Shown here: positions 1 through 64,000 of the stretch, piece by piece | How positions within the stretch are numbered: position 1 is the stretch's first letter | Layout of the letters: each line of letters opens with the position of its first letter | Source of the DNA: Streptomyces sp. AW19M42 | GTDB taxonomy: Bacteria > Actinomycetota > Actinomycetes > Streptomycetales > Streptomycetaceae | Length of the DNA stretch: 64,000 nt | Direction of reading: 5' to 3' | Assembly (NCBI GenBank): GCA_000470535.1 | Contig: CBRG010000110.1 | Coordinates: forward strand, 1 to 64,000 | Program-made: the position numbers and the translations under genes | Notes under the pieces: model-generated | The model's database searches: none | The model's input: only the letters and a program-made list of their open reading frames with translations | What the model was told of the DNA's origin: nothing

Positions 1-182
1 GGGGGGGGGGAGCCGGTGAGGTGCTTGATCTGGAGCGGCAGCGCGATCAGCGCCATGGAACTGCCGAAGAAGGTGACGAGCCCCTGCACCCACAGCAGCC
101 GGAAGTCGGCGGAGGACCGCCAGGGCGAGAGATCGGGCAGCAGTGCGGCCAGCCTGGCGGCGAGGGCGGAGCGAGAGGTCAC
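1..182 (-). CDS. MFS transporter, N-terminal part only (gene runs off the left edge)
   Basis: Only the first 60 or so codons are present; the rest lies beyond position 1. The start is a GTG at 182. The frame reads a short cytoplasmic leader, then PWRSSADFRLLWVQ and GLVTFFGSSMALIALPLQI, the typical start of EntS/MFS_3-type exporters (a basic/aromatic approach followed by a first membrane helix). The tail is distorted by a ten-G run at positions 1-10, so the last few codons are unreliable. No strong Shine-Dalgarno sequence is visible before the GTG, so the start could be shifted slightly. The family normally has about 400 residues and 12 membrane helices. The substrate cannot be told from this piece. 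Confidence 0.7.
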   Translation of the reverse strand, partial: MTSRSALAARLAALLPDLSPWRSSADFRLLWVQGLVTFFGSSMALIALPLQIKHLTGSPP

Positions 183-236
183 GAGGAGACATGGTCCGTC
201 GAGGTACGTGGCCGGGGCAAACGCATTTCCGGTCCC

Positions 237-839
237 TCACCAGCGCGGCGGCGGGGGAGCCGTCAGCTGGTCGGCCAGCCGGGACAGCCGGTCGCGGAAG
301 CGCCGCCGGCCACGCGGCACGGGCGCGCTGTTCTCCCCGGCCGCCGCGCTCACCAGGTGCTGGACCGTGTCCAGGTCCACCTCGCCGCCGCCCGCCACCG
401 ACAGCGCCTCATGGGCCAGGCCCCGGACCTCCGGATCGCCGCTGTCCAGCGAGAGCACCGTCGCCCCTGCCCGCCGCGCGTCGTGCACCCGCTCCAGCAG
501 GCCCTCGCCCGGCGACCGGGGCGCCACCACGAGCAGCGTCTCGCCCCGCCCGGCCGCCTCGATCCGGCCGAGGCCCACCGCCAGGTGGGCCGGGTCCCCG
601 GGCCCCACCCGGTGGCGTACCAGCGTGGGCGCCAGCTCGGGCAGCCCCGACCAGGTGGACTCGTCGACCAGGTGCGCGGCCAGATGCCACGGCTCGTACT
701 CCTCGGTCCCCACCAGCAGCAGCCCGCCGCCGTGCGGGACCACGGACGAGCGCAGCGTCCCGGCGAACCGCCGGGTGGCGGCCGGCCACTCCGTCCCGGC
801 GAGCACCTCACGCAGCAACGCCACACGTACGGCATCCAT
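237..839 (-). CDS. conserved hypothetical protein, possible Rossmann-like/SIS-like fold
   Basis: A 200-residue protein of unknown function, read from an ATG at 839. It begins MDAVRVALLREVLAGTEWP and ends in a basic stretch (RGRRRFRDRLSRLADQL) and a proline tail. The middle part alternates predicted strand and helix (GETLLVVAPRSPGEGLLE, then GATVLSLDSGDPEVR), which resembles a sugar-isomerase (SIS) or nucleotide-binding fold, but no catalytic motif is clear. It is divergent from npdG with 139 bp between the starts. A longer frame continues upstream to 1079 but would overlap npdG, so the ATG at 839 is preferred. Streptomyces-type codon bias supports it being a gene; the function is not inferred. 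Confidence 0.65.
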   Translation of the reverse strand: MDAVRVALLREVLAGTEWPAATRRFAGTLRSSVVPHGGGLLLVGTEEYEPWHLAAHLVDESTWSGLPELAPTLVRHRVGPGDPAHLAVGLGRIEAAGRGETLLVVAPRSPGEGLLERVHDARRAGATVLSLDSGDPEVRGLAHEALSVAGGGEVDLDTVQHLVSAAAGENSAPVPRGRRRFRDRLSRLADQLTAPPPPRW

Positions 840-978
840 GGCCCGGCATCCTGCAGCACATCCCGGGGCCCGCGCGGGAAAACGGCCGCCGGCCACCCGA
901 ACGGGGGCGGGAAACGTGATCCGGATCGCCGTCCGGCGGCGGGGCGGGCCTTCGCCACCTGGAAGTACTGTCGGGACC

Positions 979-1689
979 ATGACTACGAATGACAGCGGCA
1001 GCGCGCCCAAACCCCCGGCCAAGGACCCCTGGGACCTCCCCGACGTGTCCGGCCTGACCATCGGCGTACTCGGCGGCACCGGCCCGCAGGGGCGCGGACT
1101 CGCCTACCGGTTCGCCCGCGCCGGACAGCAGGTCGTCATCGGCTCCCGCGCGGCCGACCGCGCGCAGGCGGCCGCGGAGGAGATCGGCCACGGCGTCCGG
1201 GGCGCGGACAACGCCGGGTGCGCCCGCGACAGCGACGTCGTGATCGTCGCCGTGCCGTGGGACGGACACGCCAAGACCCTGGAGTCGCTGCGCGAGGAAC
1301 TCGCCGGGAAGCTCGTCATCGACTGCGTCAACCCGCTCGGCTTCGACAAGAAGGGCGCCTTCGCCCTGAAGCCGGAGGAGGGCAGCGCCGCCGAGCAGGC
1401 CGCCGCCCTGCTGCCGGAGTCCCGGGTCACCGCCGCCTTCCACCACCTCTCGGCCGTGCTGCTCCAGGACGAGGCGATCGAGGAGATCGACACCGATGTG
1501 CTGGTGCTGGGCGAGGCCCGCGCCGACACCGACCTCGTCCAGGCCCTGGCCGGCCGGATCCCCGGAATGCGCGGCATCTTCGCGGGACGGCTGCGCAACG
1601 CCCACCAGGTCGAGTCGCTGGTCGCCAACCTGATCTCGGTCAACCGCCGCTACAAGGCACACGCGGGGCTGCGCGCCACGGACGTGTGA
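979..1689 (+). CDS. npdG: F420-dependent NADP oxidoreductase (NADPH:F420 reductase)
   Basis: A 236-residue cytoplasmic enzyme that moves hydride between NADPH and cofactor F420, supplying F420H2 to F420-dependent reductases. After a 20-residue polar leader, the Rossmann motif GVLGGTGPQGRGLAYRFARA (about residues 34-53) and VVIGSR bind the NADP phosphate, as in the archaeal Fno family. Further conserved pieces are VVIVAVPWDGH, LVIDCVNPLGF and the C-terminal VESLVANLISVNRRYK. Length and order match the family. The ATG at 979 is followed immediately by the hydrophilic leader usual in Streptomyces homologues. It is a single gene, followed by a separate small membrane-protein gene. Confidence 0.92.
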   Translation: MTTNDSGSAPKPPAKDPWDLPDVSGLTIGVLGGTGPQGRGLAYRFARAGQQVVIGSRAADRAQAAAEEIGHGVRGADNAGCARDSDVVIVAVPWDGHAKTLESLREELAGKLVIDCVNPLGFDKKGAFALKPEEGSAAEQAAALLPESRVTAAFHHLSAVLLQDEAIEEIDTDVLVLGEARADTDLVQALAGRIPGMRGIFAGRLRNAHQVESLVANLISVNRRYKAHAGLRATDV

Positions 1690-1784
1690 GCCGCACCGCC
1701 GGGGCCGCACCCCGCTCGGAGCGGTCCGGGGCATGGGGGACACTGGAGGGGACCGCGCACCACCCCCCGACAGGAGCCCTCCCC

Positions 1785-1964
1785 ATGCCCCGCCTCGCTC
1801 TCTACGCCGTAGCTGTCTGCGTTCTCGCCGTCGTCGCGGCCGTGATCTCCTTCGTGCAGGGCAGCTGGCTCCTCGGGGTCCTCTGGGTGCTCCTGGTCGG
1901 CCTCTCGTCCAACATGGCCTGGTACTACCTGCGCCGGCAGCGCACCTCCCGCACGGTCTCCTAG
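1785..1964 (+). CDS. small membrane protein of unknown function (59 aa)
   Basis: A 59-residue protein with two predicted membrane helices: LALYAVAVCVLAVVAAVISF and then LGVLWVLLVGLSSNMAWYYL. It ends in a basic cytoplasmic tail (RRQRTSRTVS). CAGGAG at 1771-1776 stands 8 nt before the ATG and is a good ribosome binding site. Codon usage is typical of the genome. The TAG stop is inside a perfect inverted repeat (arms 1961-1970 and 1974-1983). Short two-helix proteins like this are common and poorly characterised in actinomycetes; no function is assigned. Confidence 0.72.
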   Translation: MPRLALYAVAVCVLAVVAAVISFVQGSWLLGVLWVLLVGLSSNMAWYYLRRQRTSRTVS

Positions 1965-2029
1965 CTTGTTCCGAACAAGCTAGGGTCAACACTGCCGTCT
2001 GCCCCTCGGGCGACGACGGCAGTGTTGAC
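1961..2029. terminator. double hairpin, bidirectional terminator between convergent genes
   Basis: Two perfect inverted repeats stand back to back. The first has 10-bp arms at 1961-1970 and 1974-1983 with a 3-nt loop. The second has 15-bp arms at 1985-1999 and 2015-2029 (GTCAACACTGCCGTC and its complement). They lie between the 59-aa gene and the convergent protease gene, so they can terminate from both sides. There is no long T tract, as is normal for streptomycete terminators. Confidence 0.8.
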
Positions 2030-2037
2030 GACAGGCC

Positions 2038-2826
2038 CTAGCCGTTCAGCGAACAGCGCACGTCCTGCGTCTGCCAGAACCGGTAGGCGTCGAGGCCGCA
2101 GTACGTGTCGTTCTGACTGACGCCGAGCGACCGCAGCAGCGCGTCGACCGCGTCGAAGAACGCCGCGTTCACCCCCGGGACCCACAGCAGGGCGAAGACG
2201 GCGATGAGGCCGAACGGGGCGAGCGGCTCCACCTGGCGGCGCACCGAGTGGGAGAGCCAGGGCTCGATCACCCCGTAACCGTCCAGCCCCGGCACCGGTA
2301 CGGAGTTCAGGATCGCCGCCGTCACCTGGAGCAGCGCCAGAAAGCCCAGCGCGTACTGGAAGGCGGCCGGTACGCCGCTGAGCGCGTCCAGCCAGAACGG
2401 TGCCGTGCACACGATCGCGAACAGCACATTGGTCAGCGGGCCCGCCGCCGAGATGAGGCTGTGCCGCCAGCGGCCCCGGATCCGGCCGCGCTCGATGAAG
2501 ACCGCACCGCCCGGCAGACCGATCCCGCCCATGATCACGAACAGCACCGGCAGCACGATGCTCAGAAGGGCATGGGTGTAGAGCAACGGGTTCAGGGTCA
2601 AGTACCCCTTGGCGCCAACGGAGATGTCGCCGCTGTGCAGGGCGGTCCTGGCGTGGGCGTACTCATGGAGGCAGAGCGAGACGACCCAGGCCGCCGTGAC
2701 GAACAGGAACGTGGCGAGGCCCACCGAGCGCCCGGGGCCCGCCCACACGGCCCACCCCGAGACGGCCATGACAGCGACGATCCCGAGGAAGACCGGGCTG
2801 ATCCCTTGGCGCTTTTCGGCGGGCAT
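2038..2826 (-). CDS. site-2 protease (M50) family membrane metalloprotease
   Basis: A 262-residue polytopic membrane protein. The zinc-binding HExxH appears as LCLHEYAHAR near residue 54, inside a membrane helix. The distant third ligand is the Asp in NSVPVPGLDGYG near residue 170, which matches the NxxPxxxLDG motif of S2P/SpoIVFB-type intramembrane proteases. About six hydrophobic segments are seen. The C-terminal 35 residues (SQNDTYCGLDAYRFWQTQ) are soluble. Family members cut membrane-bound anti-sigma factors or process signalling proteins, but no partner is adjacent. The ATG at 2826 begins MPAEKRQGISPVF, just before the first helix. It ends next to a double-hairpin terminator. Confidence 0.88.
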   Translation of the reverse strand: MPAEKRQGISPVFLGIVAVMAVSGWAVWAGPGRSVGLATFLFVTAAWVVSLCLHEYAHARTALHSGDISVGAKGYLTLNPLLYTHALLSIVLPVLFVIMGGIGLPGGAVFIERGRIRGRWRHSLISAAGPLTNVLFAIVCTAPFWLDALSGVPAAFQYALGFLALLQVTAAILNSVPVPGLDGYGVIEPWLSHSVRRQVEPLAPFGLIAVFALLWVPGVNAAFFDAVDALLRSLGVSQNDTYCGLDAYRFWQTQDVRCSLNG

Positions 2827-3146
2827 GGGTCGAGCCTAAGGGCTGTCCTGTACGTGCTGTTCCTGGCTGGGACGATCGCGGCCGTGGAGCCTTCCGGCGA
2901 AGGCCGGGCCCTGCCCGTAACGGCCCGCCGGCGCACGAGCGTGACGACGCGACAGCTGAAACCGGTCACGGCCGGTTCTCCCGGTACCCCGCTTGGTCCG
3001 CTTTCGGCTATTTCTTCCGGCAGTCGGTGATTTCATGTAAGGCGTCTTCACCGGTTTCCCATTCTTCTGGGTGACGGGTATTCCATCGGGTCGGCGCATG
3101 GTATTTCATTGGGGTGGCAATTTCATCCATCAGAAGAGAGGCCTCC
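2827..3146. other. 320-bp intergenic region, relatively AT-rich near the esterase gene
   Basis: It separates the divergent protease and esterase genes. The half nearest the esterase (about 3000-3140) is clearly richer in A and T than the surroundings and contains three ATTTCAT copies, at 3028-3034, 3109-3115 and 3120-3126. An inverted pair ACCGG-TCAC-GGCCGGT lies near 2961. No convincing promoter boxes were picked out. The frames running through it show no family signature and are read as non-coding. Confidence 0.4.
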
Positions 3147-3947
3147 ATGCGGGCTTTGAAGCTTTTCCTGGCGGCGGCGGCGGCGTTATTGCTCGGCGTC
3201 ACATTGGCTCCGTCGGCGCACGCGGCGGGCGGAAAGTACGTCGCACTCGGTGACTCCTACACGGTTGGTGTGGGCACCAAGACATATGACAACCCCGACG
3301 ACGCGTGCCGCAGAGGGCCGCTCTCGTACACCCGGCTGTGGGCGGCGCAACACCCCGACTACAACTTCGTCGAGGCGTCCTGCTCGGGTGACAGCACCGT
3401 GGAGATGCTGGCCAACCAGGTACCGCAGCTGACGGCGGACACCAGCCTGGTGACCGTCCAGGTCGGCGGTAACGACGTGGGCTTCGTCGACGTGCTGACA
3501 AACTGCGTCCTCACCATCGACGACGCCGACTGCCTCGCGGGCGTCGAGGCGTCCAAGGCGGCCATGGCCGGGTACCTGCCGGGCCAGCTCCAGCAGGTCT
3601 ACTCCGCGATCCGGGCCGGTGCGCCGAGCGCCCGGGTCGTCGCCGTGGGCTACCCGCGGCTGTACACCATCGGCGGCAACTGCGGCATCTTCGGCCTCAG
3701 TGACACGGAGCGCGCCGCGCTCAACTCGGCGGCCGACACGATATCCGGCGTCATTTCGGCCGCGGCCGCCCAGGCCGGATTCACCTATCTCGACCCGCGG
3801 CCCGCGTTCGACGCGCACAGCCTCTGCTCCGGCGGCAACGAGTGGGTCACGAGCCTGGAGTGGAGCAAGCTCAACGAGTCCTATCACCCGAATGCGGACG
3901 GGCACCGCGATGGATACCTTGCCCTGCTCAACGGAATTACCGGATGA
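3147..3947 (+). CDS. secreted SGNH/GDSL-family esterase or lipase, with a TTA codon
   Basis: A 266-residue exported serine hydrolase. A Sec signal peptide (MRALKLFLAAAAALLLGVT, cleavage likely after SAHA) is followed by the SGNH blocks. Block I is VALGDSYTVGVG with the nucleophile Ser, block III is VQVGGNDVGF, and block V is ESYHPNADGH with the catalytic His. Cysteines (CRRGP, SCSG, NCVL, DCLA, NCG, LCSG) probably form disulfides, as in Streptomyces lipases of this type. AGAGAGG ends 5 nt before the ATG at 3147; an in-frame ATG at 3114 lacks such a site. Leu14, at 3186-3188, is encoded by TTA, rare in Streptomyces and read by the developmentally controlled bldA tRNA. Expression is therefore probably tied to differentiation. 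Confidence 0.9.
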   Translation: MRALKLFLAAAAALLLGVTLAPSAHAAGGKYVALGDSYTVGVGTKTYDNPDDACRRGPLSYTRLWAAQHPDYNFVEASCSGDSTVEMLANQVPQLTADTSLVTVQVGGNDVGFVDVLTNCVLTIDDADCLAGVEASKAAMAGYLPGQLQQVYSAIRAGAPSARVVAVGYPRLYTIGGNCGIFGLSDTERAALNSAADTISGVISAAAAQAGFTYLDPRPAFDAHSLCSGGNEWVTSLEWSKLNESYHPNADGHRDGYLALLNGITG

Positions 3948-3954
3948 ATCGTCC

Positions 3955-4064
3955 GACGGTAACCATCCTGCTGTGAAACCTGCACGGGATAGGCTGATGG
4001 GAATCCGTGCCGCTGTAAATGGGAACGGAAAAACCTAGTCGGCCAGTCGGAAGAGCAAGAGCGT
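3955..4064 (+). ncRNA. candidate structured RNA, weakly cobalamin-riboswitch-like
   Basis: The stretch after the esterase stop contains pieces in the order known from cobalamin riboswitches: ATGGGAATCCGTGC, then CGCTGTAAATGGG, then GGCCAGTCGGAAGAGC. These resemble the GGGAATCC, CACTGT and GCCAGTCAGGAGACC boxes, but the spacing is compressed and the central CCCGC is missing. It is followed directly by a strong terminator hairpin and then by a convergent gene, so there is no downstream open reading frame to control. If real, it is a stand-alone small RNA or a decayed riboswitch. The resemblance was judged by eye only. Confidence 0.25.
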
Positions 4065-4095
4065 GGGGGCATCGTTCCGAAAGGCCGATGCCCCC
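4065..4095. terminator. rho-independent-like terminator
   Basis: Perfect 10-bp arms GGGGGCATCG (4065-4074) and CGATGCCCCC (4086-4095) enclose an 11-nt loop and are followed by ATTCTTAT. The hairpin ends transcription from the esterase side and can also act on the ABC-transporter operon coming from the right. Confidence 0.8.
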
Positions 4096-4150
4096 ATTCT
4101 TATCGACGTCCCGTGCGGATGCACGGCAGGGAAAGGACCTGGGGAACGGG

Positions 4151-6049
4151 TCAGCGGACGGTGGAAGCCGGGTCCTCCCGCCCACCGGATGACCCGGCGG
4201 GCGCGGGTGCGGTGGGTCCCGCCGCATGCGCGGCCGTGACGGCCGGTGCGTCCTCCACCTCCGGCACGAGCATCTGGCTCGCGGCCAGTTCGCGGTACAG
4301 GCCGTCCGAGGCGACCAGTTCCGCGTGACTGCCGCGGGCCCGCACCCGCCCCTGTTCGAGGACCACGATCTGGTCCGCCTCCAGGACGGTGGAGAGCCGG
4401 TGCGCGATCAGGATCACCGTGCAGCGTTGCGAGGCCTGATCGACCGCGCTCCGCAGAGCGCGTTCGTTGTTGGCGTCGAGTTGTGCCGTGACCTCGTCCA
4501 GCAGCAGAACCTCGGGGCGGCGCAGCAGGGCGCGTGCGATGGCAAGCCGCTGGCGCTCTCCGCCGGACAGCGTGACGCCGCGGTTTCCCACCTCGGTGCG
4601 CAGCCCTTCGGGCTGCCGCGTGACCAGGGAGCTGAGCCGGGTCGCCCGCAACACCTCGTCGATGTCCTCGGCACTCGCGTCGGGCGCCGCGTACCGCAGG
4701 TTGTCCTCGATGGTGCCGGCCATCACGGGCGACTCCTGCTCCACGTAAGCGATGCGACGGCGTACCTCGGCGCGCGGCAGGGTCGCGATGTCCACACCGC
4801 CGATCCGGATGGCTCCGGAGTCGAGCTCGTGGAAGCGCTGGAGCAGGGCGAACAGCGTGGTCTTGCCCGCTCCGGACAGCCCCACCAGGGCGGTCTGGGT
4901 ACCGCCGGGCACCGCACAGGTGAGGCCCCTCAGCGCGGGCTCCCGGCCCGGGTAGGAGAACCGGACATCGTCGAACTCGACCAGGGGCGGGCCGCCTGCG
5001 CGTCGCCCGTCCGCCGCCGGCACGTCCACGTCGTCCTCGGCGGGTATGCGGTGCACCTCTTCGATGCGGCCGATCGCGCCCAGCCCCTGCTGGAGCATGC
5101 TGAGCCCGCCGACCAGCGAGCCGATCGGGCTGGCCAGGTAGAACACGTACAGAAGAAAGGCGATCAGGGCCGAGACCGTGAGGTCCCCGGAGGCCACCAG
5201 CGCGCCGCCGACCCCGAGTACCCCGAGGAACGCCGCCTGGATGGAAACCCCGGACAGCACCTTCACCCAGGCCACATAGCGTGCCCCCGTCAGCCCGGCG
5301 TGGTATGCGTCCTCGATGGCGTCCTCGGCCCGCCGGGTCTCGCGGCCCTCGCCGCCGTTGGCCTTGACCGTGCGGTACGCGCCGAGCGTACGGTCCAGAG
5401 CCGCCCCGACCGCGCCCACCGATCTCTGGGCCCGTGCGACCGCGTCCCTGATCTGCGGCAGGATCAGGCCCATCACGACGCCCACGGTCACCAGAACAGC
5501 TGCGGTCACCCCCAGCAGACCCAGGTGAACCACTCCCATCAGCACAACGGCGCCGAGGATGCTCAGCACACCGTTGGCCACCATCACCAGGCCCTCCGTG
5601 GTGGCACTCTGGACGAGGACGCTGTCCGAGGTGACGCGCGCGATCAGATCACCCGGCGGGCGGTGCTCCAGCTCTGGTACCCGCAGCCGGATCAGACGGT
5701 GCACCAGATCGCGGCGGATCTGCCGGACCACCCGCTCGGAGGTGCGCTGCTGCCACCAGGACTGAACGCCGGTGAGCCCGGCACCGAGGACCACCAGCGC
5801 GGCCAGCAGTATCACCGGGCCCATCACGCCGCGCCCCTCGTCCAGCCCGTTCAGCACGTCCTGGGCGACCAGGGGCTGGACGAGCCCCGCGGCGCTGGCG
5901 GCGAGCACCATCAGCAACGTGGTGGTGAGCACAGCGCGATGCGGGCGGGCATAGCGCAGCAGAACGCGCAGGGGCGCCGCCGCGGGAGCCTCGGCGTCCG
6001 GCGCGGGGACGGAGGCGGGAGCCACGTCTCGTACGGGGTCGTGTGTCAT
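4151..6049 (-). CDS. ABC exporter, fused membrane and ATPase domains
   Basis: A 632-residue half-transporter of the MsbA/BmrA type, which works as a dimer. The N-terminal part (about residues 28-320) is a six-helix exporter membrane domain. The C-terminal part is the ATPase: Walker A is GLSGAGKTT, the signature is LSGGERQRL, Walker B with catalytic Glu is VLLLDEVTA, and the switch His is in LIAHRLS. A 45-residue Ala/Pro tail follows. The ATG at 6049 lies 66 nt after the glycosyltransferase stop, so it is the last gene of the minus-strand lipid operon. By position it probably exports or flips the glycosylated product. The substrate is inferred from context only; a multidrug role cannot be excluded. 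Confidence 0.9.
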   Translation of the reverse strand: MTHDPVRDVAPASVPAPDAEAPAAAPLRVLLRYARPHRAVLTTTLLMVLAASAAGLVQPLVAQDVLNGLDEGRGVMGPVILLAALVVLGAGLTGVQSWWQQRTSERVVRQIRRDLVHRLIRLRVPELEHRPPGDLIARVTSDSVLVQSATTEGLVMVANGVLSILGAVVLMGVVHLGLLGVTAAVLVTVGVVMGLILPQIRDAVARAQRSVGAVGAALDRTLGAYRTVKANGGEGRETRRAEDAIEDAYHAGLTGARYVAWVKVLSGVSIQAAFLGVLGVGGALVASGDLTVSALIAFLLYVFYLASPIGSLVGGLSMLQQGLGAIGRIEEVHRIPAEDDVDVPAADGRRAGGPPLVEFDDVRFSYPGREPALRGLTCAVPGGTQTALVGLSGAGKTTLFALLQRFHELDSGAIRIGGVDIATLPRAEVRRRIAYVEQESPVMAGTIEDNLRYAAPDASAEDIDEVLRATRLSSLVTRQPEGLRTEVGNRGVTLSGGERQRLAIARALLRRPEVLLLDEVTAQLDANNERALRSAVDQASQRCTVILIAHRLSTVLEADQIVVLEQGRVRARGSHAELVASDGLYRELAASQMLVPEVEDAPAVTAAHAAGPTAPAPAGSSGGREDPASTVR

Positions 6050-6115
6050 GGGAAACCCATCAGGGAAGGGAGTCGGGGGCGGGGCGTCGACCCGGTGCCG
6101 TCCGGGTGGACGGCC

Positions 6116-7294
6116 TCAGTCGGGTACGGGCGCACCGGCCGCGGCATGCTCCAGGACATCGGCCGCGGCGTGCCTGCCACCGGCCGCCCGCAGCGAGTGT
6201 CCGATGGCGCGAGCCGCCGTGCGGTGTCCGCCGGAGTCGTCCAGCACGGTCTCCAGAGCCGTCCGCAGCCGGGCCGCGTCCACCCGGCCGAACCTGACCC
6301 GGATACCGGCGCCCGCGTCGACGACCTGCCCGGCGACGATCGGCTGATCGTCCCGGATCGGCGCCACCACCAGCGGCAGACCGTGCCACAGCGTTTCGCA
6401 GACGGTGTTGTGCCCGCCGTGCGACACCACTGCCGACGCCCGTGCCAACAGGTCGAGTTGGGGCACGTACTCCCGTACGAGGATGTCGCCCGGCACGTCG
6501 TGCAGGAGGCCGCCGGGGTCGACGATCACGCCCTGCACCCGGTCGCGCAGCGCGTCCAGAGCGATGACCGCCTCCCGCAGGAAGCGGCCCCCCGCATCGG
6601 TGTTGGCGGTGCCCAGCGACACCAGCACCAGCTCGCGGTCCTCGTCCAGCGCGTCCCACGGGAAGCCGGCATCGCCGTGGCGGGGCGCGATGACCGGGCC
6701 GACCAGCCGGACCCGGTCGTTCGGCAGGGGCGTGTCGCCGATCAGCTCACGTCCGGTGAACGCCACCACCCCGTGCGGGGAGAACCGGGGGTCGCCCTCG
6801 GCACGGGGGTCTCCCAACCGCTCGCGCAGGCCGCCCAGCAGTTCGCGCAGCCAGGCGGCCACCTTGGGGAACGCGGCGAGCGGGTCCACGAGTTCGGCCG
6901 AAGTGCTGGCCGAGGTGACGTACACGATCCCCCGCCGCTCGGCAGTGAGAGCACCGGCCAGCGCGTGCTGGTCGCTCAGGACGACGTCGGGCCGGAAGGC
7001 GTCGACGGCGGCGTCGACGTCGGGTGCCATGGCCTCGGCGAGGGGAACGAGGAAGCGTTCCCAGAGATGGCGGAACGCGGCCGGACCGGTCAGTCCCGGG
7101 GGCCGGTCCATTCGTCCGTCCGAGGGCATCGCACAGTCGTAGACCAGTGCGTCGTCGCCCGCGAGCCGCCGGATCTGCGCGGTGTGCCCGCACCAGGCGA
7201 CCTGGTGTCCCCGGCCGGTCAGCTCGTCGGCCACCCCGACCAGCGGGTTGGTGTGGCCGACGAGCGGCGGTACGACCAGGAGGAACCGCGTCAT
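6116..7294 (-). CDS. GT1-family (MGT/UGT-like) glycosyltransferase
   Basis: A 392-residue cytoplasmic sugar transferase of the macrolide-glycosyltransferase type (GT-B fold). The N-terminal domain starts MTRFLLVVPPLVGHTNPL, the acceptor-binding half with its conserved GHxxP-like turn. The C-terminal donor half carries SHGGHNTVCETLWHGLPLV followed by IRDDQPIVAGQV, the HxGxxT...E...P...DQ signature that binds the nucleotide sugar. The start at 7294 overlaps the hydrolase stop by 4 nt (ATGA), so the two are translationally coupled. The frame remains open far upstream, but that part is antisense-like to the hydrolase. It probably glycosylates the lipid made by the upstream synthases; sugar and acceptor are unknown. 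Confidence 0.9.
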   Translation of the reverse strand: MTRFLLVVPPLVGHTNPLVGVADELTGRGHQVAWCGHTAQIRRLAGDDALVYDCAMPSDGRMDRPPGLTGPAAFRHLWERFLVPLAEAMAPDVDAAVDAFRPDVVLSDQHALAGALTAERRGIVYVTSASTSAELVDPLAAFPKVAAWLRELLGGLRERLGDPRAEGDPRFSPHGVVAFTGRELIGDTPLPNDRVRLVGPVIAPRHGDAGFPWDALDEDRELVLVSLGTANTDAGGRFLREAVIALDALRDRVQGVIVDPGGLLHDVPGDILVREYVPQLDLLARASAVVSHGGHNTVCETLWHGLPLVVAPIRDDQPIVAGQVVDAGAGIRVRFGRVDAARLRTALETVLDDSGGHRTAARAIGHSLRAAGGRHAAADVLEHAAAGAPVPD

Positions 7295-8100
7295 CGCAGT
7301 GCTCCCGCGGGGGTGTGCGCGGCGATCCATTCCATGACGAGATCGCGGGTGACGGCGGGCTGCTCGACCAGGACCGAGTGGCCCTGCTCCGGCAGGATCA
7401 CCGTGCGGCAGCCGCTCACCCGCTCCTCCAGCTGAGGCGCTTGGGCGCTGAGCCCGGACTCGTCGCCGAAGACGGCGAGCAGCGGACGGGTCAGCGCCGA
7501 GAGGTCGTCGTCGATGGTCCGGCTCAGTGGCACGTCCTCGGCGAGCGTCGTCGTGCCCAGGATGCGGCCCGCGTTGCGAGACAGGCGGGCCGTGTGCGCC
7601 CCGTGACGCGCGGCGATCCAGCTGATCGACTCCTCGAGAACCAGTTGCCTCTTGGCGTCCGCGAGGCCCGCCCTCATGTGTTCGTTCCACCCGGCGACCG
7701 GCGGCTCGGCCTCGATCATGGTGACCGTGGCCACCCGGTCCGGATGCCAGGCGGAGAAGGCGGTGGCGATCGTACCGCCGAAGGAGTTGCCGACGAGATG
7801 GACCGGGACGGTCACGTCCAGGCCGTCCAGCAGCCCCAGCAGGTCCCCGACGAACGCGTCGAGGCGGTAACCGGTATCCGGCCGGTCGCTGCGCCCGTGG
7901 CCGCGGAGGTCGTACATGACGACGTCGTGTCCGGCCGCGGCGAAGGCGGGGCCCAGCGTGAAGTAGTAACTGGCGAGGCTGTCGGTGAGCAGCCCGTGGA
8001 CGAAGACGACCACGGGGGGCTCGGCCCCGTCGGGGGCGGGGATCGCGGAGGGTATCCGCTGCACGTGTGTGGTGATCTCGCCGGTACGGATCTTGGCCAT
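7291..8100 (-). CDS. alpha/beta-fold hydrolase
   Basis: A 269-residue alpha/beta hydrolase. The oxyanion-hole strand is VVVFVHGLLTD, the nucleophile elbow is LVGNSFGGTIATAF (Ser near residue 106), the acid is in LLAVFGDESGL and the His in ILPEQGHSVLVEQP, so the triad is complete. There is no signal peptide. Between the ACP gene and the glycosyltransferase gene, the simplest role is that of a stand-alone thioesterase or esterase releasing the acyl chain, since neither giant synthase has a recognisable thioesterase domain. Its start (ATG at 8100) has no GGAGG-like site, and the 133-nt spacer before it carries a pyrimidine-rich repeat. Substrate not known. Confidence 0.88.
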   Translation of the reverse strand: MAKIRTGEITTHVQRIPSAIPAPDGAEPPVVVFVHGLLTDSLASYYFTLGPAFAAAGHDVVMYDLRGHGRSDRPDTGYRLDAFVGDLLGLLDGLDVTVPVHLVGNSFGGTIATAFSAWHPDRVATVTMIEAEPPVAGWNEHMRAGLADAKRQLVLEESISWIAARHGAHTARLSRNAGRILGTTTLAEDVPLSRTIDDDLSALTRPLLAVFGDESGLSAQAPQLEERVSGCRTVILPEQGHSVLVEQPAVTRDLVMEWIAAHTPAGALR

Positions 8101-8175
8101 GGGGAGTCAGGTTCTTTCGTCGGTCGTGGCGGCACGCTCGGGTGGGCCTGCCGTGGGGGACGCCGAATCGCTGGT

Positions 8176-8214
8176 CAGGAGCAGGAGGAGCAGGAGGAGC
8201 AGGAGGGGCAGGGG
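8176..8214. repeat. 9-bp tandem repeat in the operon spacer
   Basis: Units CAGGAG, CAGGAGGAG, CAGGAGGAG and CAGGAGGGG follow one another in the 133-nt gap between the ACP and hydrolase genes. On the transcribed (minus) sense the RNA is repeated CUCCUCCUG, which resembles the 3' end of 16S rRNA rather than a ribosome binding site. Confidence 0.8.
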
Positions 8215-8233
8215 CAATAGGAGTCGCCTCGGA

Positions 8234-8563
8234 TCAGGGTGCAGCTCGCAGCGAATCCGCCACGTAGTCGACGAGCTGACCCACCGTCAGGGCGATGATC
8301 TCGTCCAGCTCCAGATCAGCGACGAACAGGGCGACGTTGACCCGCGCGCCGTAGAGCTCGCGGAGCGAACCGGCGAGCGTGACCAGGTCGATGCTCTCCA
8401 GTTCGAGGTCGTCGTGGAACGCCGTCTCCCGGTGGATCTCGACGTCGTCGAGTCCCTCCTCGGCCAGCAGATCACGGAGCAGGGCCGTGATGTCGGTGAA
8501 GGCCCTCTCCGAGAGGGCGTCATAGGTGACGGTGGTGGGCTGCCCAGTGGTTTCGGTACTCAT
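8234..8563 (-). CDS. discrete acyl carrier protein
   Basis: A 109-residue carrier protein. The segment FHDDLELESIDLVTLAGSL holds the Ser (near residue 57) that would carry 4'-phosphopantetheine; the flanking acidic residues and the following helix fit ACPs. It has a longer N-terminal extension (about 20 residues) than fatty-acid AcpP. The ATG at 8563 overlaps the stop of the upstream synthase gene by 4 nt (ATGA), so it is made together with PksB. Since PksA already contains one internal ACP, this free one probably either loads a starter or hands the finished chain to later enzymes. The phosphopantetheinyl transferase domain of PksB is the obvious activator. Confidence 0.9.
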   Translation of the reverse strand: MSTETTGQPTTVTYDALSERAFTDITALLRDLLAEEGLDDVEIHRETAFHDDLELESIDLVTLAGSLRELYGARVNVALFVADLELDEIIALTVGQLVDYVADSLRAAP

Positions 8564-11500
8564 TCCAGTTCTCCAGTCGTCTTGTCGTCCGTCGTCCAGG
8601 CGACGACGAACCGCCGCCCGTCCGGCTCCCGCACACCGCCGCTCACCTCGGTGCATTCCACGGCGTAGCGCGCGCCGCCGGTCTCCACCCGCAGTCGTTC
8701 GGGGGTCGCGGAGACCACCTCGAAATCGGCGGGGCGCCCCTGTAGCCCCGTCCCCATCCGTTTGGCGACGGCTTCCTTCGCGGCCCAGAACCGGGTGAAC
8801 CAGACCGCCGCGCCTTCGTCGGTCGTCGCCACGAGCCGGTCCAGGAGCGCCAGTTCGGCCGCGCCGCAGGCGGCCTGCGCAGTACCCCGGGGACGATCGG
8901 AGATCTCCTCCAGGTCGATCCCGCAGGGGCCGCGGCGGGCGATGGCCACACCGATCTCCCGGCAGTGCGCGATCGACACGACCAGACCCGCCCCCACGTC
9001 GCATCCGTGTTCGCCGCTGACCTCCGGCTGGCCGGACTCGGCATTGCGCACGGCGATCTCCGCCGGATAGAGGTCGCCGTGGCCCTCCTGCCACAGGAGC
9101 GTGCGCACCGCGTCCTTGGCCGCGATCCGGCCGAGGAGCCAGCGGCGCCGCGCCATGGGCCGCAGCCCTTCGTACACCTCGCGTTCCGCGCGGCCCAGCA
9201 TGGAACGCATCACCAGCTCGCGGGTGGCGAGATCGGGCCAGCGTTCGTTGACCAGCAGCCAGCCGCCGGGCCGTGGTGCGGAGAGGGTGTTGCTCCCCGG
9301 GTAACGGTCGACCGCGCGCATGGTCGCGTCGTTGTCGAAGCGCCGGTCCTGCCAGCCGGTGAACTCGGCCCACACCCGGCCCTCGTGGCTGAGCTGCATG
9401 TCCGCCGTGAGGGTGGACCCGGTCACCTCGGTGATGCGGACGGCACACGTCAGCCGGGTGCCGGGGGCGGGGTCGGGGCCGAAGAAGCGGATACGGTCCA
9501 TGCCCACGGGGAAGACCGTTGTGCGCTCGTCGCGCTTCGACATGATCCAGTAGCCGAGCAGCTGGCCCACGTTGTCCAGCAGAGCGCCGGGCGCCTCGGG
9601 CGCGGTCAGCACCCCTCGTACGTATTGGTCGGCCTCGGCCAGCAGTTCGCTCACACCTTGGAAGCGGGGGCCGTGGAACATCCACCGATCCGTGTACAAC
9701 TGCTCGGCCCGCAGGTCGGGTTCGCGCTCCGCGGCGGGGTCGGTCGACCAGATCTCGGGGGCGGCCGGATAGTCGGGCGCCAACTCCACGACCGCGCGCG
9801 AGTAGCCGGTGAGGGCGACTTCCACCCGGTCGGGCGTCACGTCCCGCACCTCCACCGGGACCCGCACCGAGGGGATCGCGGCGATCCATTTCAGCAGCCG
9901 CACCTCGTGCACGGCGATCGCACGCGTCCCCGGGCGGGCCCGCTCGGCGATCCGCATCAGATGCGTGATGACCGTGGTGGCCGGTACCACGGGCCAGCGG
10001 TCCCCCTCCTCGGGCCAGCCGGGCCGCTGCCAGAAGAAGCAGTGGTCCAGCAGGTACGGCATCTCGGCGACGTCCACCCGCAGTTCCCGGGGCACCGCCG
10101 GAGCCGGGGGCCCGGCGGGCGCAGGAGGCCCCGCGGGGCGACGGGCCGGAGCGGGACGACCCGGCCGGACCTGTGGGGTGCGGCGGGTGAGACCGCGGGC
10201 ACCGATCAGCTCCCGTGCCGCCGACGCCGTGTCGTCGAGCAGCGCGGACAGCTCGGCGCCCAGCGGGTCGTGCGCCGCGGCCGGAGCCACCGGAGCGGCG
10301 CTGTCGCGGAGCGCCGGGGCGGCGACCATGCCGTGCATCCGGGCGGGCAGGGAGACCAGCGCCCCACTCAGATCCAGCCGCACGCCAGGACGGCCCGAGG
10401 CGGGCCGTGCCGTGGCCGTGCCGTGGTCGGCCGCAGTCCGGGAGAGCAGCGGGCCGGCCTCGGGAGAGGCGCCCTCCGTCCACAGGGCGGTCACCACGCG
10501 GCGCAGCTGCGCCAGGCTGTCGCGCGCCGGGGAGTGCGCGCTGACGACGAGCCGGTCCCGCCCGGCGAGGGTGTCGTCGATGAGCGAACCGAGCTGGCCC
10601 GCGCCGAGTTGCACGAAGGCCCTGAACCCGGCGTCGTGGAGCGCGAGGACCGTTTCCCGGAAGCGGACGGGCTCCAGCAGGTGACGGACGAAGAGGTCGC
10701 GCACGGCCTCCGGCCCGGAGGGAAAGGGAGCGGCGATGGTCGCGGACCAGACCGGGGTGGTGGCGGGGTTGATCGAGTAGCGCTCGGCAGCCGCCCGGAT
10801 CGGGCCCAGATACGGTGCGAGCAGCGGAGTGTGGAAGCCGGAACGGAACGGCAGCACCTGGCAGATGATGCCCTGGCCGCGGAAGTGGCTCACCAGTGTG
10901 GCCACCGCGTCCTCGGGGCCGCAGATCATCGACTGGTTCGGTGCGTTGTCGTGCGAGAGCACGACGTCCTCGCGGCCGGCGAGCTCTTCCAGCACCCGAG
11001 GGGCGGGCATGCCCAGTACCCCGAAGGCGACGCCCGGCACCCGGAGCGCGTCCGGGTCGAAGTCCGCGAGGAAGGCGTCCACCTCGTCCGCCGTGTGGAT
11101 GCCGCCGCAGGCCATGGCCGTCCACTCGCCCACGCTGTGTCCGGCGACGGCGTCCGGGATGACGCCCAGCCGGCGCAGCGAGGTGTCCAGCAGCCGCCCC
11201 AGCTGGAAGACGGCTGCACCGTGCCGGCCCACGTCGCCCACGGGGGCGCCGGAGCCCAGCGCCCAGGGCAGCCCGAATCGCGTGGCCAGTTCCTCGACGC
11301 GCGGAGTGAACTCGGCCTCCAGGCCGGGAAAGACGAACGCGGTACGGCCGCCCGCGGCTTCCAGCACCGGTCGCGGGGTGAACCACACATCGGTGCGGCC
11401 ACGCCAGGGCACGCCCCGGGCCACGGCCTTGCGGGCCAGTTTCAGTCTGCGTTCCGTCGGGTCGACGATGCCCAGGCGCACCGGACCGCCCCCCGGGACC

Positions 11501-13065
11501 CGCTCGTCCCGGCCCGACGCCAGCACCGCGGAATCGTCCGCGGTCAGCAGCGCGGCCAAGTCGTCGACGCTGTCGGCGGCGAGCCGGAGCACCCGTTCCG
11601 GCTCACTCACCGTCGCCCTGGGCACCCTCGCGGCAGTGGACGTCACCGGTTGTTCCAGCACCACGTGGGCGTTGATGCCGCCGAAGCCGAAGGCGTTCAC
11701 GCCCGCGCGGCGCGGCGTGCCGCTCTCCGGGTCCTGCCAGGGGCGGGGCTGGGCCAGGGGGGCGAACCTTGTTCCCTCAAGAGCCGGATTGGGGTCATCG
11801 CAGTGCAGCGTGGGCGGGAGCACCCCGTGGTGCACCGCCAGTGCCGCCTTGATCAGACCGGCGATCCCCGCGGCCGGCATCGTGTGACCGATCATCGACT
11901 TCACCGAGCCGATGGCCGCCCGCTCGCCACCGTGCGCCGGCCCGAACACCTCGGCCAGCGTGGCGAGTTCCGCGTTGTCCCCGGCCGAGGTCGCCGTGCC
12001 GTGTGCTTCGAGCAGGCCGATCGAGTCGGCGGCCCTGGGGTCGAGTCCCGCCGCCTCCCACGCCTGGCGCACCGCACGGACCTGACCGCCCGGGTCCGGG
12101 GCGAACAGGCTGGCCGAGCGGCCGTCGCTCGCCACACCGGTGCCCGTGATCACCGCGTAGATCCGGTCCCCGTCCCGCTCGGCGTCGGCGAGCCGCTTCA
12201 GGACGACCACTCCGGTGCCCTCACCGATCAGCACACCGTCGGCGTCCCGGTGCAGGGGGCGGATGCGCTCGGAGGGGGAGAGCGCCCCGAGCTGGTTGAA
12301 GACGCTCCACAGAGTGATGTCGTGGCAGTGGTGCACGCCACCCGCCAGCATCACGTCGCAGCGCCCGGAAGCGAGTTCTCGAACCGCGTGGTCGACCGCG
12401 ATCAGCGAGGACGCGCAGGCAGCGTCGACCGTGTAGGCCGGCCCGCGCAGATCGAGACGGTTGGCGACCCGGGAGGCCGCCAGATTCGGTACGAGACCGA
12501 TCGCCGATTCGGGCTGCTCGGGGCCGAGCCGGTCCGTGAACGCCGCGCGCACCTGCTCCAGCTGGCCGTGGCTGAGCTGTGGGGCCAGCTCGCTCAGCGT
12601 CCGCACCAACTGGTGTGCGGTGCGCACCCGCTGGTCCAGCCGGACCAGACCGGGCGTCAGGTATCCGCCGCGGCCCAGCACGATCCCGGCCCGCTCCCGT
12701 GCGGACGGCAGCACGCCGTCACCACCCGCGTCCAGCAGCGAACGGTGCGCCACCTCCAGCGCGATCAGCTGGTCCGGTTCGGTGCCCGCCACCGACGACG
12801 GCATGATCCCGAACCGGGTCATGTCGAACTCGGTGGTCCGGTCCACGAACCCACCGCGCCGGCAGTAGATCCGGTCGCTTCTGCGCTCCTTGCCCGAGGC
12901 ACCCGGTGCGTAGAAACCCGGGTCCCAGCCGTCGTCGGGAACCTCGGTGATGGAGTCCACGCCGCCGACGATGTTGGCCCAGTAGGCGTCCAGGTCACCC
13001 GCGCCCGGGAAGAGGGCGCCCATACCGATGATGGCGACCGGCGTGCGTGCGTCCACCTTCGTCAC
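8560..13065 (-). CDS. multidomain lipid/polyketide synthase B: KS-AT-DH-PPTase
   Basis: A 1501-residue megasynthase. The ketosynthase (about 5-470) has VDAACASSL with Cys near 215, then EAHGTAT and IGSVKSMIGHT, so all catalytic residues are present. The acyltransferase (about 570-860) has AGHSVGEW and GFHTPLL. After an Ala/Pro linker comes a double-hotdog dehydratase (about 980-1290) with His in MPYLLDHCFF and Asp in LLDNVGQ. The C-terminal 190 residues are a phosphopantetheinyl transferase (GIDLEEI, FWAAKEAVAKRMGTG). The start is GTG at 13065, overlapping the PksA stop (GTGA). The layout resembles PUFA-synthase or heterocyst-glycolipid-type (hglE-KS) enzymes. It lacks KR, ER and ACP, which PksA supplies. 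Confidence 0.9.
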   Translation of the reverse strand: MTKVDARTPVAIIGMGALFPGAGDLDAYWANIVGGVDSITEVPDDGWDPGFYAPGASGKERRSDRIYCRRGGFVDRTTEFDMTRFGIMPSSVAGTEPDQLIALEVAHRSLLDAGGDGVLPSARERAGIVLGRGGYLTPGLVRLDQRVRTAHQLVRTLSELAPQLSHGQLEQVRAAFTDRLGPEQPESAIGLVPNLAASRVANRLDLRGPAYTVDAACASSLIAVDHAVRELASGRCDVMLAGGVHHCHDITLWSVFNQLGALSPSERIRPLHRDADGVLIGEGTGVVVLKRLADAERDGDRIYAVITGTGVASDGRSASLFAPDPGGQVRAVRQAWEAAGLDPRAADSIGLLEAHGTATSAGDNAELATLAEVFGPAHGGERAAIGSVKSMIGHTMPAAGIAGLIKAALAVHHGVLPPTLHCDDPNPALEGTRFAPLAQPRPWQDPESGTPRRAGVNAFGFGGINAHVVLEQPVTSTAARVPRATVSEPERVLRLAADSVDDLAALLTADDSAVLASGRDERVPGGGPVRLGIVDPTERRLKLARKAVARGVPWRGRTDVWFTPRPVLEAAGGRTAFVFPGLEAEFTPRVEELATRFGLPWALGSGAPVGDVGRHGAAVFQLGRLLDTSLRRLGVIPDAVAGHSVGEWTAMACGGIHTADEVDAFLADFDPDALRVPGVAFGVLGMPAPRVLEELAGREDVVLSHDNAPNQSMICGPEDAVATLVSHFRGQGIICQVLPFRSGFHTPLLAPYLGPIRAAAERYSINPATTPVWSATIAAPFPSGPEAVRDLFVRHLLEPVRFRETVLALHDAGFRAFVQLGAGQLGSLIDDTLAGRDRLVVSAHSPARDSLAQLRRVVTALWTEGASPEAGPLLSRTAADHGTATARPASGRPGVRLDLSGALVSLPARMHGMVAAPALRDSAAPVAPAAAHDPLGAELSALLDDTASAARELIGARGLTRRTPQVRPGRPAPARRPAGPPAPAGPPAPAVPRELRVDVAEMPYLLDHCFFWQRPGWPEEGDRWPVVPATTVITHLMRIAERARPGTRAIAVHEVRLLKWIAAIPSVRVPVEVRDVTPDRVEVALTGYSRAVVELAPDYPAAPEIWSTDPAAEREPDLRAEQLYTDRWMFHGPRFQGVSELLAEADQYVRGVLTAPEAPGALLDNVGQLLGYWIMSKRDERTTVFPVGMDRIRFFGPDPAPGTRLTCAVRITEVTGSTLTADMQLSHEGRVWAEFTGWQDRRFDNDATMRAVDRYPGSNTLSAPRPGGWLLVNERWPDLATRELVMRSMLGRAEREVYEGLRPMARRRWLLGRIAAKDAVRTLLWQEGHGDLYPAEIAVRNAESGQPEVSGEHGCDVGAGLVVSIAHCREIGVAIARRGPCGIDLEEISDRPRGTAQAACGAAELALLDRLVATTDEGAAVWFTRFWAAKEAVAKRMGTGLQGRPADFEVVSATPERLRVETGGARYAVECTEVSGGVREPDGRRFVVAWTTDDKTTGELE

Positions 13066-16000
13066 CAGCCCGAAGCGGTGTAGACCGTGGCGTGCGTCTC
13101 GGGCAGACCCCAGGCCAGTTCCCGCAGCAGGCTGAGCGGGCCCTCGGCCGGGTCGATCAGCTTGATCCCCCGGGCCGCGTAGGAGCGCATCAGCTCGGGT
13201 GTCACCATGCCGCCGCCCGTCTCCTGGGCCGCCCAGGGACCCCAGTGCACGGTGAGCCCGCGCCGGCCCGGCCTGCTCCAGCGCCGGCCCAGCTCCTCCA
13301 GGGCGTCGTTGGCGGTGGCGTAGTCGCACTGGCCGCGATTGCCCAGGGCCGCGGCGATACTTCCGAAGAGCACCGCGAAGTGCGGGCCGGCCGGAGTTGC
13401 GTCCACCGCGTCGAGCAGGGCTTCGGCCCCCCCGACCTTGACGGAGAAGACCCGCGCGAAGGATTCCGCGGTCTTCTCCGCGATCAGCTTGTCCTCGATC
13501 ACCCCGGCCGCGCAGACGACCCCGTCCAAGCGGCCGTACTCGGCGTGAACGCCCTTCACGAGGCTGCTGACGGCCTCCGTGTCCAGCACGTCCACGCAGT
13601 GGTAGTGCGCTTCGCTGCCCAGCTCCCGCAGGTCCCGCAGCGTGTCGCGCACCTCGCGGGCGGCCAGCAGGGCGTTCAGCCTGCGCTCGATCTCGGCGGG
13701 CTGGGTGAGCCCCGTCGCGAGGAGCGCGCGTCGCAGCGCGTCGCGGCCCTGTGCCGATGCCGTCTGCGGGTCCTCGGCCTTCGCGGGCACCGGGGTGCGG
13801 CCCATGAGTATCAGGCGGCAGCGGCTCGCGGCGGCCAGCGTACGGGCGAAGCCGGCGGTGATGCCGCGCGCGCCGCCTGCCAGCAGCACCACGGCCTCCC
13901 CGTCCAGGCCGAGGGCCTGTGCCTCCGAGACGCCGTCCCCGGCGGGGCCGGCTCCGGTGTCGGCGAGTGCGCCGAGACCGACGGGTGTCAGCCGCAGCCC
14001 CCACCGGGTGGCGCCGTCGGTGAGCACGACGGGCTCCCGGTCCTCGGCGGCCGCCTCGACGAGCAGTGCGGCCGCGACGGCTTCGGCGTCGGCGGTTTCG
14101 GCCACCTCCAGCAGGGTCGCGGCGCACTCCGGGTACTCCCGGACGATCGTACGGAAGAACCCGCGCAGGCCACTGACCGCGCCCACGGTGCGCCGCTCCA
14201 CCGCGATCAGCCGGGTGGGAGACGCCGCGAGAACCTTCTGGAACAGCGCGAGGGCGTCGGGCAGCGGTGGCGTGTCCGCGTCCAGCGCACCGAGGTAGAG
14301 CACGGTGGCGGGTACGTCGTCGGGTACGTCGTCGGTGATCACCGGTTCGGCACCGATGGCGCGCAGCCGGTCCGCCGTTGCCTCGGCGGACGCACCGCCG
14401 CCGAGCAGCAGTACCCGGGTTCCGGCCGGGACCGACCCGGTCACCCCGGGCAGCGCCTCCTTGGTGAACTCCAGCCGCACGGGGGCGACGATCTCCGGTT
14501 CGACGGCCTCGGGCGCGACCGGCACCGGGGCGGACACCGCCGAGCGCGCGTCGGCCCCGGGATCGGGCTCACCGCCGCCGAGCGCGGTGACGAGGAGGCC
14601 GGTGAGGGCGGCGGCGGTGCGGGCGGAGCTGAGCTGGTCGAGCCCCTCGGGGGTGTTGGTGGGCAGGCCGAGGCGGGTGGCGAGTTCGCCCGCTATCTCG
14701 GCGCGCTTGATGGAGTCGACGCTGAGATCGGCTTCGAGGTCGAGATCGGGTTCGATCATGTCCACGGGGTAGCCGGTGCGGTCCGCGACCACGCCGAGGA
14801 CGGTGTCGAGCACGTACGCCCCGTCCCTGACAGGTGCGGTCGTGGCCGCGGCGGGGACCGAAGGCCCCGCGGGAGCCGCGACGGGAAGTTGCGGCGGATC
14901 GTAGGCGACGGTTCCGGTGTACGCCGGGGCGAGGTGCACCGGCGAGGGCGCGGCTTCGTATCCGTCCGGCCCGCCCAGATAGCGCAGCAGCACATCCCGC
15001 TGGGCCGCCACCATCTCCCTGCTGCTGCGGAGGAACTCCGCGATGAGGGCATCGGGGCCCGAGAGGGGGCCGGTGTTCTGGTGATGTTCCGACACGATCG
15101 ACTCCGTTATCCGACGGGCGGGATGGAATGCGCCTGGGGCGATGGTGCCGTCGGCGCGGCGCAGCAGGTGGCCGTCGACCGTCCACCCGGGGGCACGTGC
15201 GGCGTCGGCGGTCTCCGGGTCGACGGTGTCCCGCCCCTGGACGAGCCGGGCGACGCGCACATCGACTCCCAGGACCGCGAGCCGGGCCAGCGCGTCGAGC
15301 AGGGCGCGCAGTCCGTCACGGTGGCCGGTGGCGACGGGCACGGTGCGATGCGGACGGTCGCCGAGGACCGCGTCCACCAGCCGCGACAGCACCTGGCCGG
15401 GTCCGACCTCGGCGAAGACCCTCGCGCCCGCCTCGTACATGGCCTCGATCTGCTCGGCGAAGCGCACCGGCGCCTCGATCTGCGCCGCCAGCGACTCGCG
15501 GATGCCCTCGGGCGTGGCCGGGTAGCGTCCGGCGGTCCGGTTCGCCCACACGTCGAAGGCGGGAGGGCGCGGTGTGACCTGCGACAGATGGCCGGCGAAG
15601 CTTTCGGCCGCACCCGACAACAGCGGGCTGTGGAAGGCACAGGCCACCTGGAGCGGTTTGGCCGAGTGACCTGCCTCCCGCAGCGCGGTGCAGGCCGCGA
15701 GCACCGACTCGGTCGGCCCCGAGACGACCGTCTGAGATGCCGAGTTGAGGTTCGCCGCCACGACGTCACCGAGGGAGCCGGCCGAGCGGAGTACTTCCTG
15801 GATCTGCTCGGCACCTGCGTTCACGGCCGCCATCGATCCCGGGTCCCCGTCCGTGACCGCGCCCATGATCGCTGCGGCGCGGGCTGCACTCGCCGCCAGC
15901 AGTTCCTCGGGCGCGAACACTCCGGCCGCCCCCAGCGCCGCCAGCTCGCCGTAGCTGTGCCCCGCCGCCATCGCGGGCCGCACCCCCAGGCTGCCGAACA

Positions 16001-19000
16001 GGTCCGCGACGGCCAGCTCGACCATGCCGAGGGCGGGCTGTGCCACGGTCGTGTCGGTGATCCCGGCCAGCTGCGCCGCCTTCGTGTCCTCGTCGAACGC
16101 GGCGGGCGGATAGAGGGCCCCGGCCCACTCCCGGCCGAGGTGGAGGTAGCGGTGCAACTCGGGGAAGGCGACGAAGAGATCCGCCAGCATCCCGGGCCGC
16201 TGACTGCCCTGGCCGGGAAAGAGGAAGGCCAGCGCATCGCCCGGCGCGGTCCCGGTGTCGTACAGCCCCTCCTGCTCGGGTACCGCGCTGTACAGGCCCT
16301 CACCGGGGGAGTGCTCACCGTCGACCGCCCGCTTCAGCAGGCCGGGCAGCGTGTCGAGCGAGTCGGCGACCACCGCGAAGCGGACCGGCTCCTCGTTCAG
16401 TGCTGCCCGGTCGGCGCGGAGTGCGGCGTGACGCGCATAGTCCCGCAGCCGCCAGGTCCCGCCCCGCTCCAGCAGGTCGAGCAGTCGTCGTGCGGTGCGG
16501 GCGGCGCTCTCTTCGTCCTTGCCGCGGAAGACGAACAGCTCGGCGGGCCAGCTGTCGCGTGCGTGGGACGCCGGCGCCTGGTCGTGGGCGCGCAGCACCA
16601 CGTGGAAGTTGGTGCCGCCGAAGCCGAAGGCGCTGACCCCGGCGATCCGCTCGGCAGGCTCCGAGGCCCAGGGCCGTGCCTCGGTGTGGAAGGCGAACGG
16701 GCTTGCCTCCTGCTCCCAGGCCGGGTTGGGCTCACTCAGGTGCAGCGTGGGCGGTTTGATGCCGTGGTGGAGGGCGTATGCCGTCTTGATCAGACCGGCC
16801 ATTCCTGCCGCGCACTTGGTGTGCCCGATCTGCGACTTGACGGATCCGATGGTGCAACTGCCGGGCTGTGCACCGGATTCGGTGAAGAACTCGGTGATGG
16901 TGGCGAGTTCGGTACGGTCGCCGACGACGGTGCCGGTGCCGTGCGCCTCGATGAGGCCCACCTCGGCGGGCGAGATGCCCGCTGTCGCGTACGCCCGCTC
17001 CAGCGCGGCCCGCTGGCCCTCGGGGCGGGGTGCGGTCAGCCCCAGCGCGCGGCCGTCGCTGGCACTTCCCACCCCGTCGATGACGGCGTAGATCCGGTCG
17101 CCGTCCCGCTCCGCGTCAGCGAGCCTCTTCAGGGCCACACAGCCCACACCCTCACCCAGCGCGATGCCGTCGGCATGCGTGTCGAAGGTGGCGGAGCGGC
17201 CGGTGGGGGAGAGCGCGTGCACCGAGGAGAACAGCAGGAAGTCGTTGATGCCGTTGTGCAGGTCGGCGCCGCCGCACAGGACCAGGTCACTGGTGCCGGT
17301 CACCAGCTCCTTGCAGGCCGCGTCCACCGCGGTCAGCGAGGAGGCACAGGCGGCGTCCACCGTGTAGTTGGCGCCGCCCAGGTCGAGCCGGTTGGCGATG
17401 CGGCCCGCGATGACGTTGGCCAGCATGCCGGGGAAGGAGTCCTCGGTCAGCTTCGGGAGCTGTTCGTCAAGGCCTGGCGGGACGCTGCCGGTGTACGCGG
17501 GAAGCACGGTGCGCAGCGTCGTGGCGCTGGAGAGGTCGCTGCCCGCCTCCGCTCCGAAGATCACCGAGGTGCGCCGGTGGTCGGTGCCCGGCGCGTCGTA
17601 CCCGGCGTCCACCAGCGTCCGGCGGGCTGCTTCGAGCGCCAGCAGCTGCACCGGTTCGATGCTCGGGAGCGAGGCCGGGGGGATGCCGTAGACCAGCGGG
17701 TCGAAGGGGATCTCGGGCAGGAAACCGCCCCAGCGGGACGGGGTGCGCTCGCCGTCGCCGTCCGGTGCGTAGTACAGCTCCGGGTCCCAGCGCTGTGTCG
17801 GAACCTCCGTCACGCAGTCCTTGCCGGACAGGACGTTGGCCCAGAACTCGCTCAGGTCGGTGGCACCGGGGAACATGCCGGCCATGCCGACCACCGCGAT
17901 CCGCAGTGGCGCGGGCGCGGGTTCCCGGCCGGCGGTACCGGGTCCGAGACTTCTGACGCGCTCACGGAGCCGGTGGCCCGCGCCCTCGGTCACCGACGCG
18001 TGCAGGGCGGCCACATCGGTGGTGGCGTGCCGCAGCACCACCACGTCCCCTGCCATGAACATGCCCTCGTCCGCCTGGCGGTCCTCGTCCACCGTCAGGA
18101 GGTTGTCGCCGACCCGCTCGATGCCTTTGGACGCCAGCCGCAGCCGGCCGACGTTGAAGCGTTCCAGCTGCTCCCAGGCCTCCCGGTCGGGGACCCCGCG
18201 TTCGCTCAGTTCGGCCTTGAGGGCCGTGAAGTCGCGAGTGATGGCGGAGTGCGCGCAGCGGGTGGCGTGCCCGGGAGCCGTCTCCAGCAGGTCGGTGCGC
18301 TGTGCGGCGATCACCTGGCGCTGGTACAGCGGCTGGATCGCTCCTGCCGTCACCGCCTCCGTGGTGAACAGGTAGGCCGTGCCCATCAGTACACCGAAGC
18401 CCACGCCGGCGCGGGTCAGGGGAGCGGCGAGGGCGGCTGCCATGGCAGCCGACCGCTCGTCGTGGATACCGCCGGCGAAGAGCACGGTGAGTTCGCCCGC
18501 GGACCGGCTGCCGGACTTGGCGAGAAAGTCGAGCAGGACCTCGGTCTGCGCCTGCCACAGCGGGAAGGATCCACGCGGGCCGACATGACCACCGCACTCC
18601 GCGCCCTCGAAGATGAAGCGGCGGGCCCCCGCTGCCAGGAACTGCCGCAGCAGGCCGGGCGACGGCACGTGCAGGAAGGTGGTGATGCCCTCGGCCTCCA
18701 GGGCCGCGGCCTGAGCGGGTCTGCCGCCCGCGATGATCGCGTGCGAGGGACGCAGCTCCCGGACCACGTCCAGTTGGGCGTCCTTCACGGCGTCGTCCGC
18801 GAAGCCCAGGATGCCCACGCCCCAGGGGGCGTCCCCGAGCAGCTCCCTGGTCTCCTCCAGCATGGAGCGGGTGCGCTCGGCTCCGGCCAGCGCCAGTGCC
18901 AGGAAGGGCAGTCCGCCCTCGGCAGCCACAGCCGCCGCGAAGCCGGGCTGGTCGCTCACCCGGGTCATCGGTCCCTGGGCGATGGGCAGCGTCGTCCCGA

Positions 19001-19931
19001 GCGTCCTGGCGCCGGGTGAGCCGGCGGCCAGTACGGCGGCGGGGCCGCTGTCGGCCAGTGCCTCGGCCACGGCATGGCGGACGGCCCTCAGGGCCAGGGA
19101 CACGTTGGTGTAGTGCCGGGCGAACGATCCGCTCAGATAGACGTCCTGGCCTGCCGGCAGGAACTGGACACGTGGATCGTCCGATCCGACCGCGGCGGCG
19201 AACTCCTCGGCGCCGTCGGGGAGCCGGGGCGCGTGCGGGCCCCGGCGACGCAGCACCCGCTGACCGTGGTGCACCACGGTCTCGGAGCCGTCGAGTCCGC
19301 GGAGGGTGTCTGCCACGCCTGCGGGCAGTTCGGCCTCGTCGAAGAGGGCCAGCTGGGTGTCGAGCACGACGCCCGCCGCTCCCCCTGCGACGGCCGCGGC
19401 GGCACTCTGCGGCCCGATGCCTCCCGAGGCCCATACGGGAATCCCCAACGTCCCGTCCGCCAGGACTTGTTGGAGAAGGATGAACGTGCTCAGCTCGCCG
19501 ACCCGGCCGCCGTTCTCATGGCCGCGGACCACCAGCCCGTGTGCGCCGGCGCGAGCGGCCCGGTGTGCTTCGGCGAGGTCGGTGACCTCCACCAGGACAC
19601 GGCGGCCGGGGAACTCGTCAGGCCGGCGCGCGGTGTCGGCCAGCAGGACGGTGGCCGCGCCCTCGGGGAGCGCGGCGGCGGTCCCGTCGCCCGGAAGCAG
19701 GCAGCCGGGGCGTATCCGTACGCCGAACGGCGCCCGGGTCCATCGGCTCGTCCGCTCCAGGAGTTCCTGGGCCCTGCGTGCGTCACCCGTGGGCAGTTCC
19801 AGGACGCCGAGTGCGCCCGCCCGAGCTGCGGCGGCGGTGAGCCGGGGCGAAGGGTGATGGAGCGGGTTGACCGCGATGACGAGGTCCGGTGCCGACAGTC
19901 CGCTGCGCGCGTCGGGTATCGGCGTCGGCAT
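13062..19931 (-). CDS. multidomain lipid/polyketide synthase A: NPD-NPD-KS-AT-ACP-KR
   Basis: A 2289-residue megasynthase. Residues 1-620 hold two nitronate-monooxygenase/PfaD-like flavin barrels in tandem: the first with GIPVWASGGIGPQSAAAA, the second with IAQGPMTRVSD, ECGGHVGPRG and LFAGGIHDERS. These are the likely enoylreductase. The KS (about 675-1110) has VDAACASSL (Cys near 860), EAHGTGT and IGSVKSQIGHT. The AT (about 1230-1550) has AGHSYGEL and CAFHSPLL, a malonyl-type motif. An ACP carries DLSVDSIKRAEI near 1738. The ketoreductase (about 2000-2289) has LLAGGARGITAGF, a Ser in LFGSIAAAL and a Tyr in DYATANDAL. The ATG at 19931 is preceded by AGGAG at 7 nt. It is the first gene of the operon. 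No TTA codon was found. Confidence 0.92.
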   Translation of the reverse strand: MPTPIPDARSGLSAPDLVIAVNPLHHPSPRLTAAAARAGALGVLELPTGDARRAQELLERTSRWTRAPFGVRIRPGCLLPGDGTAAALPEGAATVLLADTARRPDEFPGRRVLVEVTDLAEAHRAARAGAHGLVVRGHENGGRVGELSTFILLQQVLADGTLGIPVWASGGIGPQSAAAAVAGGAAGVVLDTQLALFDEAELPAGVADTLRGLDGSETVVHHGQRVLRRRGPHAPRLPDGAEEFAAAVGSDDPRVQFLPAGQDVYLSGSFARHYTNVSLALRAVRHAVAEALADSGPAAVLAAGSPGARTLGTTLPIAQGPMTRVSDQPGFAAAVAAEGGLPFLALALAGAERTRSMLEETRELLGDAPWGVGILGFADDAVKDAQLDVVRELRPSHAIIAGGRPAQAAALEAEGITTFLHVPSPGLLRQFLAAGARRFIFEGAECGGHVGPRGSFPLWQAQTEVLLDFLAKSGSRSAGELTVLFAGGIHDERSAAMAAALAAPLTRAGVGFGVLMGTAYLFTTEAVTAGAIQPLYQRQVIAAQRTDLLETAPGHATRCAHSAITRDFTALKAELSERGVPDREAWEQLERFNVGRLRLASKGIERVGDNLLTVDEDRQADEGMFMAGDVVVLRHATTDVAALHASVTEGAGHRLRERVRSLGPGTAGREPAPAPLRIAVVGMAGMFPGATDLSEFWANVLSGKDCVTEVPTQRWDPELYYAPDGDGERTPSRWGGFLPEIPFDPLVYGIPPASLPSIEPVQLLALEAARRTLVDAGYDAPGTDHRRTSVIFGAEAGSDLSSATTLRTVLPAYTGSVPPGLDEQLPKLTEDSFPGMLANVIAGRIANRLDLGGANYTVDAACASSLTAVDAACKELVTGTSDLVLCGGADLHNGINDFLLFSSVHALSPTGRSATFDTHADGIALGEGVGCVALKRLADAERDGDRIYAVIDGVGSASDGRALGLTAPRPEGQRAALERAYATAGISPAEVGLIEAHGTGTVVGDRTELATITEFFTESGAQPGSCTIGSVKSQIGHTKCAAGMAGLIKTAYALHHGIKPPTLHLSEPNPAWEQEASPFAFHTEARPWASEPAERIAGVSAFGFGGTNFHVVLRAHDQAPASHARDSWPAELFVFRGKDEESAARTARRLLDLLERGGTWRLRDYARHAALRADRAALNEEPVRFAVVADSLDTLPGLLKRAVDGEHSPGEGLYSAVPEQEGLYDTGTAPGDALAFLFPGQGSQRPGMLADLFVAFPELHRYLHLGREWAGALYPPAAFDEDTKAAQLAGITDTTVAQPALGMVELAVADLFGSLGVRPAMAAGHSYGELAALGAAGVFAPEELLAASAARAAAIMGAVTDGDPGSMAAVNAGAEQIQEVLRSAGSLGDVVAANLNSASQTVVSGPTESVLAACTALREAGHSAKPLQVACAFHSPLLSGAAESFAGHLSQVTPRPPAFDVWANRTAGRYPATPEGIRESLAAQIEAPVRFAEQIEAMYEAGARVFAEVGPGQVLSRLVDAVLGDRPHRTVPVATGHRDGLRALLDALARLAVLGVDVRVARLVQGRDTVDPETADAARAPGWTVDGHLLRRADGTIAPGAFHPARRITESIVSEHHQNTGPLSGPDALIAEFLRSSREMVAAQRDVLLRYLGGPDGYEAAPSPVHLAPAYTGTVAYDPPQLPVAAPAGPSVPAAATTAPVRDGAYVLDTVLGVVADRTGYPVDMIEPDLDLEADLSVDSIKRAEIAGELATRLGLPTNTPEGLDQLSSARTAAALTGLLVTALGGGEPDPGADARSAVSAPVPVAPEAVEPEIVAPVRLEFTKEALPGVTGSVPAGTRVLLLGGGASAEATADRLRAIGAEPVITDDVPDDVPATVLYLGALDADTPPLPDALALFQKVLAASPTRLIAVERRTVGAVSGLRGFFRTIVREYPECAATLLEVAETADAEAVAAALLVEAAAEDREPVVLTDGATRWGLRLTPVGLGALADTGAGPAGDGVSEAQALGLDGEAVVLLAGGARGITAGFARTLAAASRCRLILMGRTPVPAKAEDPQTASAQGRDALRRALLATGLTQPAEIERRLNALLAAREVRDTLRDLRELGSEAHYHCVDVLDTEAVSSLVKGVHAEYGRLDGVVCAAGVIEDKLIAEKTAESFARVFSVKVGGAEALLDAVDATPAGPHFAVLFGSIAAALGNRGQCDYATANDALEELGRRWSRPGRRGLTVHWGPWAAQETGGGMVTPELMRSYAARGIKLIDPAEGPLSLLRELAWGLPETHATVYTASGW

Positions 19932-20504
19932 GAAGTCTCCTCATAAAAGGGGGAGTTGGTCGGCCGTAGTTAACTGGGCGAGACTCAAAGGAGTCAACTC
20001 GTCGCGATGTGTCACCGGCTTCGCGGTGTCTACGCGCGTTACGCTGGCGAGGCGGCCAAAGGCCTTCATGGTGGAGCAAGCGGACTTTCTCGCACCCGGG
20101 TGCATGTTCTGTCATGCACAAGTCATACGCAAGTTATGCCAGTGACACGTGTGTGCTGGCCGGTGCGCGATGCGAGTGGTATTCGATGTGTCGGAGAACA
20201 CACCGTGCGGAGCCGGGTGTGCGCCAGCTTTGGCCCTTTCCGTCACGGAGCGTGGCCAGGGCGCCGGAGTGCCAAACACCTCCCGGGTCGGCGGTCTCCC
20301 GGCGTACGAGAAGGGCCGGTATGGTCGGCGAAAACCAGCCAGAACGTTGCCGGTTACTGCCTGGCCATGGCGTTCGCCACGGCCCATGACACCGCGGCCC
20401 GCCTCCGACGGACGGCCCGGACCGGGCCCGTGTCCTCCCGCCGGACCGCACGGGTGCGGCCCGGCGCCGTCCCGCACCCGGCCCCGGTCACGGACAATGG
20501 ACGG
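19932..20504. promoter_or_regulatory. 573-bp divergent control region between pksA and the AfsR-like regulator
   Basis: Must carry the promoters of both divergent units. It is less GC-rich than the flanking genes between 20080 and 20200. It contains a perfect inverted repeat GTGCATG (20100-20106) and CATGCAC (20113-20119) with a 6-nt spacer, and a shorter one GACTC-AAAG-GAGTC at 19982-19995. No clean promoter boxes could be chosen. Frames crossing it have no protein-family signature. Confidence 0.5.
20100..20119. promoter_or_regulatory. candidate operator, 7-bp inverted repeat
   Basis: GTGCATG and CATGCAC separated by TTCTGT lie in the middle of the control region, about 170 bp before the pksA start and 385 bp before the regulator start. 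The symmetry suits a dimeric repressor or activator. The binding protein is unknown. Confidence 0.4.
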
Positions 20505-23500
20505 GTGCGCTACAGCATCCTCGGTACCATGCAGGCACTTCGCGACGACGGCACGCCCGTCGCCATCGGCGGGGCGCGGCTGCGCGCCCTGCTCACCGTC
20601 CTCGCGCTGCGGGCCGGCCGGACCGTCCCGGCCTCCGTGCTCGTCGACGAGGTGTGGGGCGGGGACCCGCCGGCGGACGCGCCCGGGGCCCTCCAGGCAC
20701 TCGTGGGCCGGCTCCGCCGGGCGCTCGGCCACGAGGTGATCGCCTCGGCGGAGGGCGGCTACCGGCTGGCCGTCGAACCGGACACGGTCGACCTGTACCG
20801 GTTCGAACGGCTCGTGGGGGATGGGGCGCGGGCCCTGGCGGAGGGCGATCCGGCGAAGGCCGTGAGCGTCCTGGACGACGCGCTCGGACTGTGGCGCGGA
20901 CCGGTCCTCGCCGATCTGCCCGACCGGCGCGCCGACGAGGTCCGCTGGACGGCCCGGCGGCTCGACGCCCGCCGCACGCGCCTCACCGCCGCGCTCGCTC
21001 TCGGCCGGGCCGAGGAGACGCTGCCGGAACTCGCCGCGCTCTGTGGCGAGCACCCCCTCGACGAACCGCTCCAGGCGCTGCGGCTGCGGGCCCTGCGCGA
21101 TGCCGGACGCACGGCCCAGGCGTTGGCCGCGTACGACGAGGTGCGCACCGTGCTCGCCGACCGGCTCGGAGCCGACCCGGGCGCCGAACTGAGCTCACTG
21201 CACGCCGAGTTGCTCCACCAGGATTCGGCGCGTCCGGTCGTGCGGGCGACCCCGGCAGGTCTGCCGGGACGCTCCGGCCCCCTGGTCCCCGCCGCCCTGC
21301 CCGGCAACCTCAGGGTTCGGCTCACCAGCTTCGTCGGACGTGAGAGAGACATCGACGCCCTGCGCGGCGACCTCTCCAGGGCCCGGCTGGTCACGCTCCT
21401 GGGCCCCGGCGGCGCGGGCAAGACCCGGCTCTCCCAGGAGGCCGCGGAATCCGTCGGTCCCGCAGTCTGGCCGGACGGCGTCTGGATGGCCGAGCTCGCG
21501 CCGGTCGACGACCCGGAATCGGTACCGGAGGCCGTCCTCACCGCGCTCGGCGGCCGCGAGACCGTGCTGCGCGGCGCGGGCGCGGAAGAGCTCCGGGCCG
21601 TCGAACGCGGCGGCGGAGCCGAACCGCTCGCCCGGCTCACGGAGCACCTCTCCGGACGCCGCATGCTGCTGCTCCTGGACAACTGCGAGCACGTCATCGA
21701 GGCCGCCGCCGCCCTCGCCGACCACCTGCTGGCCCGTTGCCCCGAGCTCACCGTGCTCGCGACCAGCCGTGAGCCCCTCGGTGTGCCGGGCGAGTTCGTC
21801 CGGCCCGTCGACCCGCTGCCCGGCCCGATGGCGCTGCGCCTGTTCGCGGACCGCGGCGCCGCCGCGCTCTCCGGCTTCCGGATCGACGCGGACGAGCGGA
21901 CGGCCACCGCCTGCGCCGAGATCTGCCACCGCCTCGACGGGCTGCCGCTCGCCATCGAGCTGGCCGCCGCCCGGCTCCGGATGCTCGCGCCGCGCCAGAT
22001 CGCCGACCGGCTCGATGACCGCTTCCGGCTGCTCATCGGCGGCAGTCGCACCGTACTGCCGCGCCAACAGACCCTGCGGGCCGTCGTCGACTGGTCCTGG
22101 GACCTCCTGGACGAGGACGAACGCACCGCCCTGCGCCGGCTGTCGGTCTTCTCCGGCGGCTGGACCCTGGCCGCCGCCGAGGCCGTCTGCGCCGACCGGC
22201 CGGACGACGCGCACGATGTCGCCGCGGTACTCGGCTCGCTGGTCGACAAGTCGCTCGTCGTCGCCGCACCCGCCGTTGACGGCCGGATGCGCTACCGCCT
22301 CCTGGAGACCGTCGGTGAGTACGCCGCCGAACGGCTCGACGAGGCGGCGGAGCGGGACACCGTGGAGCGGCAGCACCTGGTGTTCTTCCGGGAGCTGGCC
22401 CGTACCACCGACCCCGGGCTCCGCGGCGCCGGGCAGGTCGCCGCGATCGAACAGTTCCAGAGCGAGTACGAGAACCTGCGCTCCGCCCTGCGGCACGCCG
22501 TCGCCGCACGGGACGAGCAGGAGTCGCTCTGCATGGTGCTCTCGCTCTCCTGGTACTGGCACATACGCGATCTGAGCAGCGACGCCCTGCACTGGGCCGA
22601 CGCCGCCGCGGCACTCGGTCCCGATCCGTTCGCCCCGCCCGGCAGCCCCGCGCCCTCCCTGCACGAACGCTGTATCGACGCGCCCCCGCCGATGAGCCCC
22701 GAGCTGCTCCAGGAGGCGCGGCGCCAGGTGGCGCTGGTCCGGATGGTCAGCTCGGACAACGGCATGGACGAGTGGACGAGCGTCGACAGCATGGCGCGGC
22801 TGCGCGCGATCGCGCACACCTACCGGGCGGGTCAGCCGCAGACCTGCCGCTTCCCGGCCTCGCTCTGGTTCTTCGCGGTCCTGGTCACCGGGGACATGAG
22901 CGCGCTGCGTGAACTGCTGGAGGAGACGGTCCGGGCCGCGCGGGGCTTCGGCTACGAGTGGGAGCTGGCCTCGGCGCTCCAGATGCGCGCCAACGTGCTG
23001 GCCAACCGGCTCGACTGGGCGGGCGAGGCTCGCGCGGACGCCGACGAGAGCCTGGAGATCTTCCTCCGGCTCGGGGACGACTGGGGTGTCGCGGAGGCGC
23101 TCTCCTCGCGGGGCGAGGCCAACGAGAAGCGGGGCGAATACGGCCGCGCGGCCGAGGACTACCTGGCCGCGGTCGGCTACGCGCAGAAGATCGGCGCACG
23201 GGCCCAGGTGTCGGTGCTCCGCACCCGGTACGCCTCCGCCCTGACCGAGCTGGGCCGCGGCCCGGAGGGCGAGGTCGTCCTGCGGGAGGTGCTCGAAGAG
23301 ACGTGGCACGTGGGGCACGGGGCGAAGTCCTTCGCCCGGCTCTTCCTGGCCAAGTGGCTGGGGCGGTCCGGCCGTACCGGCGAGGCCCGCGTGCACCTGG
23401 GCGCCCTGCGCGAGGAGTTCACGCCGGAGACCGAGGCGGTCTTCCACGGTTTCGTGGTGGGCGCCGTGGCCTGGCTGGACAACATCGAGGGGCTGTACGC

Positions 23501-23846
23501 GGACGCCCTGGACCGGAGCCGGCAGGCGCTGAAACGGTCCGACGACCCGCTGACGCAGATGGTGGCGCCGCACATGGCCGCGACCCACCTGGTCACCGCC
23601 GCGCGGGCGTTGGGCGGCCTCGGCGGGGAGCGCGGGGCGGTCCTGGCGGTGCGGCTGCTGGCCGCCTGCCGGGAGCTGCTGCCGGGCGGGCACGTGCCGA
23701 CGTCGATGGAGCGGGAGAACTACGAGGCGGCCGAGGAACTGGTCCGGGCCGCTCTCGGGGACACCGCCTTCGAGGCCGCGTACGCCGAGAGCGGCGGCCT
23801 CTCCGTGAAGGAGGCCACCGCTCTCGTCGAGGCGTACCGGAACTGA
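20505..23846 (+). CDS. AfsR/SARP-like transcriptional regulator (BTAD, NB-ARC, TPR-like)
   Basis: An 1113-residue cytoplasmic regulator. Residues 1-95 form an OmpR-type winged-helix DNA-binding domain (ILGTMQALRDDGTPVAIGG, then LRALLTVLALRAGRTV). Residues 100-245 are the bacterial transcriptional activation domain (DLYRFERLV, then helical repeats). An NB-ARC ATPase starts near 285 with FVGRERDID, Walker A GPGGAGKTRL near 300 and LLLLDNCEHV. The rest (about 620-1113) is alpha-helical and TPR-like. The GTG at 20505 opens the conserved winged helix; the longer upstream frame has no homology. It is divergent from the lipid operon and may control it. As I recall, however, a similar regulator sits beside drrAB/panB in S. 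coelicolor without this operon, so it may belong to the older neighbourhood. Confidence 0.88.
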   Translation: MRYSILGTMQALRDDGTPVAIGGARLRALLTVLALRAGRTVPASVLVDEVWGGDPPADAPGALQALVGRLRRALGHEVIASAEGGYRLAVEPDTVDLYRFERLVGDGARALAEGDPAKAVSVLDDALGLWRGPVLADLPDRRADEVRWTARRLDARRTRLTAALALGRAEETLPELAALCGEHPLDEPLQALRLRALRDAGRTAQALAAYDEVRTVLADRLGADPGAELSSLHAELLHQDSARPVVRATPAGLPGRSGPLVPAALPGNLRVRLTSFVGRERDIDALRGDLSRARLVTLLGPGGAGKTRLSQEAAESVGPAVWPDGVWMAELAPVDDPESVPEAVLTALGGRETVLRGAGAEELRAVERGGGAEPLARLTEHLSGRRMLLLLDNCEHVIEAAAALADHLLARCPELTVLATSREPLGVPGEFVRPVDPLPGPMALRLFADRGAAALSGFRIDADERTATACAEICHRLDGLPLAIELAAARLRMLAPRQIADRLDDRFRLLIGGSRTVLPRQQTLRAVVDWSWDLLDEDERTALRRLSVFSGGWTLAAAEAVCADRPDDAHDVAAVLGSLVDKSLVVAAPAVDGRMRYRLLETVGEYAAERLDEAAERDTVERQHLVFFRELARTTDPGLRGAGQVAAIEQFQSEYENLRSALRHAVAARDEQESLCMVLSLSWYWHIRDLSSDALHWADAAAALGPDPFAPPGSPAPSLHERCIDAPPPMSPELLQEARRQVALVRMVSSDNGMDEWTSVDSMARLRAIAHTYRAGQPQTCRFPASLWFFAVLVTGDMSALRELLEETVRAARGFGYEWELASALQMRANVLANRLDWAGEARADADESLEIFLRLGDDWGVAEALSSRGEANEKRGEYGRAAEDYLAAVGYAQKIGARAQVSVLRTRYASALTELGRGPEGEVVLREVLEETWHVGHGAKSFARLFLAKWLGRSGRTGEARVHLGALREEFTPETEAVFHGFVVGAVAWLDNIEGLYADALDRSRQALKRSDDPLTQMVAPHMAATHLVTAARALGGLGGERGAVLAVRLLAACRELLPGGHVPTSMERENYEAAEELVRAALGDTAFEAAYAESGGLSVKEATALVEAYRN

Positions 23847-23863
23847 ACCCCGCCCGTCGGGGT
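23847..23863. terminator. short bidirectional hairpin
   Basis: ACCCCG (23847-23852) and CGGGGT (23858-23863) pair around a 5-nt loop in the 16-bp gap between the regulator stop and the convergent permease stop, overlapping the latter. Confidence 0.55.
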
Positions 23864-24720
23864 CAGGACTTCTTGCGGAACTTGGACACCGCGATCGGGG
23901 CCATCACCGCGGTGATGGCCACGGTCCAGCCGAGCGTCAGCCAGACCGAGTGGCCGAGCGGGCCGCCCATCATCAGACCGCGGGCCGAGTCGGCCAGGTT
24001 GGACAGCGGGTTGTAGTCGGTGAACGCCTGGAGCCAGCCGGGCATCGTCTGCGGCGGGGCGAATATGGAGGAGCCGAACTGGAGCGGCATCATGACGAGC
24101 ATCCCCATTCCCTGGACGGCCTGGGTCGTCTTCAGGCTCAGTCCGAGCAGGATGAAGATCCACATGATGGCGGCGCCGAACGCGGCCGCCAGGCCGATGG
24201 CGCCGATCAGCCCCAGCACCGAGCCGTGCAGCTGCATGCCGAGCGCGAAGCCCATGCCCAGCAGGATCAGCGTGGCGACCATCATCCGGCCGAGCTCGAC
24301 CACGATCTTGGCGATGAGCACGGACGAGCGGGCGATCGGCATGGTGCGGAACCGGTCCATGACCCCCTTGCGGAAGTCGTCGTTGACACCGCTGCCGACG
24401 GCCATGGCGATGTTCATGCCCATCATCGCCATCAGGCCGGGGATCAGGTAGTTCAGGTACTCCTGGCGGCCGCCGCCCATGCTGCCGCCGACGGAACCGC
24501 CGAAGACGTACACGAACAGCAGCACGAAGATCACCGGCATCAGGAGCGCGTCGAACATCGACTCCGGATCCTTCTTGATCTGGAGCAGATTGCGCCGCAC
24601 CAGCGCACCGATGTGCCGCAGGTTGTTCCGCAGCCCTATCCCGCCCTCGTCGTGGACCGGAGTGGCCGGGGCGGCGGACGTCGTGCCGGTGGGGGTGGGC
24701 GTCAGAGTCGTCGTGCTCAT
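23863..24720 (-). CDS. ABC-2 type exporter permease (DrrB-like)
   Basis: A 285-residue permease with a 40-residue Thr/Ala/Pro-rich cytoplasmic start and six predicted helices. The first is MPVIFVLLFVYVFGGSV; the segment YNPLSNLADSARGLMMGG before the last helix is typical of DrrB/ABC-2 permeases such as the doxorubicin exporter subunit. It overlaps the upstream ATPase gene by 4 nt (ATGA), so the pair forms one exporter. The N-terminal segment LVRRNLLQIKKDPESMFDALL is the usual cytoplasmic coupling helix. The substrate cannot be inferred; drug or lipid export is the family role. Confidence 0.9.
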   Translation of the reverse strand: MSTTTLTPTPTGTTSAAPATPVHDEGGIGLRNNLRHIGALVRRNLLQIKKDPESMFDALLMPVIFVLLFVYVFGGSVGGSMGGGRQEYLNYLIPGLMAMMGMNIAMAVGSGVNDDFRKGVMDRFRTMPIARSSVLIAKIVVELGRMMVATLILLGMGFALGMQLHGSVLGLIGAIGLAAAFGAAIMWIFILLGLSLKTTQAVQGMGMLVMMPLQFGSSIFAPPQTMPGWLQAFTDYNPLSNLADSARGLMMGGPLGHSVWLTLGWTVAITAVMAPIAVSKFRKKS

Positions 24721-25733
24721 GCCGCGACCTCCTGAGGAATCGTCTCGGTCTCGGTGACGGTGGCCTTGCCGCCGGTGATGGCGAGGAACACCTCGTCCAG
24801 GCTGGGCAGCGCGGTGGCGACGTGCGCCAGCGAGAAGCCCCGGGTGCCGAGCAGGCCGATCACGGCGGTCAGCTGCTCGTCGCTGAGGATCGGTACGTAC
24901 AGCAGCCCCTCGTCCGGGACGGCCTGCGCGCCCGCGACGCCGTCGAGACCGGCCTCGCGCAGGGCGTGCGCCATCGCGGCCAGTTCGGCCGGGTCCGAGG
25001 GGCGGATCTGCAGGGTGCGGCCGCCGACCTTGGCCTTCAGCTCGTCGACACCGCCACGGGCGATGATCTTCCCCTGGTCGATGACGGTCAGCTCGCTGGC
25101 GAGCTGTTCGGCCTCTTCCATGTACTGGGTGGTGAGCAGGACGGTCGCCCCCTCCGCGACCATCCTCTGCACCTCGTCCCAGACCTCGTTGCGGGTACGG
25201 GGGTCGAGCCCGGTCGTCGGCTCGTCCAGGTACAGCACGGCCGGGCTGCCGATCATGGACGCGGCCAGGTCCAACCGGCGCCGCATACCGCCGGAGTAGT
25301 CCATGGCGGCCTTCTTCGCCGCGTCGGTGAGCGAGAAGCGCTCCAGCAGCTCGTCGGCGCGCGACCGGGCCTTCTTGCGCGGCAGGTCGAGCAGCCGCCC
25401 GATCATGTAGAGGTTCTCCCAGCCGGAGAGCTTCTCGTCGACCGAGGCGTACTGACCGGTCAGGCCGATGGTGCGGCGCAGCGCGCGGGGCTGCTTCACC
25501 ACGTCGTAGCCGGCCACGACCGCGTGTCCGGCGTCGGGCAGGATCAGGGTGGACAGGCAGCGTACGAGAGTGGTCTTGCCGGCGCCGTTGGGGCCGAGTA
25601 CTCCGAGGACGGTGCCCTCGCGTACGTCGAGGTCCACGCCGTCCAGAGCCTTGGTCGAGCCGTAGTGCTTGACCAGCCCCCGTACCTCGACGGCGTTTCC
25701 GCCGCTCCTGGGGTTCTTGTCGATTCGCGTCAT
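24717..25733 (-). CDS. ABC exporter ATP-binding protein (DrrA-like)
   Basis: A 338-residue ATPase powering the adjacent permease. Walker A is GPNGAGKTT, the signature is YSGGMRRRLDL, Walker B is VLYLDEPTTGLDP and the switch segment is LLTTQYMEEAEQL. These are DrrA-family variants, with an extra C-terminal domain of about 100 residues, as in daunorubicin-resistance ATPases. The ATG at 25733 (MTRIDKNPRSGG) is taken as the start; an in-frame GTG at 25757 is possible but lies very close to an upstream hairpin. No strong ribosome binding site supports either. It is translationally coupled to the permease through an ATGA overlap. Confidence 0.9.
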   Translation of the reverse strand: MTRIDKNPRSGGNAVEVRGLVKHYGSTKALDGVDLDVREGTVLGVLGPNGAGKTTLVRCLSTLILPDAGHAVVAGYDVVKQPRALRRTIGLTGQYASVDEKLSGWENLYMIGRLLDLPRKKARSRADELLERFSLTDAAKKAAMDYSGGMRRRLDLAASMIGSPAVLYLDEPTTGLDPRTRNEVWDEVQRMVAEGATVLLTTQYMEEAEQLASELTVIDQGKIIARGGVDELKAKVGGRTLQIRPSDPAELAAMAHALREAGLDGVAGAQAVPDEGLLYVPILSDEQLTAVIGLLGTRGFSLAHVATALPSLDEVFLAITGGKATVTETETIPQEVAA

Positions 25734-25751
25734 GTCCACTATCAGAGCAGC

Positions 25752-25822
25752 CGCCACCGACAGGCCGCCGACAAGCGGCCGACAGCCCGCCGATGGGGGA
25801 AGTCGGCGGGCTGTCGGTGGCG
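25752..25822. terminator. nested inverted repeats ending the panB transcript
   Basis: A perfect 15-bp stem (25779-25793 with 25803-25817, 9-nt loop) lies 38 nt after the panB stop on the minus strand. An alternative 12-bp pairing, CGCCACCGACAG (25752-25763) with 25811-25822, shares its right arm. The two pairings exclude each other. The position just before the drrA start means the drrAB promoter must overlap this structure. Confidence 0.75.
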
Positions 25823-25854
25823 CCGGAAGTGGTCGTCCGGCCCGTGGGGTCCGG

Positions 25855-26742
25855 TCAGTGGAAGGTGTGCTCCGGCGCCGGGAAGGTGCCGCCGACGACC
25901 TCGTCCGCGTACGCCTTGGCGGCGTCCCCGAGGATCTGGCGCAGGTCGGCGTACTGCTTGGTGAAGCGCGGCACCTTGCCTCCGGTCAGCCCGACCATGT
26001 CGGTGTAGACCAGCACCTGGGCGTCGGTGTCCGGACCGGCGCCGATGCCGACGGTCGGGATGTGCAGGGTGCGGGTGACCTCGGCGGCCAGTTCGGCCGG
26101 TACGAGCTCCAGGACGACGGCGAACGCGCCGGCGTCCTGCACGGCCTTGGCGTCGCGCAGCATCTGCTGGGCGGCCTCCTCGCCGCGGCCCTGCACCCGG
26201 TAGCCCATCGCGTTGACGGACTGCGGGGTCAGGCCGATGTGGGCCATCACCGGGATGCCGGCGTCGACCAGGAGCTTGATCTGCTCGTGGCTGCGCTCGC
26301 CGCCCTCCAGCTTGACCGCACCGACCCCGGACTCCTTGATCAGCCGGGTGGCGTTGCGCAGGGCCTGGACAGGGCCTTCCTGGTAGGCCCCGAAGGGCAG
26401 GTCGGCGACGACGAGGGCGCGCTTGGTGCCCCGGACGACGGCGGCGGACAGAATGGCGATCTCGTCCATCGTGACGGGCACGGTGGTCTCGTAGCCGAGG
26501 TGACAGTTGCCCATCGAGTCGCCGACGAGCATGACCGGGATGCCGGCCTCGTCGAAGACGGACGCGGTCATCGCGTCATAGGCGGTGAGCATGGGCCACT
26601 TCTCGCCGCGCTCGGTGGCGGCGGCGATGTCGTGGACGGTGACGCGGCGGTTGCTCTTTCCTCCGTACAGCGCCTTGCTGCTGTCGGCGGGGGCTCCCGC
26701 GGTGGGTGTGGCGGACTGGTTGTGCGCAGCCTGAAGCGACAT
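25855..26742 (-). CDS. panB: 3-methyl-2-oxobutanoate hydroxymethyltransferase (pantothenate synthesis)
   Basis: A 295-residue cytoplasmic enzyme that transfers a hydroxymethyl group from methylene-tetrahydrofolate to alpha-ketoisovalerate, giving ketopantoate, the first step to pantothenate and CoA. Family motifs are [28 protein letters not shown] (metal-binding Asp), [30 protein letters not shown] and [19 protein letters not shown]. The Asn/Ala-rich first 35 residues are longer than in E. coli PanB, as is common in actinomycetes. The ATG at 26742 has GGAG 9 nt upstream; an in-frame ATG at 26763 is an alternative. It is divergent from the MFS/TetR pair. Confidence 0.96.
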
Positions 26743-26886
26743 TGCCAACGGCTCCTTCGTCATCTCGAGGCGCCCTGACGGCGTCCCCGGATCCCTTCCA
26801 TGGTGGCATCCCGGAGCCGGTCACGGGAAGTGGGCCCGCGCATCGGCCTGGCACCGGGTGCCGTATCGCCCGGTAAAGACTTTCCA

Positions 26887-26905
26887 ATACGAGACGGTCT
26901 CGTAT
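26887..26905. promoter_or_regulatory. TetR-type operator palindrome
   Basis: ATACGAGACGGTCTCGTAT is a perfect palindrome with 9-bp arms around one central G, 24 bp before the MFS start. A TCGTAT -10-like hexamer lies within its right arm. It is the natural site for the TetR protein encoded after the exporter. Confidence 0.75.
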
Positions 26906-26929
26906 CGAAATGAGGTTAGGCTCTCGTCC

Positions 26930-28546
26930 ATGTCCATACCGTCCGGCGCTCCCGCCGTCGTGCCCCAGGTCCCGGAGGCGGTCCACCGCCGCCGCTGGGC
27001 GATCCTCGTCGTCCTGATGTTCAGCCTGCTCATCGTGGTGCTGGACAACTCGATCCTCAATGTCGCCGTCAAGACGATCGCTTCCCCCGCACCCACCGGA
27101 CTGGGGGCCACCCAGAGCGAGCTGGAGTGGGCGATCAACTCCTACACCCTCGTCTTCGCCGGACTGCTCTTCACCGCAGGACTGCTCGGCGACCGCATCG
27201 GGCGCAAGAAGATGCTTCTCCTGGGCATCGTGCTCTTCGGCATCGGCTCGGCCTTCGCCGCCATGTCCGGCTCGCCCGGCGAGCTCATCGCCTGGCGAGC
27301 GGTGATGGGCTTCGGCGCCGCCTTCGTGATGCCGGCCACCCTCGCCGTCCTGATGAACGTCTTCGAGCGCGACGAGCAGCCCAAGGCCATCGGCATCTGG
27401 GCGGGCAGCGTCGGCCTCGGCATCGCGATCGGCCCGATCACCGGCGGGCTGCTCCTCGAACACTTCTGGTGGGGCTCGATCTTCCTGGTCAACGTGCCCG
27501 TCGTGATCATCGCGCTGATCGCGATGCTGATTCTCGTACCGGACTCCAGGGACCCGAAGCCGGGTCGGCTGGACCCGGTCGGAGTGGTGCTCTCCATCAT
27601 CGGGCTGGTGCTGCTGGTGTACGGGATCATCCGCGGCGGCGAGCTGGCAGACTTCACCGACGTCTCGGTACTCCTGCCGGTCATCGGCGGTCTCGCCGTC
27701 CTGGTGGTGTTCGTCCTCCACGAGAAGCGCAGCGCCAGCCCGGCCATCGACATCACGTACTTCAGGAAGCCGGCCTTCTCCGCCGCCGTCGCCGCCATCG
27801 CGCTGGTCTTCTTCGCGCTGATGGGCGTGACGTTCTTCTCCGCCTTCTACATGCAGAGCGTGCGGGGCTGGAGCGCCCTGCAGTCCGGGCTGCTGATCCT
27901 GCCGCTGGCCATCGCCCAGATGGTCTTCGCGCCCAGGGCCCGGCTGGTGGTCGCGCGGTTCGGCGCCCGCGCCGTGTGCACCGTCGGCATGCTGATGGTC
28001 GCCGTCGGTCTCGCGGCGTTCGCACTGTTCGACGCCGAGACCCCCGTCTGGCTGATGTGTGTGGTCTTCTTCGTGCAGGGCACCGGCATGGCCCATGTGA
28101 TGCCGCCGGTCACCGTCGCCGTCATGCAGGCGCTGCCGCGCGAGAAGGCCGGCTCCGGCTCGGCCGTCAACAACACGTTCCGGCAGGTCGGCGGCGCGCT
28201 CGGGATCGCCGTGCTCGGCTCCGTGCTCTCCGCCGTCTACCGGAGCGACATCGAGAGCCACCTCGGGGCGCTCCCCTCCGCCGCCAGGGACACCGCGGCG
28301 GAGTCGATCGAGGCGACGCTCGGCATCGCGGAGAAGATGGGACCGAAGGGCGCCCCCCTGGTCGCCGCCGCACACGACGCGTTCCTCAGCGCCATGCACG
28401 TCACGGCCATCAGCTCGGCCTTCGTCGCCCTGCTCGGGGCGATCGTGGTCGCGCTGTTCCTGCCGGGCCGGACGCCCGCCGCGCAGCCGCCCGCCCCGGA
28501 CGGCGCCCAGGACGATCCGGCGGTGCCCGCGCCCTCGGCACGGTGA
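26930..28546 (+). CDS. DHA2-family (14-helix) MFS drug exporter
   Basis: A 538-residue proton-driven drug antiporter of the QacA/EmrB type. The first helix is followed by [16 protein letters not shown], the LDxTVVNVAxP-like motif of the family. [10 protein letters not shown] is MFS motif A between helices 2 and 3, and [12 protein letters not shown] is a further DHA2 motif. Fourteen hydrophobic segments can be traced to VVALFLPG near residue 515, followed by a polar Pro/Ala tail. The ATG at 26930 lies 24 bp after the palindromic operator. The adjacent TetR gene 81 nt downstream suggests drug-inducible self-regulation. The substrate is unknown. Confidence 0.92.
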
Positions 28547-28554
28547 CGCCCGCG

Positions 28555-28592
28555 GACCGATCCCGGGGTGATGCCGCCGGGACCGGTCCGTT
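28555..28592. terminator. imperfect hairpin between the MFS and TetR genes
   Basis: CGGACCGATCCCGG and CCGGGACCGGTCCG can pair across a short loop with one interruption. It may weaken read-through between exporter and repressor genes. The pairing is imperfect, hence the modest confidence. Confidence 0.35.
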
Positions 28593-28627
28593 CGGGGAGA
28601 ATCGGGGGCGGCGAAAGGTGGTTTCAC

Positions 28628-29314
28628 GTGCAGGCTCAGGCAGCGGACCGGGGCGAGCGGGCCCCGGGCGAGCGGGACCCCGGCGAAGACCAGGAGCCCC
28701 GCCGCGGGCGTCCGCGCAGCGCGGCGGCCGAGCGGGCCATCCTGGACGCCGTCGTCGAACTGCTGGAGGCCGGCGAGCCCCTCGCCGGCCTGTCCATCGA
28801 GCGGATCGCCCGCACCGCCGGGGTCGGTAAGGCCACCATCTACCGGCGCTGGACCGACAAGGAGGAGCTCTTCGTCGACGTCCTGCGAGACATCGAGCCC
28901 CCGGAGCCCGATGTCTCCGGCACCGCAGGCCTCGGTGATCTGCGCGTACTGCTGGAATCGATGCGCAGGCGCGGACTGGCCCAGCGCTCCTCCGTGCTGC
29001 TGCACAACGTCTTCGCCCAGATGAAGAGCCACCCCCGGCTCTGGGCCGAGTACCAGTGCACCGTCATAGCGCCACGCCGGGCCGCCATGCTCGCGGCCGT
29101 GCAACGAGCCGTCGACGCCGGTGAGCTGCGCGGCGACACGGACGTGGAGCTGATGGACGACCTGTTCGTCGGCCCCATGCTCGTACGCACCATCCACCGG
29201 CCCGACGCGCCGCTGGCCGAGGACCTCGCCGACCGCATCATCCAGCTGCTGGTCGAGGGCGTCGGGCCGCGGCCGCCGGGTGGCGGCCCCGGCGGAGCCG
29301 GCCACCTGGCCTGA
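28628..29314 (+). CDS. TetR-family transcriptional repressor
   Basis: A 228-residue regulator. After about 30 charged residues comes RGRPRSAAAERAILDAVVEL, then the helix-turn-helix LSIERIARTAGVGKATIYRR, ending WTDKEELF, as in TetR proteins. The C-terminal ligand-binding half contains LLHNVFAQMKSHPRLWAEY and MDDLFVGPMLVRTI, as seen in the TetR_C_11/AcrR-like group paired with DHA2 exporters. The GTG at 28628 has GGTGG 6 nt upstream; the frame continues 60 nt further without support. It probably binds the palindrome at 26887-26905 and represses the MFS gene and itself. Confidence 0.9.
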   Translation: MQAQAADRGERAPGERDPGEDQEPRRGRPRSAAAERAILDAVVELLEAGEPLAGLSIERIARTAGVGKATIYRRWTDKEELFVDVLRDIEPPEPDVSGTAGLGDLRVLLESMRRRGLAQRSSVLLHNVFAQMKSHPRLWAEYQCTVIAPRRAAMLAAVQRAVDAGELRGDTDVELMDDLFVGPMLVRTIHRPDAPLAEDLADRIIQLLVEGVGPRPPGGGPGGAGHLA

Positions 29315-29504
29315 CGCGCCCGGGCCCCCACGCATGTGATCGTTCTGTCACAAGCCCTCGCAGACCGCCTCCGGCCGGAACCCGCCGCGCCCCTTCGTTC
29401 GTCCTGGTGGCAGTACGGCCGTCGTCGACGGCGGGAAACGCGTCGCTCATCGCCTAGGGTCGTTGGCGCGGCGATGTGCACGGCAAGGCAGTGAGGACAG
29501 CGCG

Positions 29505-30527
29505 ATGGTGCAGGCGTACAGGGCGGAGACCGGAAACGGCGGCGGAGGACCGCAGCCTTCCGGCTCCCGACTCCGGGACCTGCGCGACAGACTGGTCCGG
29601 GACCGGGGCATCTGGCGGCGCGGGCTGGTCCTGGCCGGCTGCTCGGTCCTGCTGACCTTCGTCATGGTCCTGCACTCCCACATCCCGAACACCATCGGCA
29701 ACCTGGGCAGCCTCACCGAGACGTTCCTGCCGTGGATCGCCGTGTTCGTACCGGTGCTGCTCGTACTGGGCCTGGTACGCCGCTCCGCGACCGCGCTGAT
29801 CATGCTCCTGCTGCCGGTCCTCGTCTGGTTCAACGTGTTCGGCGGGCTGCTCACCGACAAGTCGGGCGGCGGCGGCGACCTCACCGTCGCCACCCACAAC
29901 GTCAACGCGGACAACGCCGACCCCGCGGGCACCGCCCAGCAGGTGGCGGGCTCCGGGGCCGACGTCATCGCCCTCCAGGAGCTGCCCCCCGGCAAGGTGA
30001 AGACCTATGAGTCGGCGCTCGCAGGCCGCTTCCCGTACCACTCGGTACAGGGGACCGTCGGCCTGTGGAGCAAGTACCCGATCAGCGACACCCGCCCGGT
30101 GGACATCAAGATGGGCTGGGTCCGGGCCATGCGGACCACCGTCGCCACACCCAAGGGCGAGGTCGGCTTCGTCGTAGCGCATCTGCCCTCGGTCCGGGTC
30201 AAGCTGCACGCCGGATTCACCGCGAACCAGCGCGACCAGAGCGCGGACGCGCTCGGTGAGGCCATCGCGGACGAGGGGCTCGACCGGGTCGTCCTGCTCG
30301 GGGACCTCAACGGCACGATGAACGACCGCTCGCTCAACGCGGTCACCTCCCAGATGCGCTCCACCCAGGGCGCGGCCGGCGACGGCTTCGGATTCAGCTG
30401 GCCCGCGTCGTTCCCGATGGCCCGGATCGACCAGATCATGGTGAAGGGCGTCGACCCGGTGTCGTCCTGGTCGCTGCCCGCGACGGACAGCGACCACCTC
30501 CCGATCGCCGCCCGCGTCAAGCTCTGA
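29505..30527 (+). CDS. membrane-anchored endonuclease/exonuclease/phosphatase family protein
   Basis: A 340-residue protein. Three N-terminal helices (about residues 43-62, 76-93 and 98-117) are followed by an EEP domain with DLTVATHNVNADN, VIALQELPPG (metal-binding Glu), LGDLNGTMND and a C-terminal TDSDHLPIAARV with the catalytic Asp-His. This arrangement is common in actinobacterial proteins, with the catalytic domain probably outside the membrane. Substrates in the superfamily range from DNA to phosphoinositides and sphingomyelin, so the activity is not specified. The ATG at 29505 has GTGAGGAC 9 nt upstream. It is a monocistronic-looking gene. Confidence 0.85.
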   Translation: MVQAYRAETGNGGGGPQPSGSRLRDLRDRLVRDRGIWRRGLVLAGCSVLLTFVMVLHSHIPNTIGNLGSLTETFLPWIAVFVPVLLVLGLVRRSATALIMLLLPVLVWFNVFGGLLTDKSGGGGDLTVATHNVNADNADPAGTAQQVAGSGADVIALQELPPGKVKTYESALAGRFPYHSVQGTVGLWSKYPISDTRPVDIKMGWVRAMRTTVATPKGEVGFVVAHLPSVRVKLHAGFTANQRDQSADALGEAIADEGLDRVVLLGDLNGTMNDRSLNAVTSQMRSTQGAAGDGFGFSWPASFPMARIDQIMVKGVDPVSSWSLPATDSDHLPIAARVKL

Positions 30528-30711
30528 CGCCGCCGAGCCCTCCGAAGCCCATGACGCCTCTCACGCCCCTGGCATCCGTCGCGTCACGGTCCGTTTACCT
30601 CCCGGCATAAACCATCTGAGAGTATTTGTTCCGATCAGGGACCGAGGCCGACCGGCGATGGAGCCGGTCCGCCGCCGCGTGCTCCGCCCCCCTTCGGAAA
30701 GGTCTCTCCTC

Positions 30712-31956
30712 ATGCCTCTGGCTCTGCTCGCACTCGCGGTGAGCGCCTTCGGCATCGGTACCACGGAGTTCGTGATGATGGGCCTGCTGCCCGATGTCGC
30801 GGACGATCTCGGCACCTCCGTTCCCACGGCGGGCTATCTCGTGTCGGCCTATGCGATCGGCGTGGTGCTCGGCGCCCCACTGCTCACCGCCCTCGGCTCG
30901 CGCATCCCGCGCAAGCGGATGCTCCTGCTGCTGATGGCGCTCTTCACCGTCGGCAACCTCGCCTCCGCGCTCGCCCCCGGCTTCGGCTGGCTGATCGCGG
31001 GCCGGGTCCTGGCCGGGCTGCCGCACGGCGCCTTCTTCGGCGTCGGCGCGGTTGTCGCCGCCCGGCTGGTGGCCGACGGGCGCCAGGCGCGGGCCGTGGC
31101 GACGATGTTCCTCGGCCTGACCGTCGCCAACATCGTCGGAGTGCCCGCCGCCACACTGCTCGGCCAGCACCTGGGCTGGCGGGCCACGTTCCTGGTGGTC
31201 GCGCTGATCGGGCTGTGCGCGATGGCCGCGCTCGCCCGGCTCGTCCCGCAGATCCCGGTCGAGGCCCATCAGGACGTCCGCCGCGAGCTGCGGGCCCTGG
31301 GCAACCGGCAGGTGCTGCTCGGACTGCTCACCGCCGTCTTCGGCTTCGCCGGGGTCTTCGCCGTGTACTCCTACCTCTCGGCGATGACGACCGAGGCGAT
31401 GGGCTTCGGGGAGTCCTCCGTGACGCTGGTGCTGGCGCTCTTCGGCATCGGCATGACCCTGGGCGCGCTCGCCGCGGGCCCGCTCACGGACCGGGCGCTG
31501 CGTCCCACGCTGTACGGATCGCTGGGCGCGCTCGCGGTCGTCCTGGTCGTCTTCCCGTTCGCCGCCCATGTGCAGTGGGCCGCGCTGGTGATGGTGGTGC
31601 TGCTGGGCGGGGTCGGCTTCATGACGACGACGCCGCTGCAGATGCTCGTCATGAACAAGGCCAAGGACGCCCCGACCCTGGCGTCCGCCTCCAACCACTC
31701 CGCGTTCAACCTGGCCAACGCGGGCGGCGCGTGGCTGGGCGGGATGGCCATCGCGGCCGGCTGGGGCTGGACGTCCCCGGCCCTGGTCGGCGCGGTACTC
31801 GCCGTGGCGGGCCTCGCGGTGGCGGTCACCGCGGGTGTACTGGACCGCGACCGCACCCCGTCGAGGGTGGTGGCCGGGGTCACGCCGGCGGCCGAGCGGA
31901 CCCCGGCACGATCTGAGCAACGGACCCCGGCACAATCAAGCCCGTCCGGCGATTGA
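30712..31956 (+). CDS. MFS transporter (DHA1, AraJ/CmlR-like)
   Basis: A 414-residue transporter with 12 predicted helices. The first helix region reads LAVSAFGIGTTEFVMMGLLP, a hallmark of the AraJ/YdhP/chloramphenicol-exporter group. GSRIPRKRMLLLLM is motif A, and RVLAGLPHGAFFGVGAVVAA is motif B. The ATG at 30712 is preceded by GGAAAGG at 9 nt; an in-frame ATG at 30658 would add a basic leader. The last 12 codons, ending SSPSGD, are contributed by a dispersed Streptomyces intergenic repeat (31935-31961), so the natural C-terminus has apparently been remodelled. Likely exports small hydrophobic compounds. Confidence 0.9.
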   Translation: MPLALLALAVSAFGIGTTEFVMMGLLPDVADDLGTSVPTAGYLVSAYAIGVVLGAPLLTALGSRIPRKRMLLLLMALFTVGNLASALAPGFGWLIAGRVLAGLPHGAFFGVGAVVAARLVADGRQARAVATMFLGLTVANIVGVPAATLLGQHLGWRATFLVVALIGLCAMAALARLVPQIPVEAHQDVRRELRALGNRQVLLGLLTAVFGFAGVFAVYSYLSAMTTEAMGFGESSVTLVLALFGIGMTLGALAAGPLTDRALRPTLYGSLGALAVVLVVFPFAAHVQWAALVMVVLLGGVGFMTTTPLQMLVMNKAKDAPTLASASNHSAFNLANAGGAWLGGMAIAAGWGWTSPALVGAVLAVAGLAVAVTAGVLDRDRTPSRVVAGVTPAAERTPARSEQRTPAQSSPSGD

Positions 31957-31961
31957 GGACA
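31935..31961 (+). repeat. dispersed streptomycete repeat, copy 1
   Basis: Core TCAAGCCCGTCCGGCGATTG, followed by AGGAC. It overlaps the 3' end of the MFS gene, whose stop codon is within it. Copies are also at 32010-32036 (same strand) and 45930-45952 (opposite strand). Confidence 0.8.
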
Positions 31962-32009
31962 CCACGGGCCATCGGCTCGGACGCGCTCTGAGCAACGACG
32001 CCCGGCACG

Positions 32010-32055
32010 ATCAAGCCCGTCCGGCGACGGAGGACATACCCTCAGCCGGACGGGC
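32010..32055 (+). repeat. dispersed streptomycete repeat, copy 2, forming a terminator-like hairpin
   Basis: The repeat core at 32011-32025 is followed by an inverted GCCGGACGGGC (32045-32055) that pairs with GCCCGTCCGGC (32015-32025). The resulting 11-bp stem lies between the convergent MFS and nadE genes and probably terminates transcription from both. A run of nine C follows at 32090-32098. Confidence 0.7.
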
Positions 32056-32102
32056 CCGTAGCCGAAGCTGAAGCCGTAGCCGTGACTCACCCCCCCCCGG
32101 CG

Positions 32103-33857
32103 TCAGCCGGACTCGCGCCACCGGTTCGTGATCGGCAGCCGCCGGTCCTTGCCGAAGCCCTTGGGCGAGATCTTCGTGCCCGGCGGATACTGCCGCCGCT
32201 TGTACTCCGCCGTGTCCACCATCCGCAGCGTCTTCGCGACCAGTGCCGCGTCGAACCCGGCCGCGACGATCGCGTCGAGCCCCTGGTCCCGGTCGACGTA
32301 CATCTCCAGGATCCGGTCCAGCACGTCGTAGTCCGGCAGCGAGTCCGTGTCGACCTGCCCCGGGCGCAGCTCCGCGCTGGGCGGCTTGGTGATGGATGCC
32401 TCCGGGATCGGCGGGGTCTGCCCGCGCTCCTCCGCGGCCCGGTTGCGCCACTTCGCCAGCCGGAAGATCGCCGTCTTGTAGACGTCCTTGATCGGCCCGT
32501 ACGCGCCGACGGAGTCCCCGTACAGCGTCGAGTAGCCGACCGCCAGCTCCGACTTGTTGCCCGGCGCCAGGACGATCTGGCCCTCCTGGTTGGAGACGGC
32601 CATCAGCATGGTGCCGCGCAGCCGCGACTGGAGGTTCTCCTCGGCGAGACCGGTGAGCCCCAGAGAGCCCATGTACGCGTCGAACATCGGCTCGATCGGT
32701 ACGGTGCGGAAGTTCAGCCCGGTGCGCCGCGCCAGCTCGGCCGCGTCGCCCTTGGAGTGGTCGGAGGAGTACTTCGACGGCATCGAGATGCCGTAGACGT
32801 TCTGTGCCCCCAGCGCGTCGCAGGCGATAGCCGCGACCAGCGCCGAGTCGATCCCGCCGGAGAGCCCGATGAGCACGCTGCCGAAGCCGTTCTTCGCGGC
32901 GTACGCGCGCAGGCCCACGACGAGCGCCGAGTACAGCTCCTCGTCGTCGTCGAGCCGGTCCGCGTAGCCGCCGGCCAGCTCCGCCTCGTACGGCGGCAGC
33001 GGCTTCTCGGAGAGGACCACGTGGTCGATACGCAGTCCGTCGTTGACCACGCCGGAGGGCGCGTCGGCAGCGGCGGCCGGCAGGTCGAGGTCGATGATCA
33101 CGCTGCCCTCGGCGAACTGCGGCGCACGGGCGATGACCTCGCCCCGCTTGTCGACGACGATCGAGTCGCCGTCGAAGACCAGCTCGTCCTGGCCGCCGAT
33201 CATCGCCAGGTAGGCCGTCGTGCAGTCGGCCTCCTGGGCCCGCCTGCGGACCAGTTCGAGCCGGGTGTCGTCCTTGTCCCGCTCGTACGGCGAGGCGTTG
33301 ATCGAGAGGAGCAGCCCGGCCCCCGCGGCCCGCGCGGCCGGCACCCGGCCGCCGTCCTGCCAGAGGTCCTCGCAGATCGCGAGCGCGACATCGATCCCGT
33401 GCACCCGCACGACGGGCATCGAGTCGCCCGGCACGAAGTACCGGAACTCGTCGAAGACGCCGTAGTTGGGAAGGTGGTGCTTGGCGAAGTTCAGCGCGAT
33501 CCCGCCGTGGTGCAGCACCGCGGCGGCGTTGCGCGGGGACCCGGCGGGCTGCCCGTAGCGCGGCGCGGCGAACTCGGAGCGGTCGAGGTATCCGACGACG
33601 ACCGGCAGTTCCCCGAAGCCCTCCTCGTCGAGGCGGGCGGCGAGCGCGCGCAGCGCGTCCCGCGACGCCTCGACGAAGGAGGACCGCAGGGCCAGGTCCT
33701 CGACGGGGTAACCGGTCAGCACCATCTCGGGGAACGCCACCAGGTGGGCGCCCTGCTCGGCGGCGTGCCGGGTCCAGTGGAGGATCGCCTCGGCGTTGCC
33801 GGCGAGGTCACCGACGGTCGAGTCGATCTGATTCAGTGCGAGGCGTAGTTGAGGCAC
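32103..33857 (-). CDS. nadE: glutamine-dependent NAD+ synthetase
   Basis: A 584-residue two-domain enzyme that amidates deamido-NAD to NAD using glutamine. The N-terminal nitrilase-type glutaminase domain (about 1-270) has the Glu-Lys-Cys triad in FPEMVLTGYP, KHHLPNYGVFDE and AICEDLWQDG. The C-terminal ATP-pyrophosphatase domain has the P-loop LIGLSGGIDSAL, then LAPGNKSELAVGY and CDALGAQNVYGISMPSKYSS. The start is GTG at 33857 (VPQLRLALNQIDSTVGD), the first residues of the nitrilase fold. The 580-residue length matches the NAD synthetases that need no separate glutaminase. Ends in convergent orientation to the MFS gene. Confidence 0.96.
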   Translation of the reverse strand: MPQLRLALNQIDSTVGDLAGNAEAILHWTRHAAEQGAHLVAFPEMVLTGYPVEDLALRSSFVEASRDALRALAARLDEEGFGELPVVVGYLDRSEFAAPRYGQPAGSPRNAAAVLHHGGIALNFAKHHLPNYGVFDEFRYFVPGDSMPVVRVHGIDVALAICEDLWQDGGRVPAARAAGAGLLLSINASPYERDKDDTRLELVRRRAQEADCTTAYLAMIGGQDELVFDGDSIVVDKRGEVIARAPQFAEGSVIIDLDLPAAAADAPSGVVNDGLRIDHVVLSEKPLPPYEAELAGGYADRLDDDEELYSALVVGLRAYAAKNGFGSVLIGLSGGIDSALVAAIACDALGAQNVYGISMPSKYSSDHSKGDAAELARRTGLNFRTVPIEPMFDAYMGSLGLTGLAEENLQSRLRGTMLMAVSNQEGQIVLAPGNKSELAVGYSTLYGDSVGAYGPIKDVYKTAIFRLAKWRNRAAEERGQTPPIPEASITKPPSAELRPGQVDTDSLPDYDVLDRILEMYVDRDQGLDAIVAAGFDAALVAKTLRMVDTAEYKRRQYPPGTKISPKGFGKDRRLPITNRWRESG

Positions 33858-33935
33858 GCCGCCCAGTGTAATCGTCTGACTGACGCGATGTCCTGGCGGG
33901 CCGCGCGAAAGGCCGTGCGGCCCGCCGGGGGCCGG

Positions 33936-34200
33936 TCAGTTCCGGTAGCCGACGACCGTCATCATGCCCGCCTCCGCGTGGTACGGGTTGTGGCAGTGGA
34001 GCATCCGCAGCCCCGGGTTGTCCGTCGCAGTCGACCGCGAGCGTCTGCCGGGGCAGCACGGTCGCGGTGTCCTCACGGGCCCCGGACGCGTTCCCGGCCA
34101 GCGCGAAGGTGTGCCCGTGCGGATGGACGGGGTGCCACATCGGGGTCGCGTTGCGGGACTCCGTCCGGGACCCGCTCCCCGGCCTTCACCGGATGGCGCC
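33936..34200 (-). pseudogene. decayed multicopper oxidase, C-terminal remnant
   Basis: Read on the minus strand in pieces, this encodes the end of a multicopper oxidase. VKAGERV (about 34195-34176) shifts frame to ESRNATPMWHPVHPHGHTF, then DTATVLPRQTLAVD, shifts again to NPGLRMLHCHNPYHAEAGMM, and ends VVGYRN at the TGA at 33936. HPHGH and HCHNPYHAEAGM are type 1, 2 and 3 copper ligands. At least two frameshifts or small deletions separate the pieces, and nothing recognisable precedes 34200, so the first three-quarters of the gene is gone. Sequencing error alone would not explain the missing 5' part. Confidence 0.75.
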
Positions 34201-34342
34201 GGGCGGACGGGGTGCCGGCGGCCCGGTTGCGTGAGCTGCGCGCTCTCCGGGTCCGGGCGGCCGCCGAGTACATGAACGGGCGGCCCGCACCCCGCGCGGC
34301 GGAGGACGGGCCGTCGGGCCGTCGGGCCGGGCGCCGTGCAGG

Positions 34343-34768
34343 TCAGTTGCGGGAGTAGACCTTCTCGGCCCAGCCGGCGATCTGGTCGTCGGAGAGGTGT
34401 TGCGCGAGATCGGCCTCGCTGATCATGCCGATCAGCCTCTTGTTCTCGACCACGGGGAGCCGCCGGATGCGGTGGTCCTGCATCTCGTGCAGCACGTCCT
34501 CCACCTCCGCGCCCGCGTCGATCCAGCGCGGCGTGCCCTGCGCGAGGTCGCCCGCGGTCACCTTCGACGGGTCCTTGCCCATCGCCACGCAGTCGACCAC
34601 GATGTCGCGGTCGGTGAGGATGCCGATCATCCGGTCCTGGTCGCCCTCGGCCGAGATGGGCAGCGCGCCGACCTTGTGCTCACGCATCAACTGGGCGGCG
34701 CGGTCGAGGGTCTCGTGCGCCGGGATCCAGGTGACGCCGGTGTGCATGATTTCCTTGGCGGTTGTCAT
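34343..34768 (-). CDS. CBS-domain protein
   Basis: A 141-residue cytoplasmic protein made of two CBS modules that form one Bateman domain. The first begins AKEIMHTGVTWIPAHETL and includes GALPISAEGDQDRMIGILTDRDI; the second includes DVLHEMQDHRIRRLPVVEN and LIGMISEADLAQHL. Such stand-alone proteins bind adenine nucleotides or other small ligands and regulate partners; none can be named. The ATG at 34768 has GAGGA 7 nt upstream. It has its own promoter region, since a terminator hairpin separates it from the preceding gene. Confidence 0.9.
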   Translation of the reverse strand: MTTAKEIMHTGVTWIPAHETLDRAAQLMREHKVGALPISAEGDQDRMIGILTDRDIVVDCVAMGKDPSKVTAGDLAQGTPRWIDAGAEVEDVLHEMQDHRIRRLPVVENKRLIGMISEADLAQHLSDDQIAGWAEKVYSRN

Positions 34769-34807
34769 GGGGGATTCCTCCTGCGTGCCGGTGGGCACTG
34801 CTCTACG

Positions 34808-34845
34808 ACCCCGAGCGAACCCATCGTGATGGGTCCGTTCGGGGT
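34808..34845. terminator. terminator after the DUF3105-DUF305 operon
   Basis: Eighteen-base arms at 34808-34825 and 34828-34845 pair with two non-Watson-Crick positions around a 2-nt loop. It is 85 nt after the stop of the DUF305 gene and 40 nt before the CBS gene on the same (minus) strand. Confidence 0.75.
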
Positions 34846-34929
34846 ACGCGAGCGCTGTCACCCATTCGGGTGCACCTGAAGCGGGAGGGACCCTTCACCG
34901 AGGCGTGAGGGAACCCTTCACGGGGCGCT

Positions 34930-35661
34930 TCAGTCGCGAGGTGCGGCCCCGCGCTCGGCCAGCATCTGAGCCATCGCGTCCAGCTCGGACCGCTGGGCCT
35001 CGACCATGCTCCGGGCAAGCCGCTTCTCCGCCTTCACGGTGCACAGGTCCGTGCAGCCGCGCGCCATGCCGATCCCGCCCTCGTGGTGGTCCGTCATCAG
35101 CTGGAGATACAGGATCTCGGCCTGCTTGCCGCCGGCCCTGCGGAGCCGGCCGAGCTCGGTACGGGTGGCCATGCCGGGCATCAGGGACCCGTCATGGGCC
35201 TGGTAACCGCCCCCGTGCCCCGACATCCCCTCCATCCCGTCCATGTCATCCATGTCGTGCCCGGCGTGCTGCCCGTCCATCCAGGCCATCGGTTCCTGCC
35301 CGGCGGACACCTTGGGCAGCTCCCACAGATCGAGCCAGCCGAGCAGCATGCCCCGCTGGTTGGCCTGCGTGTTGGCGATGTCGTACGCGAACCGGCGCAC
35401 GTCCTCGTCCCGGGTACGGTCCCGCACGATGAAGGACATCTCCACGGCCTGCTGGTGGTGGACCGCCATGTCGCGGGCGAACCCGGCGTCCGCCGAGTCC
35501 GTCGCGGGCGTGCGCGGGGCGGACCCGGCGGCGCTCGCGTGCTGGCCCGCCCCGTCGTCCCGTGCGGAGGCCACCGTCGCGGCGCCCGCGAACAGCACCG
35601 CGAGCGCCACGGCGGAACCGGCCACCCAGCGGGTACGCCGGGTGCGCTCCGTACCCGTCAC
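34930..35661 (-). CDS. DUF305 family secreted/membrane-anchored protein
   Basis: A 243-residue protein with one N-terminal membrane segment or signal anchor (WVAGSAVALAVLFAGAATVA). Two DUF305 four-helix halves follow: DMAVHHQQAVEMSFIVRD and LMTDHHEGGIGMARGC, both with the paired histidines that suggest metal binding. Between them is a Met/His/Asp-rich loop (GHDMDDMDGMEGMSGHGGG), often linked with copper. The GTG at 35661 overlaps the stop of the upstream gene (GTGA). The decayed multicopper oxidase nearby fits a former copper-handling neighbourhood. No activity is known for the family. Confidence 0.88.
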   Translation of the reverse strand: MTGTERTRRTRWVAGSAVALAVLFAGAATVASARDDGAGQHASAAGSAPRTPATDSADAGFARDMAVHHQQAVEMSFIVRDRTRDEDVRRFAYDIANTQANQRGMLLGWLDLWELPKVSAGQEPMAWMDGQHAGHDMDDMDGMEGMSGHGGGYQAHDGSLMPGMATRTELGRLRRAGGKQAEILYLQLMTDHHEGGIGMARGCTDLCTVKAEKRLARSMVEAQRSELDAMAQMLAERGAAPRD

Positions 35662-36344
35662 GGGGCGTCCAGCCCGCCGGTGCACGCCGCGCCCGGCTCG
35701 GGTGTCTGCGGCCCCTGCACGTACGCGGAGAAGAACTGCGCCACCCGGGGGTCGTCGGCGCCGTCCACCGTGAGCTGCTTGCCCCAGGCACTCAGCATGA
35801 TCGGACCGGCCTGGTCCACGTACGGGCTCATCAGCGAGTACGGCGTCTTCCCGACCCGCTCGGCGAGCTCGGCCACGTCCGCGGCCGGGGCCTTGTCCGT
35901 GTACGTCACCCACACCGAACCGTGCTCCAGCGAGTGCACGGCGTTCATGTCGGGGATCGCCTTCTCGTATACCTCCCCGTCGCAGTTCATCCAGACGGGG
36001 TTGTGGTCACCGCCGACCGGGGGCTTCATCGGGTACGTGACGGTCTTGGTGACGTGGTTGCGGGTCAGCTTCTTCGCGTCCCAGGTCTTCTCGCCCTCGA
36101 TGCCGCCGCCGGCCGCGTCCTTCCCGTCCGCCCCGGGCTGCTCCGACGGCTTCGAGCCGGCGGACTTCTGGTCCGCGGAGGCCTCGGAATTGTCGAGCAG
36201 CGTGTAACTGCCGAAGGCGACGAGACCTGCGACGACGACGGCGCTGAGGCTTATGGCCACCACACGGTTGCGGCGGTCCCGCGTGCGGTCGGCGTTGCGC
36301 ATCTGCTCTATGCGCGTCCTGCGGTCGTGGCTCTCGTGGCTCAT
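35658..36344 (-). CDS. DUF3105 family membrane-anchored protein
   Basis: A 228-residue protein. A basic cytoplasmic start (MSHESHDRRTRIEQMRNADR) is followed by one helix (VVAISLSAVVVAGLVAFGSY), a Ser/Gly/Lys linker, and an extracellular DUF3105 domain: YPMKPPVGGDHNPVWMNCDG, AVHSLEHGSVWVTY and SAWGKQL. The conserved HNPVWMNC and HSLEHG motifs resemble a metal site. The ATG at 36344 has AAGGACC 8 nt upstream. It is translationally coupled to the DUF305 gene, a pairing frequent in actinomycetes, so the two probably work together at the cell surface. Confidence 0.88.
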   Translation of the reverse strand: MSHESHDRRTRIEQMRNADRTRDRRNRVVAISLSAVVVAGLVAFGSYTLLDNSEASADQKSAGSKPSEQPGADGKDAAGGGIEGEKTWDAKKLTRNHVTKTVTYPMKPPVGGDHNPVWMNCDGEVYEKAIPDMNAVHSLEHGSVWVTYTDKAPAADVAELAERVGKTPYSLMSPYVDQAGPIMLSAWGKQLTVDGADDPRVAQFFSAYVQGPQTPEPGAACTGGLDAP

Positions 36345-36588
36345 GTCGTGGGTCCTTCTGCGAAGGGGCGATGAGGGTCTGGAACGGGTCGGAAATCCGG
36401 TGTGCGCAGGGCGGTTGCCAGGCTGCCGCATCCCGTGCACACCATGGCCGACGATCGTAGTGGGTGGCCGAGTGCTCCATCTCACGTCGTGTGCGTAATC
36501 TGGGTGAAATCCCGGGTCGCGATACTGGCTGTGTCTCCCCTACCCCGGGCGGTGGTGCACGGACCGTCTGAACTGCAAGGATGTGGCT

Positions 36589-37950
36589 ATGGACAAGCAG
36601 CAGGAATTCGTCCTCAGGACACTTGAGGAGCGGGACATCCGGTTCGTCCGGCTGTGGTTCACCGACGTGCTCGGTTTCCTCAAGTCCGTGGCCGTGGCCC
36701 CTGCCGAGCTGGAGCAGGCGTTCGACGAGGGGATCGGTTTCGACGGCTCGGCCATCGAGGGCTTCGCCCGGGTCTACGAGTCGGACATGATCGCCAAGCC
36801 GGACCCGGGCACGTTCCAGATCCTGCCCTGGCGCGCGGAGGCCCCCGGCACCGCCCGCATGTTCTGCGACATCCTGATGCCGGACGGCTCGCCGTCCTTC
36901 GCGGACCCGCGCTACGTGCTCAAGCGCATCCTGGCCAAGACCTCCGACCTGGGGTTCACCTTCTACACCCACCCGGAGATCGAGTTCTTCCTGCTGAAGG
37001 ACAAGCCGGTGGACGGCAGCCGCCCCACCCCGGCGGACAGCTCCGGCTACTTCGACCACACCCCGCAGAACGTCGGGATGGACTTCCGCCGCCAGGCGAT
37101 CACGATGCTCGAATCGATGGGCATCTCGGTCGAGTTCAGCCACCACGAGGGCGCTCCCGGCCAGCAGGAGATCGACCTGCGGTACGCGGACGCGCTCTCC
37201 ACGGCCGACAACATCATGACGTTCCGTCTGGTCATGAAGCAGGTCGCGCTGGAGCAGGGCGTGCAGGCGACGTTCATGCCGAAGCCGTTCTCGGAGTACC
37301 CCGGGTCCGGCATGCACACCCACCTCTCCCTCTTCGAGGGCGACCGCAACGCGTTCTACGAGTCCGGCGCCGAGTACCAGCTCTCCAAGGTCGGCCGCTC
37401 CTTCATCGCGGGTCTGCTCATGCACGCCGCGGAGATCTCCGCCGTGACCAACCAGTGGGTCAACTCCTACAAGCGCATCTGGGGCGGCTCCTCCCGCGCC
37501 GCGGGCGCCGGCGGCGAGGCTCCCTCGTACATCTGCTGGGGACACAACAACCGCTCCGCGCTGATCCGCGTCCCCATGTACAAGCCCGGCAAGACCGGCT
37601 CGGCCCGCGTGGAGGTCCGCTCCATCGACTCCGGCGCCAACCCGTACCTGACGTACGCGGTCCTGCTGGCCGCCGGACTCAAGGGCATCGAGGAGGGCTA
37701 CGAACTCCCGGCGGGCGCCGACGACGACGTCTGGGCCCTGTCCGACGCCGAGCGACGCGCGATGGGAATCGAGCCGCTCCCGCAGAACCTGGGCGAGGCG
37801 ATCTCGCTGATGGAGAAGAGCGAGCTGGTCGCGGAGACGCTCGGCGAGCACGTCTTCGACTTCTTCCTCCGCAACAAGAAGCAGGAGTGGGAGGAGTACC
37901 GCAGCGAGGTCACGGCCTTCGAGCTGAAGAACCTGCTGCCGGTGCTGTAG
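36589..37950 (+). CDS. glnA2: glutamine synthetase-like enzyme GlnA2 (gamma-glutamylpolyamine synthetase type)
   Basis: A 453-residue type I glutamine-synthetase-fold enzyme. Motifs: GIGFDGSAIEGFARV, HPEIEFFLLK, GQQEIDLRYADAL, PGSGMHTHLSLF, CWGHNNRSALIRVP and EVRSIDSGANPYLTY. The region around the usual adenylylation Tyr reads YELPAGADDDVW, unlike NLYDLPPEE of GlnA. Position near nadE and glnE and length match S. coelicolor GlnA2 (SCO2241), which published work describes as ligating glutamate to polyamines rather than ammonia. That substrate is an inference by orthology. The ATG at 36589 has AAGG 8 nt upstream; a GTG at 36583 is possible. A strong terminator follows. Confidence 0.92.
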   Translation: MDKQQEFVLRTLEERDIRFVRLWFTDVLGFLKSVAVAPAELEQAFDEGIGFDGSAIEGFARVYESDMIAKPDPGTFQILPWRAEAPGTARMFCDILMPDGSPSFADPRYVLKRILAKTSDLGFTFYTHPEIEFFLLKDKPVDGSRPTPADSSGYFDHTPQNVGMDFRRQAITMLESMGISVEFSHHEGAPGQQEIDLRYADALSTADNIMTFRLVMKQVALEQGVQATFMPKPFSEYPGSGMHTHLSLFEGDRNAFYESGAEYQLSKVGRSFIAGLLMHAAEISAVTNQWVNSYKRIWGGSSRAAGAGGEAPSYICWGHNNRSALIRVPMYKPGKTGSARVEVRSIDSGANPYLTYAVLLAAGLKGIEEGYELPAGADDDVWALSDAERRAMGIEPLPQNLGEAISLMEKSELVAETLGEHVFDFFLRNKKQEWEEYRSEVTAFELKNLLPVL

Positions 37951-37990
37951 ACGCAGGCGTGGGCAGGCGGCGCCGGAACGCCGCTACGTG

Positions 37991-38027
37991 ACTTCGGGCC
38001 GACGGCGCGACGCCGTCGGCCCGAAGT
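37991..38027. terminator. strong bidirectional terminator
   Basis: Perfect 17-bp arms (37991-38007 and 38011-38027) with a CGA loop lie between glnA2 and the convergent LysR gene. It is the longest perfect stem in the window. Confidence 0.9.
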
Positions 38028-38092
38028 CGTGCCGGGCGCGGCGGGACGGTGGCCGGGTTACCACTGCCGCCGCACGGCCGCCTTGCCGCCGG

Positions 38093-39019
38093 TCACGCTG
38101 CCCAGGTGGGGCGCCAGACCGGCGCTGTGGCACTCGGCAGGTCTGCGAGGTGGGCGATGACCCCACGGAGTCCTGGATGGGGATTCGTTACGGGGAGGAT
38201 GAGCGACAGCGGGTACGCGAGAGCCGGATTCACCACCGGGATGCGACGCAGGTCGTACTCCGGCGGCCAGGTGTACCGGTCACGCGCCCCGACGAGGGTG
38301 GCCACCTCCGAGGATTCGGCGAGGGTGTCCAGCAGCACCTCGTCTCCGAAGTGCGGCCCGGCCGCGTCGATGCGCAGGTCGAACGCGGTGGCGAGCTGGT
38401 CGTAGAAGTCCGACCACTCGCTCAGCGGCGCGATGCCCGGCACCCAGATCCGGTGCTTGCGCAACTGCGCCGGCGTCAGGCCGCGTGCGGCGGCGAGCGG
38501 ATGTCCCGGGCCGACGAGGAGTTCCAGCGGAGAGTCGAACGCGTGGATCATCCGCACGCCGGGCGGCAGCGCGTCCGGCTCCGTGACGCTACGGAAGGTG
38601 GCGTCGATATCGCCTGCCGCGACGGCGGCGGCCGCCACGCGCGGATCGTTGACCCGGAGGGTCACCACGTCCAGCTCGGTTCCGGGACGCGACCGCCAGT
38701 AGTCGTGCAGGACGACGGCCTGCGCGCTCCGCAGGCCGAGAACGTCGATCCGAGGGGCCCGGGAGCCCGGCCGGACCGCGGCTACGGCGCGATCGACACC
38801 CGCGACGACGCTCTGTGCGTGGGGGAGGAGCGCCTGACCGTCGAGGGTCAGCTCCACCCCTCGGGGGGTGCGGGTGAACAGGCGGACCTCCAGCTCGCGC
38901 TCCAGGGCGGCGATTCGCTTGGAGACGGCCTGTTGCGTCACGCCCAGCTCATCGGCGGCGTGCTGCAGCCGTCCCAGTTCGGCCGCCCGGACGAACGTGC
39001 GCATTGCTTCGGTGTCCAC
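38093..39019 (-). CDS. LysR-family transcriptional regulator
   Basis: A 308-residue regulator. The winged helix-turn-helix is MRTFVRAAELGRLQHAADEL followed by GVTQQAVSKRIAALERELEV and LFTRTPRGVELT. Residues 90-300 are the periplasmic-binding-protein-like effector domain, beginning IDVLGLRSAQAVVLHDYW. The ATG at 39019 opens the conserved N-terminus. The effector is unknown. It is divergent from a small cold-shock-like gene with 102 bp between the starts, containing an inverted repeat that is the likely operator. Confidence 0.92.
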   Translation of the reverse strand: MDTEAMRTFVRAAELGRLQHAADELGVTQQAVSKRIAALERELEVRLFTRTPRGVELTLDGQALLPHAQSVVAGVDRAVAAVRPGSRAPRIDVLGLRSAQAVVLHDYWRSRPGTELDVVTLRVNDPRVAAAAVAAGDIDATFRSVTEPDALPPGVRMIHAFDSPLELLVGPGHPLAAARGLTPAQLRKHRIWVPGIAPLSEWSDFYDQLATAFDLRIDAAGPHFGDEVLLDTLAESSEVATLVGARDRYTWPPEYDLRRIPVVNPALAYPLSLILPVTNPHPGLRGVIAHLADLPSATAPVWRPTWAA

Positions 39020-39037
39020 CGGTCCAGTCTAGGTGTG

Positions 39038-39054
39038 CACAACTGATGGTTGTG
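39038..39054. promoter_or_regulatory. candidate LysR operator
   Basis: CACAACTGATGGTTGTG is a perfect 6-bp inverted repeat with a 5-bp spacer, 19 bp before the LysR start. A third half-site GTTGTG lies at 39069-39074. This spacing (recognition site plus activation half-site) suits LysR autoregulation and control of the divergent gene. Confidence 0.5.
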
Positions 39055-39121
39055 GCTCACGAGGACCAGTTGTGGGAGTCCCGCACGGGCCTGCGCGGGC
39101 GGTCGCCATATGATCCGGCCC

Positions 39122-39346
39122 ATGGTGACTGCGACGGTTCGGGAGTGGCGCGACGAGGAAGGGTGGGGCGTGCTCGATTCCCCCGAGACCCCCGGCGGCT
39201 GCTTCGGCCACTACGCCGAGATACAGGCGCCCGGTTTCCGCACCCTGACGCCCGGACAGCGGGTGGACCTCGACTGGGAAGCGCCCGGCTTCGAACAGGA
39301 CGGCTACAGCTACCGCGCGGTGAGCATCGTGCCGCGATCCGCCTGA
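39122..39346 (+). CDS. small cold-shock-domain-like protein
   Basis: A 74-residue protein with the OB-fold outline of cold-shock proteins. VREWRDEEGWGVLDSPETPG corresponds to strand 1-2 with the RNP1-like GWGVL, CFGHYAEI to RNP2, and FRTLTPGQRVDLDWE to strand 4. The aromatic nucleic-acid-binding residues are partly replaced (no KGFGFI), so RNA binding is uncertain. The ATG at 39122 follows CGGCCC without a strong ribosome binding site. The divergent LysR gene is close enough to share a control region. Confidence 0.75.
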   Translation: MVTATVREWRDEEGWGVLDSPETPGGCFGHYAEIQAPGFRTLTPGQRVDLDWEAPGFEQDGYSYRAVSIVPRSA

Positions 39347-39452
39347 CGTCCACAGCCGTCCCGGAGCCATCGGTGACCACGTGCGGGCTCGGACGCGATC
39401 CGCGGCCGCAGCGCTACTGACTATTCGTCAGTTCTCTGCGATGCTGCGCGCC

Positions 39453-40655
39453 ATGCCGGACGAATCGGGAGCAGCGAGTGGCGCGCCGGATGTGCTGGCA
39501 CCGGCCCGGCTGGGGCCGTTGAGGCTGCGCAACCGGGTGATCAAGGCCGCGACCTTCGAGGGCGCCACCCCCGAGGCGCTGGTCACCGACGCGCTCATCG
39601 ACTACCACGTGCGCCCGGCGGCGGGCGGCGTCGCCATGACCACCGTCGCCTACTGTGCGGTGTCCCCGGAGGGCCGCACCGAGCGCCGCCAGCTGTGGAT
39701 GCGACCCGAGGCGCTGCCGGGACTGCGCAGGCTGACGGAGGCGGTACACGACACCGGGGCCGCGGTCTGCGCCCAGCTGGGCCACGCCGGACCGGTGGCG
39801 GACGGCCGCTCCAACGGACTGCCCGCCCTCGCCCCGATGGCCGGGTTCAACCCGCTCAGCATGCGCCGCAACAGGGCGGCCACCGCCGACGACATCGCCC
39901 GTGTCGTCGAGGCCCACGCCGAGGCGGCCCTGCTCGCGGCCGAGGCCGGTTTCGACGCCGTGGAGATCCACCTCGGCCACAACTACCTGGCCAGCGCCTT
40001 CCTCAGCCCCCGCCTCAACCGCCGCACCGACGCCTTCGGCGGCTCCCTGCGCGCCCGCGCGGCCGTGGCGCTGGGCGTCACCCGGGCGGTGCGCGACGCG
40101 CTGGGCGACCGCCTCGCCATCACCGCCAAGCTGAACATGAAGGACGGCGCGCCCGGCGGCCTCACCCTGGACGACAGCCTCCAGGTCGCACGCTGGCTGG
40201 AGGCGGACGGCTCGGTGGACGCCCTCGAACTGACGGCGGGAAGCTCCCTGCTGAACCCGATGTACCTCTTCCGGGGCGACGCCCCCGTCACCGAGTTCGC
40301 GGCCAACTTCCCGCTCCCGCAACGCCTCGCGATCCGGGCGCTGGGCCGCACCTTCTTCCGCACCTACCCGTACCGGTCGCTGTACCTGCTGGACGCCGCC
40401 CGGCAGTTCCGGGCCGAACTCCGACTGCCGCTGGTCCTGCTCGGCGGGATCACCGACCGCCAGGGCATGGACCGCGCCATGGCGGAGGGCTTCGACTTCG
40501 TCGCCATGGCCCGCGCCCTGCTCCGCGAACCCGACCTGCTGCACCGCATCGAGCGCGACCCCGCCACCCGCTCCGAGTGCATCCACTGCAACCGCTGCAT
40601 GCCCACGATCTACACGGGGACCAACTGCCCCCTGACCGGCGAACGGGGGCGCTGA
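39453..40655 (+). CDS. NADH:flavin oxidoreductase / old yellow enzyme family protein
   Basis: A 400-residue FMN TIM-barrel enzyme. The barrel starts ARLGPLRLRNRVIKAATFEG. FMN- and substrate-site pieces include VCAQLGHAGPVADG, FDAVEIHLGHNYLASAFLSP (active-site His-Asn), LNRRTDAFGGSL, and VLLGGITDRQGMDRAMAEG with FVAMARALLREPDL. The C-terminus has a cysteine cluster, ECIHCNRCMPTIYTGTNC, reminiscent of the iron-sulfur loop of 2,4-dienoyl-CoA-reductase relatives, but the following FAD/NAD(P) domains are absent. Starts at 39441 or 39453 are both possible; neither has a clear ribosome binding site. Substrate unknown. Confidence 0.86.
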   Translation: MPDESGAASGAPDVLAPARLGPLRLRNRVIKAATFEGATPEALVTDALIDYHVRPAAGGVAMTTVAYCAVSPEGRTERRQLWMRPEALPGLRRLTEAVHDTGAAVCAQLGHAGPVADGRSNGLPALAPMAGFNPLSMRRNRAATADDIARVVEAHAEAALLAAEAGFDAVEIHLGHNYLASAFLSPRLNRRTDAFGGSLRARAAVALGVTRAVRDALGDRLAITAKLNMKDGAPGGLTLDDSLQVARWLEADGSVDALELTAGSSLLNPMYLFRGDAPVTEFAANFPLPQRLAIRALGRTFFRTYPYRSLYLLDAARQFRAELRLPLVLLGGITDRQGMDRAMAEGFDFVAMARALLREPDLLHRIERDPATRSECIHCNRCMPTIYTGTNCPLTGERGR

Positions 40656-40784
40656 GCAGCGCCTGAACGGCAGCCGCGCGACAGCGTGGATCCGTAGCCG
40701 GCCGGAGCCCGTGGTTCCGGTGGACTGCACCTGTCCGATCACCGACAATGGGAACAGAGCCGCAGTGCGGTGGACGGGGGAGCC

Positions 40785-41012
40785 ATGGCTGAGATCTTCG
40801 CAGTGCTCGGCGTGCTGTTCGCCGTGATCGTCTTCCTGATCGTGAAGCTGACGCTGCAGGGCCGGCGCCGCCGCACGGACAACTTCGACGGGCAGCAGAT
40901 CGAGCGGCAGCACAGCGCCGAGGCGCGGCACACCCGGGCGGCCAACACGTCGGTGGCCGTACACAACCGCTTCATCGACGGCGGCAACGACTGGCGGCCC
41001 CGGAAGCGCTGA
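40785..41012 (+). CDS. small single-helix membrane protein (75 aa)
   Basis: A 75-residue protein with one N-terminal helix (IFAVLGVLFAVIVFLIVKLTL), then a strongly basic RRRR stop-transfer sequence and a hydrophilic tail (RHTRAANTSVAVHNRFIDGG). It starts at the ATG at 40785 with a purine-rich GGGGGAG just upstream. Codon bias is normal. No family was recognised; it is likely a conserved actinomycete protein of unknown role. Confidence 0.65.
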   Translation: MAEIFAVLGVLFAVIVFLIVKLTLQGRRRRTDNFDGQQIERQHSAEARHTRAANTSVAVHNRFIDGGNDWRPRKR

Positions 41013-41062
41013 CGGCCGGCGGGACGGCTCGCGCCGGGCCCCACTGGGGTAAAGTGACGTTC

Positions 41063-41143
41063 CCCCGTACGGGGATGTACGCAAGATCCCCCGACAGGGG
41101 GACGTACCGCAGGATTCCCCGCACGGGGACGTACCGAGGAGGT
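41063..41143 (+). repeat. three 27-bp tandem repeats, each with a mini-palindrome
   Basis: Units at 41063-41089, 41090-41116 and 41117-41143 share the pattern CCCCGnACGGGG followed by AYGTACSSNAG. Each contains a small GC palindrome (CCCCGTACGGGG, CCCCGACAGGGG, CCCCGCACGGGG). They lie 113 bp before the methyltransferase gene. The 27-bp period keeps a frame (PRTGMYARS / PDRGTYRRI / PRTGTYRGG), but no gene is called there. Confidence 0.85.
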
Positions 41144-41168
41144 GGGACCCATCACCGCTGTATCAGGC

Positions 41169-41228
41169 TGGGTGCTCGCCTCTCGTCAACGCGTGGTCGA
41201 CCGGACATAACCGACCGCGGAGCACCCA
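41169..41228 (+). promoter_or_regulatory. branched-hairpin leader before the methyltransferase gene
   Basis: TGGGTGCTC (41169-41177) pairs with GAGCACCCA (41220-41228), enclosing an inner stem GGTCG (41195-41199) with CGACC (41212-41216). With the tandem repeats just upstream, it suggests a structured 5' leader. No named riboswitch class was recognised. Confidence 0.4.
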
Positions 41229-41256
41229 TCGGCGTTTTCCCGAAAGGCTCCGCTCC

Positions 41257-42048
41257 ATGCCGGTCCCGCTGTCCTCGCTTGCCCGCTCCTCCCTGGTCAC
41301 CGCACTCCGCACCGCCGGCTGCGTATTCGCGGAGGACGAGGCGGAGCTGATCGCCTCCACCGCCGCGGACCCCGCCGCGCTCACCGCCATGGTGGAGCGG
41401 CGCGTCGCCGGTCTTCCGCTGGAACACGTCCTGGGCTGGGCCGAGTTCAGCGGGCTGCGGATCGCCGTGGGCCCCGGGGTGTTCGTCCCCCGCCGCCGCA
41501 CCGAGTTCCTGGTCCGGCAGGCCGTGGCGCTCGCCCCGCGACCCGCCGTGGCGGTCGACCTCTGCTGCGGTACGGGCGCGCTCGGCGCCGCGCTCGCCGC
41601 GGCGCTGGAGGGGATCGAACTCCACGCCTGCGATGTCGAACCCGCCGCCGTGCGCTGCGCCCGGCGCAACCTCGGTGAGCTGGGCCGGGTCTACGAGGGC
41701 GACCTCTTCGCGCCGCTGCCCGACACGCTGCGCGGGCGCGTGGACGTCCTGCTCGCCAACGTGCCGTACGTACCGACCGAGGACGTCGCACTGCTCCCCG
41801 CGGAGGCGCGCGTGCACGAGCCGCTGGTGGCGCTCGACGGCGGTGGCGACGGTCTCGACGTCATGCGTCGGGTGGCCGCAGAGGCGCCGCAATGGCTGGC
41901 GCCGGGGGGCAGCCTGCTGGTCGAGACGAGCGAGCGGCAGGCCGCCCTCGCCGAGGAGACCGTCGGCGGCAGCGGGCTGATCCCACGCGTCGTCACCTGC
42001 GACGAGCTCTACGCCACCGTGGTGATCGGGACCATGCCCGCCCCCTGA
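41257..42048 (+). CDS. HemK/PrmC-like N5-glutamine methyltransferase
   Basis: A 263-residue SAM-dependent methyltransferase. The N-terminal helical part (ERRVAGLPLEHVLGWAEFSG, GVFVPRRRTEFLVRQAV) is the PrmC-type peptide-binding region. Motif I is AVDLCCGTGALGAALA, the acidic SAM ligand is in ELHACDVEP, and the NPPY motif appears as LLANVPYVPTED. The Asn-Val-Pro-Tyr variant differs from the usual NPPY of PrmC, so this is a second paralogue rather than the housekeeping release-factor methyltransferase. AAAGG at 41243-41247 stands before the ATG. The target is unknown. Confidence 0.87.
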   Translation: MPVPLSSLARSSLVTALRTAGCVFAEDEAELIASTAADPAALTAMVERRVAGLPLEHVLGWAEFSGLRIAVGPGVFVPRRRTEFLVRQAVALAPRPAVAVDLCCGTGALGAALAAALEGIELHACDVEPAAVRCARRNLGELGRVYEGDLFAPLPDTLRGRVDVLLANVPYVPTEDVALLPAEARVHEPLVALDGGGDGLDVMRRVAAEAPQWLAPGGSLLVETSERQAALAEETVGGSGLIPRVVTCDELYATVVIGTMPAP

Positions 42049-42082
42049 GGAGGGAGCGGGCACGGCCGCCCGGCCCGGTCGC

Positions 42083-42598
42083 TCAGGCGAAGTGCCACCG
42101 GGTCTGGGTGAACCGGTCGCCCTTGCCGAAGCCGAAGACCTTGCGCGGGGACACCGCGAAGACCTCCGCCCGGTTGCCCTGAGCGCCCACGAACACGCCG
42201 TCCGCGACGTCGAAGTGCCAGAACTCCCCGTACTTCGCCTCCCACGCCCGGGCGAGAACCGTCAGCAGGGCCGCGTCCGTCACCCGCTCCGCCCGGCCCT
42301 CCACCACCACGTCGAAGCCCTCCGCCCAGGTATTGGTGCCGGTCGTGAGGACCACCTCGGCGTTGGCCGCCAGATTCCGGGCCTTGCGTTCCTCTGCGCC
42401 GGTGGAGAAGTGCAGCGCCCCCTGCCACCAGACCCCGATCAGCGGGGTGACGTGCGGGCGGCCGTCGGGCCGGACCGTCGTCAGCCAGTACAGCTCGGCG
42501 CCGGACAGCAGTTCCCGCCCGTCGGCCCAGTGGTCGGGCTCCGCGCCGGGGCTGCTGTAGCGGGGGTCCAGCTCGGTGCGCGGTTCGGCTGCGGACAT
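42083..42598 (-). CDS. pyridoxamine 5'-phosphate oxidase-like flavin/F420-binding protein
   Basis: A 171-residue split-barrel protein. YWLTTVRPDGRPHVTPLIGV with WWQGALHFSTGAEERKARNL and VVLTTGTNTW is the FMN- or F420-binding core of the PPOX fold. The C-terminal PRKVFGFGKGDRFTQTRWHF is typical of actinobacterial members. GGAGG stands 7 nt before the ATG at 42598. The family includes F420-dependent reductases and heme-binding proteins, and npdG in this window shows that F420 is used, but the cofactor here is not certain. Confidence 0.88.
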   Translation of the reverse strand: MSAAEPRTELDPRYSSPGAEPDHWADGRELLSGAELYWLTTVRPDGRPHVTPLIGVWWQGALHFSTGAEERKARNLAANAEVVLTTGTNTWAEGFDVVVEGRAERVTDAALLTVLARAWEAKYGEFWHFDVADGVFVGAQGNRAEVFAVSPRKVFGFGKGDRFTQTRWHFA

Positions 42599-42900
42599 GA
42601 TCGGGCCTCCAGAAGGGTGCTGAACGAGATGTACCGGTGAAGTACAGACTGTGCGACCGCCCCGCATTCATCGGTGCGGGACCACGGCCTGTCCGGCGGA
42701 TCATGGCCGGGGTCACGGTGTCTGGCACGGCACCTCGCCGCGTTGCTGAAACGTCCGAATCGCTCCGCGATGAGGATATTTCGGCGCCTTGTGATGCACC
42801 GCACCGGACACCGCGCCCTTTCCAGCCCTGATCCGCCGGACAGGCCCTAGGCTCGTAAAGGCTGGAACGTGATCGGGCGGCGAGCAGGAGAGAGCACGGA
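42599..42900. other. 302-bp divergent region between the PPOX gene and glnE
   Basis: Holds the promoters of both divergent genes. TGTAC and GTACA at 42630-42645 form an inverted pair near the PPOX side. GGAGAGAG at 42887-42894 is the glnE ribosome binding site. No clear -35/-10 pair was identified. Confidence 0.4.
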
Positions 42901-45897
42901 ATGACGACGTTGCCGGGGCGCAGGAGCAGTACGTTCACCCGATTGCTGCGACACGGATTCACCGACCCGTCCGTCGCCGAGCGGCTGCTCGACCTGCCGG
43001 ACCTGTCCTCCGTACGCTCCGACCCCGTCCTCCTCGAAGCGCTCGGGGCCACCGCCGACCCTGATCTCGCGCTGCGCGGCGTCGTACGGCTCGTGGAGGC
43101 GCAGGAGGCGGACGAGCGGCAGATCCTGCTGGACACCCTCGTCACCGCCAAACCGCTGCGGGACCGGCTGCTCGGGGTGCTCGGGGCGTCGGAGGCGCTC
43201 GGTGACCACCTGGCCCGTCACCCGCGCGACTGGCAGGCCCTCGTCACGTACGAGGCAACCGATCTGCATCCTGGAGTGGCCGAGTTCGAGCACGATCTGG
43301 CCGGGGCCGACGACCAGGACGCCCTGCGCGTCGCCTACCGCCGGTGCCTGCTGTCGATAGCGGCCCGGGACGTGTGCGGCACCACGGATGTCGCGGAGAC
43401 CGCCGCCGAGCTCGCGGACCTGGCCACCGCGACCCTGCGGGCCGCCCTCGCCATCGCCCGTACGGCCGCGCCGCAGGACGCCGCGCAGTGCCGCCTCGCC
43501 GTCATCGCGATGGGCAAGTGCGGCGGCCACGAACTGAACTACGTCTCCGACGTGGACGTCATCTTCGTGGCGGAACCCGCCGACGGTGCAGAGGAGAGCG
43601 CCGCCATCCCCGCCGCCACCCGGCTGGCCGCGCACATGATGCGGATCTGCTCCGACACCACCGTCGAGGGCACCATCTGGCCCGTGGACGCCAACCTCCG
43701 CCCGGAAGGCCGCAACGGGCCCCTGGTGCGCACCCTGTCCTCGCACCTCGCCTACTACCAGCGCTGGGCCAAGACCTGGGAGTTCCAGGCGCTCCTCAAG
43801 GCCCGGCCGGTGGCCGGCGACCCCGCGCTGGGCGCCGAGTACGTCGAGGCCGTCTCGCCGCTCGTCTGGCAGGCCGCCGACCGGGAGAACTTCGTCCCCG
43901 ACGTGCAGAAGATGCGCCGCCGCGTCATCGACACGATCCCCGTCGACCGGGTCGACCGCGAGATCAAGCTCGGGCCCGGCGGACTGCGGGACGTCGAGTT
44001 CGCCGTACAGCTGCTCCAGCTCGTGCACGGCCGCAACGACACCGCCCTGCGCAGCGGCTCGACCCTGGAGGCCCTGGGCGCGCTCGCCCGGGGCGGTTAC
44101 GTGGGCCGGGTGGACGCCGCGCAGCTGGACGACGCCTACCGCTTCCTGCGCACGATGGAACACCGCATCCAGCTCTACCGGCTGCGCCGCACCCACCTGG
44201 TCCCGGAGGACGAACCGGACCTGCGGCGCCTGGCCCGCTCGCTGGGCCTGCGCGCGGACCCCGTCACCGAGCTCAACCAGGCCTGGAAGCGGCACGCCTC
44301 CGTGGTGCGCCGGCTGCACGAGAAGCTGTTCTACCGGCCGCTGCTCGACGCGGTCGCCCAGCTCGCCCCCGGCGAGTCCCGGCTCAGCACGAAGGCCGCC
44401 GCGCACCGGCTCGAAGCCCTCGGCTACGAGGACCCGGCGGCCGCGCTGCGGCACCTGGTAGCGCTGTCGTCCGGTGTCTCGCGCAAGGCCGCCATCCAGC
44501 GCACCCTGCTGCCCGTGCTGCTCGGCTGGTTCGCGGACTCCGCCGATCCGGACGCCGGACTGCTCGGGTTCCGCAAGGTGTCCGACGCGCTGGGCCAGAC
44601 CCCGTGGTACCTGCGGCTGCTGCGCGACGAGGGCGCGGCGGCGGAGAACCTCGCCCGGGTCCTGTCGGCCGGCCGGCTCGCCCCCGACCTGCTGCTCCGC
44701 GCCCCGGAGGCGGTGACCATCCTCGGCGACCCGCAAGGGCTGAAGCCGCGCAGCCGGGACGCCCTGGAGCAGGAGGTGCTGGCAGCGGTCGGACGCTCCG
44801 AAGGCGCGGAATCGGCGGTGGCGGTGGTGCGCGGCGTGCGGCGGCGCGAACTGTTCCGGACCACCTCCGCAGACCTCATCGGCTCCTACGGCACCGAGGA
44901 CAACCCCGCGGAACAGGACCCGGGCGCGCTCGTCGACCGCGTCGGCACCGCGGTCACCGACCTCAACGCCGTCACCATCGCCGGAGCGCTGCGCGCCGCC
45001 GTGCGCGCCGAATGGGGCGACACGCTCCCCACCCGGTTCACCGTGATCGGCATGGGCCGCTTCGGTGGACAGGAACTGGGCTACGGCTCCGACGCGGACG
45101 TCCTGTTCGTCCACGCGCCCCGCGAGGGCGTCGCCGAGCAGGAGGCGTCCCGGGCCGCGAACCGGGTGGTGGCCGAGATGCGCAGGCTGCTCCAGCTGCC
45201 CACCGCGGATCCGCCGCTGATCATCGACGCCGATCTGCGGCCCGAGGGCAAGACCGGGCCGATGGTGCGCACGCTGAAGTCGTACGAGGCGTACTACCGG
45301 CGCTGGTCGCTGGTCTGGGAGAGCCAGGCGCTGCTGCGCGCCCAGCCGATGGCCGGCGACGCGGATCTGGGCCGCGACTTCATCGAGCTGATCGATCCGC
45401 TTCGCTACCCGGTGGAGGGGCTGGGAGAGGACGCGGTCCGCGAGATCCGCCGGCTGAAGGCCCGGATGGAGTCCGAGCGGCTGCCGCGCGGGGCGGACCC
45501 GACGCTCCACACGAAGCTGGGCCGGGGCGGGCTGAGCGATGTCGAGTGGACGGTCCAGCTGTTGCAGATGCAGCACGGCTGGGCGGAGCCCGGGCTGCGG
45601 ACCACCCGGACCCGTGAGGCGCTGGCCGCGGCGTGCGCGGCGGAGCTGATCTCCGCCGAGGATGCGCAGACGCTGGACGAGGCGTGGGTGCTGGCGACCC
45701 GGGTCCGCAACGCGGTGATGCTGGTACGGGGGAGGCCGGGCGACACGTTCCCGTCCAACCCGCGGGAGCTGACCGCGGTGGGCCGCTACCTGGGGTACGA
45801 GCCCGGTCATGCCGGTGACATGTTGGAGGACTACCGGCGGATCACCCGGCGGGCGCGGGCGGTGGTGGACGAGCGGTTCTACGGGGCTGCGGTGTGA
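42901..45897 (+). CDS. glnE: glutamine synthetase adenylyltransferase / adenylyl-removing enzyme
   Basis: A 998-residue bifunctional enzyme that adds or removes AMP on a Tyr of glutamine synthetase in response to nitrogen status. It has two nucleotidyltransferase halves. The first, adenylyl-removing, has AIAMGKCGGHELNYVSDVDV near residue 202. The second, adenylylating, has GMGRFGGQELGYGSDADVLF near 717. Each is followed by a helical domain with an RNGPLVRTLSSH or KTGPMVRTLKSY motif (LRPEGRNG and LRPEGKTG). Length and order match the family, and the neighbourhood with glnA2 and nadE is as in S. coelicolor. It is probably the partner of a GlnA encoded elsewhere. Confidence 0.96.
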   Translation: MTTLPGRRSSTFTRLLRHGFTDPSVAERLLDLPDLSSVRSDPVLLEALGATADPDLALRGVVRLVEAQEADERQILLDTLVTAKPLRDRLLGVLGASEALGDHLARHPRDWQALVTYEATDLHPGVAEFEHDLAGADDQDALRVAYRRCLLSIAARDVCGTTDVAETAAELADLATATLRAALAIARTAAPQDAAQCRLAVIAMGKCGGHELNYVSDVDVIFVAEPADGAEESAAIPAATRLAAHMMRICSDTTVEGTIWPVDANLRPEGRNGPLVRTLSSHLAYYQRWAKTWEFQALLKARPVAGDPALGAEYVEAVSPLVWQAADRENFVPDVQKMRRRVIDTIPVDRVDREIKLGPGGLRDVEFAVQLLQLVHGRNDTALRSGSTLEALGALARGGYVGRVDAAQLDDAYRFLRTMEHRIQLYRLRRTHLVPEDEPDLRRLARSLGLRADPVTELNQAWKRHASVVRRLHEKLFYRPLLDAVAQLAPGESRLSTKAAAHRLEALGYEDPAAALRHLVALSSGVSRKAAIQRTLLPVLLGWFADSADPDAGLLGFRKVSDALGQTPWYLRLLRDEGAAAENLARVLSAGRLAPDLLLRAPEAVTILGDPQGLKPRSRDALEQEVLAAVGRSEGAESAVAVVRGVRRRELFRTTSADLIGSYGTEDNPAEQDPGALVDRVGTAVTDLNAVTIAGALRAAVRAEWGDTLPTRFTVIGMGRFGGQELGYGSDADVLFVHAPREGVAEQEASRAANRVVAEMRRLLQLPTADPPLIIDADLRPEGKTGPMVRTLKSYEAYYRRWSLVWESQALLRAQPMAGDADLGRDFIELIDPLRYPVEGLGEDAVREIRRLKARMESERLPRGADPTLHTKLGRGGLSDVEWTVQLLQMQHGWAEPGLRTTRTREALAAACAAELISAEDAQTLDEAWVLATRVRNAVMLVRGRPGDTFPSNPRELTAVGRYLGYEPGHAGDMLEDYRRITRRARAVVDERFYGAAV

Positions 45898-45929
45898 GGC
45901 GAGTCCCCAGGCTCCGCCCCGGCCCCGCT

Positions 45930-45952
45930 CCTCAACCGCCGGAGGGGCTTGA
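45930..45952 (-). repeat. dispersed streptomycete repeat, copy 3 (inverted)
   Basis: CCTCAACCGCCGGAGGGGCT followed by TGA is the reverse complement of the repeat core at 31935-31961, with two differences. It lies between convergent glnE and the PAP2 gene, where its CCTC/GAGG pairing may aid termination. Confidence 0.75.
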
Positions 45953-45967
45953 GCTTGCCCAGGTCCG

Positions 45968-46924
45968 TCAGTTCCGGCCCACCGCGGCCTTCGCCCGGTG
46001 GACGGACAGCGCGTACAGCCGGGCGCGCCCGGCGTCCTTCGGGGGAATCCGCCTCGGCAGATGGTGCGGCAGCGCTCCGTACCAGGCGTACGACACCGCG
46101 TAGCCGAAGGCCAGGCAGGCCATGCCGCCCACCGCGTCCAGCCAGAAGTGGTTCGCGGTCGACACGATCACCATCAGGGTGACCACCGGGTAGAGCAGGC
46201 CCAGGATCTTAGCCCAGGGCGCGGAGGCCAGGGCGAACACGGTCAGCCCGCACCACAGCGACCAGCCGATGTGCATCGACGGCATCGCCGCGTACTGGTT
46301 CGACATGTTCTTGAAGTTGCCCGAAGCCATCGAACCCCAGGTCTGGTGGACCATGACCGTGTCGATGAACGTGCTGCCGTTCATCAGGCGGGGTGGCGCC
46401 AACGGGTAGAGGTAGTAGCCGGCCAGCGCGGCCGCCGTGGTCGCGAACAGGGCCAGCCGGGCTGCCGCGTAGCGGCCCGGGTGGCGGCGGAACAGCCACA
46501 CGAGCACGCCGATGGTGACGATGAAGTGCAGTGTCGCGTAGTAGTAGTTCATCGACACGATCAGCCATGTCACCGAGTTGACCGCGTGGTTGACCGACTG
46601 CTCCACGGCGATGCCCATGAACCGCTCGACCGACCAGATCCAGTCGGCGTTGGCCAGGGCCGCCGCCTTCTGCTCGGGGACGGCGTTGCGCACCAGCGAG
46701 TACAGCCAGTAACTGACCGCGATCAGCAGGATTTCGAACCAGAGACGTGGCCTTCTGGGGGACCGCGGACCACGCAGCCCTGCCAGGGTGCGGTCGCGCA
46801 GTCCGCGCAGCCGGTTCACGTTGCCGGGTCGCTTCGTGTTCGCCTCGGGAGCCGCCTCGTTCACGATGGGTGACGGGGTGGCCTCCGTACGGCCTTCCTG
46901 TCGTTTCACGCTCAATTCACCCAT
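45968..46924 (-). CDS. PAP2-family membrane phosphatase / phosphotransferase
   Basis: A 318-residue membrane protein with about six helices. The phosphatase motifs are PSMHIGWSLW (motif 2) and STANHFWLDAVGG (motif 3), the pattern of the inositolphosphotransferase Aur1/Ipt1-like branch of PAP2. The usual KxxxxxxRP motif is replaced by YLYPLAPPRLMNGSTF. A 50-residue polar leader precedes helix 1. The ATG at 46924 is chosen; a GTG at 46930 is equally near. Lipid phosphate hydrolysis or head-group transfer is the family role; the substrate is unknown. Confidence 0.85.
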   Translation of the reverse strand: MGELSVKRQEGRTEATPSPIVNEAAPEANTKRPGNVNRLRGLRDRTLAGLRGPRSPRRPRLWFEILLIAVSYWLYSLVRNAVPEQKAAALANADWIWSVERFMGIAVEQSVNHAVNSVTWLIVSMNYYYATLHFIVTIGVLVWLFRRHPGRYAAARLALFATTAAALAGYYLYPLAPPRLMNGSTFIDTVMVHQTWGSMASGNFKNMSNQYAAMPSMHIGWSLWCGLTVFALASAPWAKILGLLYPVVTLMVIVSTANHFWLDAVGGMACLAFGYAVSYAWYGALPHHLPRRIPPKDAGRARLYALSVHRAKAAVGRN

Positions 46925-46999
46925 AGGCACAGAGTCTGCCAGATTTGCCCCCTCCGCCCGATGATCCTCCGGTCGGGAGCGGCCTGCACGTCCTGCGGA

Positions 47000-48067
47000 C
47001 TACGGGTGTGCGTGGGATCCTTGGACGGGCGGGGCGGGCGACGCCGCGTCCGGACCGGGGCCCGCGGCCGTCGAACCGCGCACGACCAGCTCGGGCATGA
47101 AGACGAACTCGCTGTGCGGGGCGGGTGTGCCGCCGATCTCCTCAAGGAGCGTACGCACCGCGGCCTGGCCCATCGCCGTCACCGGCTGCCGGATCGTGGT
47201 CAGCGGCGGATCGGTGAACGCTATGAGCGGGGAGTCGTCGTAGCCGACCACGGAGAGATCGCGCGGCACGTCCCTGGAGAGCCTGCGAGCTGCCCGGATC
47301 GCCCCGAGCGCCATCATGTCGCTCGCGCACACCACTGCCGTGCAGCCCCGCTCCATCAGCGCGGAGGCGGCCGCCTGGCCGCCCTCCAGCGTGTAGAGGG
47401 AGTGCTGGATCAGCCCCTCCACCTCGTCCGGAGTGAGGTTCAACTGCTCCCGCATCGTGGCGTGGAAGCCCTCGATCTTGCGGACCACGGGGACGAACCG
47501 CTTGGGCCCGACCGCCAGTCCGATCCGGGTGTGACCCAGCGAGACCAGGTGCGTCACCGCCAGCCGCATCGCGGCCCGGTCGTCCGGTGAGATGAACGGC
47601 GCCTGCACCTTGGGCGAGAAACCGTTAACCAGTACGAAGGGGACTCCCTGGGCGCGCAGTTGCTCGTAACGCTGCATATCGGCCGAGGTGTCGGCGTGCA
47701 GCCCGGAGACGAAGATGATTCCCGAGACCCCGCGGTCGACCAGCATTTCGGTCAGCTCGTCCTCGGTGGAGCCGCCGGGGGTCTGGGTCGCCAGCACCGG
47801 GGTGTAGCCCTGCCGGGTCAGCGCCTGTCCGATGACCTGGGCGAGCGCCGGAAAGATGGGGTTCTCCAGCTCGGGCGTGATGAGACCGACCAGGCCCGCG
47901 CTGCGCCTGCGTAGCCGTACGGGCCGTTCGTAGCCCAGGACGTCGAGCGCGGCGAGGACGGATTCGCGGGTGGCAGCGGCAACCCCGGGCTTACCGTTCA
48001 GTACACGGCTGACCGTCGCTTCGCTGACCCCCGCCTGAGTTGCGATATCGGCAAGCCGTGCGGTCAT
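47000..48067 (-). CDS. malR: LacI-family maltose operon repressor MalR
   Basis: A 355-residue repressor. The LacI helix-turn-helix is LADIATQAGVSEATVSRVLN followed by the hinge GKPGVAAATRESVLAALDVL. The effector domain includes LVGLITPELENPIFPALAQV, GIIFVSGLHADTSADM and DLSVVGYDDSPLIAFTDPPL. It is divergent from malE, as in S. coelicolor and S. lividans, where MalR/Reg1 represses maltodextrin import and amylase genes until maltodextrins are present. The ATG at 48067 opens the helix-turn-helix. The C-terminal 20 residues are Pro/Ala rich. A close paralogue is encoded at 53443-54501. Confidence 0.93.
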   Translation of the reverse strand: MTARLADIATQAGVSEATVSRVLNGKPGVAAATRESVLAALDVLGYERPVRLRRRSAGLVGLITPELENPIFPALAQVIGQALTRQGYTPVLATQTPGGSTEDELTEMLVDRGVSGIIFVSGLHADTSADMQRYEQLRAQGVPFVLVNGFSPKVQAPFISPDDRAAMRLAVTHLVSLGHTRIGLAVGPKRFVPVVRKIEGFHATMREQLNLTPDEVEGLIQHSLYTLEGGQAAASALMERGCTAVVCASDMMALGAIRAARRLSRDVPRDLSVVGYDDSPLIAFTDPPLTTIRQPVTAMGQAAVRTLLEEIGGTPAPHSEFVFMPELVVRGSTAAGPGPDAASPAPPVQGSHAHP

Positions 48068-48448
48068 GGGACTGGACTGTACCGGGAGCGGGTCGGATTG
48101 CCCACCATGCACAGAAATCGGACTCCGGCGGCCGCGGGACCGCTCTGTGACCCCGCACATGGCCCATCTCGCAGCAGTCGTCGGCAATATCTTGCAAAGT
48201 CTTGCGGGTCCGGTCTGTGGGCTGCAGTCAGATCGTCGCACTAAGGAATCATGGGCAGTGGCCAGTCCCTGTCGGGGGTCAGGGCCTCGCGTCAAGGGGC
48301 TTGACGGCAACCGTGAGGACACGCGAATGTAACGATCGCCGGAGCTTGCAGAAATCTTCCGCAAACTCTTTCGGCCTTCTTTCATCCTTGTTACGTTCAC
48401 GTCGACCCGGCGCCGCGACGGAGCGGTACGGCAGTTGAAGGAGTTCAG
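48068..48448. promoter_or_regulatory. malR-malE divergent promoter region with TTGCA-type sites
   Basis: Two TTGCA clusters are seen: TCTTGCAAAGTCTTGCGGG (48191-48209) towards malR, and CTTGCAGAAATCTTCCGCAA (48345-48364) towards malE. These fit MalR-type sites, like the palindrome at the amylase promoter. A possible malE promoter has TTGACG (48301-48306) and GAATGT (48325-48330), 18 bp apart, so the second site would lie just after the transcript start. GAAGGAG before malE is its ribosome binding site. Confidence 0.6.
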
Positions 48449-49726
48449 ATGCGACGTGGCATAACGGCCACCGCCCTGGTCGCGGCCCTGGCGCTCGCGG
48501 CGACCGCCTGCGGCAGCGATGACGACGATTCCAACGGCACCTCCAAGGGCTCGGGCGAGCTCTCCGGAACCGTGACGTGGTGGGACACCTCCACCGTGGG
48601 CAGCGAGGACAAGGTCTTCAAGAAGATCGCCGAGGGCTTCGAGAAGGAGCACCCCAAGGTCGACGTCAAGTACGTCAACGTCCCCTTCGGTGACGCGCAG
48701 AACAAGTTCAAGAACGCCGCGCAGTCCGGTTCCGGCGCCCCCGACGTGATCCGCTCCGAGGTCGCGTGGACGCCCGAGTTCGCCGACCTCGGCTACCTCG
48801 CCCCGCTGGACGGCACCCCCGCCCTCCAGAAGGCGGACGACTTCCTGAAGCAGGCCGCCGCGTCCACCAAGTACAAGGACAAGACGTACGCGGTGCCGCA
48901 GGTCATCGACTCCATGGGCATCTTCTACAACAAGAAGATCTTCAAGGACGCCGGCGTCGAGGTCCCCAAGACCATCGACGAGCTGAAGACCGTATCCAAG
49001 AAGATCAAGGACAAGACCGGCAAGACCGGCCTCTACCTGCGCGGCGACGACGCGTACTGGTTCCTGTCCTTCCTGTACGGCGAGGGCGGCGACATGGTCG
49101 ACGCCTCCAACAAGTCCGTCACCATCGACAACCCGGCCGGCGTCAAGGCGATGAAGGTCGTCAAGGACCTCGTCGGCTCCGGCGCCGCCAAGACCGACGC
49201 GACGGACGGCTGGGAGAACATGCAGTCGTCCTTCAAGGACGGCAAGGTCGCGATGATGATCAACGGCCCGTGGGCCGTCGCCGACACCTACACCGGCAAG
49301 GAGTTCACGGACAAGGCCAACCTGGGCGTCGCCCCGGTCCCGGCCGGCTCCGCCGCACAGGGCGCCCCGCAGGGCGGTCACAACCTCGCCGTCTACGCCG
49401 GTTCCAAGAACCTCGACGCCTCCTACGCCTTCGTCGACTACATGACCTCCGTCAAGACCCAGGCCCAGGTCACCAAGGAGCTCAACCTGCTGCCGACCCG
49501 CACCTCCGCCTACGCGCAGGAGAGCGTCGTCGACAACGAGATCGTCGGCTTCTTCAAGCCCGTCGTCGAGAGCGCCGTCGAGCGCCCCTGGATCCCGGAG
49601 ACCGGCAGCCTCTTCGCGCCGCTCGTCACCGAGTACACGAAGGTCCTCACCGGACAGACCTCCCCGGAGAAGGCCGTCAAGACGACCGGCGACTCCTACC
49701 GCAAGCTCCTCAAGGGCTGGAAGTAA
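48449..49726 (+). CDS. malE: maltose/maltodextrin-binding lipoprotein
   Basis: A 425-residue extracellular solute-binding protein anchored as a lipoprotein. The signal peptide is MRRGITATALVAALALAATA, and the lipobox continues with Cys (LAATAC-G) near residue 21. A polar linker precedes the bilobal binding domain (GTVTWWDTSTVG, APDVIRSEVAWTPEFADLGY, YAVPQVIDSMGIFYNKKIF, WENMQSSFKDGKVAMMINGP). It delivers maltodextrins to MalFG. GAAGGAG 6 nt before the ATG at 48449 is a strong start. First gene of the operon; malF follows after 22 nt. An MsiK-like shared ATPase, encoded elsewhere in streptomycetes, would power import since none is adjacent. Confidence 0.96.
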   Translation: MRRGITATALVAALALAATACGSDDDDSNGTSKGSGELSGTVTWWDTSTVGSEDKVFKKIAEGFEKEHPKVDVKYVNVPFGDAQNKFKNAAQSGSGAPDVIRSEVAWTPEFADLGYLAPLDGTPALQKADDFLKQAAASTKYKDKTYAVPQVIDSMGIFYNKKIFKDAGVEVPKTIDELKTVSKKIKDKTGKTGLYLRGDDAYWFLSFLYGEGGDMVDASNKSVTIDNPAGVKAMKVVKDLVGSGAAKTDATDGWENMQSSFKDGKVAMMINGPWAVADTYTGKEFTDKANLGVAPVPAGSAAQGAPQGGHNLAVYAGSKNLDASYAFVDYMTSVKTQAQVTKELNLLPTRTSAYAQESVVDNEIVGFFKPVVESAVERPWIPETGSLFAPLVTEYTKVLTGQTSPEKAVKTTGDSYRKLLKGWK

Positions 49727-49748
49727 ACCCAGGAAGGCAGGCCGGCTG

Positions 49749-50768
49749 ATGGCTGTCCACACCAGCCAGTCGGTGGCGAAGGCCGCGGGCGACGACACCG
49801 TCGCCCGCGGCCGGAGCCGCGGTACTGGCAACCCCACGCCCCCGGGCCGCATCCGGCGGGCGCTGTCGACCCACTGGTACGCCTGGACCATGGTCGCCCC
49901 GGTCGTCGTCGTGATCGGCGTGATCATCGGGTATCCGCTGGTCCGCGGCATCTACCTGTCGATGACCGACGCCAACGAGCGCAACGTCGAGCGGTCCATC
50001 GGTGTCAACCACATCCCCGCGACGTACGAGTTCGTGGGTCTGGACAACTACACCGACGTACTGACGGGCAACGAGTTCCTCGGCACCCTCGGCTGGACCC
50101 TGGTGTGGACGGTCTCCTGTGTGGCCATCACCTTCGCCCTCGGCATGGGGCTCGCCAACATCCTCAACCGCCGGATCGCCGGGCGCTCCGCGTACCGGAT
50201 GGCGCTCATCCTGCCCTGGGCCATCCCCGGCTTCGTCTCCGTCTTCGCCTGGCGCTTCCTCTACAACGAGGACCGCGGGCTGCTCAACAGGATCCTCTCG
50301 GGGAGCGGCTTCGACGGCATCCCGTGGCTCAACGACCCCACCTGGGCGAAGATCTCCGTCATCGCCGTCAACGTGTGGCTCGGTGTGCCGTTCATGATGG
50401 TCGCCCTCCTCGGCGGACTCCAGTCCATCCCCAGCGAGCACTACGAGGCCGCCGAGATGGACGGCGCCAGCGCCTGGCAGCGCTTCCGCCACATCACGCT
50501 GCCCGGACTGCGGCCGGTCTCCACCACCGTGATCCTGCTCTCCACCATCTGGACCTTCAACATGTTCCCGGTGATCTACCTGCTGACCAGCGGCGGACCC
50601 GGGGACGCCACCCAGATCCTGGTGACGCAGGCGTACAAGTTCTCCTTCGAGATCAGCCCGCGCGACTTCGCGCTCTCCTCCACGTGGGGCGTGCTGATCC
50701 TCGTACTCCTGATGCTCTTCGCCGCTGTGTACCGGCGAGTCCTCCGCACCCAGGGAGATGACTGGTGA
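49749..50768 (+). CDS. malF: maltodextrin ABC transporter permease MalF
   Basis: A 339-residue permease with a 35-residue polar start and six helices, beginning WTMVAPVVVVIGVIIGYPLV. The EAA loop that docks with the ATPase is EHYEAAEMDGASAWQRFRHI followed by TLP. Several conserved segments (PWAIPGFVSVFAWRFLYNED, NVWLGVPFMMVALLGGLQSI) fit MalF. It lies 22 nt after malE and overlaps malG by 4 nt (GTGA). It lacks the large periplasmic P2 loop of E. coli MalF, as expected for a Gram-positive form. Confidence 0.95.
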   Translation: MAVHTSQSVAKAAGDDTVARGRSRGTGNPTPPGRIRRALSTHWYAWTMVAPVVVVIGVIIGYPLVRGIYLSMTDANERNVERSIGVNHIPATYEFVGLDNYTDVLTGNEFLGTLGWTLVWTVSCVAITFALGMGLANILNRRIAGRSAYRMALILPWAIPGFVSVFAWRFLYNEDRGLLNRILSGSGFDGIPWLNDPTWAKISVIAVNVWLGVPFMMVALLGGLQSIPSEHYEAAEMDGASAWQRFRHITLPGLRPVSTTVILLSTIWTFNMFPVIYLLTSGGPGDATQILVTQAYKFSFEISPRDFALSSTWGVLILVLLMLFAAVYRRVLRTQGDDW

Positions 50769-51643
50769 CCACGGCATCCGCCCCCGCCGCGCGGCACTCC
50801 GCGCCCAAGGTCCGGCCGCGCGGCGAGCGTTCGCCGCTGGCCTCCACCGCACTGCACCTGACGCTGATCATCGCGTCCGTGATCGCCGTCTTCCCCGTGC
50901 TGTGGGTCCTGCTCACCTCGCTGAAGCCCGCGCAGCTCGCGACGACCACGAGCTTCTTCGAAGAGACGACCCTGGAGAACTACACGCACCTGCTCCAGGA
51001 CACGAAGTTCCTGACCTGGTTCGGTAACTCGGTGGTCGTCGCGGGGCTCACCACACTCGTCGGTGTGATCGTCTCCGCCTCCACCGGCTACGCCGTCAGC
51101 CGGTTCCGCTTCCCCGGGAAGCGCGGACTGATGTGGACGCTGCTGATCACCCAGATGTTCCCGGTAGCCGTCCTCATCGTGCCGATCTACAACATCATGG
51201 CGACCATGGGCCTGCTCAACAAGCCCGCCGGTCTCGTCATCACCTACCTCACCATCTCGGTGCCGTTCTGCGCCTGGATGATGAAGGGCTTCTTCGACAC
51301 CATCCCGCGCGAGATCGACGAGTCGGGGCAGGTCGACGGCCTCACCCCGTTCGGCACGTTCTGGCGGCTCATCCTGCCGCTGGCCAAACCCGGACTCGCC
51401 GTCACCGCGTTCTACTCCTTCATCACCGCCTGGGGCGAAGTGGCGTACGCCTCGGCCTTCATGGTCGGGGAGGACAACCTCACCCTCGCGGGCGGGCTCC
51501 AGCTGTTCGTCAACCGCTACGGGGCGCAGTGGGGTCCGATGACCGCCGCGTCCGTGCTCATCGCGATACCCGCGGCCCTGGTTTTCCTGTTCGCGCAGAA
51601 GCACCTCGTCACCGGCATGTCCGCCGGAGCCGTCAAGGGCTGA
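50765..51643 (+). CDS. malG: maltodextrin ABC transporter permease MalG
   Basis: A 292-residue permease with six helices. The start is GTG at 50765 inside the malF stop (GTGA). Key parts are VIAVFPVLWVLLTSLKP, GYAVSRFRFPGKRGLM, QMFPVAVLIVPIYNIMATMG and the EAA loop IPREIDESGQVDGLTPFGTF before WRLILPLAKPG. Pairs with MalF to form the channel. The next gene, aglA, starts 120 nt downstream without a clear terminator between them, so it is probably in the same transcript. Confidence 0.95.
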   Translation: MTTASAPAARHSAPKVRPRGERSPLASTALHLTLIIASVIAVFPVLWVLLTSLKPAQLATTTSFFEETTLENYTHLLQDTKFLTWFGNSVVVAGLTTLVGVIVSASTGYAVSRFRFPGKRGLMWTLLITQMFPVAVLIVPIYNIMATMGLLNKPAGLVITYLTISVPFCAWMMKGFFDTIPREIDESGQVDGLTPFGTFWRLILPLAKPGLAVTAFYSFITAWGEVAYASAFMVGEDNLTLAGGLQLFVNRYGAQWGPMTAASVLIAIPAALVFLFAQKHLVTGMSAGAVKG

Positions 51644-51763
51644 GCCAGGAGGGTGCTGACGTCCGCGCAGCACGACCGTACGACCCGCACGCACCAGTCA
51701 CGGTGGCGCCGGCATCCCGACCCGGTCCCGGCGCCACTCCCCACCCAGACACCCAGGGACGAC

Positions 51764-53446
51764 ATGACCCAGCACCTCGCTGCCCCCTCCACCGGCACGT
51801 CCACCGACGCCCCGGGCCACCGCACCGGCTGGTGGCAGGACGCGGTGATCTACCAGGTCTATCCGCGCAGTTTCGCCGACGGCAACGGCGACGGCATGGG
51901 CGATCTCGCAGGCGTCACCGCCCGGCTCCCGTACCTCAGGGACCTCGGCGTCGACGCGGTGTGGCTCAGCCCCTTCTACGCCTCCCCGCAGGCCGACGCC
52001 GGATACGACGTCGCCGACTACCGGGCCATCGACCCGATGTTCGGCACCCTGCTGGACGCCGACGCGCTGATCCGGGACGCCCATGACCTGGGCCTGCGGA
52101 TCATCGTCGACCTGGTGCCCAACCACTCCTCCGACCGGCACGAGTGGTTCAGGCGCGCGCTCGCGGAGGGCCCCGGCTCCGCCCTGCGCGACCGCTACCA
52201 CTTCCGCCCCGGCAAGGGTGCGAACGGCGAACTCCCGCCCAACGACTGGGAGTCCATCTTCGGCGGACCGGCCTGGACCCGGACCACGGACCCGGACGGC
52301 ACGCCCGGCGACTGGTACCTCCACCTCTTCGCGCCCGAGCAGCCCGACTTCAACTGGGAGCACCCGGCCGTCGCGGACGAGTTCCGCTCGATCCTGCGCT
52401 TCTGGCTCGACATGGGCGTCGACGGCTTCCGGGTCGACGTGGCGCACGGCCTCGTCAAGGCCGAGGGCCTGCCTGATCTGGGCAGCCACGACCAGCTGAA
52501 GCTGCTGGGCACCAGCGACGGCGTACTGCCCTTCTTCGACCAGGACGGCGTGCACGCGGTCTACCGCAGCTGGCGCACCATCCTCGACGAGTACCCCGGC
52601 GACCGCATTGCCGTGGCCGAGGCCTGGACCCCGACCGTCGAGCGCACCGCCAACTACGTGCGCCCCGACGAGATGCACCAGGCCTTCAACTTCCAGTACC
52701 TGGCGACCGCGTGGGACGCGGCGGAACTTCGCGCCGTCATCGACACCTCGCTGAACGCGATGCGCCCGGTCGGCGCCCCCACCACCTGGGTGCTCTCCAA
52801 CCACGACGTCACCCGGCACGCCACCCGGTTCGCCAACCCGCCCGGCCTCGGCACCCAGATCCGCACCGCGGGCGACCGCGAGCTGGGCCTGCGCCGCGCC
52901 CGCGCGGCCACCCTGCTGATGCTGGCACTGCCCGGCTCCGCCTACGTCTACCAGGGCGAGGAGCTCGGCCTGCCCGACGTCACCGACCTGCCCGACGAGG
53001 CCCGCCAGGACCCGTCGTTCTTCCGCGCCGAGGGCCAGGACGGCTTCCGCGACGGGTGCCGGGTGCCGATCCCGTGGACCCGCGAGGGTAACTCGTACGG
53101 CTTCGGTACGGGCGGCAGCTGGCTGCCGCAGCCCGCAGGCTGGGGCGAGCTCAGCATCGAGGCCCAGACCGGCGAGGCCGGCTCCACCCTGGAGATGTAC
53201 CGGGCCGCGATCGCCGCCCGCCGGGTGCACCCCGGACTCGGCGCGGGCACCGAGGTGGAGTGGCTGGACGCCCCCGAGGGGCTGCTGATCTTCGCCCGTC
53301 CCGGCTTCGTCTGCACCGTCAACACCACGGACGCCGCCGTCCGCATCCCCCTACGCGGCACCGTCCTGCTGTCCAGCGCCCCGGTCACCACCGCCGGCGC
53401 CGAGATCGAGCTGCCGGCCGACACCACGGTGTGGTGGACGGTGTGA
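51764..53446 (+). CDS. aglA: cytoplasmic alpha-glucosidase (GH13)
   Basis: A 560-residue enzyme that hydrolyses imported maltodextrins to glucose. There is no signal peptide. GH13 regions: AVIYQVYPRSFADGNGDGMG, DLVPNHSSDRHEWFRRAL, DGFRVDVAHGLV (nucleophile Asp near 224), IAVAEAWTP (acid/base Glu near 287), VLSNHDVTRHATRF (Asp near 347). These match oligo-1,6-/alpha-glucosidases of the GH13_23/30 type. AGGGA stands 5 nt before the ATG at 51764. Its stop overlaps the next regulator gene by 4 nt (GTGA). Gene name by orthology with S. coelicolor SCO2228 from memory. Confidence 0.93.
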   Translation: MTQHLAAPSTGTSTDAPGHRTGWWQDAVIYQVYPRSFADGNGDGMGDLAGVTARLPYLRDLGVDAVWLSPFYASPQADAGYDVADYRAIDPMFGTLLDADALIRDAHDLGLRIIVDLVPNHSSDRHEWFRRALAEGPGSALRDRYHFRPGKGANGELPPNDWESIFGGPAWTRTTDPDGTPGDWYLHLFAPEQPDFNWEHPAVADEFRSILRFWLDMGVDGFRVDVAHGLVKAEGLPDLGSHDQLKLLGTSDGVLPFFDQDGVHAVYRSWRTILDEYPGDRIAVAEAWTPTVERTANYVRPDEMHQAFNFQYLATAWDAAELRAVIDTSLNAMRPVGAPTTWVLSNHDVTRHATRFANPPGLGTQIRTAGDRELGLRRARAATLLMLALPGSAYVYQGEELGLPDVTDLPDEARQDPSFFRAEGQDGFRDGCRVPIPWTREGNSYGFGTGGSWLPQPAGWGELSIEAQTGEAGSTLEMYRAAIAARRVHPGLGAGTEVEWLDAPEGLLIFARPGFVCTVNTTDAAVRIPLRGTVLLSSAPVTTAGAEIELPADTTVWWTV

Positions 53447-54501
53447 CCGTCCCCCCGCCCAGGGCCGGCAGCTCGCTGAGGCTCTCCGACATCGCCGGAC
53501 AGGCCTCGGTCAGCGAGGCGACCGTCAGCCGGGTGCTCAACGGCAAGCCGGGCGTCGCGGACACCACGCGTCAGCGGGTGCTCGCGGCGCTCGACATCCT
53601 CGGCTACGAGCGCCCGGTACGGCTGCGGCAGCGCAGCGCCGGACTGATCGGACTGGTGACGCCCGAACTCACCAACCCGATCTTCCCGGCGTTCGCGCAG
53701 TCAGTCGAACAGGTCCTGGCGGGCCACGGCTACACTCCGGTGCTCTGCACCCAGCTGCCCGGCGGCGCCACCGAGGACGAACTCGTCGAGCAGCTCGTCG
53801 AACGCGGCGTCGGCGGCATCGTCTTCCTCTCCGGACTGCACGCCGACACCTCGGCCGACCCGGCGCGCTACGCCGCGCTGACCGACAGAGGCGTGCCGTT
53901 CGTCCTGATCAACGGCTACAACGAACGGATCAGCGCCCCGTTCGTCTCACCCGACGACACCGCCGCCGTCCGCATGGCCGTCGGCCACCTCGCGGAACTG
54001 GGCCACCGCAAGGTCGGCCTGGCGATCGGCCCGCAGCGCTACGTGCCCTCCCGCCGCAAACGGGACGGCTTCGTGGACGCGGCGGTGTCGCTCCTGGGGA
54101 TGGACCGCTCGGAGGCCGAACTCCTGGTGTGCTCCACCCTGTTCAGCGTGGAGGGCGGTCAGGTGGCGGCCGGCGCCCTGCTCGACCGGGGCTGCACGGG
54201 CATCGTCTGCGGCAGCGACCTGATGGCGCTCGGCGTGGTGCGCGCCGCCCGCGACCGGGGCCTCGCGGTGCCGCGCGACGTGTCCGTGGTCGGCTTCGAC
54301 GACTCCCAGCTCATCGCGTTCACCGACCCCCCGCTGACCACGGTCCGCCAGCCCGTCCAGGCGATGGCGGCGGCCGCGGTGGGCGCCCTCCTGGAGGAGA
54401 TAGCCGGCAGCCCCGTCCAGCGCACGGAGTACGTGTTCCAGCCGGAGCTGGTGGTACGGGGATCGACGGCGGCGGTGGCGTCTGCGATGCGGGGAGCCTG
54501 A
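53443..54501 (+). CDS. LacI-family regulator, close paralogue of MalR
   Basis: A 352-residue regulator very similar along its length to MalR at 47000-48067. The helix-turn-helix is LSDIAGQASVSEATVSRVLN with GKPGVADTTRQRVLAALDIL. Shared blocks include GYERPVRLRQRSAGLIGLVT, FLSGLHADTSADPARY and SQLIAFTDPPLTTVRQPV. The recognition helix ASVSEATVSRVLN differs from that of MalR only at one or two positions, so both may bind the same sites. The GTG at 53443 overlaps the aglA stop (GTGA), making it the last gene of the malEFG-aglA operon. It probably gives feedback control. Confidence 0.9.
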   Translation: MTVPPPRAGSSLRLSDIAGQASVSEATVSRVLNGKPGVADTTRQRVLAALDILGYERPVRLRQRSAGLIGLVTPELTNPIFPAFAQSVEQVLAGHGYTPVLCTQLPGGATEDELVEQLVERGVGGIVFLSGLHADTSADPARYAALTDRGVPFVLINGYNERISAPFVSPDDTAAVRMAVGHLAELGHRKVGLAIGPQRYVPSRRKRDGFVDAAVSLLGMDRSEAELLVCSTLFSVEGGQVAAGALLDRGCTGIVCGSDLMALGVVRAARDRGLAVPRDVSVVGFDDSQLIAFTDPPLTTVRQPVQAMAAAAVGALLEEIAGSPVQRTEYVFQPELVVRGSTAAVASAMRGA

Positions 54502-54595
54502 CGCGGGCGCGGCTCCCTTCTTCCGGTTGGGCTACTGACGGCCTTCCGGACGGTTCCTGATCGTCGCTTCTCGTTGGCAAATGCCAGTTATTGAG

Positions 54596-54703
54596 GTGGC
54601 ATCAGCCTCAACCACGACTACGAGGACGGCACCCGCCGAAACGCCTCCGGCGAACTCCTGGTCCGCCGCGCGACCGGCGACGGCGACACCGTGCTCTACC
54701 TCC
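54596..54703 (+). pseudogene. possible coding remnant between operon end and hypothetical gene
   Basis: The plus strand reads ISLNHDYEDGTRRNASGELL then VRRATGDGDTVLYL without a stop or proper start. The composition is coding-like, but the piece is only about 36 codons long and abuts the end of the convergent gene. It could be the tail of a lost gene. The upstream TTGGCAAATGCCAG forms a small hairpin near 54574. Confidence 0.2.
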
Positions 54704-54704
54704 C

Positions 54705-55652
54705 TCAGTCCTGCCCGTCGCTCTTCTTGAAGAGGCGTACGGTGCTGAGGATCTTGCGGATCGTGGTGTCGGGGACCTCGTCGGGGACTCCGTGGGCGCC
54801 GACGTAGGTCCATGACACGAAGGCGCCCTTCGCGTTCTTAAAGGCGAACGTCACCGCCTTGCCGTCGCCGTCGCACTTGCCTTTCGCCGGTTTCCCGGAC
54901 GAGGTGACGGTCACGAGGCTGCCCTCGACGCCCGTCTTCGTGCGGTAGGACTCGGGCTCACCGATGGTCAGGCGGGTTCTGTCGGGCTGGGTGTAGGCGC
55001 CGTAGACCCAGTTCATCGCGGTGTCCTGCGCGGCCTCCGCGGTGCTCTTCGAGCTCTTTTCTCCGGTGGTCCCCGTCGAGGCGAGCGGGGTGTCCTCCTC
55101 GGTGCCGCTCTTGTCGTCGTCGGACGTGCACCACTTCTCCTTGAGCACCGCCGGGGCCATCATCGCGACCAGCGGTTTCTCCTCGGGGTCGTCGTCCTTC
55201 GCGACGTAGCTGACCCAGCTCGCGGACTGGCGTGCCCAGGAGGCCGGTACGTCGAACGTGATGCCGCGCTGGGCGTTCACCACCGTGTTCCAGCCGGGGA
55301 CGAGGGGGCCGGAGCCGTCCTCGGCCGCGGACCGGGCCTTGCCGCCGGGGCCTGCCGAACTCGTCGTCACGGACTTCGCGTCGGCCTCTTCGTTCCCGTC
55401 GCGGAGCACCAGGACGCCGGTCACCCCGCATGCCACGACGACCGCTGCGGATGCGGCCACGATGGCGACGGTGGGCCGGTTCCGGGAGCGGCGAGGTGGT
55501 TCGGGGGCGCCCTTACCGAGCGTGGGTGCGGCGTGCCAGTCGGGGCTCGGCCGGCCGGACTGCGTGGGGCTCGAACCGCTGTACCCGTTCGGGGAGTTCG
55601 GGGAGTTCGGGGAGTTCGGCTGTTCGGGGGGCGACTGCTGTCCTGGCCACAT
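54705..55652 (-). CDS. hypothetical membrane-anchored extracellular protein
   Basis: A 315-residue protein. The cytoplasmic start is rich in Pro, Asn and Ser, with a repeated PNS motif (NSPNSPNSPNGYSG) from a 9-bp tandem DNA repeat. One helix follows (VAIVAASAAVVVACGVTGVL), then an extracellular domain of about 215 residues with GWNTVVNAQRGITFDVPASW, WVSYVAKDDDPEEKPL and a C-terminal GAFVSWTYVGAHGVPDEVPD. Such domains are frequent in streptomycetes and have no known activity. The ATG at 55652 begins MWPGQQSPPEQ. It may have been placed here by local rearrangement; it is not evidently linked to starch use. Confidence 0.82.
   Translation of the reverse strand: MWPGQQSPPEQPNSPNSPNSPNGYSGSSPTQSGRPSPDWHAAPTLGKGAPEPPRRSRNRPTVAIVAASAAVVVACGVTGVLVLRDGNEEADAKSVTTSSAGPGGKARSAAEDGSGPLVPGWNTVVNAQRGITFDVPASWARQSASWVSYVAKDDDPEEKPLVAMMAPAVLKEKWCTSDDDKSGTEEDTPLASTGTTGEKSSKSTAEAAQDTAMNWVYGAYTQPDRTRLTIGEPESYRTKTGVEGSLVTVTSSGKPAKGKCDGDGKAVTFAFKNAKGAFVSWTYVGAHGVPDEVPDTTIRKILSTVRLFKKSDGQD
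55588..55620. repeat. 9-bp tandem repeat inside the hypothetical gene
   Basis: GTTCGGGGA is repeated in tandem on the plus strand and encodes the (PNS)n run near the N-terminus of the convergent hypothetical protein. Copy number could vary between strains without shifting frame. Confidence 0.75.
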
Positions 55653-56107
55653 GGAAAGTCAGTCTAGTTAGCCCAGTCTGAGCCGTTCGAACGGTGGTTC
55701 CTGTCGCTCCGGCACGCGCGGGAGAGCCCCGAGATCGGCCCGGGGTGGGCCGGCGGGGAAAGCGAGCTCGGGGCCCCTCCACGTCGTGACCGGTCCGGCC
55801 GGCCGGGCGCGTGGGGCCCGGGGTAACGGGACCCCCGGCCGACCGGACCGGAGCGGGAGAAACGTAACAGGGCTGCAATGTTTTGCGTAAGGCATTGCAG
55901 GAAGGAATCTGCGGTATTTCGCGGATGTGAGCAGGGTGTGAGCGGGTCGTGTCGAAAGGGTTGACCGGGTCCTGGTGGGCTCGTACGGTCTCCCCGCGGC
56001 AAGGTTTGCATTCTTGCAGCAAGAACCTTCAGGAGTCTTGTGGGCAGGGTGCGTTGCCGGACGAGGCTGAACCGTCACCCGTATTTCCCCCACCGCAGGA
56101 GGAAACA
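55653..56107. promoter_or_regulatory. 455-bp divergent region: amylase promoter and MalR-type operator
   Basis: It contains an inverted repeat CTGCAATG (55873-55880) and CATTGCAG (55893-55900). The amylase promoter is TTGACC (55961-55966) and TACGGT (55984-55989) with a 17-bp spacer. AGGAGGAAAC just before 56108 is the ribosome binding site. The half nearest the hypothetical gene (55680-55860) has no recognised feature. Confidence 0.65.
56011..56025. promoter_or_regulatory. MalR operator at the amylase gene
   Basis: TTCTTGCAGCAAGAA is a perfect 15-bp palindrome centred on 56018, about 15-20 bp after the expected transcript start. TTGCA/CTTGCAG motifs in this position are known from Streptomyces amylase promoters as sites of glucose and maltose control through MalR/Reg1. 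Confidence 0.8.
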
Positions 56108-57829
56108 ATGGCCAGCAGACCCCTGTCTGTCGCGCTCGCGCTGATAGCGGGCGCCGCCGCCCTCGTGGTCCCCGCCACGAACGCGCAGGCATCCGCTCCG
56201 GGCGCCAAGGACGTCACTGCGGTTCTCTTCGAGTGGAAGTTCGACTCCGTCGCCAAGGCGTGCACGGAGTCCCTCGGCCCGGCCGGTTACGGGTACGTAC
56301 AGGTCTCGCCGCCCCAGGAGCACATCCAGGGCGGCCAGTGGTGGACCTCGTACCAGCCGGTCAGTTACCGGATCGCCGGACGGCTCGGTGACCGGGCCTC
56401 CTTCGCCGGCATGGTCAGTGCCTGCCACAGCGCGGGCGTCAAGGTGGTGGCCGACTCGGTCATCAACCACATGTCGGCCGGCTCCGGCACGGGTACCGGC
56501 GGGTCCTCGTACGGCAAGTACGACTACCCCGGCCTGTACTCGGTCAACGACATGAACGACTGCCAGTCGCAGATCAGCAACTACGGCGACCGTGCCAACG
56601 TCCAGAACTGCGAACTCGTCGGTCTGGCCGACCTGGACACCGGTGAGGAGTACGTACGCGGCAAGATCGCCGGATACCTCAACGACCTGCTCTCGCTCGG
56701 CGTCGACGGCTTCCGCATCGATGCCGCCAAGCACATTCCCGCCGGGGATCTCGCCAACATCAAGTCCCGGCTGAGCAACGCCGGGGTCTACTGGAAGCAG
56801 GAGGCGATATACGGAGCCGGTGAGGCCGTCTCGCCCGACGAGTACGCCGGCACCGGGGACGTCCAGGAATTCCGTTACGCCCGCAGCCTGAAGCAGGTCT
56901 TCAAGAACGAGAACCTCGCCAACCTCAAGAACTTCGGTGAGGGCTGGGGCTTCATGTCCTCGTCCAAGGCCGCGGTCTTCGTCGACAACCACGACACCGA
57001 GCGCGGCGGCGACACGCTGAGCTACAAGGACGGTGCCGACTACACGCTCGCCAGCGTGTTCATGCTGGCCTGGCCCTACGGTTCGCCCGACGTCCACTCC
57101 GGCTACGAGTGGTCGGACAAGGATGCGGGGCCTCCCAACGGCGGTACCGTGAACGCCTGTTACAGCGACGGGTGGAAGTGCCAGCACGCCTGGCGCGAGA
57201 TCGCCTCCATGGTCGGCTTCCGCAACACCGCCCGCGGCGAGGCCGTCACGAACTGGTGGGACAACGGCGGCGATCAGATCGCCTTTGGCCGGGGCTCCAA
57301 GGCGTACGTCGCGATCAACCACGAGAGCGCCGCGCTGAGCCGCACCTTCCAGACCTCGCTGCCCGCCGGTGACTACTGCGACATCCAGTCCGGTAACGGT
57401 GTCACCGTCGACAGCTCGGGCCGGTTCACCGCCACGCTCGGCGCCAACACGGCCCTCGCCCTCCAGACCGGCGCCCGCACCTGCTCCGGCGGCGGCACCG
57501 GCCCGACGGACCCGACCGACCCCGGTACGGGCACCTCCGGCGCCTCCTTCGGTGTCAACGCCACCACCCAGCTGGGCCAGAACATCTACGTGACCGGCGA
57601 CCAGTCCGCCCTCGGCAACTGGAACCCGGGTGCAGCGCTGAAGCTGGACCCGGCCACGTACCCCGTCTGGAAGCTCGACGTGAGCCTGTCCGCCGGTACG
57701 ACGTTCGCGTACAAGTACGTCCGCAAGGACGCGAGTGGCAACGTCACCTGGGAGAGCGGCGCCAACCGCTCGGCCACGGTGCCGGCCTCCGGCAAGGTCG
57801 CGCTGACCGGTGACGTCTGGCGCGGCTGA
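56108..57829 (+). CDS. aml: secreted alpha-amylase with starch-binding domain
   Basis: A 573-residue extracellular endo-amylase (GH13). The signal peptide is [20 protein letters not shown], cleaved after NAQA-like sites. Catalytic region: [39 protein letters not shown] (Asp near 203), [12 protein letters not shown] (Glu near 235) and [11 protein letters not shown] (Asp near 299). A Thr/Pro/Gly linker ([16 protein letters not shown]) leads to a CBM20 starch-binding domain (about 478-573: [31 protein letters not shown]). AGGAGGAAACA precedes the ATG at 56108. A hairpin between it and the pullulanase gene may partly end transcription. Confidence 0.95.
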
Positions 57830-57846
57830 GCCCCTGCGCACCATCC

Positions 57847-57875
57847 GCCGGACGGGCCGCACCGGCCCGTCCGGC
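57847..57875. terminator. hairpin between amylase and amylopullulanase genes
   Basis: Perfect 13-bp arms GCCGGACGGGCCG (57847-57859) and CGGCCCGTCCGGC (57863-57875) with a CAC loop are followed by CCTTATTC. The next gene starts 34 bp later, so it acts as a terminator or attenuator inside the starch unit. Confidence 0.8.
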
Positions 57876-57908
57876 CCTTATTCGTACACCCCTTCGAGGA
57901 GAACCCGA

Positions 57909-60900
57909 GTGATACGTCCGTCCCCGCGCGTGCCCGCGCGAAGAGCGGCCGCCGCCGTCGTCGCGGCCGCCCTGTGCGCGGCCCTCGTGCCGGCGCTGCC
58001 CGCCGCAGCGGCCAGGCCGCCGGCCGCGCCCTCGGACGCGAAGCTGGCCGCCGAGCCGGCCCGCCACGACCTGACCCGCGAGCAGTTCTACTTCGTGATG
58101 CCCGACCGGTTCGCCAACGGCGACACCGGCAACGACAAGGGCGGGCTGACCGGTTCGCGCCTCGACACCGGGTACGACCCCACGGACAAGGGCTTCTACC
58201 AGGGCGGCGACCTCAAGGGGCTGACCAGCCGGCTCGACTACATCAAGGGGCTCGGCACCACCGCCATCTGGCTCGCGCCGATCTTCAAGAACCGGCCCGT
58301 CCAGGGCACCGGCAAGGACGCCTCGGCCGGGTACCACGGCTACTGGATCACCGACTTCACCCAGGTCGACCCCCACTTCGGCACCAACGCCGACCTGACC
58401 AGGCTGATCGACAAGGCCCACGGCAAGGGCATGAAGGTCTTCTTCGACGTCATCACCAACCACACCGCCGACACCGTCGACTACGCCGAGAAGACCTACG
58501 CCTACAAGCCCAAGGGCGCCTACCCGTACCTGGACCGGACCGGCCGGCCCTTCGACGATGCCGCGGGCATGGCGAAGGTGGACGCCGACTCCTTCCCGTA
58601 CAAGCCGGTCACCTCCGGTGGCAAGACGCCGGCCTGGCTCAACGACCCGACGATGTACCACAACCGGGGTGACTCGACCTACGCCGGCGAGTCCACCACG
58701 TACGGCGACTTCTCCGGGCTCGACGATCTGTGGACCGAGCGGCCCGAGGTCGTGTCCGGGATGGAGAAGATCTACGAGAAGTGGGTCCGCGACTTCGATA
58801 TCGACGGGTTCCGGATCGACACAGTCAAACACGTCGACCTGGACTTCTGGACCCAGTGGGCCACCGCGCTCGACGGGTACGCGGCAAAGCACGGGCGCAA
58901 GGACTTCTTCATGTTCGGTGAGGTCTACTCCGCCGACACCGCGATCACCTCGCCCTACGTCACCCAGGGGCGGCTGGACGCGACGCTCGACTTCCCGTTC
59001 CAGGAGGCGGCCCGCCAGTACGCCTCGCAGGGCGCCCCGGCCTCGAAGCTCGCCGCCGTGTTCGCCGATGACTACCGGTACACCACCGACAAGGCCAACG
59101 CCTACGAGCAGGTGACCTTCCTCGGCAACCACGACATGGGCCGCATCGGCACCTTCCTGAAGCAGGACAACCCGGGGGCCGGGGACGCGGAGCTGGTCAA
59201 GCGCGCCGAACTCGCCAACGAGGTGATGTTCCTCAGCCGGGGCAACCCCGTCGTGTACTACGGCGACGAGCAGGGCTTCACGGGCGCCGGGGGTGACAAG
59301 GACGCCCGCCAGACCATGTTCGCCTCGAAGACCGCCGACTACCTCGACGACGACGAGCTGGGCACGGGCCGGACGCACGCCTCGGACGCGTACGACACGA
59401 AGCACCCGCTCTACCGGTCGATCGCCGCCCTGTCCGAGCTGACCGCCAAGAACCCGGCGCTGCGGGACGGAGTGCAGACCGAGCGGTACGCCGAGGGCTC
59501 CGTCTACGCCTTCTCCCGTACGGACCCGGCGCGCGGCAGCGAGTACGTCGTGGCCGCCAACAACGGCACGGCCGCGAGGACCGTCGAGCTGCCCACCGAG
59601 TCCGCCCGGATGGACTTCCGTACCCTGTACGGCGGTTCCGGCACGGTCCGCAGCGGCGCCGACAAGCGGGTCACCGTCACGGTCCCCGCCCTCTCCAGCG
59701 TCGTGCTCCGCGCCGCTAAGCCGCTGGACGCACCCGCCGCCAGGCCCACGATCTCCCTGAAGGCCCCGGCCGCCGGAGCCACCGGCACCGTGGAGCTGAC
59801 CGCGGACGTGGACGGCGGCTCCCTCGACCGGGTCGTCTTCGCCGCCCAGCAGGGCAACGGGAAGTGGACCAAGCTCGGGTCCGCCGACCACGCCCCGTAC
59901 AAGGTCACCCAGACCCTCAGCCCCGCGACCGCCTCCGGAACGCCCCTTCGGTACAAGGCCGTTGTGGTCGACCGCGCCGGGCGCACCGCGAGCGCCCTCG
60001 CCTCCTCCACCGCCGGGCAGGCACCGCCGCCCGCGAAGCCCGTCGCCGTCGAACGCGACTACGCCGTCATCCACTACAAGCGCGCCGACGGCGACTACGA
60101 CGGCTGGCAGGCCAGGTCCGGCGAGACCACCGCGGACTTCGCCGGGCGGGACGCCTACGGCGCGTTCGCCTGGATCAAGGTGCCCGAGGGGGCCACCTCG
60201 GTCCCGTACACCGTCGAGAAGGCCGGGACCGCCGACGGGCCGGAGCGCACCGTCGACCTCGCGACGACCGGACAGGTCTGGATCGCCCAGGGCGAGGACG
60301 GCCAGTCCGGCACCGCCCCCGAGGGCGCCTACCCGACCCAGGACGCCGGCAAGGCCGTCCTGCACTACTACCGGACCGACGGAGACTACGACGGCTGGGG
60401 GCTGCACACCTGGACCGGGGCCGCAGAGCCCACCGACTGGTCCAAGCCGCTCCAGCCGGTGAAGAAGGACGCCTCCGGTCTCACGTTCGAGGTCCCGCTG
60501 ACCGACGGGGCCACCTCGCTCAGCTACATCCTGCACCGGGGCGACGAGAAGGACCTGCCCAGCGACCAGTCACTCGACATCGCGAGCTACGGCCACGAGG
60601 TCTGGATGCTCGGCGGCACGGCGGGATACCTGCTTCCGCAGACCGGTGGCGTCCCCACCCCCGACCTCACCAAGGCCGAGGCGCAGTGGATCGACTCCGA
60701 CACCGTCGTCTGGAAGGTGAAGGCCACCGAGGCCACCAGCCAGCAGCTCGTCTACGCAGCGGGCGGCGGCATCTCCGTCGTCGACGGCGCGCTCTTTGAC
60801 GAGGGGCGGTGGCTGCGGCTCAGCCCGTCCGCGCTGACCGACGCGCAGAAGGCGAAGTACCCGCACCTCAAGGACTACCCTGCGTTCACCGTGGACGCCC

Positions 60901-63233
60901 GCGACCGCGACCGGGTCCGTGACGCCCTGCGCGGCCAGCTGATCGCCACCCAGCGCGCGGCCAATGGCGCCCTGCTCGCCGCCACCGGGGTACAGAGCGC
61001 CGGTGTGCTGGACGACCTCTACGGGAAGCCGGCGAGCGGCGCCGCGCTCGGACCGGTCTTCCGGCACGGCACGCCCACCCTCTCCGTCTGGGCGCCCACC
61101 GCCCGTACCGCCTCGCTCGAACTCGACGGCAGGGCCGTACCGATGCGGCGCGACGACCGCACCGGCGTCTGGTCCGTCACCGGGAAGAAGAACTGGACCG
61201 GCAAGACCTACCGGTACGTGGTGAAGGTCTGGGCGCCCACCGTCCAAAAGCTCGTCACCAACAAGGTCACCGACCCCTACTCCACCGCCCTGACCACCGA
61301 CTCCACCCGCAGCCTCGTCGTCGACCTCGACGACGCGAAGCTCGCGCCCAGGGGCTGGAGCACCCTGCGCAAGCCCGCCGCCGTGCCGCTGCGCGACGCC
61401 CAGATCCAGGAGCTCCAGATCCGCGACTTCTCGATCGCGGACCCCACCTCCAAGCACCCCGGCGAGTACCTCGCCTTCACCGACCCCCGCTCCGACGGGA
61501 TGAAGCACCTCAAGCAGCTCGCCGACTCGGGCACCAGCTACGTCCATCTGCTGCCCGCCTTCGACATCGGCACCATTCCCGAGAAGAAGAAGGACCAGCA
61601 GAAGCCGGCCTGCGAGCTGTCCGTCTACGCCCCCGACTCCGCCGAGCAGCAGGCCTGCGTGGTGAAGGCCGCCGCGAAGGACGGCTTCAACTGGGGCTAC
61701 GACCCGCTGCACTACACCGTCCCGGAGGGCTCGTACGCCTCAGAGCCGGACGGCACCCGGCGCACGGTCGAGTTCCGGCAGATGGTGCAGGGGCTCAACG
61801 ATGCCGGCCTGCGGACCGTGATGGACGTCGTCTACAACCACACCGTCGCCTCCGGCCAGGACGACAAGTCCGTCCTCGACCGGATCGTGCCCGGCTACTA
61901 CCAGCGGCTCCTGGAGGACGGCACCGTCGCCACCTCCACCTGCTGCGCCAACACCGCGCCCGAGAACACCATGATGGGCAAGCTCGTCGTCGACTCGATC
62001 GTCACCTGGGCCAAGGAGTACAAGGTCGACGGCTTCCGCTTCGACCTGATGGGACACCACCCCAAGGCCAACATCCTGGCCGTCCGCAAGGCCCTCGACG
62101 CCCTGACGACCGCCGAGGACGGCGTGGACGGGAAGAAGATCATCCTGTACGGGGAGGGCTGGAACTTCGGCGAGATCGCCGACGACGCCCGCTTCGTCCA
62201 GGCCACCCAGAAGAACATGGCCGGCAGCGGCATCGCCACCTTCTCCGACCGGGCCCGCGACGCCGTGCGCGGCGGCTCCCCGTTCGACGAGGACCCCGGC
62301 GTGCAGGGCTTCGCCACCGGCCTCTACACCGACCCCAACACCTCCACCCACAACGGTACGAAGGCCGAGCAGAAGGCCCGACTGCTGCACTACCAGGACC
62401 TGATCAAGGTCGGGCTCACCGGCAGCCTCGCCGGGTACACCTTCACCGACAGCTCCGGCACCACGGTCAAGGGCTCCGACATCGACTACAACGGGGCCCC
62501 GGCCGGATACGCCGCAGCCCCCGGCGACGCGCTGGCCTATGCCGACGCCCACGACAACGAGACGCTCTACGACACGCTCGCCTTCAAGCTCCCGGCGGGC
62601 ACCCCGGCCGCGGAGCGGGCCAGGACGCAGGTCCTGGCCATGGCGACGGCCACCCTCTCGCAGGGACCCTCGCTCTCCCAGGCGGGCACCGACCTGCTGC
62701 GCTCCAAGTCGCTGGACCGCAACTCCTTCGACAGCGGCGACTGGTTCAACGCCCTGCACTGGGACTGCCGCGCGGGCAACGGCTTCGGCCGAGGACTGCC
62801 GCCGGCCGCAGACAACGAGGCCAAGTGGCCGTACGCCAAGCCGCTGTTGACCAACCCGTCGGTAAGCCCCGGCTGCGCGCAGATCAACGGCGCCTCGGCC
62901 GCCTACCGGGACCTGCTCACCATCCGCGCCACCGAGAAGGACTTCGGCCTCTCCACCGCCGGGCAGGTGCAGTCCGCGCTCTCCTTCCCGCTCTCCGGCA
63001 GGAACGAGACCCCGGGAGTGATCACCATGCGGCTCGGGAAGCTGGTGGTCGTCCTCAACGCAACCCCCGGCACCACCACCCAGAAGATCACCGCCGCGGC
63101 GGGCCGGAACTACACCCTGCACCCCGTCCAGGCGGCGGGCGCGGATCCTACCGTCAAGAAGGCGACCTATGAGAGGAGTTCGGGAAGTTTCACCGTTCCG
63201 GGACGCACAGTGGCGGTGTTCTCAGCACACTGA
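57909..63233 (+). CDS. secreted bifunctional amylopullulanase (two GH13 domains)
   Basis: A 1774-residue extracellular enzyme that fuses an alpha-amylase with a pullulanase. After the signal peptide ([20 protein letters not shown]) comes GH13 domain 1 (about 55-600) with [22 protein letters not shown] and LGNHDMGR. Two CBM41/PUD starch-binding repeats start near 717 ([16 protein letters not shown]) and 816 ([16 protein letters not shown]). A pullulanase N-terminal/CBM48 region and GH13 domain 2 follow, with [33 protein letters not shown] and [12 protein letters not shown]. It would cut both alpha-1,4 and alpha-1,6 bonds. The GTG at 57909 has GAGGAGA 6 nt upstream. Confidence 0.95.
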
Positions 63234-63428
63234 CCACAACAGGTCTACCGTGAGGCCAGCCGCCGGGGAGAGTCGCAACATCACACTCCCGGGCGTCCCC
63301 TCCCCACTCCACCCGGCCGGTCCCGGCCCCGACCCCGTACGTACCGGCAGCCGCGCCGTCGGCCCCGGTGCCGTACCGGGCCCGGGGGCCGGGCTCCCGG
63401 CCTCTCCACCTGTTCAGCGACGGTGACG

Positions 63429-64000
63429 ATGGTGAGCTACATCCCCGAGGAGACCACGAGCTTCGTCGGACGGAAGACGGAGCTGGGCCGGATCGAACAC
63501 GCCCTCGCCACCCGTCGGCTGACCACGCTCACCGGCTCCGGCGGGGTCGGCAAGACCCGCCTCGCGGTCCGCGCGGCCGGCCGCGCCGAACCCGGATACC
63601 GCGACGGTGTCTGGTGGGCCGACCTCGCCCCGCTGCACGACGACGGACTGCTCCTCGCCACCGTCTCCGACGCGGTCGGGCTCAGCGACCACACCCTGCG
63701 GTTGCCCATGGACGTGCTCTGCGAGTGGCTCGCGGACAAGCGGCTGTTGCTTGTCCTGGACTCCTGCGAACATCTGCGCCCCGCCTGCGCTCACCTCCTC
63801 GGCGAGATCCTCACCACCTCACCCGGACTCACGGTGCTCGCCACCAGCAGACAGCCCCTCGGCATCAAGGGCGAGCAGCTGGTCGAGGTGGACCCGCTGC
63901 CCGTCGACGGCGCGGCCGACGCCCTCGCGCTGTTCAGGGCCCGGGTCGCCGCGGCCGCCCCGGGCACCCGGTTCGACGAACCGGGCACCGCGGAGGCCGC
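63429..64000 (+). CDS. NB-ARC ATPase regulator, N-terminal part (gene runs off the right edge)
   Basis: The first 190 or so codons of a large regulator. FVGRKTELGRIEHAL opens the ATPase, with Walker A TGSGGVGKTRLAVR and LLLVLDSCEHLRPAC, as in LuxR-type or AfsR-like signal-transduction ATPases. It has no N-terminal DNA-binding domain, so a LuxR helix-turn-helix at the missing C-terminus is likely. The ATG at 63429 is taken; a GTG at 63423 is in frame. The preceding 195 bp are palindrome-rich but without clear promoter boxes. Confidence 0.85.
   Translation, partial: MVSYIPEETTSFVGRKTELGRIEHALATRRLTTLTGSGGVGKTRLAVRAAGRAEPGYRDGVWWADLAPLHDDGLLLATVSDAVGLSDHTLRLPMDVLCEWLADKRLLLVLDSCEHLRPACAHLLGEILTTSPGLTVLATSRQPLGIKGEQLVEVDPLPVDGAADALALFRARVAAAAPGTRFDEPGTAEA

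Follow-up and report, generated by a model that had tools for sequence, protein, structure and literature searches.

Introduction

In the survey of secondary lipid synthases by Shulse and Allen (PMC3098273), Type P is the phenolic-lipid type, to which the cluster of Beijerinckia belongs, and the phosphopantetheinyl transferases (PPTases) are split between Types A-L, with a P1b motif, and Types M-T, with a P1b' motif. ArsA is reported to make C23-C25 fatty acids that go into alkylresorcinols (PMC4824345), and C22 is given as an example in Table 1 of PMC3098273 (see also PMC6274091). Secondary lipid clusters of Type M are listed for Actinosynnema, Frankia, Renibacterium and S. avermitilis, with their product given as unknown (PMC3098273). 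Another actinobacterial system, RerA/RerB of Rhodococcus, is an iterative KS-AT-ACP-KR-DH synthase with PPTase and TE (PMC11563203). Hybrids resembling PUFA synthases have been charted in PMC13291983, and the Streptomyces clusters named there carry pfaD, unlike the operon described here; further literature on the wider field is found in PMC9582728.

The window analysed here is a stretch of 64,000 nucleotides from Streptomyces sp. AW19M42 (contig CBRG010000110.1). A sequence-only reading had proposed that it contains a self-contained operon for an exported, glycosylated lipid of the PUFA-like or hglE type. We compared the operon with described synthases and with its relatives in other genomes, and the results point to a synthase of the phenolic-lipid branch.

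Organization of the operon

According to the ORF calls of the window, six minus-strand genes span positions 4151-19931 (Table 1). Starts and stops overlap by 4 bases between PksA and PksB, between PksB and the ACP, and between hydrolase and glycosyltransferase (GT), while a gap of 133 bases precedes the hydrolase gene and one of 66 bases the ABC gene. Pfam recognized NMO (two stretches), KS, AT, ACP and KR in PksA, KS, AT, DH (PS-DH) and PPTase (ACPS) in PksB, and PP-binding, abhydrolase, GT1-type and ABC exporter domains in the four smaller proteins; the GT and ABC proteins also match the MGT and MsbA-like models, with scores under the cut-offs. The six genes and their order on the minus strand, as first read, are therefore real, but the PPTase of PksB, the second NMO barrel of PksA and the SGNH/GDSL lipase, which is the seventh gene of the cluster, had been overlooked. 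The AT motifs of PksA are presumably of the malonyl type.

Table 1. Genes and domains of the cluster, with positions in the window.
Feature	Position	Strand	Remarks
PksA	13062..19931	-	2289 aa; NMO-NMO-KS-AT-ACP-KR iterative type I synthase, ArsA-like
PksA NMO-1	19227..19886	-	first TIM barrel; no His at motif III place; probably structural
PksA NMO-2	18132..18998	-	FabK-like enoylreductase barrel; GxECGGH, His449
PksA KS	16584..17909	-	Cys862
PksA AT	15252..16232	-	GHSYGE, AFHS
PksA ACP	14637..14804	-	Ser1740, DSIKR
PksA KR	13230..13895	-	Ser2191, Tyr2204
PksB	8560..13065	-	1501 aa; KS-AT-DH-PPTase
PksB KS	11644..13053	-	Cys217, 83/83; own clade
PksB AT-like domain	10606..11178 (Pfam span)	-	GHSVGEW, GFHT
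PksB DH	9286..10068	-	His1008, Asp1164; homologous to DH of Type P partner protein
PksB PPTase	8581..9153	-	P1a SGQP, P1b' VSIAH; no P0
Free-standing ACP	8234..8563	-	109 aa; Ser57
Alpha/beta-hydrolase	7291..8100	-	GNSFGG, His241; esterase/lactonase-like fold; candidate release or ester-forming step
GT1-type glycosyltransferase	6116..7294	-	solved relatives: 8h5d, oleandomycin glycosyltransferase (2iya), YjiC
ABC exporter, MsbA-like half transporter	4151..6049	-	Pfam; MsbA-like model
SGNH/GDSL lipase	3114..3947	+	signal-peptide-like start (by eye); related to solved phospholipase A1

The enoylreductase of PksA resembles FabK

The enoylreductase (ER) had been read as one of the PfaD/nitronate-monooxygenase kind, and this assignment had to be given up. 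In the AlphaFold model (mean pLDDT 85; window protein only), residues 1-645 of PksA form two TIM barrels with two sets of eight strands, residues 444-453, which carry the motif-III loop, having a pLDDT below 50. The sole NCBIfam match of this region is FabK (138.9 bits as compared to a cut-off of 453), and Foldseek aligned the modelled NMO region with FabK at E 2e-16 and a TMt of 0.81, as compared to E 1e-6 and a TMt of 0.45 for PfaD. The second barrel keeps the GxECGGH motif, with His449 present in 74/74 rows; motif III and the role of its histidine are treated in PMC13311796. At the corresponding place of the first barrel Arg (56 rows), Pro (10) and Ala (1) are among the commonest residues, and this barrel is probably structural. 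The only match to the PfaD family in the genome lies on another contig than the operon (C85:37348-38670; 668.7 bits, above the cut-off), where it adjoins a PfaA-like synthase that is itself below the PfaA cut-off. The genome's PUFA-like cluster is the one on C85, separate from the operon. The source assembly amounts to 8.0 Mb in 670 contigs.

Pfam finds one PP-binding stretch in PksA of the window. Its DSIKR motif is one that we take to be of the PUFA type, and DSI motifs were matched twice in 19/83, once in 57/83 and not at all in 7/83 PksA orthologues.

Conservation of active sites

To count active-site residues the window was aligned with related loci, the rows being those that are aligned at a given column. 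The KS cysteine is present in all rows of PksA (77/77) and PksB (83/83), as is the AT serine (78/78 and 83/83, respectively). In the DH domain, His1008 and Asp1164 are each kept in 80/80 rows, and the serine of the free ACP is invariant as well (80/80), with 75/78 rows keeping that of the PksA ACP. The KR of PksA has its Ser in 76 and its Tyr in 77 of about 80 rows. The statement that all KS, AT, KR, DH and ACP motifs are intact thus extends to all or nearly all aligned relatives. With Cys in 83/83 rows, the second KS, that of PksB, is intact and is not a chain-length factor.

The PPTase and the hydrolase are more variable. Asp1384 of the PPTase is Asp in 67 rows and Ala or Gly in 11, and Lys1430 is Lys in 70 rows. 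Once 9 short rows had been left out, P1a (x(G/D)xP) was found in 73, P1b' (hShxH) in 71, P0 in 2 and P1b in 0 of the 74 full rows. The nucleophile of the hydrolase is Ser in 68/78 and Cys in 10/78 rows, with the acid residue not pinned to one alignment column.

Phylogenetic position of the ketosynthases

The main, unrooted KS tree holds 41 KS domains and includes 9 of the 82 other operon loci. Two chain-length factor (CLF) rows, SgcE, one modular row and the trans-AT row, which formed long branches, were part of a first tree and are left out of the main one; in the first tree the enediyne synthase SgcE sat on a very long branch. Long PfaC-like branches meet in the main tree, which is a warning for that part of it, but the PksA and Type P rows are unaffected. 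The ten PksA rows form one clade (100/100), which lies beside the two Type P rows and not within them on a joint branch of 99/96, one of the two Type P rows being assigned by likeness and the tree being unrooted. PfaA-like (100/99), PfaC-like (100/99), modular (100/100) and PksB (100/100) domains make up separate groups, so that the KS domains of PksA and PksB both fall outside the modular clade and that of PksB also falls outside the PfaC clade. Grouping of the KS domains with ordinary modular PKS had been named beforehand as an outcome that would refute the sequence-only reading; neither PksA nor PksB groups there, in line with an iterative, non-modular, lipid-type synthase. No enediyne accessory gene such as DUF1702, which is present beside the C-1027 PKS, was seen in the scan of the operon proteins and the 20 ORFs flanking them.

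PksA and the Type P synthase of Beijerinckia (pBIND02) are 42% identical over 1665 aligned columns, and 38% identity over 2445 columns was obtained with the synthase of Methylosinus C49, whose cluster we assign to Type P on the basis of similarity. Both proteins are arranged as NMO (two stretches)-KS-AT-ACP-KR and are colinear with PksA, and residues 1004-1497 of PksB show 28-30% identity to the DH-PPTase partners of Beijerinckia and Methylosinus. The operon therefore shares with Type P (ArsA/ArsD of Azotobacter; Beijerinckia; Methylosinus) the tandem NMO-KS-AT-ACP-KR arrangement, a DH-PPTase partner, a neighbouring KS clade and the P1b' motif of the PPTase, and the Beijerinckia cluster likewise has glycosyltransferase and ABC genes. 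In contrast to Type P, no type III PKS genes stand between the synthase genes, or elsewhere in the operon, and PksB carries an additional intact KS-AT ahead of its DH-PPTase. PksA has one ACP and is accompanied by a free ACP, whereas the Beijerinckia synthase has two ACPs; the GT of the Beijerinckia cluster is of the GT4 kind, whereas that of the operon is a GT1, and the operon adds an alpha/beta-hydrolase and an SGNH lipase. From the position of the KS branch next to Type P, the colinearity of PksA and the DH-PPTase match, the operon is a putative long-chain synthase of the Ars branch with an extra KS-AT, and not a PUFA synthase.

The likeness to the Pfa PUFA synthases (PfaA-D) lies in the KS-AT-ACP-KR order and the DSIKR motif of the ACP, and in omega_3_PfaA being the best NCBIfam model of PksA (858.8 bits, below the cut-off of 1010.1). 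Unlike Pfa, the operon has a FabK-like instead of a PfaD enoylreductase, a single ACP, no KS-CLF pair and a KS of another clade. The proposal of a PUFA-like lipid is consequently not supported, since the KS stands with Type P and not with PfaA-like domains, the ER is not PfaD, there is one ACP, the second KS is intact and the PPTase has P1b' without P0. RerA/RerB is similar in being an actinobacterial iterative system, but an ER is not described for RerA in PMC11563203, and a relative from R. opacus has a KS of the PfaA-like kind.

The operon likely belongs to actinobacterial Type M, to which it is likened by description and PPTase motifs rather than by KS sequences: like the Type M clusters it is actinobacterial and its PPTase has P1a and P1b' but no P0, motifs that are common to Types M-T according to PMC3098273. 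One of the operon loci (L022) comes from an Actinosynnema species.

Distribution and variable ends of the operon

A contig scan with PksB gave at least 574 stretches with some likeness, any KS kin being counted, of which the best 80 loci were kept; together with two plasmid loci and the window they make up the set of 83 loci used here. The nearest named relatives among the matches listed are from Streptomyces, and two operon copies reside on linear plasmids of this genus. NMO, PksA, PksB, ACP, hydrolase and GT are all present in 68 of the best 80 loci, and 10 further loci are cut by locus ends; no hydrolase was seen in two of the 80 (L067 and L071). In the 83 loci, which derive largely from those best 80, the GT gene is followed by a methyltransferase gene in 42, by an ABC exporter gene in 14, one of these (L010) from S. 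scopuliridis NRRL B-24574, by a gene for a 508-aa protein in 5 and by a short-chain dehydrogenase gene in 4, with none of these gene types in 11 and 7 not scorable, as less than 1.2 kb was left past the last core gene. The six-gene order looked for in other genomes accordingly recurs as a five-gene core (68 of the best 80), but its sixth gene varies, and the ABC gene of the window is found in 14/83. With 7 loci not scorable, export by the ABC protein is not family-wide. The methyltransferase bears a weak resemblance to known ones (UbiG, 26.8 bits, under the cut-off), and the one copy of the 508-aa protein that was scanned had no Pfam match. Clusters of minus-strand ORFs downstream of the GT were considered and set aside as probably mostly shadows of the methyltransferase gene.

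In 60 other genomes of the same genus, sampled evenly, an orthologue of the PksB DH-PPTase (E <= 1e-30) was found in 19, at 51% identity or more in 15 and at 43-45% in four. The same 19/60 genomes carry the hydrolase at 145 bits or more, DH-PPTase and hydrolase being the two genes scored. When genomes were sampled across the phylum, the DH-PPTase was found in 3/100, the window's own included, and one of the 3 is from another genus.

Hydrolase, glycosyltransferase, exporter and lipase

Genes for release, glycosylation and export had been proposed as part of the operon, and a hydrolase, a GT1 and an ABC exporter are indeed present. The hydrolase has an esterase- and acyl-homoserine-lactonase-like fold. 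The GT matches the MGT model with 168.8 bits and the OleI self-immunity model with 97.6 bits, both below cut-off, and its relatives in the PDB include the oleandomycin glycosyltransferase and YjiC, which is titled UDP-glucosyltransferase. No sugar-nucleotide genes were found in the operon or the 20 flanking ORFs scanned, and a sugar donor from housekeeping metabolism would therefore be needed. As far as seen, the operon otherwise holds as a self-contained unit.

The solved relatives of the SGNH lipase are a phospholipase A1 and a lipase, and by its signal-peptide-like start the protein looks secreted. A homologue was found in the short flanks of 11/82 other operon loci. With the window counted, it occurs in 9/14 ABC-type loci, in 0/42 methyltransferase-type loci and in 3 others. 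Comparison of the ABC-type loci (9/14) with the other scorable ones (3/62) gave a Fisher p of 2.5e-6, a value that overstates the case as the loci are related. Six other genes of the window's flanks that were compared each turned up in at most one of the 82 other loci. Exporter and lipase tend to travel together, which suggests that the last step may take place outside the cell, and the co-occurrence of an exporter with a secreted-looking lipase fits an exported product.

Genomic site and regulator

The genes surrounding the operon are ordinary chromosomal ones (glutamine synthetase, GlnE, PanB, NAD synthase). In the window 17.7 kb separate the SARP gene from the M50 peptidase gene, and this interval contains the operon and the lipase gene. 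The SARP gene was located in 11 loci of relatives. In six of them (L120-L125) the M50 gene lies no more than about 1 kb away; of the other five, two have a cut-off M50 match, and none was seen in the short flanks of L127, L128 and L130. Four of the six genomes with adjacent SARP and M50 genes have no operon (G005, G009, G004 and G001, the last being 79% complete), and the other two (G007 and G011) have the DH-PPTase elsewhere in the genome. Given the adjacency in relatives, as compared to the 17.7 kb here, the cluster was inserted, or was lost in others, as a block. Repeats of at least 14 bases at the block ends were absent except for one inverted repeat (20451-20480), and the block does not stand out in GC content.

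The AfsR/SARP regulator (20007/20499-23846) was considered as a member of the cluster and rejected. Matches at E <= 1e-100 occur in 12/12 other genomes searched from the same genus, with or without the operon, 0/82 other operon loci have it at more than 50% identity and 60% length in their short flanks, and it adjoins the M50 peptidase gene in relatives. A candidate SARP site, a triplet of heptamers with an 11-base period (20111-20139), was also discarded: 11/1000 first-order Markov sequences score as high, and the regions upstream of the SARP gene in six relatives score 12-15, as compared to 17 in the window. A sigma-70 scan found none, a terminator scan gave 4 as compared to 2.7 expected, and Rfam and tRNA scans of the window returned nothing.

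Discussion

Predicted from sequence comparison, the product of the cluster would be a long, largely saturated, glycosylated hydroxy-acid lipid that is made by PksA/PksB, furnished with a sugar and exported, a reading to which we assign a probability of roughly 60%. The PPTase of PksB would activate the ACPs, and PksA and PksB would extend malonyl units, with KR, DH and the FabK-like ER reducing most cycles to give a long, largely saturated chain on which at least one hydroxyl is kept. As there is no type III PKS, the chain must leave in another way, and the hydrolase is the natural candidate for releasing or esterifying it. The GT1 would then attach a sugar taken from housekeeping metabolism, with UDP-glucose as the probable donor, and the ABC protein would export the product, which the SGNH lipase may hydrolyse or transesterify outside the cell. 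We infer the chain length, saturation, hydroxyl, sugar, order of steps and export from the enzymes encoded. No hydroxylase is encoded in the operon, and a cycle ending at the KR would be the simplest source of the acceptor. No operon gene reveals the origin of an acceptor hydroxyl, and alternatively the GT could link the sugar as an ester. The extra KS-AT of PksB lacks a counterpart in the two Type P clusters and could give the chain a different programme, for example that of a polyene. The absence of the hydrolase in L067 and L071, the exporter following the GT in only 14/83 loci and the loss of acidic PPTase residues in some relatives speak against this best explanation.

The original idea of a PUFA or hglE-type synthase that makes a polyunsaturated or heterocyst-glycolipid-like chain draws on the omega_3_PfaA match of PksA, on the DSIKR motif, with its two matches in some orthologues, and on the glycosyltransferase in the operon. 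We consider it improbable, as the FabK-like ER, the KS beside Type P and outside the PfaA-like clade, the single ACP of PksA in the window and the want of a chain-length factor all point elsewhere, the PPTase has P1b' and no P0, the absence of the P1b motif of Types A-L speaks against hglE, and the genome has its separate PfaD/PfaA-like cluster on C85. A long conjugated polyene, made without effective enoyl reduction and then glycosylated and exported, is likewise unlikely. KR, DH and PPTase are all present in the operon, and RerA/RerB give hexa- to nonaenes in E. coli, with enzyme-bound chains up to C22 (PMC11563203), but RerA is described there without an ER, whereas NMO-2 of the operon keeps GxECGGH with its histidine, and the KS of the R. 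opacus plasmid relative that stands in for RerA groups with PfaA-like domains and not with PksA.

GT, hydrolase and ABC protein could also form a self-protection set around a toxic lipid or polyketide, which would be glycosylated inside the cell, exported and reactivated outside. The MGT and OleI matches of the GT would suit such a role, as would the exporter and the lipase with its signal-like start alongside the GT; we hold it to be improbable, however, as the GT is kept in the methyltransferase-type loci (42/83), where the exporter does not follow the GT, and as the accompanying enzyme is a lipase and not a glycosidase.

A bolder proposal, which we regard as improbable, is that this operon family directs the biosynthesis of the antiviral glycolipid macrodilactones, namely cycloviracin, fattiviracin and glucolypsin, and presumably of macroviracin too. 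PksA/PksB would make long malonate-derived acids with hydroxyls kept at chosen cycles, the GT1 would glucosylate them, and the hydrolase or the SGNH lipase may join two glucosyl-acids head to tail, for which the Cys nucleophile in the hydrolase of 10/78 rows is noted. The predicted enzyme set and the host groups fit: the monomers are glucosylated hydroxy acids of C19-C28 in Table 6 of PMC4365757, and of up to C33 in its text, and the recorded producers belong to Streptomyces (S. microflavus 2445, S. purpurogeniscleroticus WC71634), Kibdelosporangium (K. albatum ATCC 55061) and Nocardia (N. vaccinii WC65712). The non-cyclic sugars of cycloviracin are 2-O-methylated (PMC4365757), and the methyltransferase of the larger subfamily would make such O-methylated sugars. 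On the other side, cycloviracin and fattiviracin have several glucoses at different hydroxyls as compared to one GT in the operon, and the chains of glucolypsin are iso-branched with a C2 methyl (PMC4365757). A gene cluster for cycloviracin, fattiviracin or glucolypsin was not found in the literature surveyed, which included the accessible text of PMC4365757 and PMC13047676.

Genes of the cluster occur in about a third of the sampled genomes of the genus, yet no known product was found, and no characterised product was recognised for the operon in the literature surveyed, subscription papers lying mostly outside it. For the long, glycosylated lipid favoured here, the placement next to Type P shifts the chemist's target from a PUFA to a long, mostly saturated, sugar-bearing lipid. 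Architecturally, the intact second KS-AT carried by the DH-PPTase protein goes a step beyond the two Type P clusters compared, which lack it. A conserved core with swappable ends (methyltransferase, exporter and lipase, others) leads to testable predictions of how the products may differ between strains.

Genomic site and upstream region of the operon

The genes for the M50 peptidase and the SARP regulator adjoin each other in 6 of 11 loci of relatives. In the window they are separated by 17.7 kb, and this interval is a block that was inserted or has been variably kept. The SARP open reading frame called from position 20007 is probably too long, with homology beginning near 20499. A triplet of heptamers upstream of pksA is only weakly above chance: 11 of 1000 random sequences were equally good.

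Features and their coordinates
Feature	Location	Remark
M50 peptidase gene	window 2038-2826	
SARP regulator gene	window 20499-23846	
Three heptamers, SARP-site-like	window 20111-20139	11-base period; upstream of pksA
PfaD and PfaA-like cluster (loci L113, L131)	G000:C85:37348-46210	profile scores

Variants of the operon

Directly after the glycosyltransferase gene, five related loci (L041, L043, L046, L050, L060) encode a protein of about 508 residues, which has a lipoprotein-like start in L041 and for which a Pfam scan of the L046 copy gave no match. A methyltransferase-bearing operon is carried by linear plasmids of two Danish Streptomyces (L101, L102); transposase genes lie near these copies. 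The hydrolase nucleophile is Cys in place of Ser in 10 of 78 aligned rows (L051, L052, L057, L058, L062, L063, L064, L070, L081, L085), all 10 within methyltransferase-type operons.

PUFA-like locus of the genome

On C85, another contig of the same genome (G000), PfaD scored 668.7 bits, over the cut-off, and a PfaA-like protein 834.6 bits, below its cut-off; a second protein with a KS is also present. The genuine PUFA-like locus of this genome is the C85 cluster, separate from the operon in the window.
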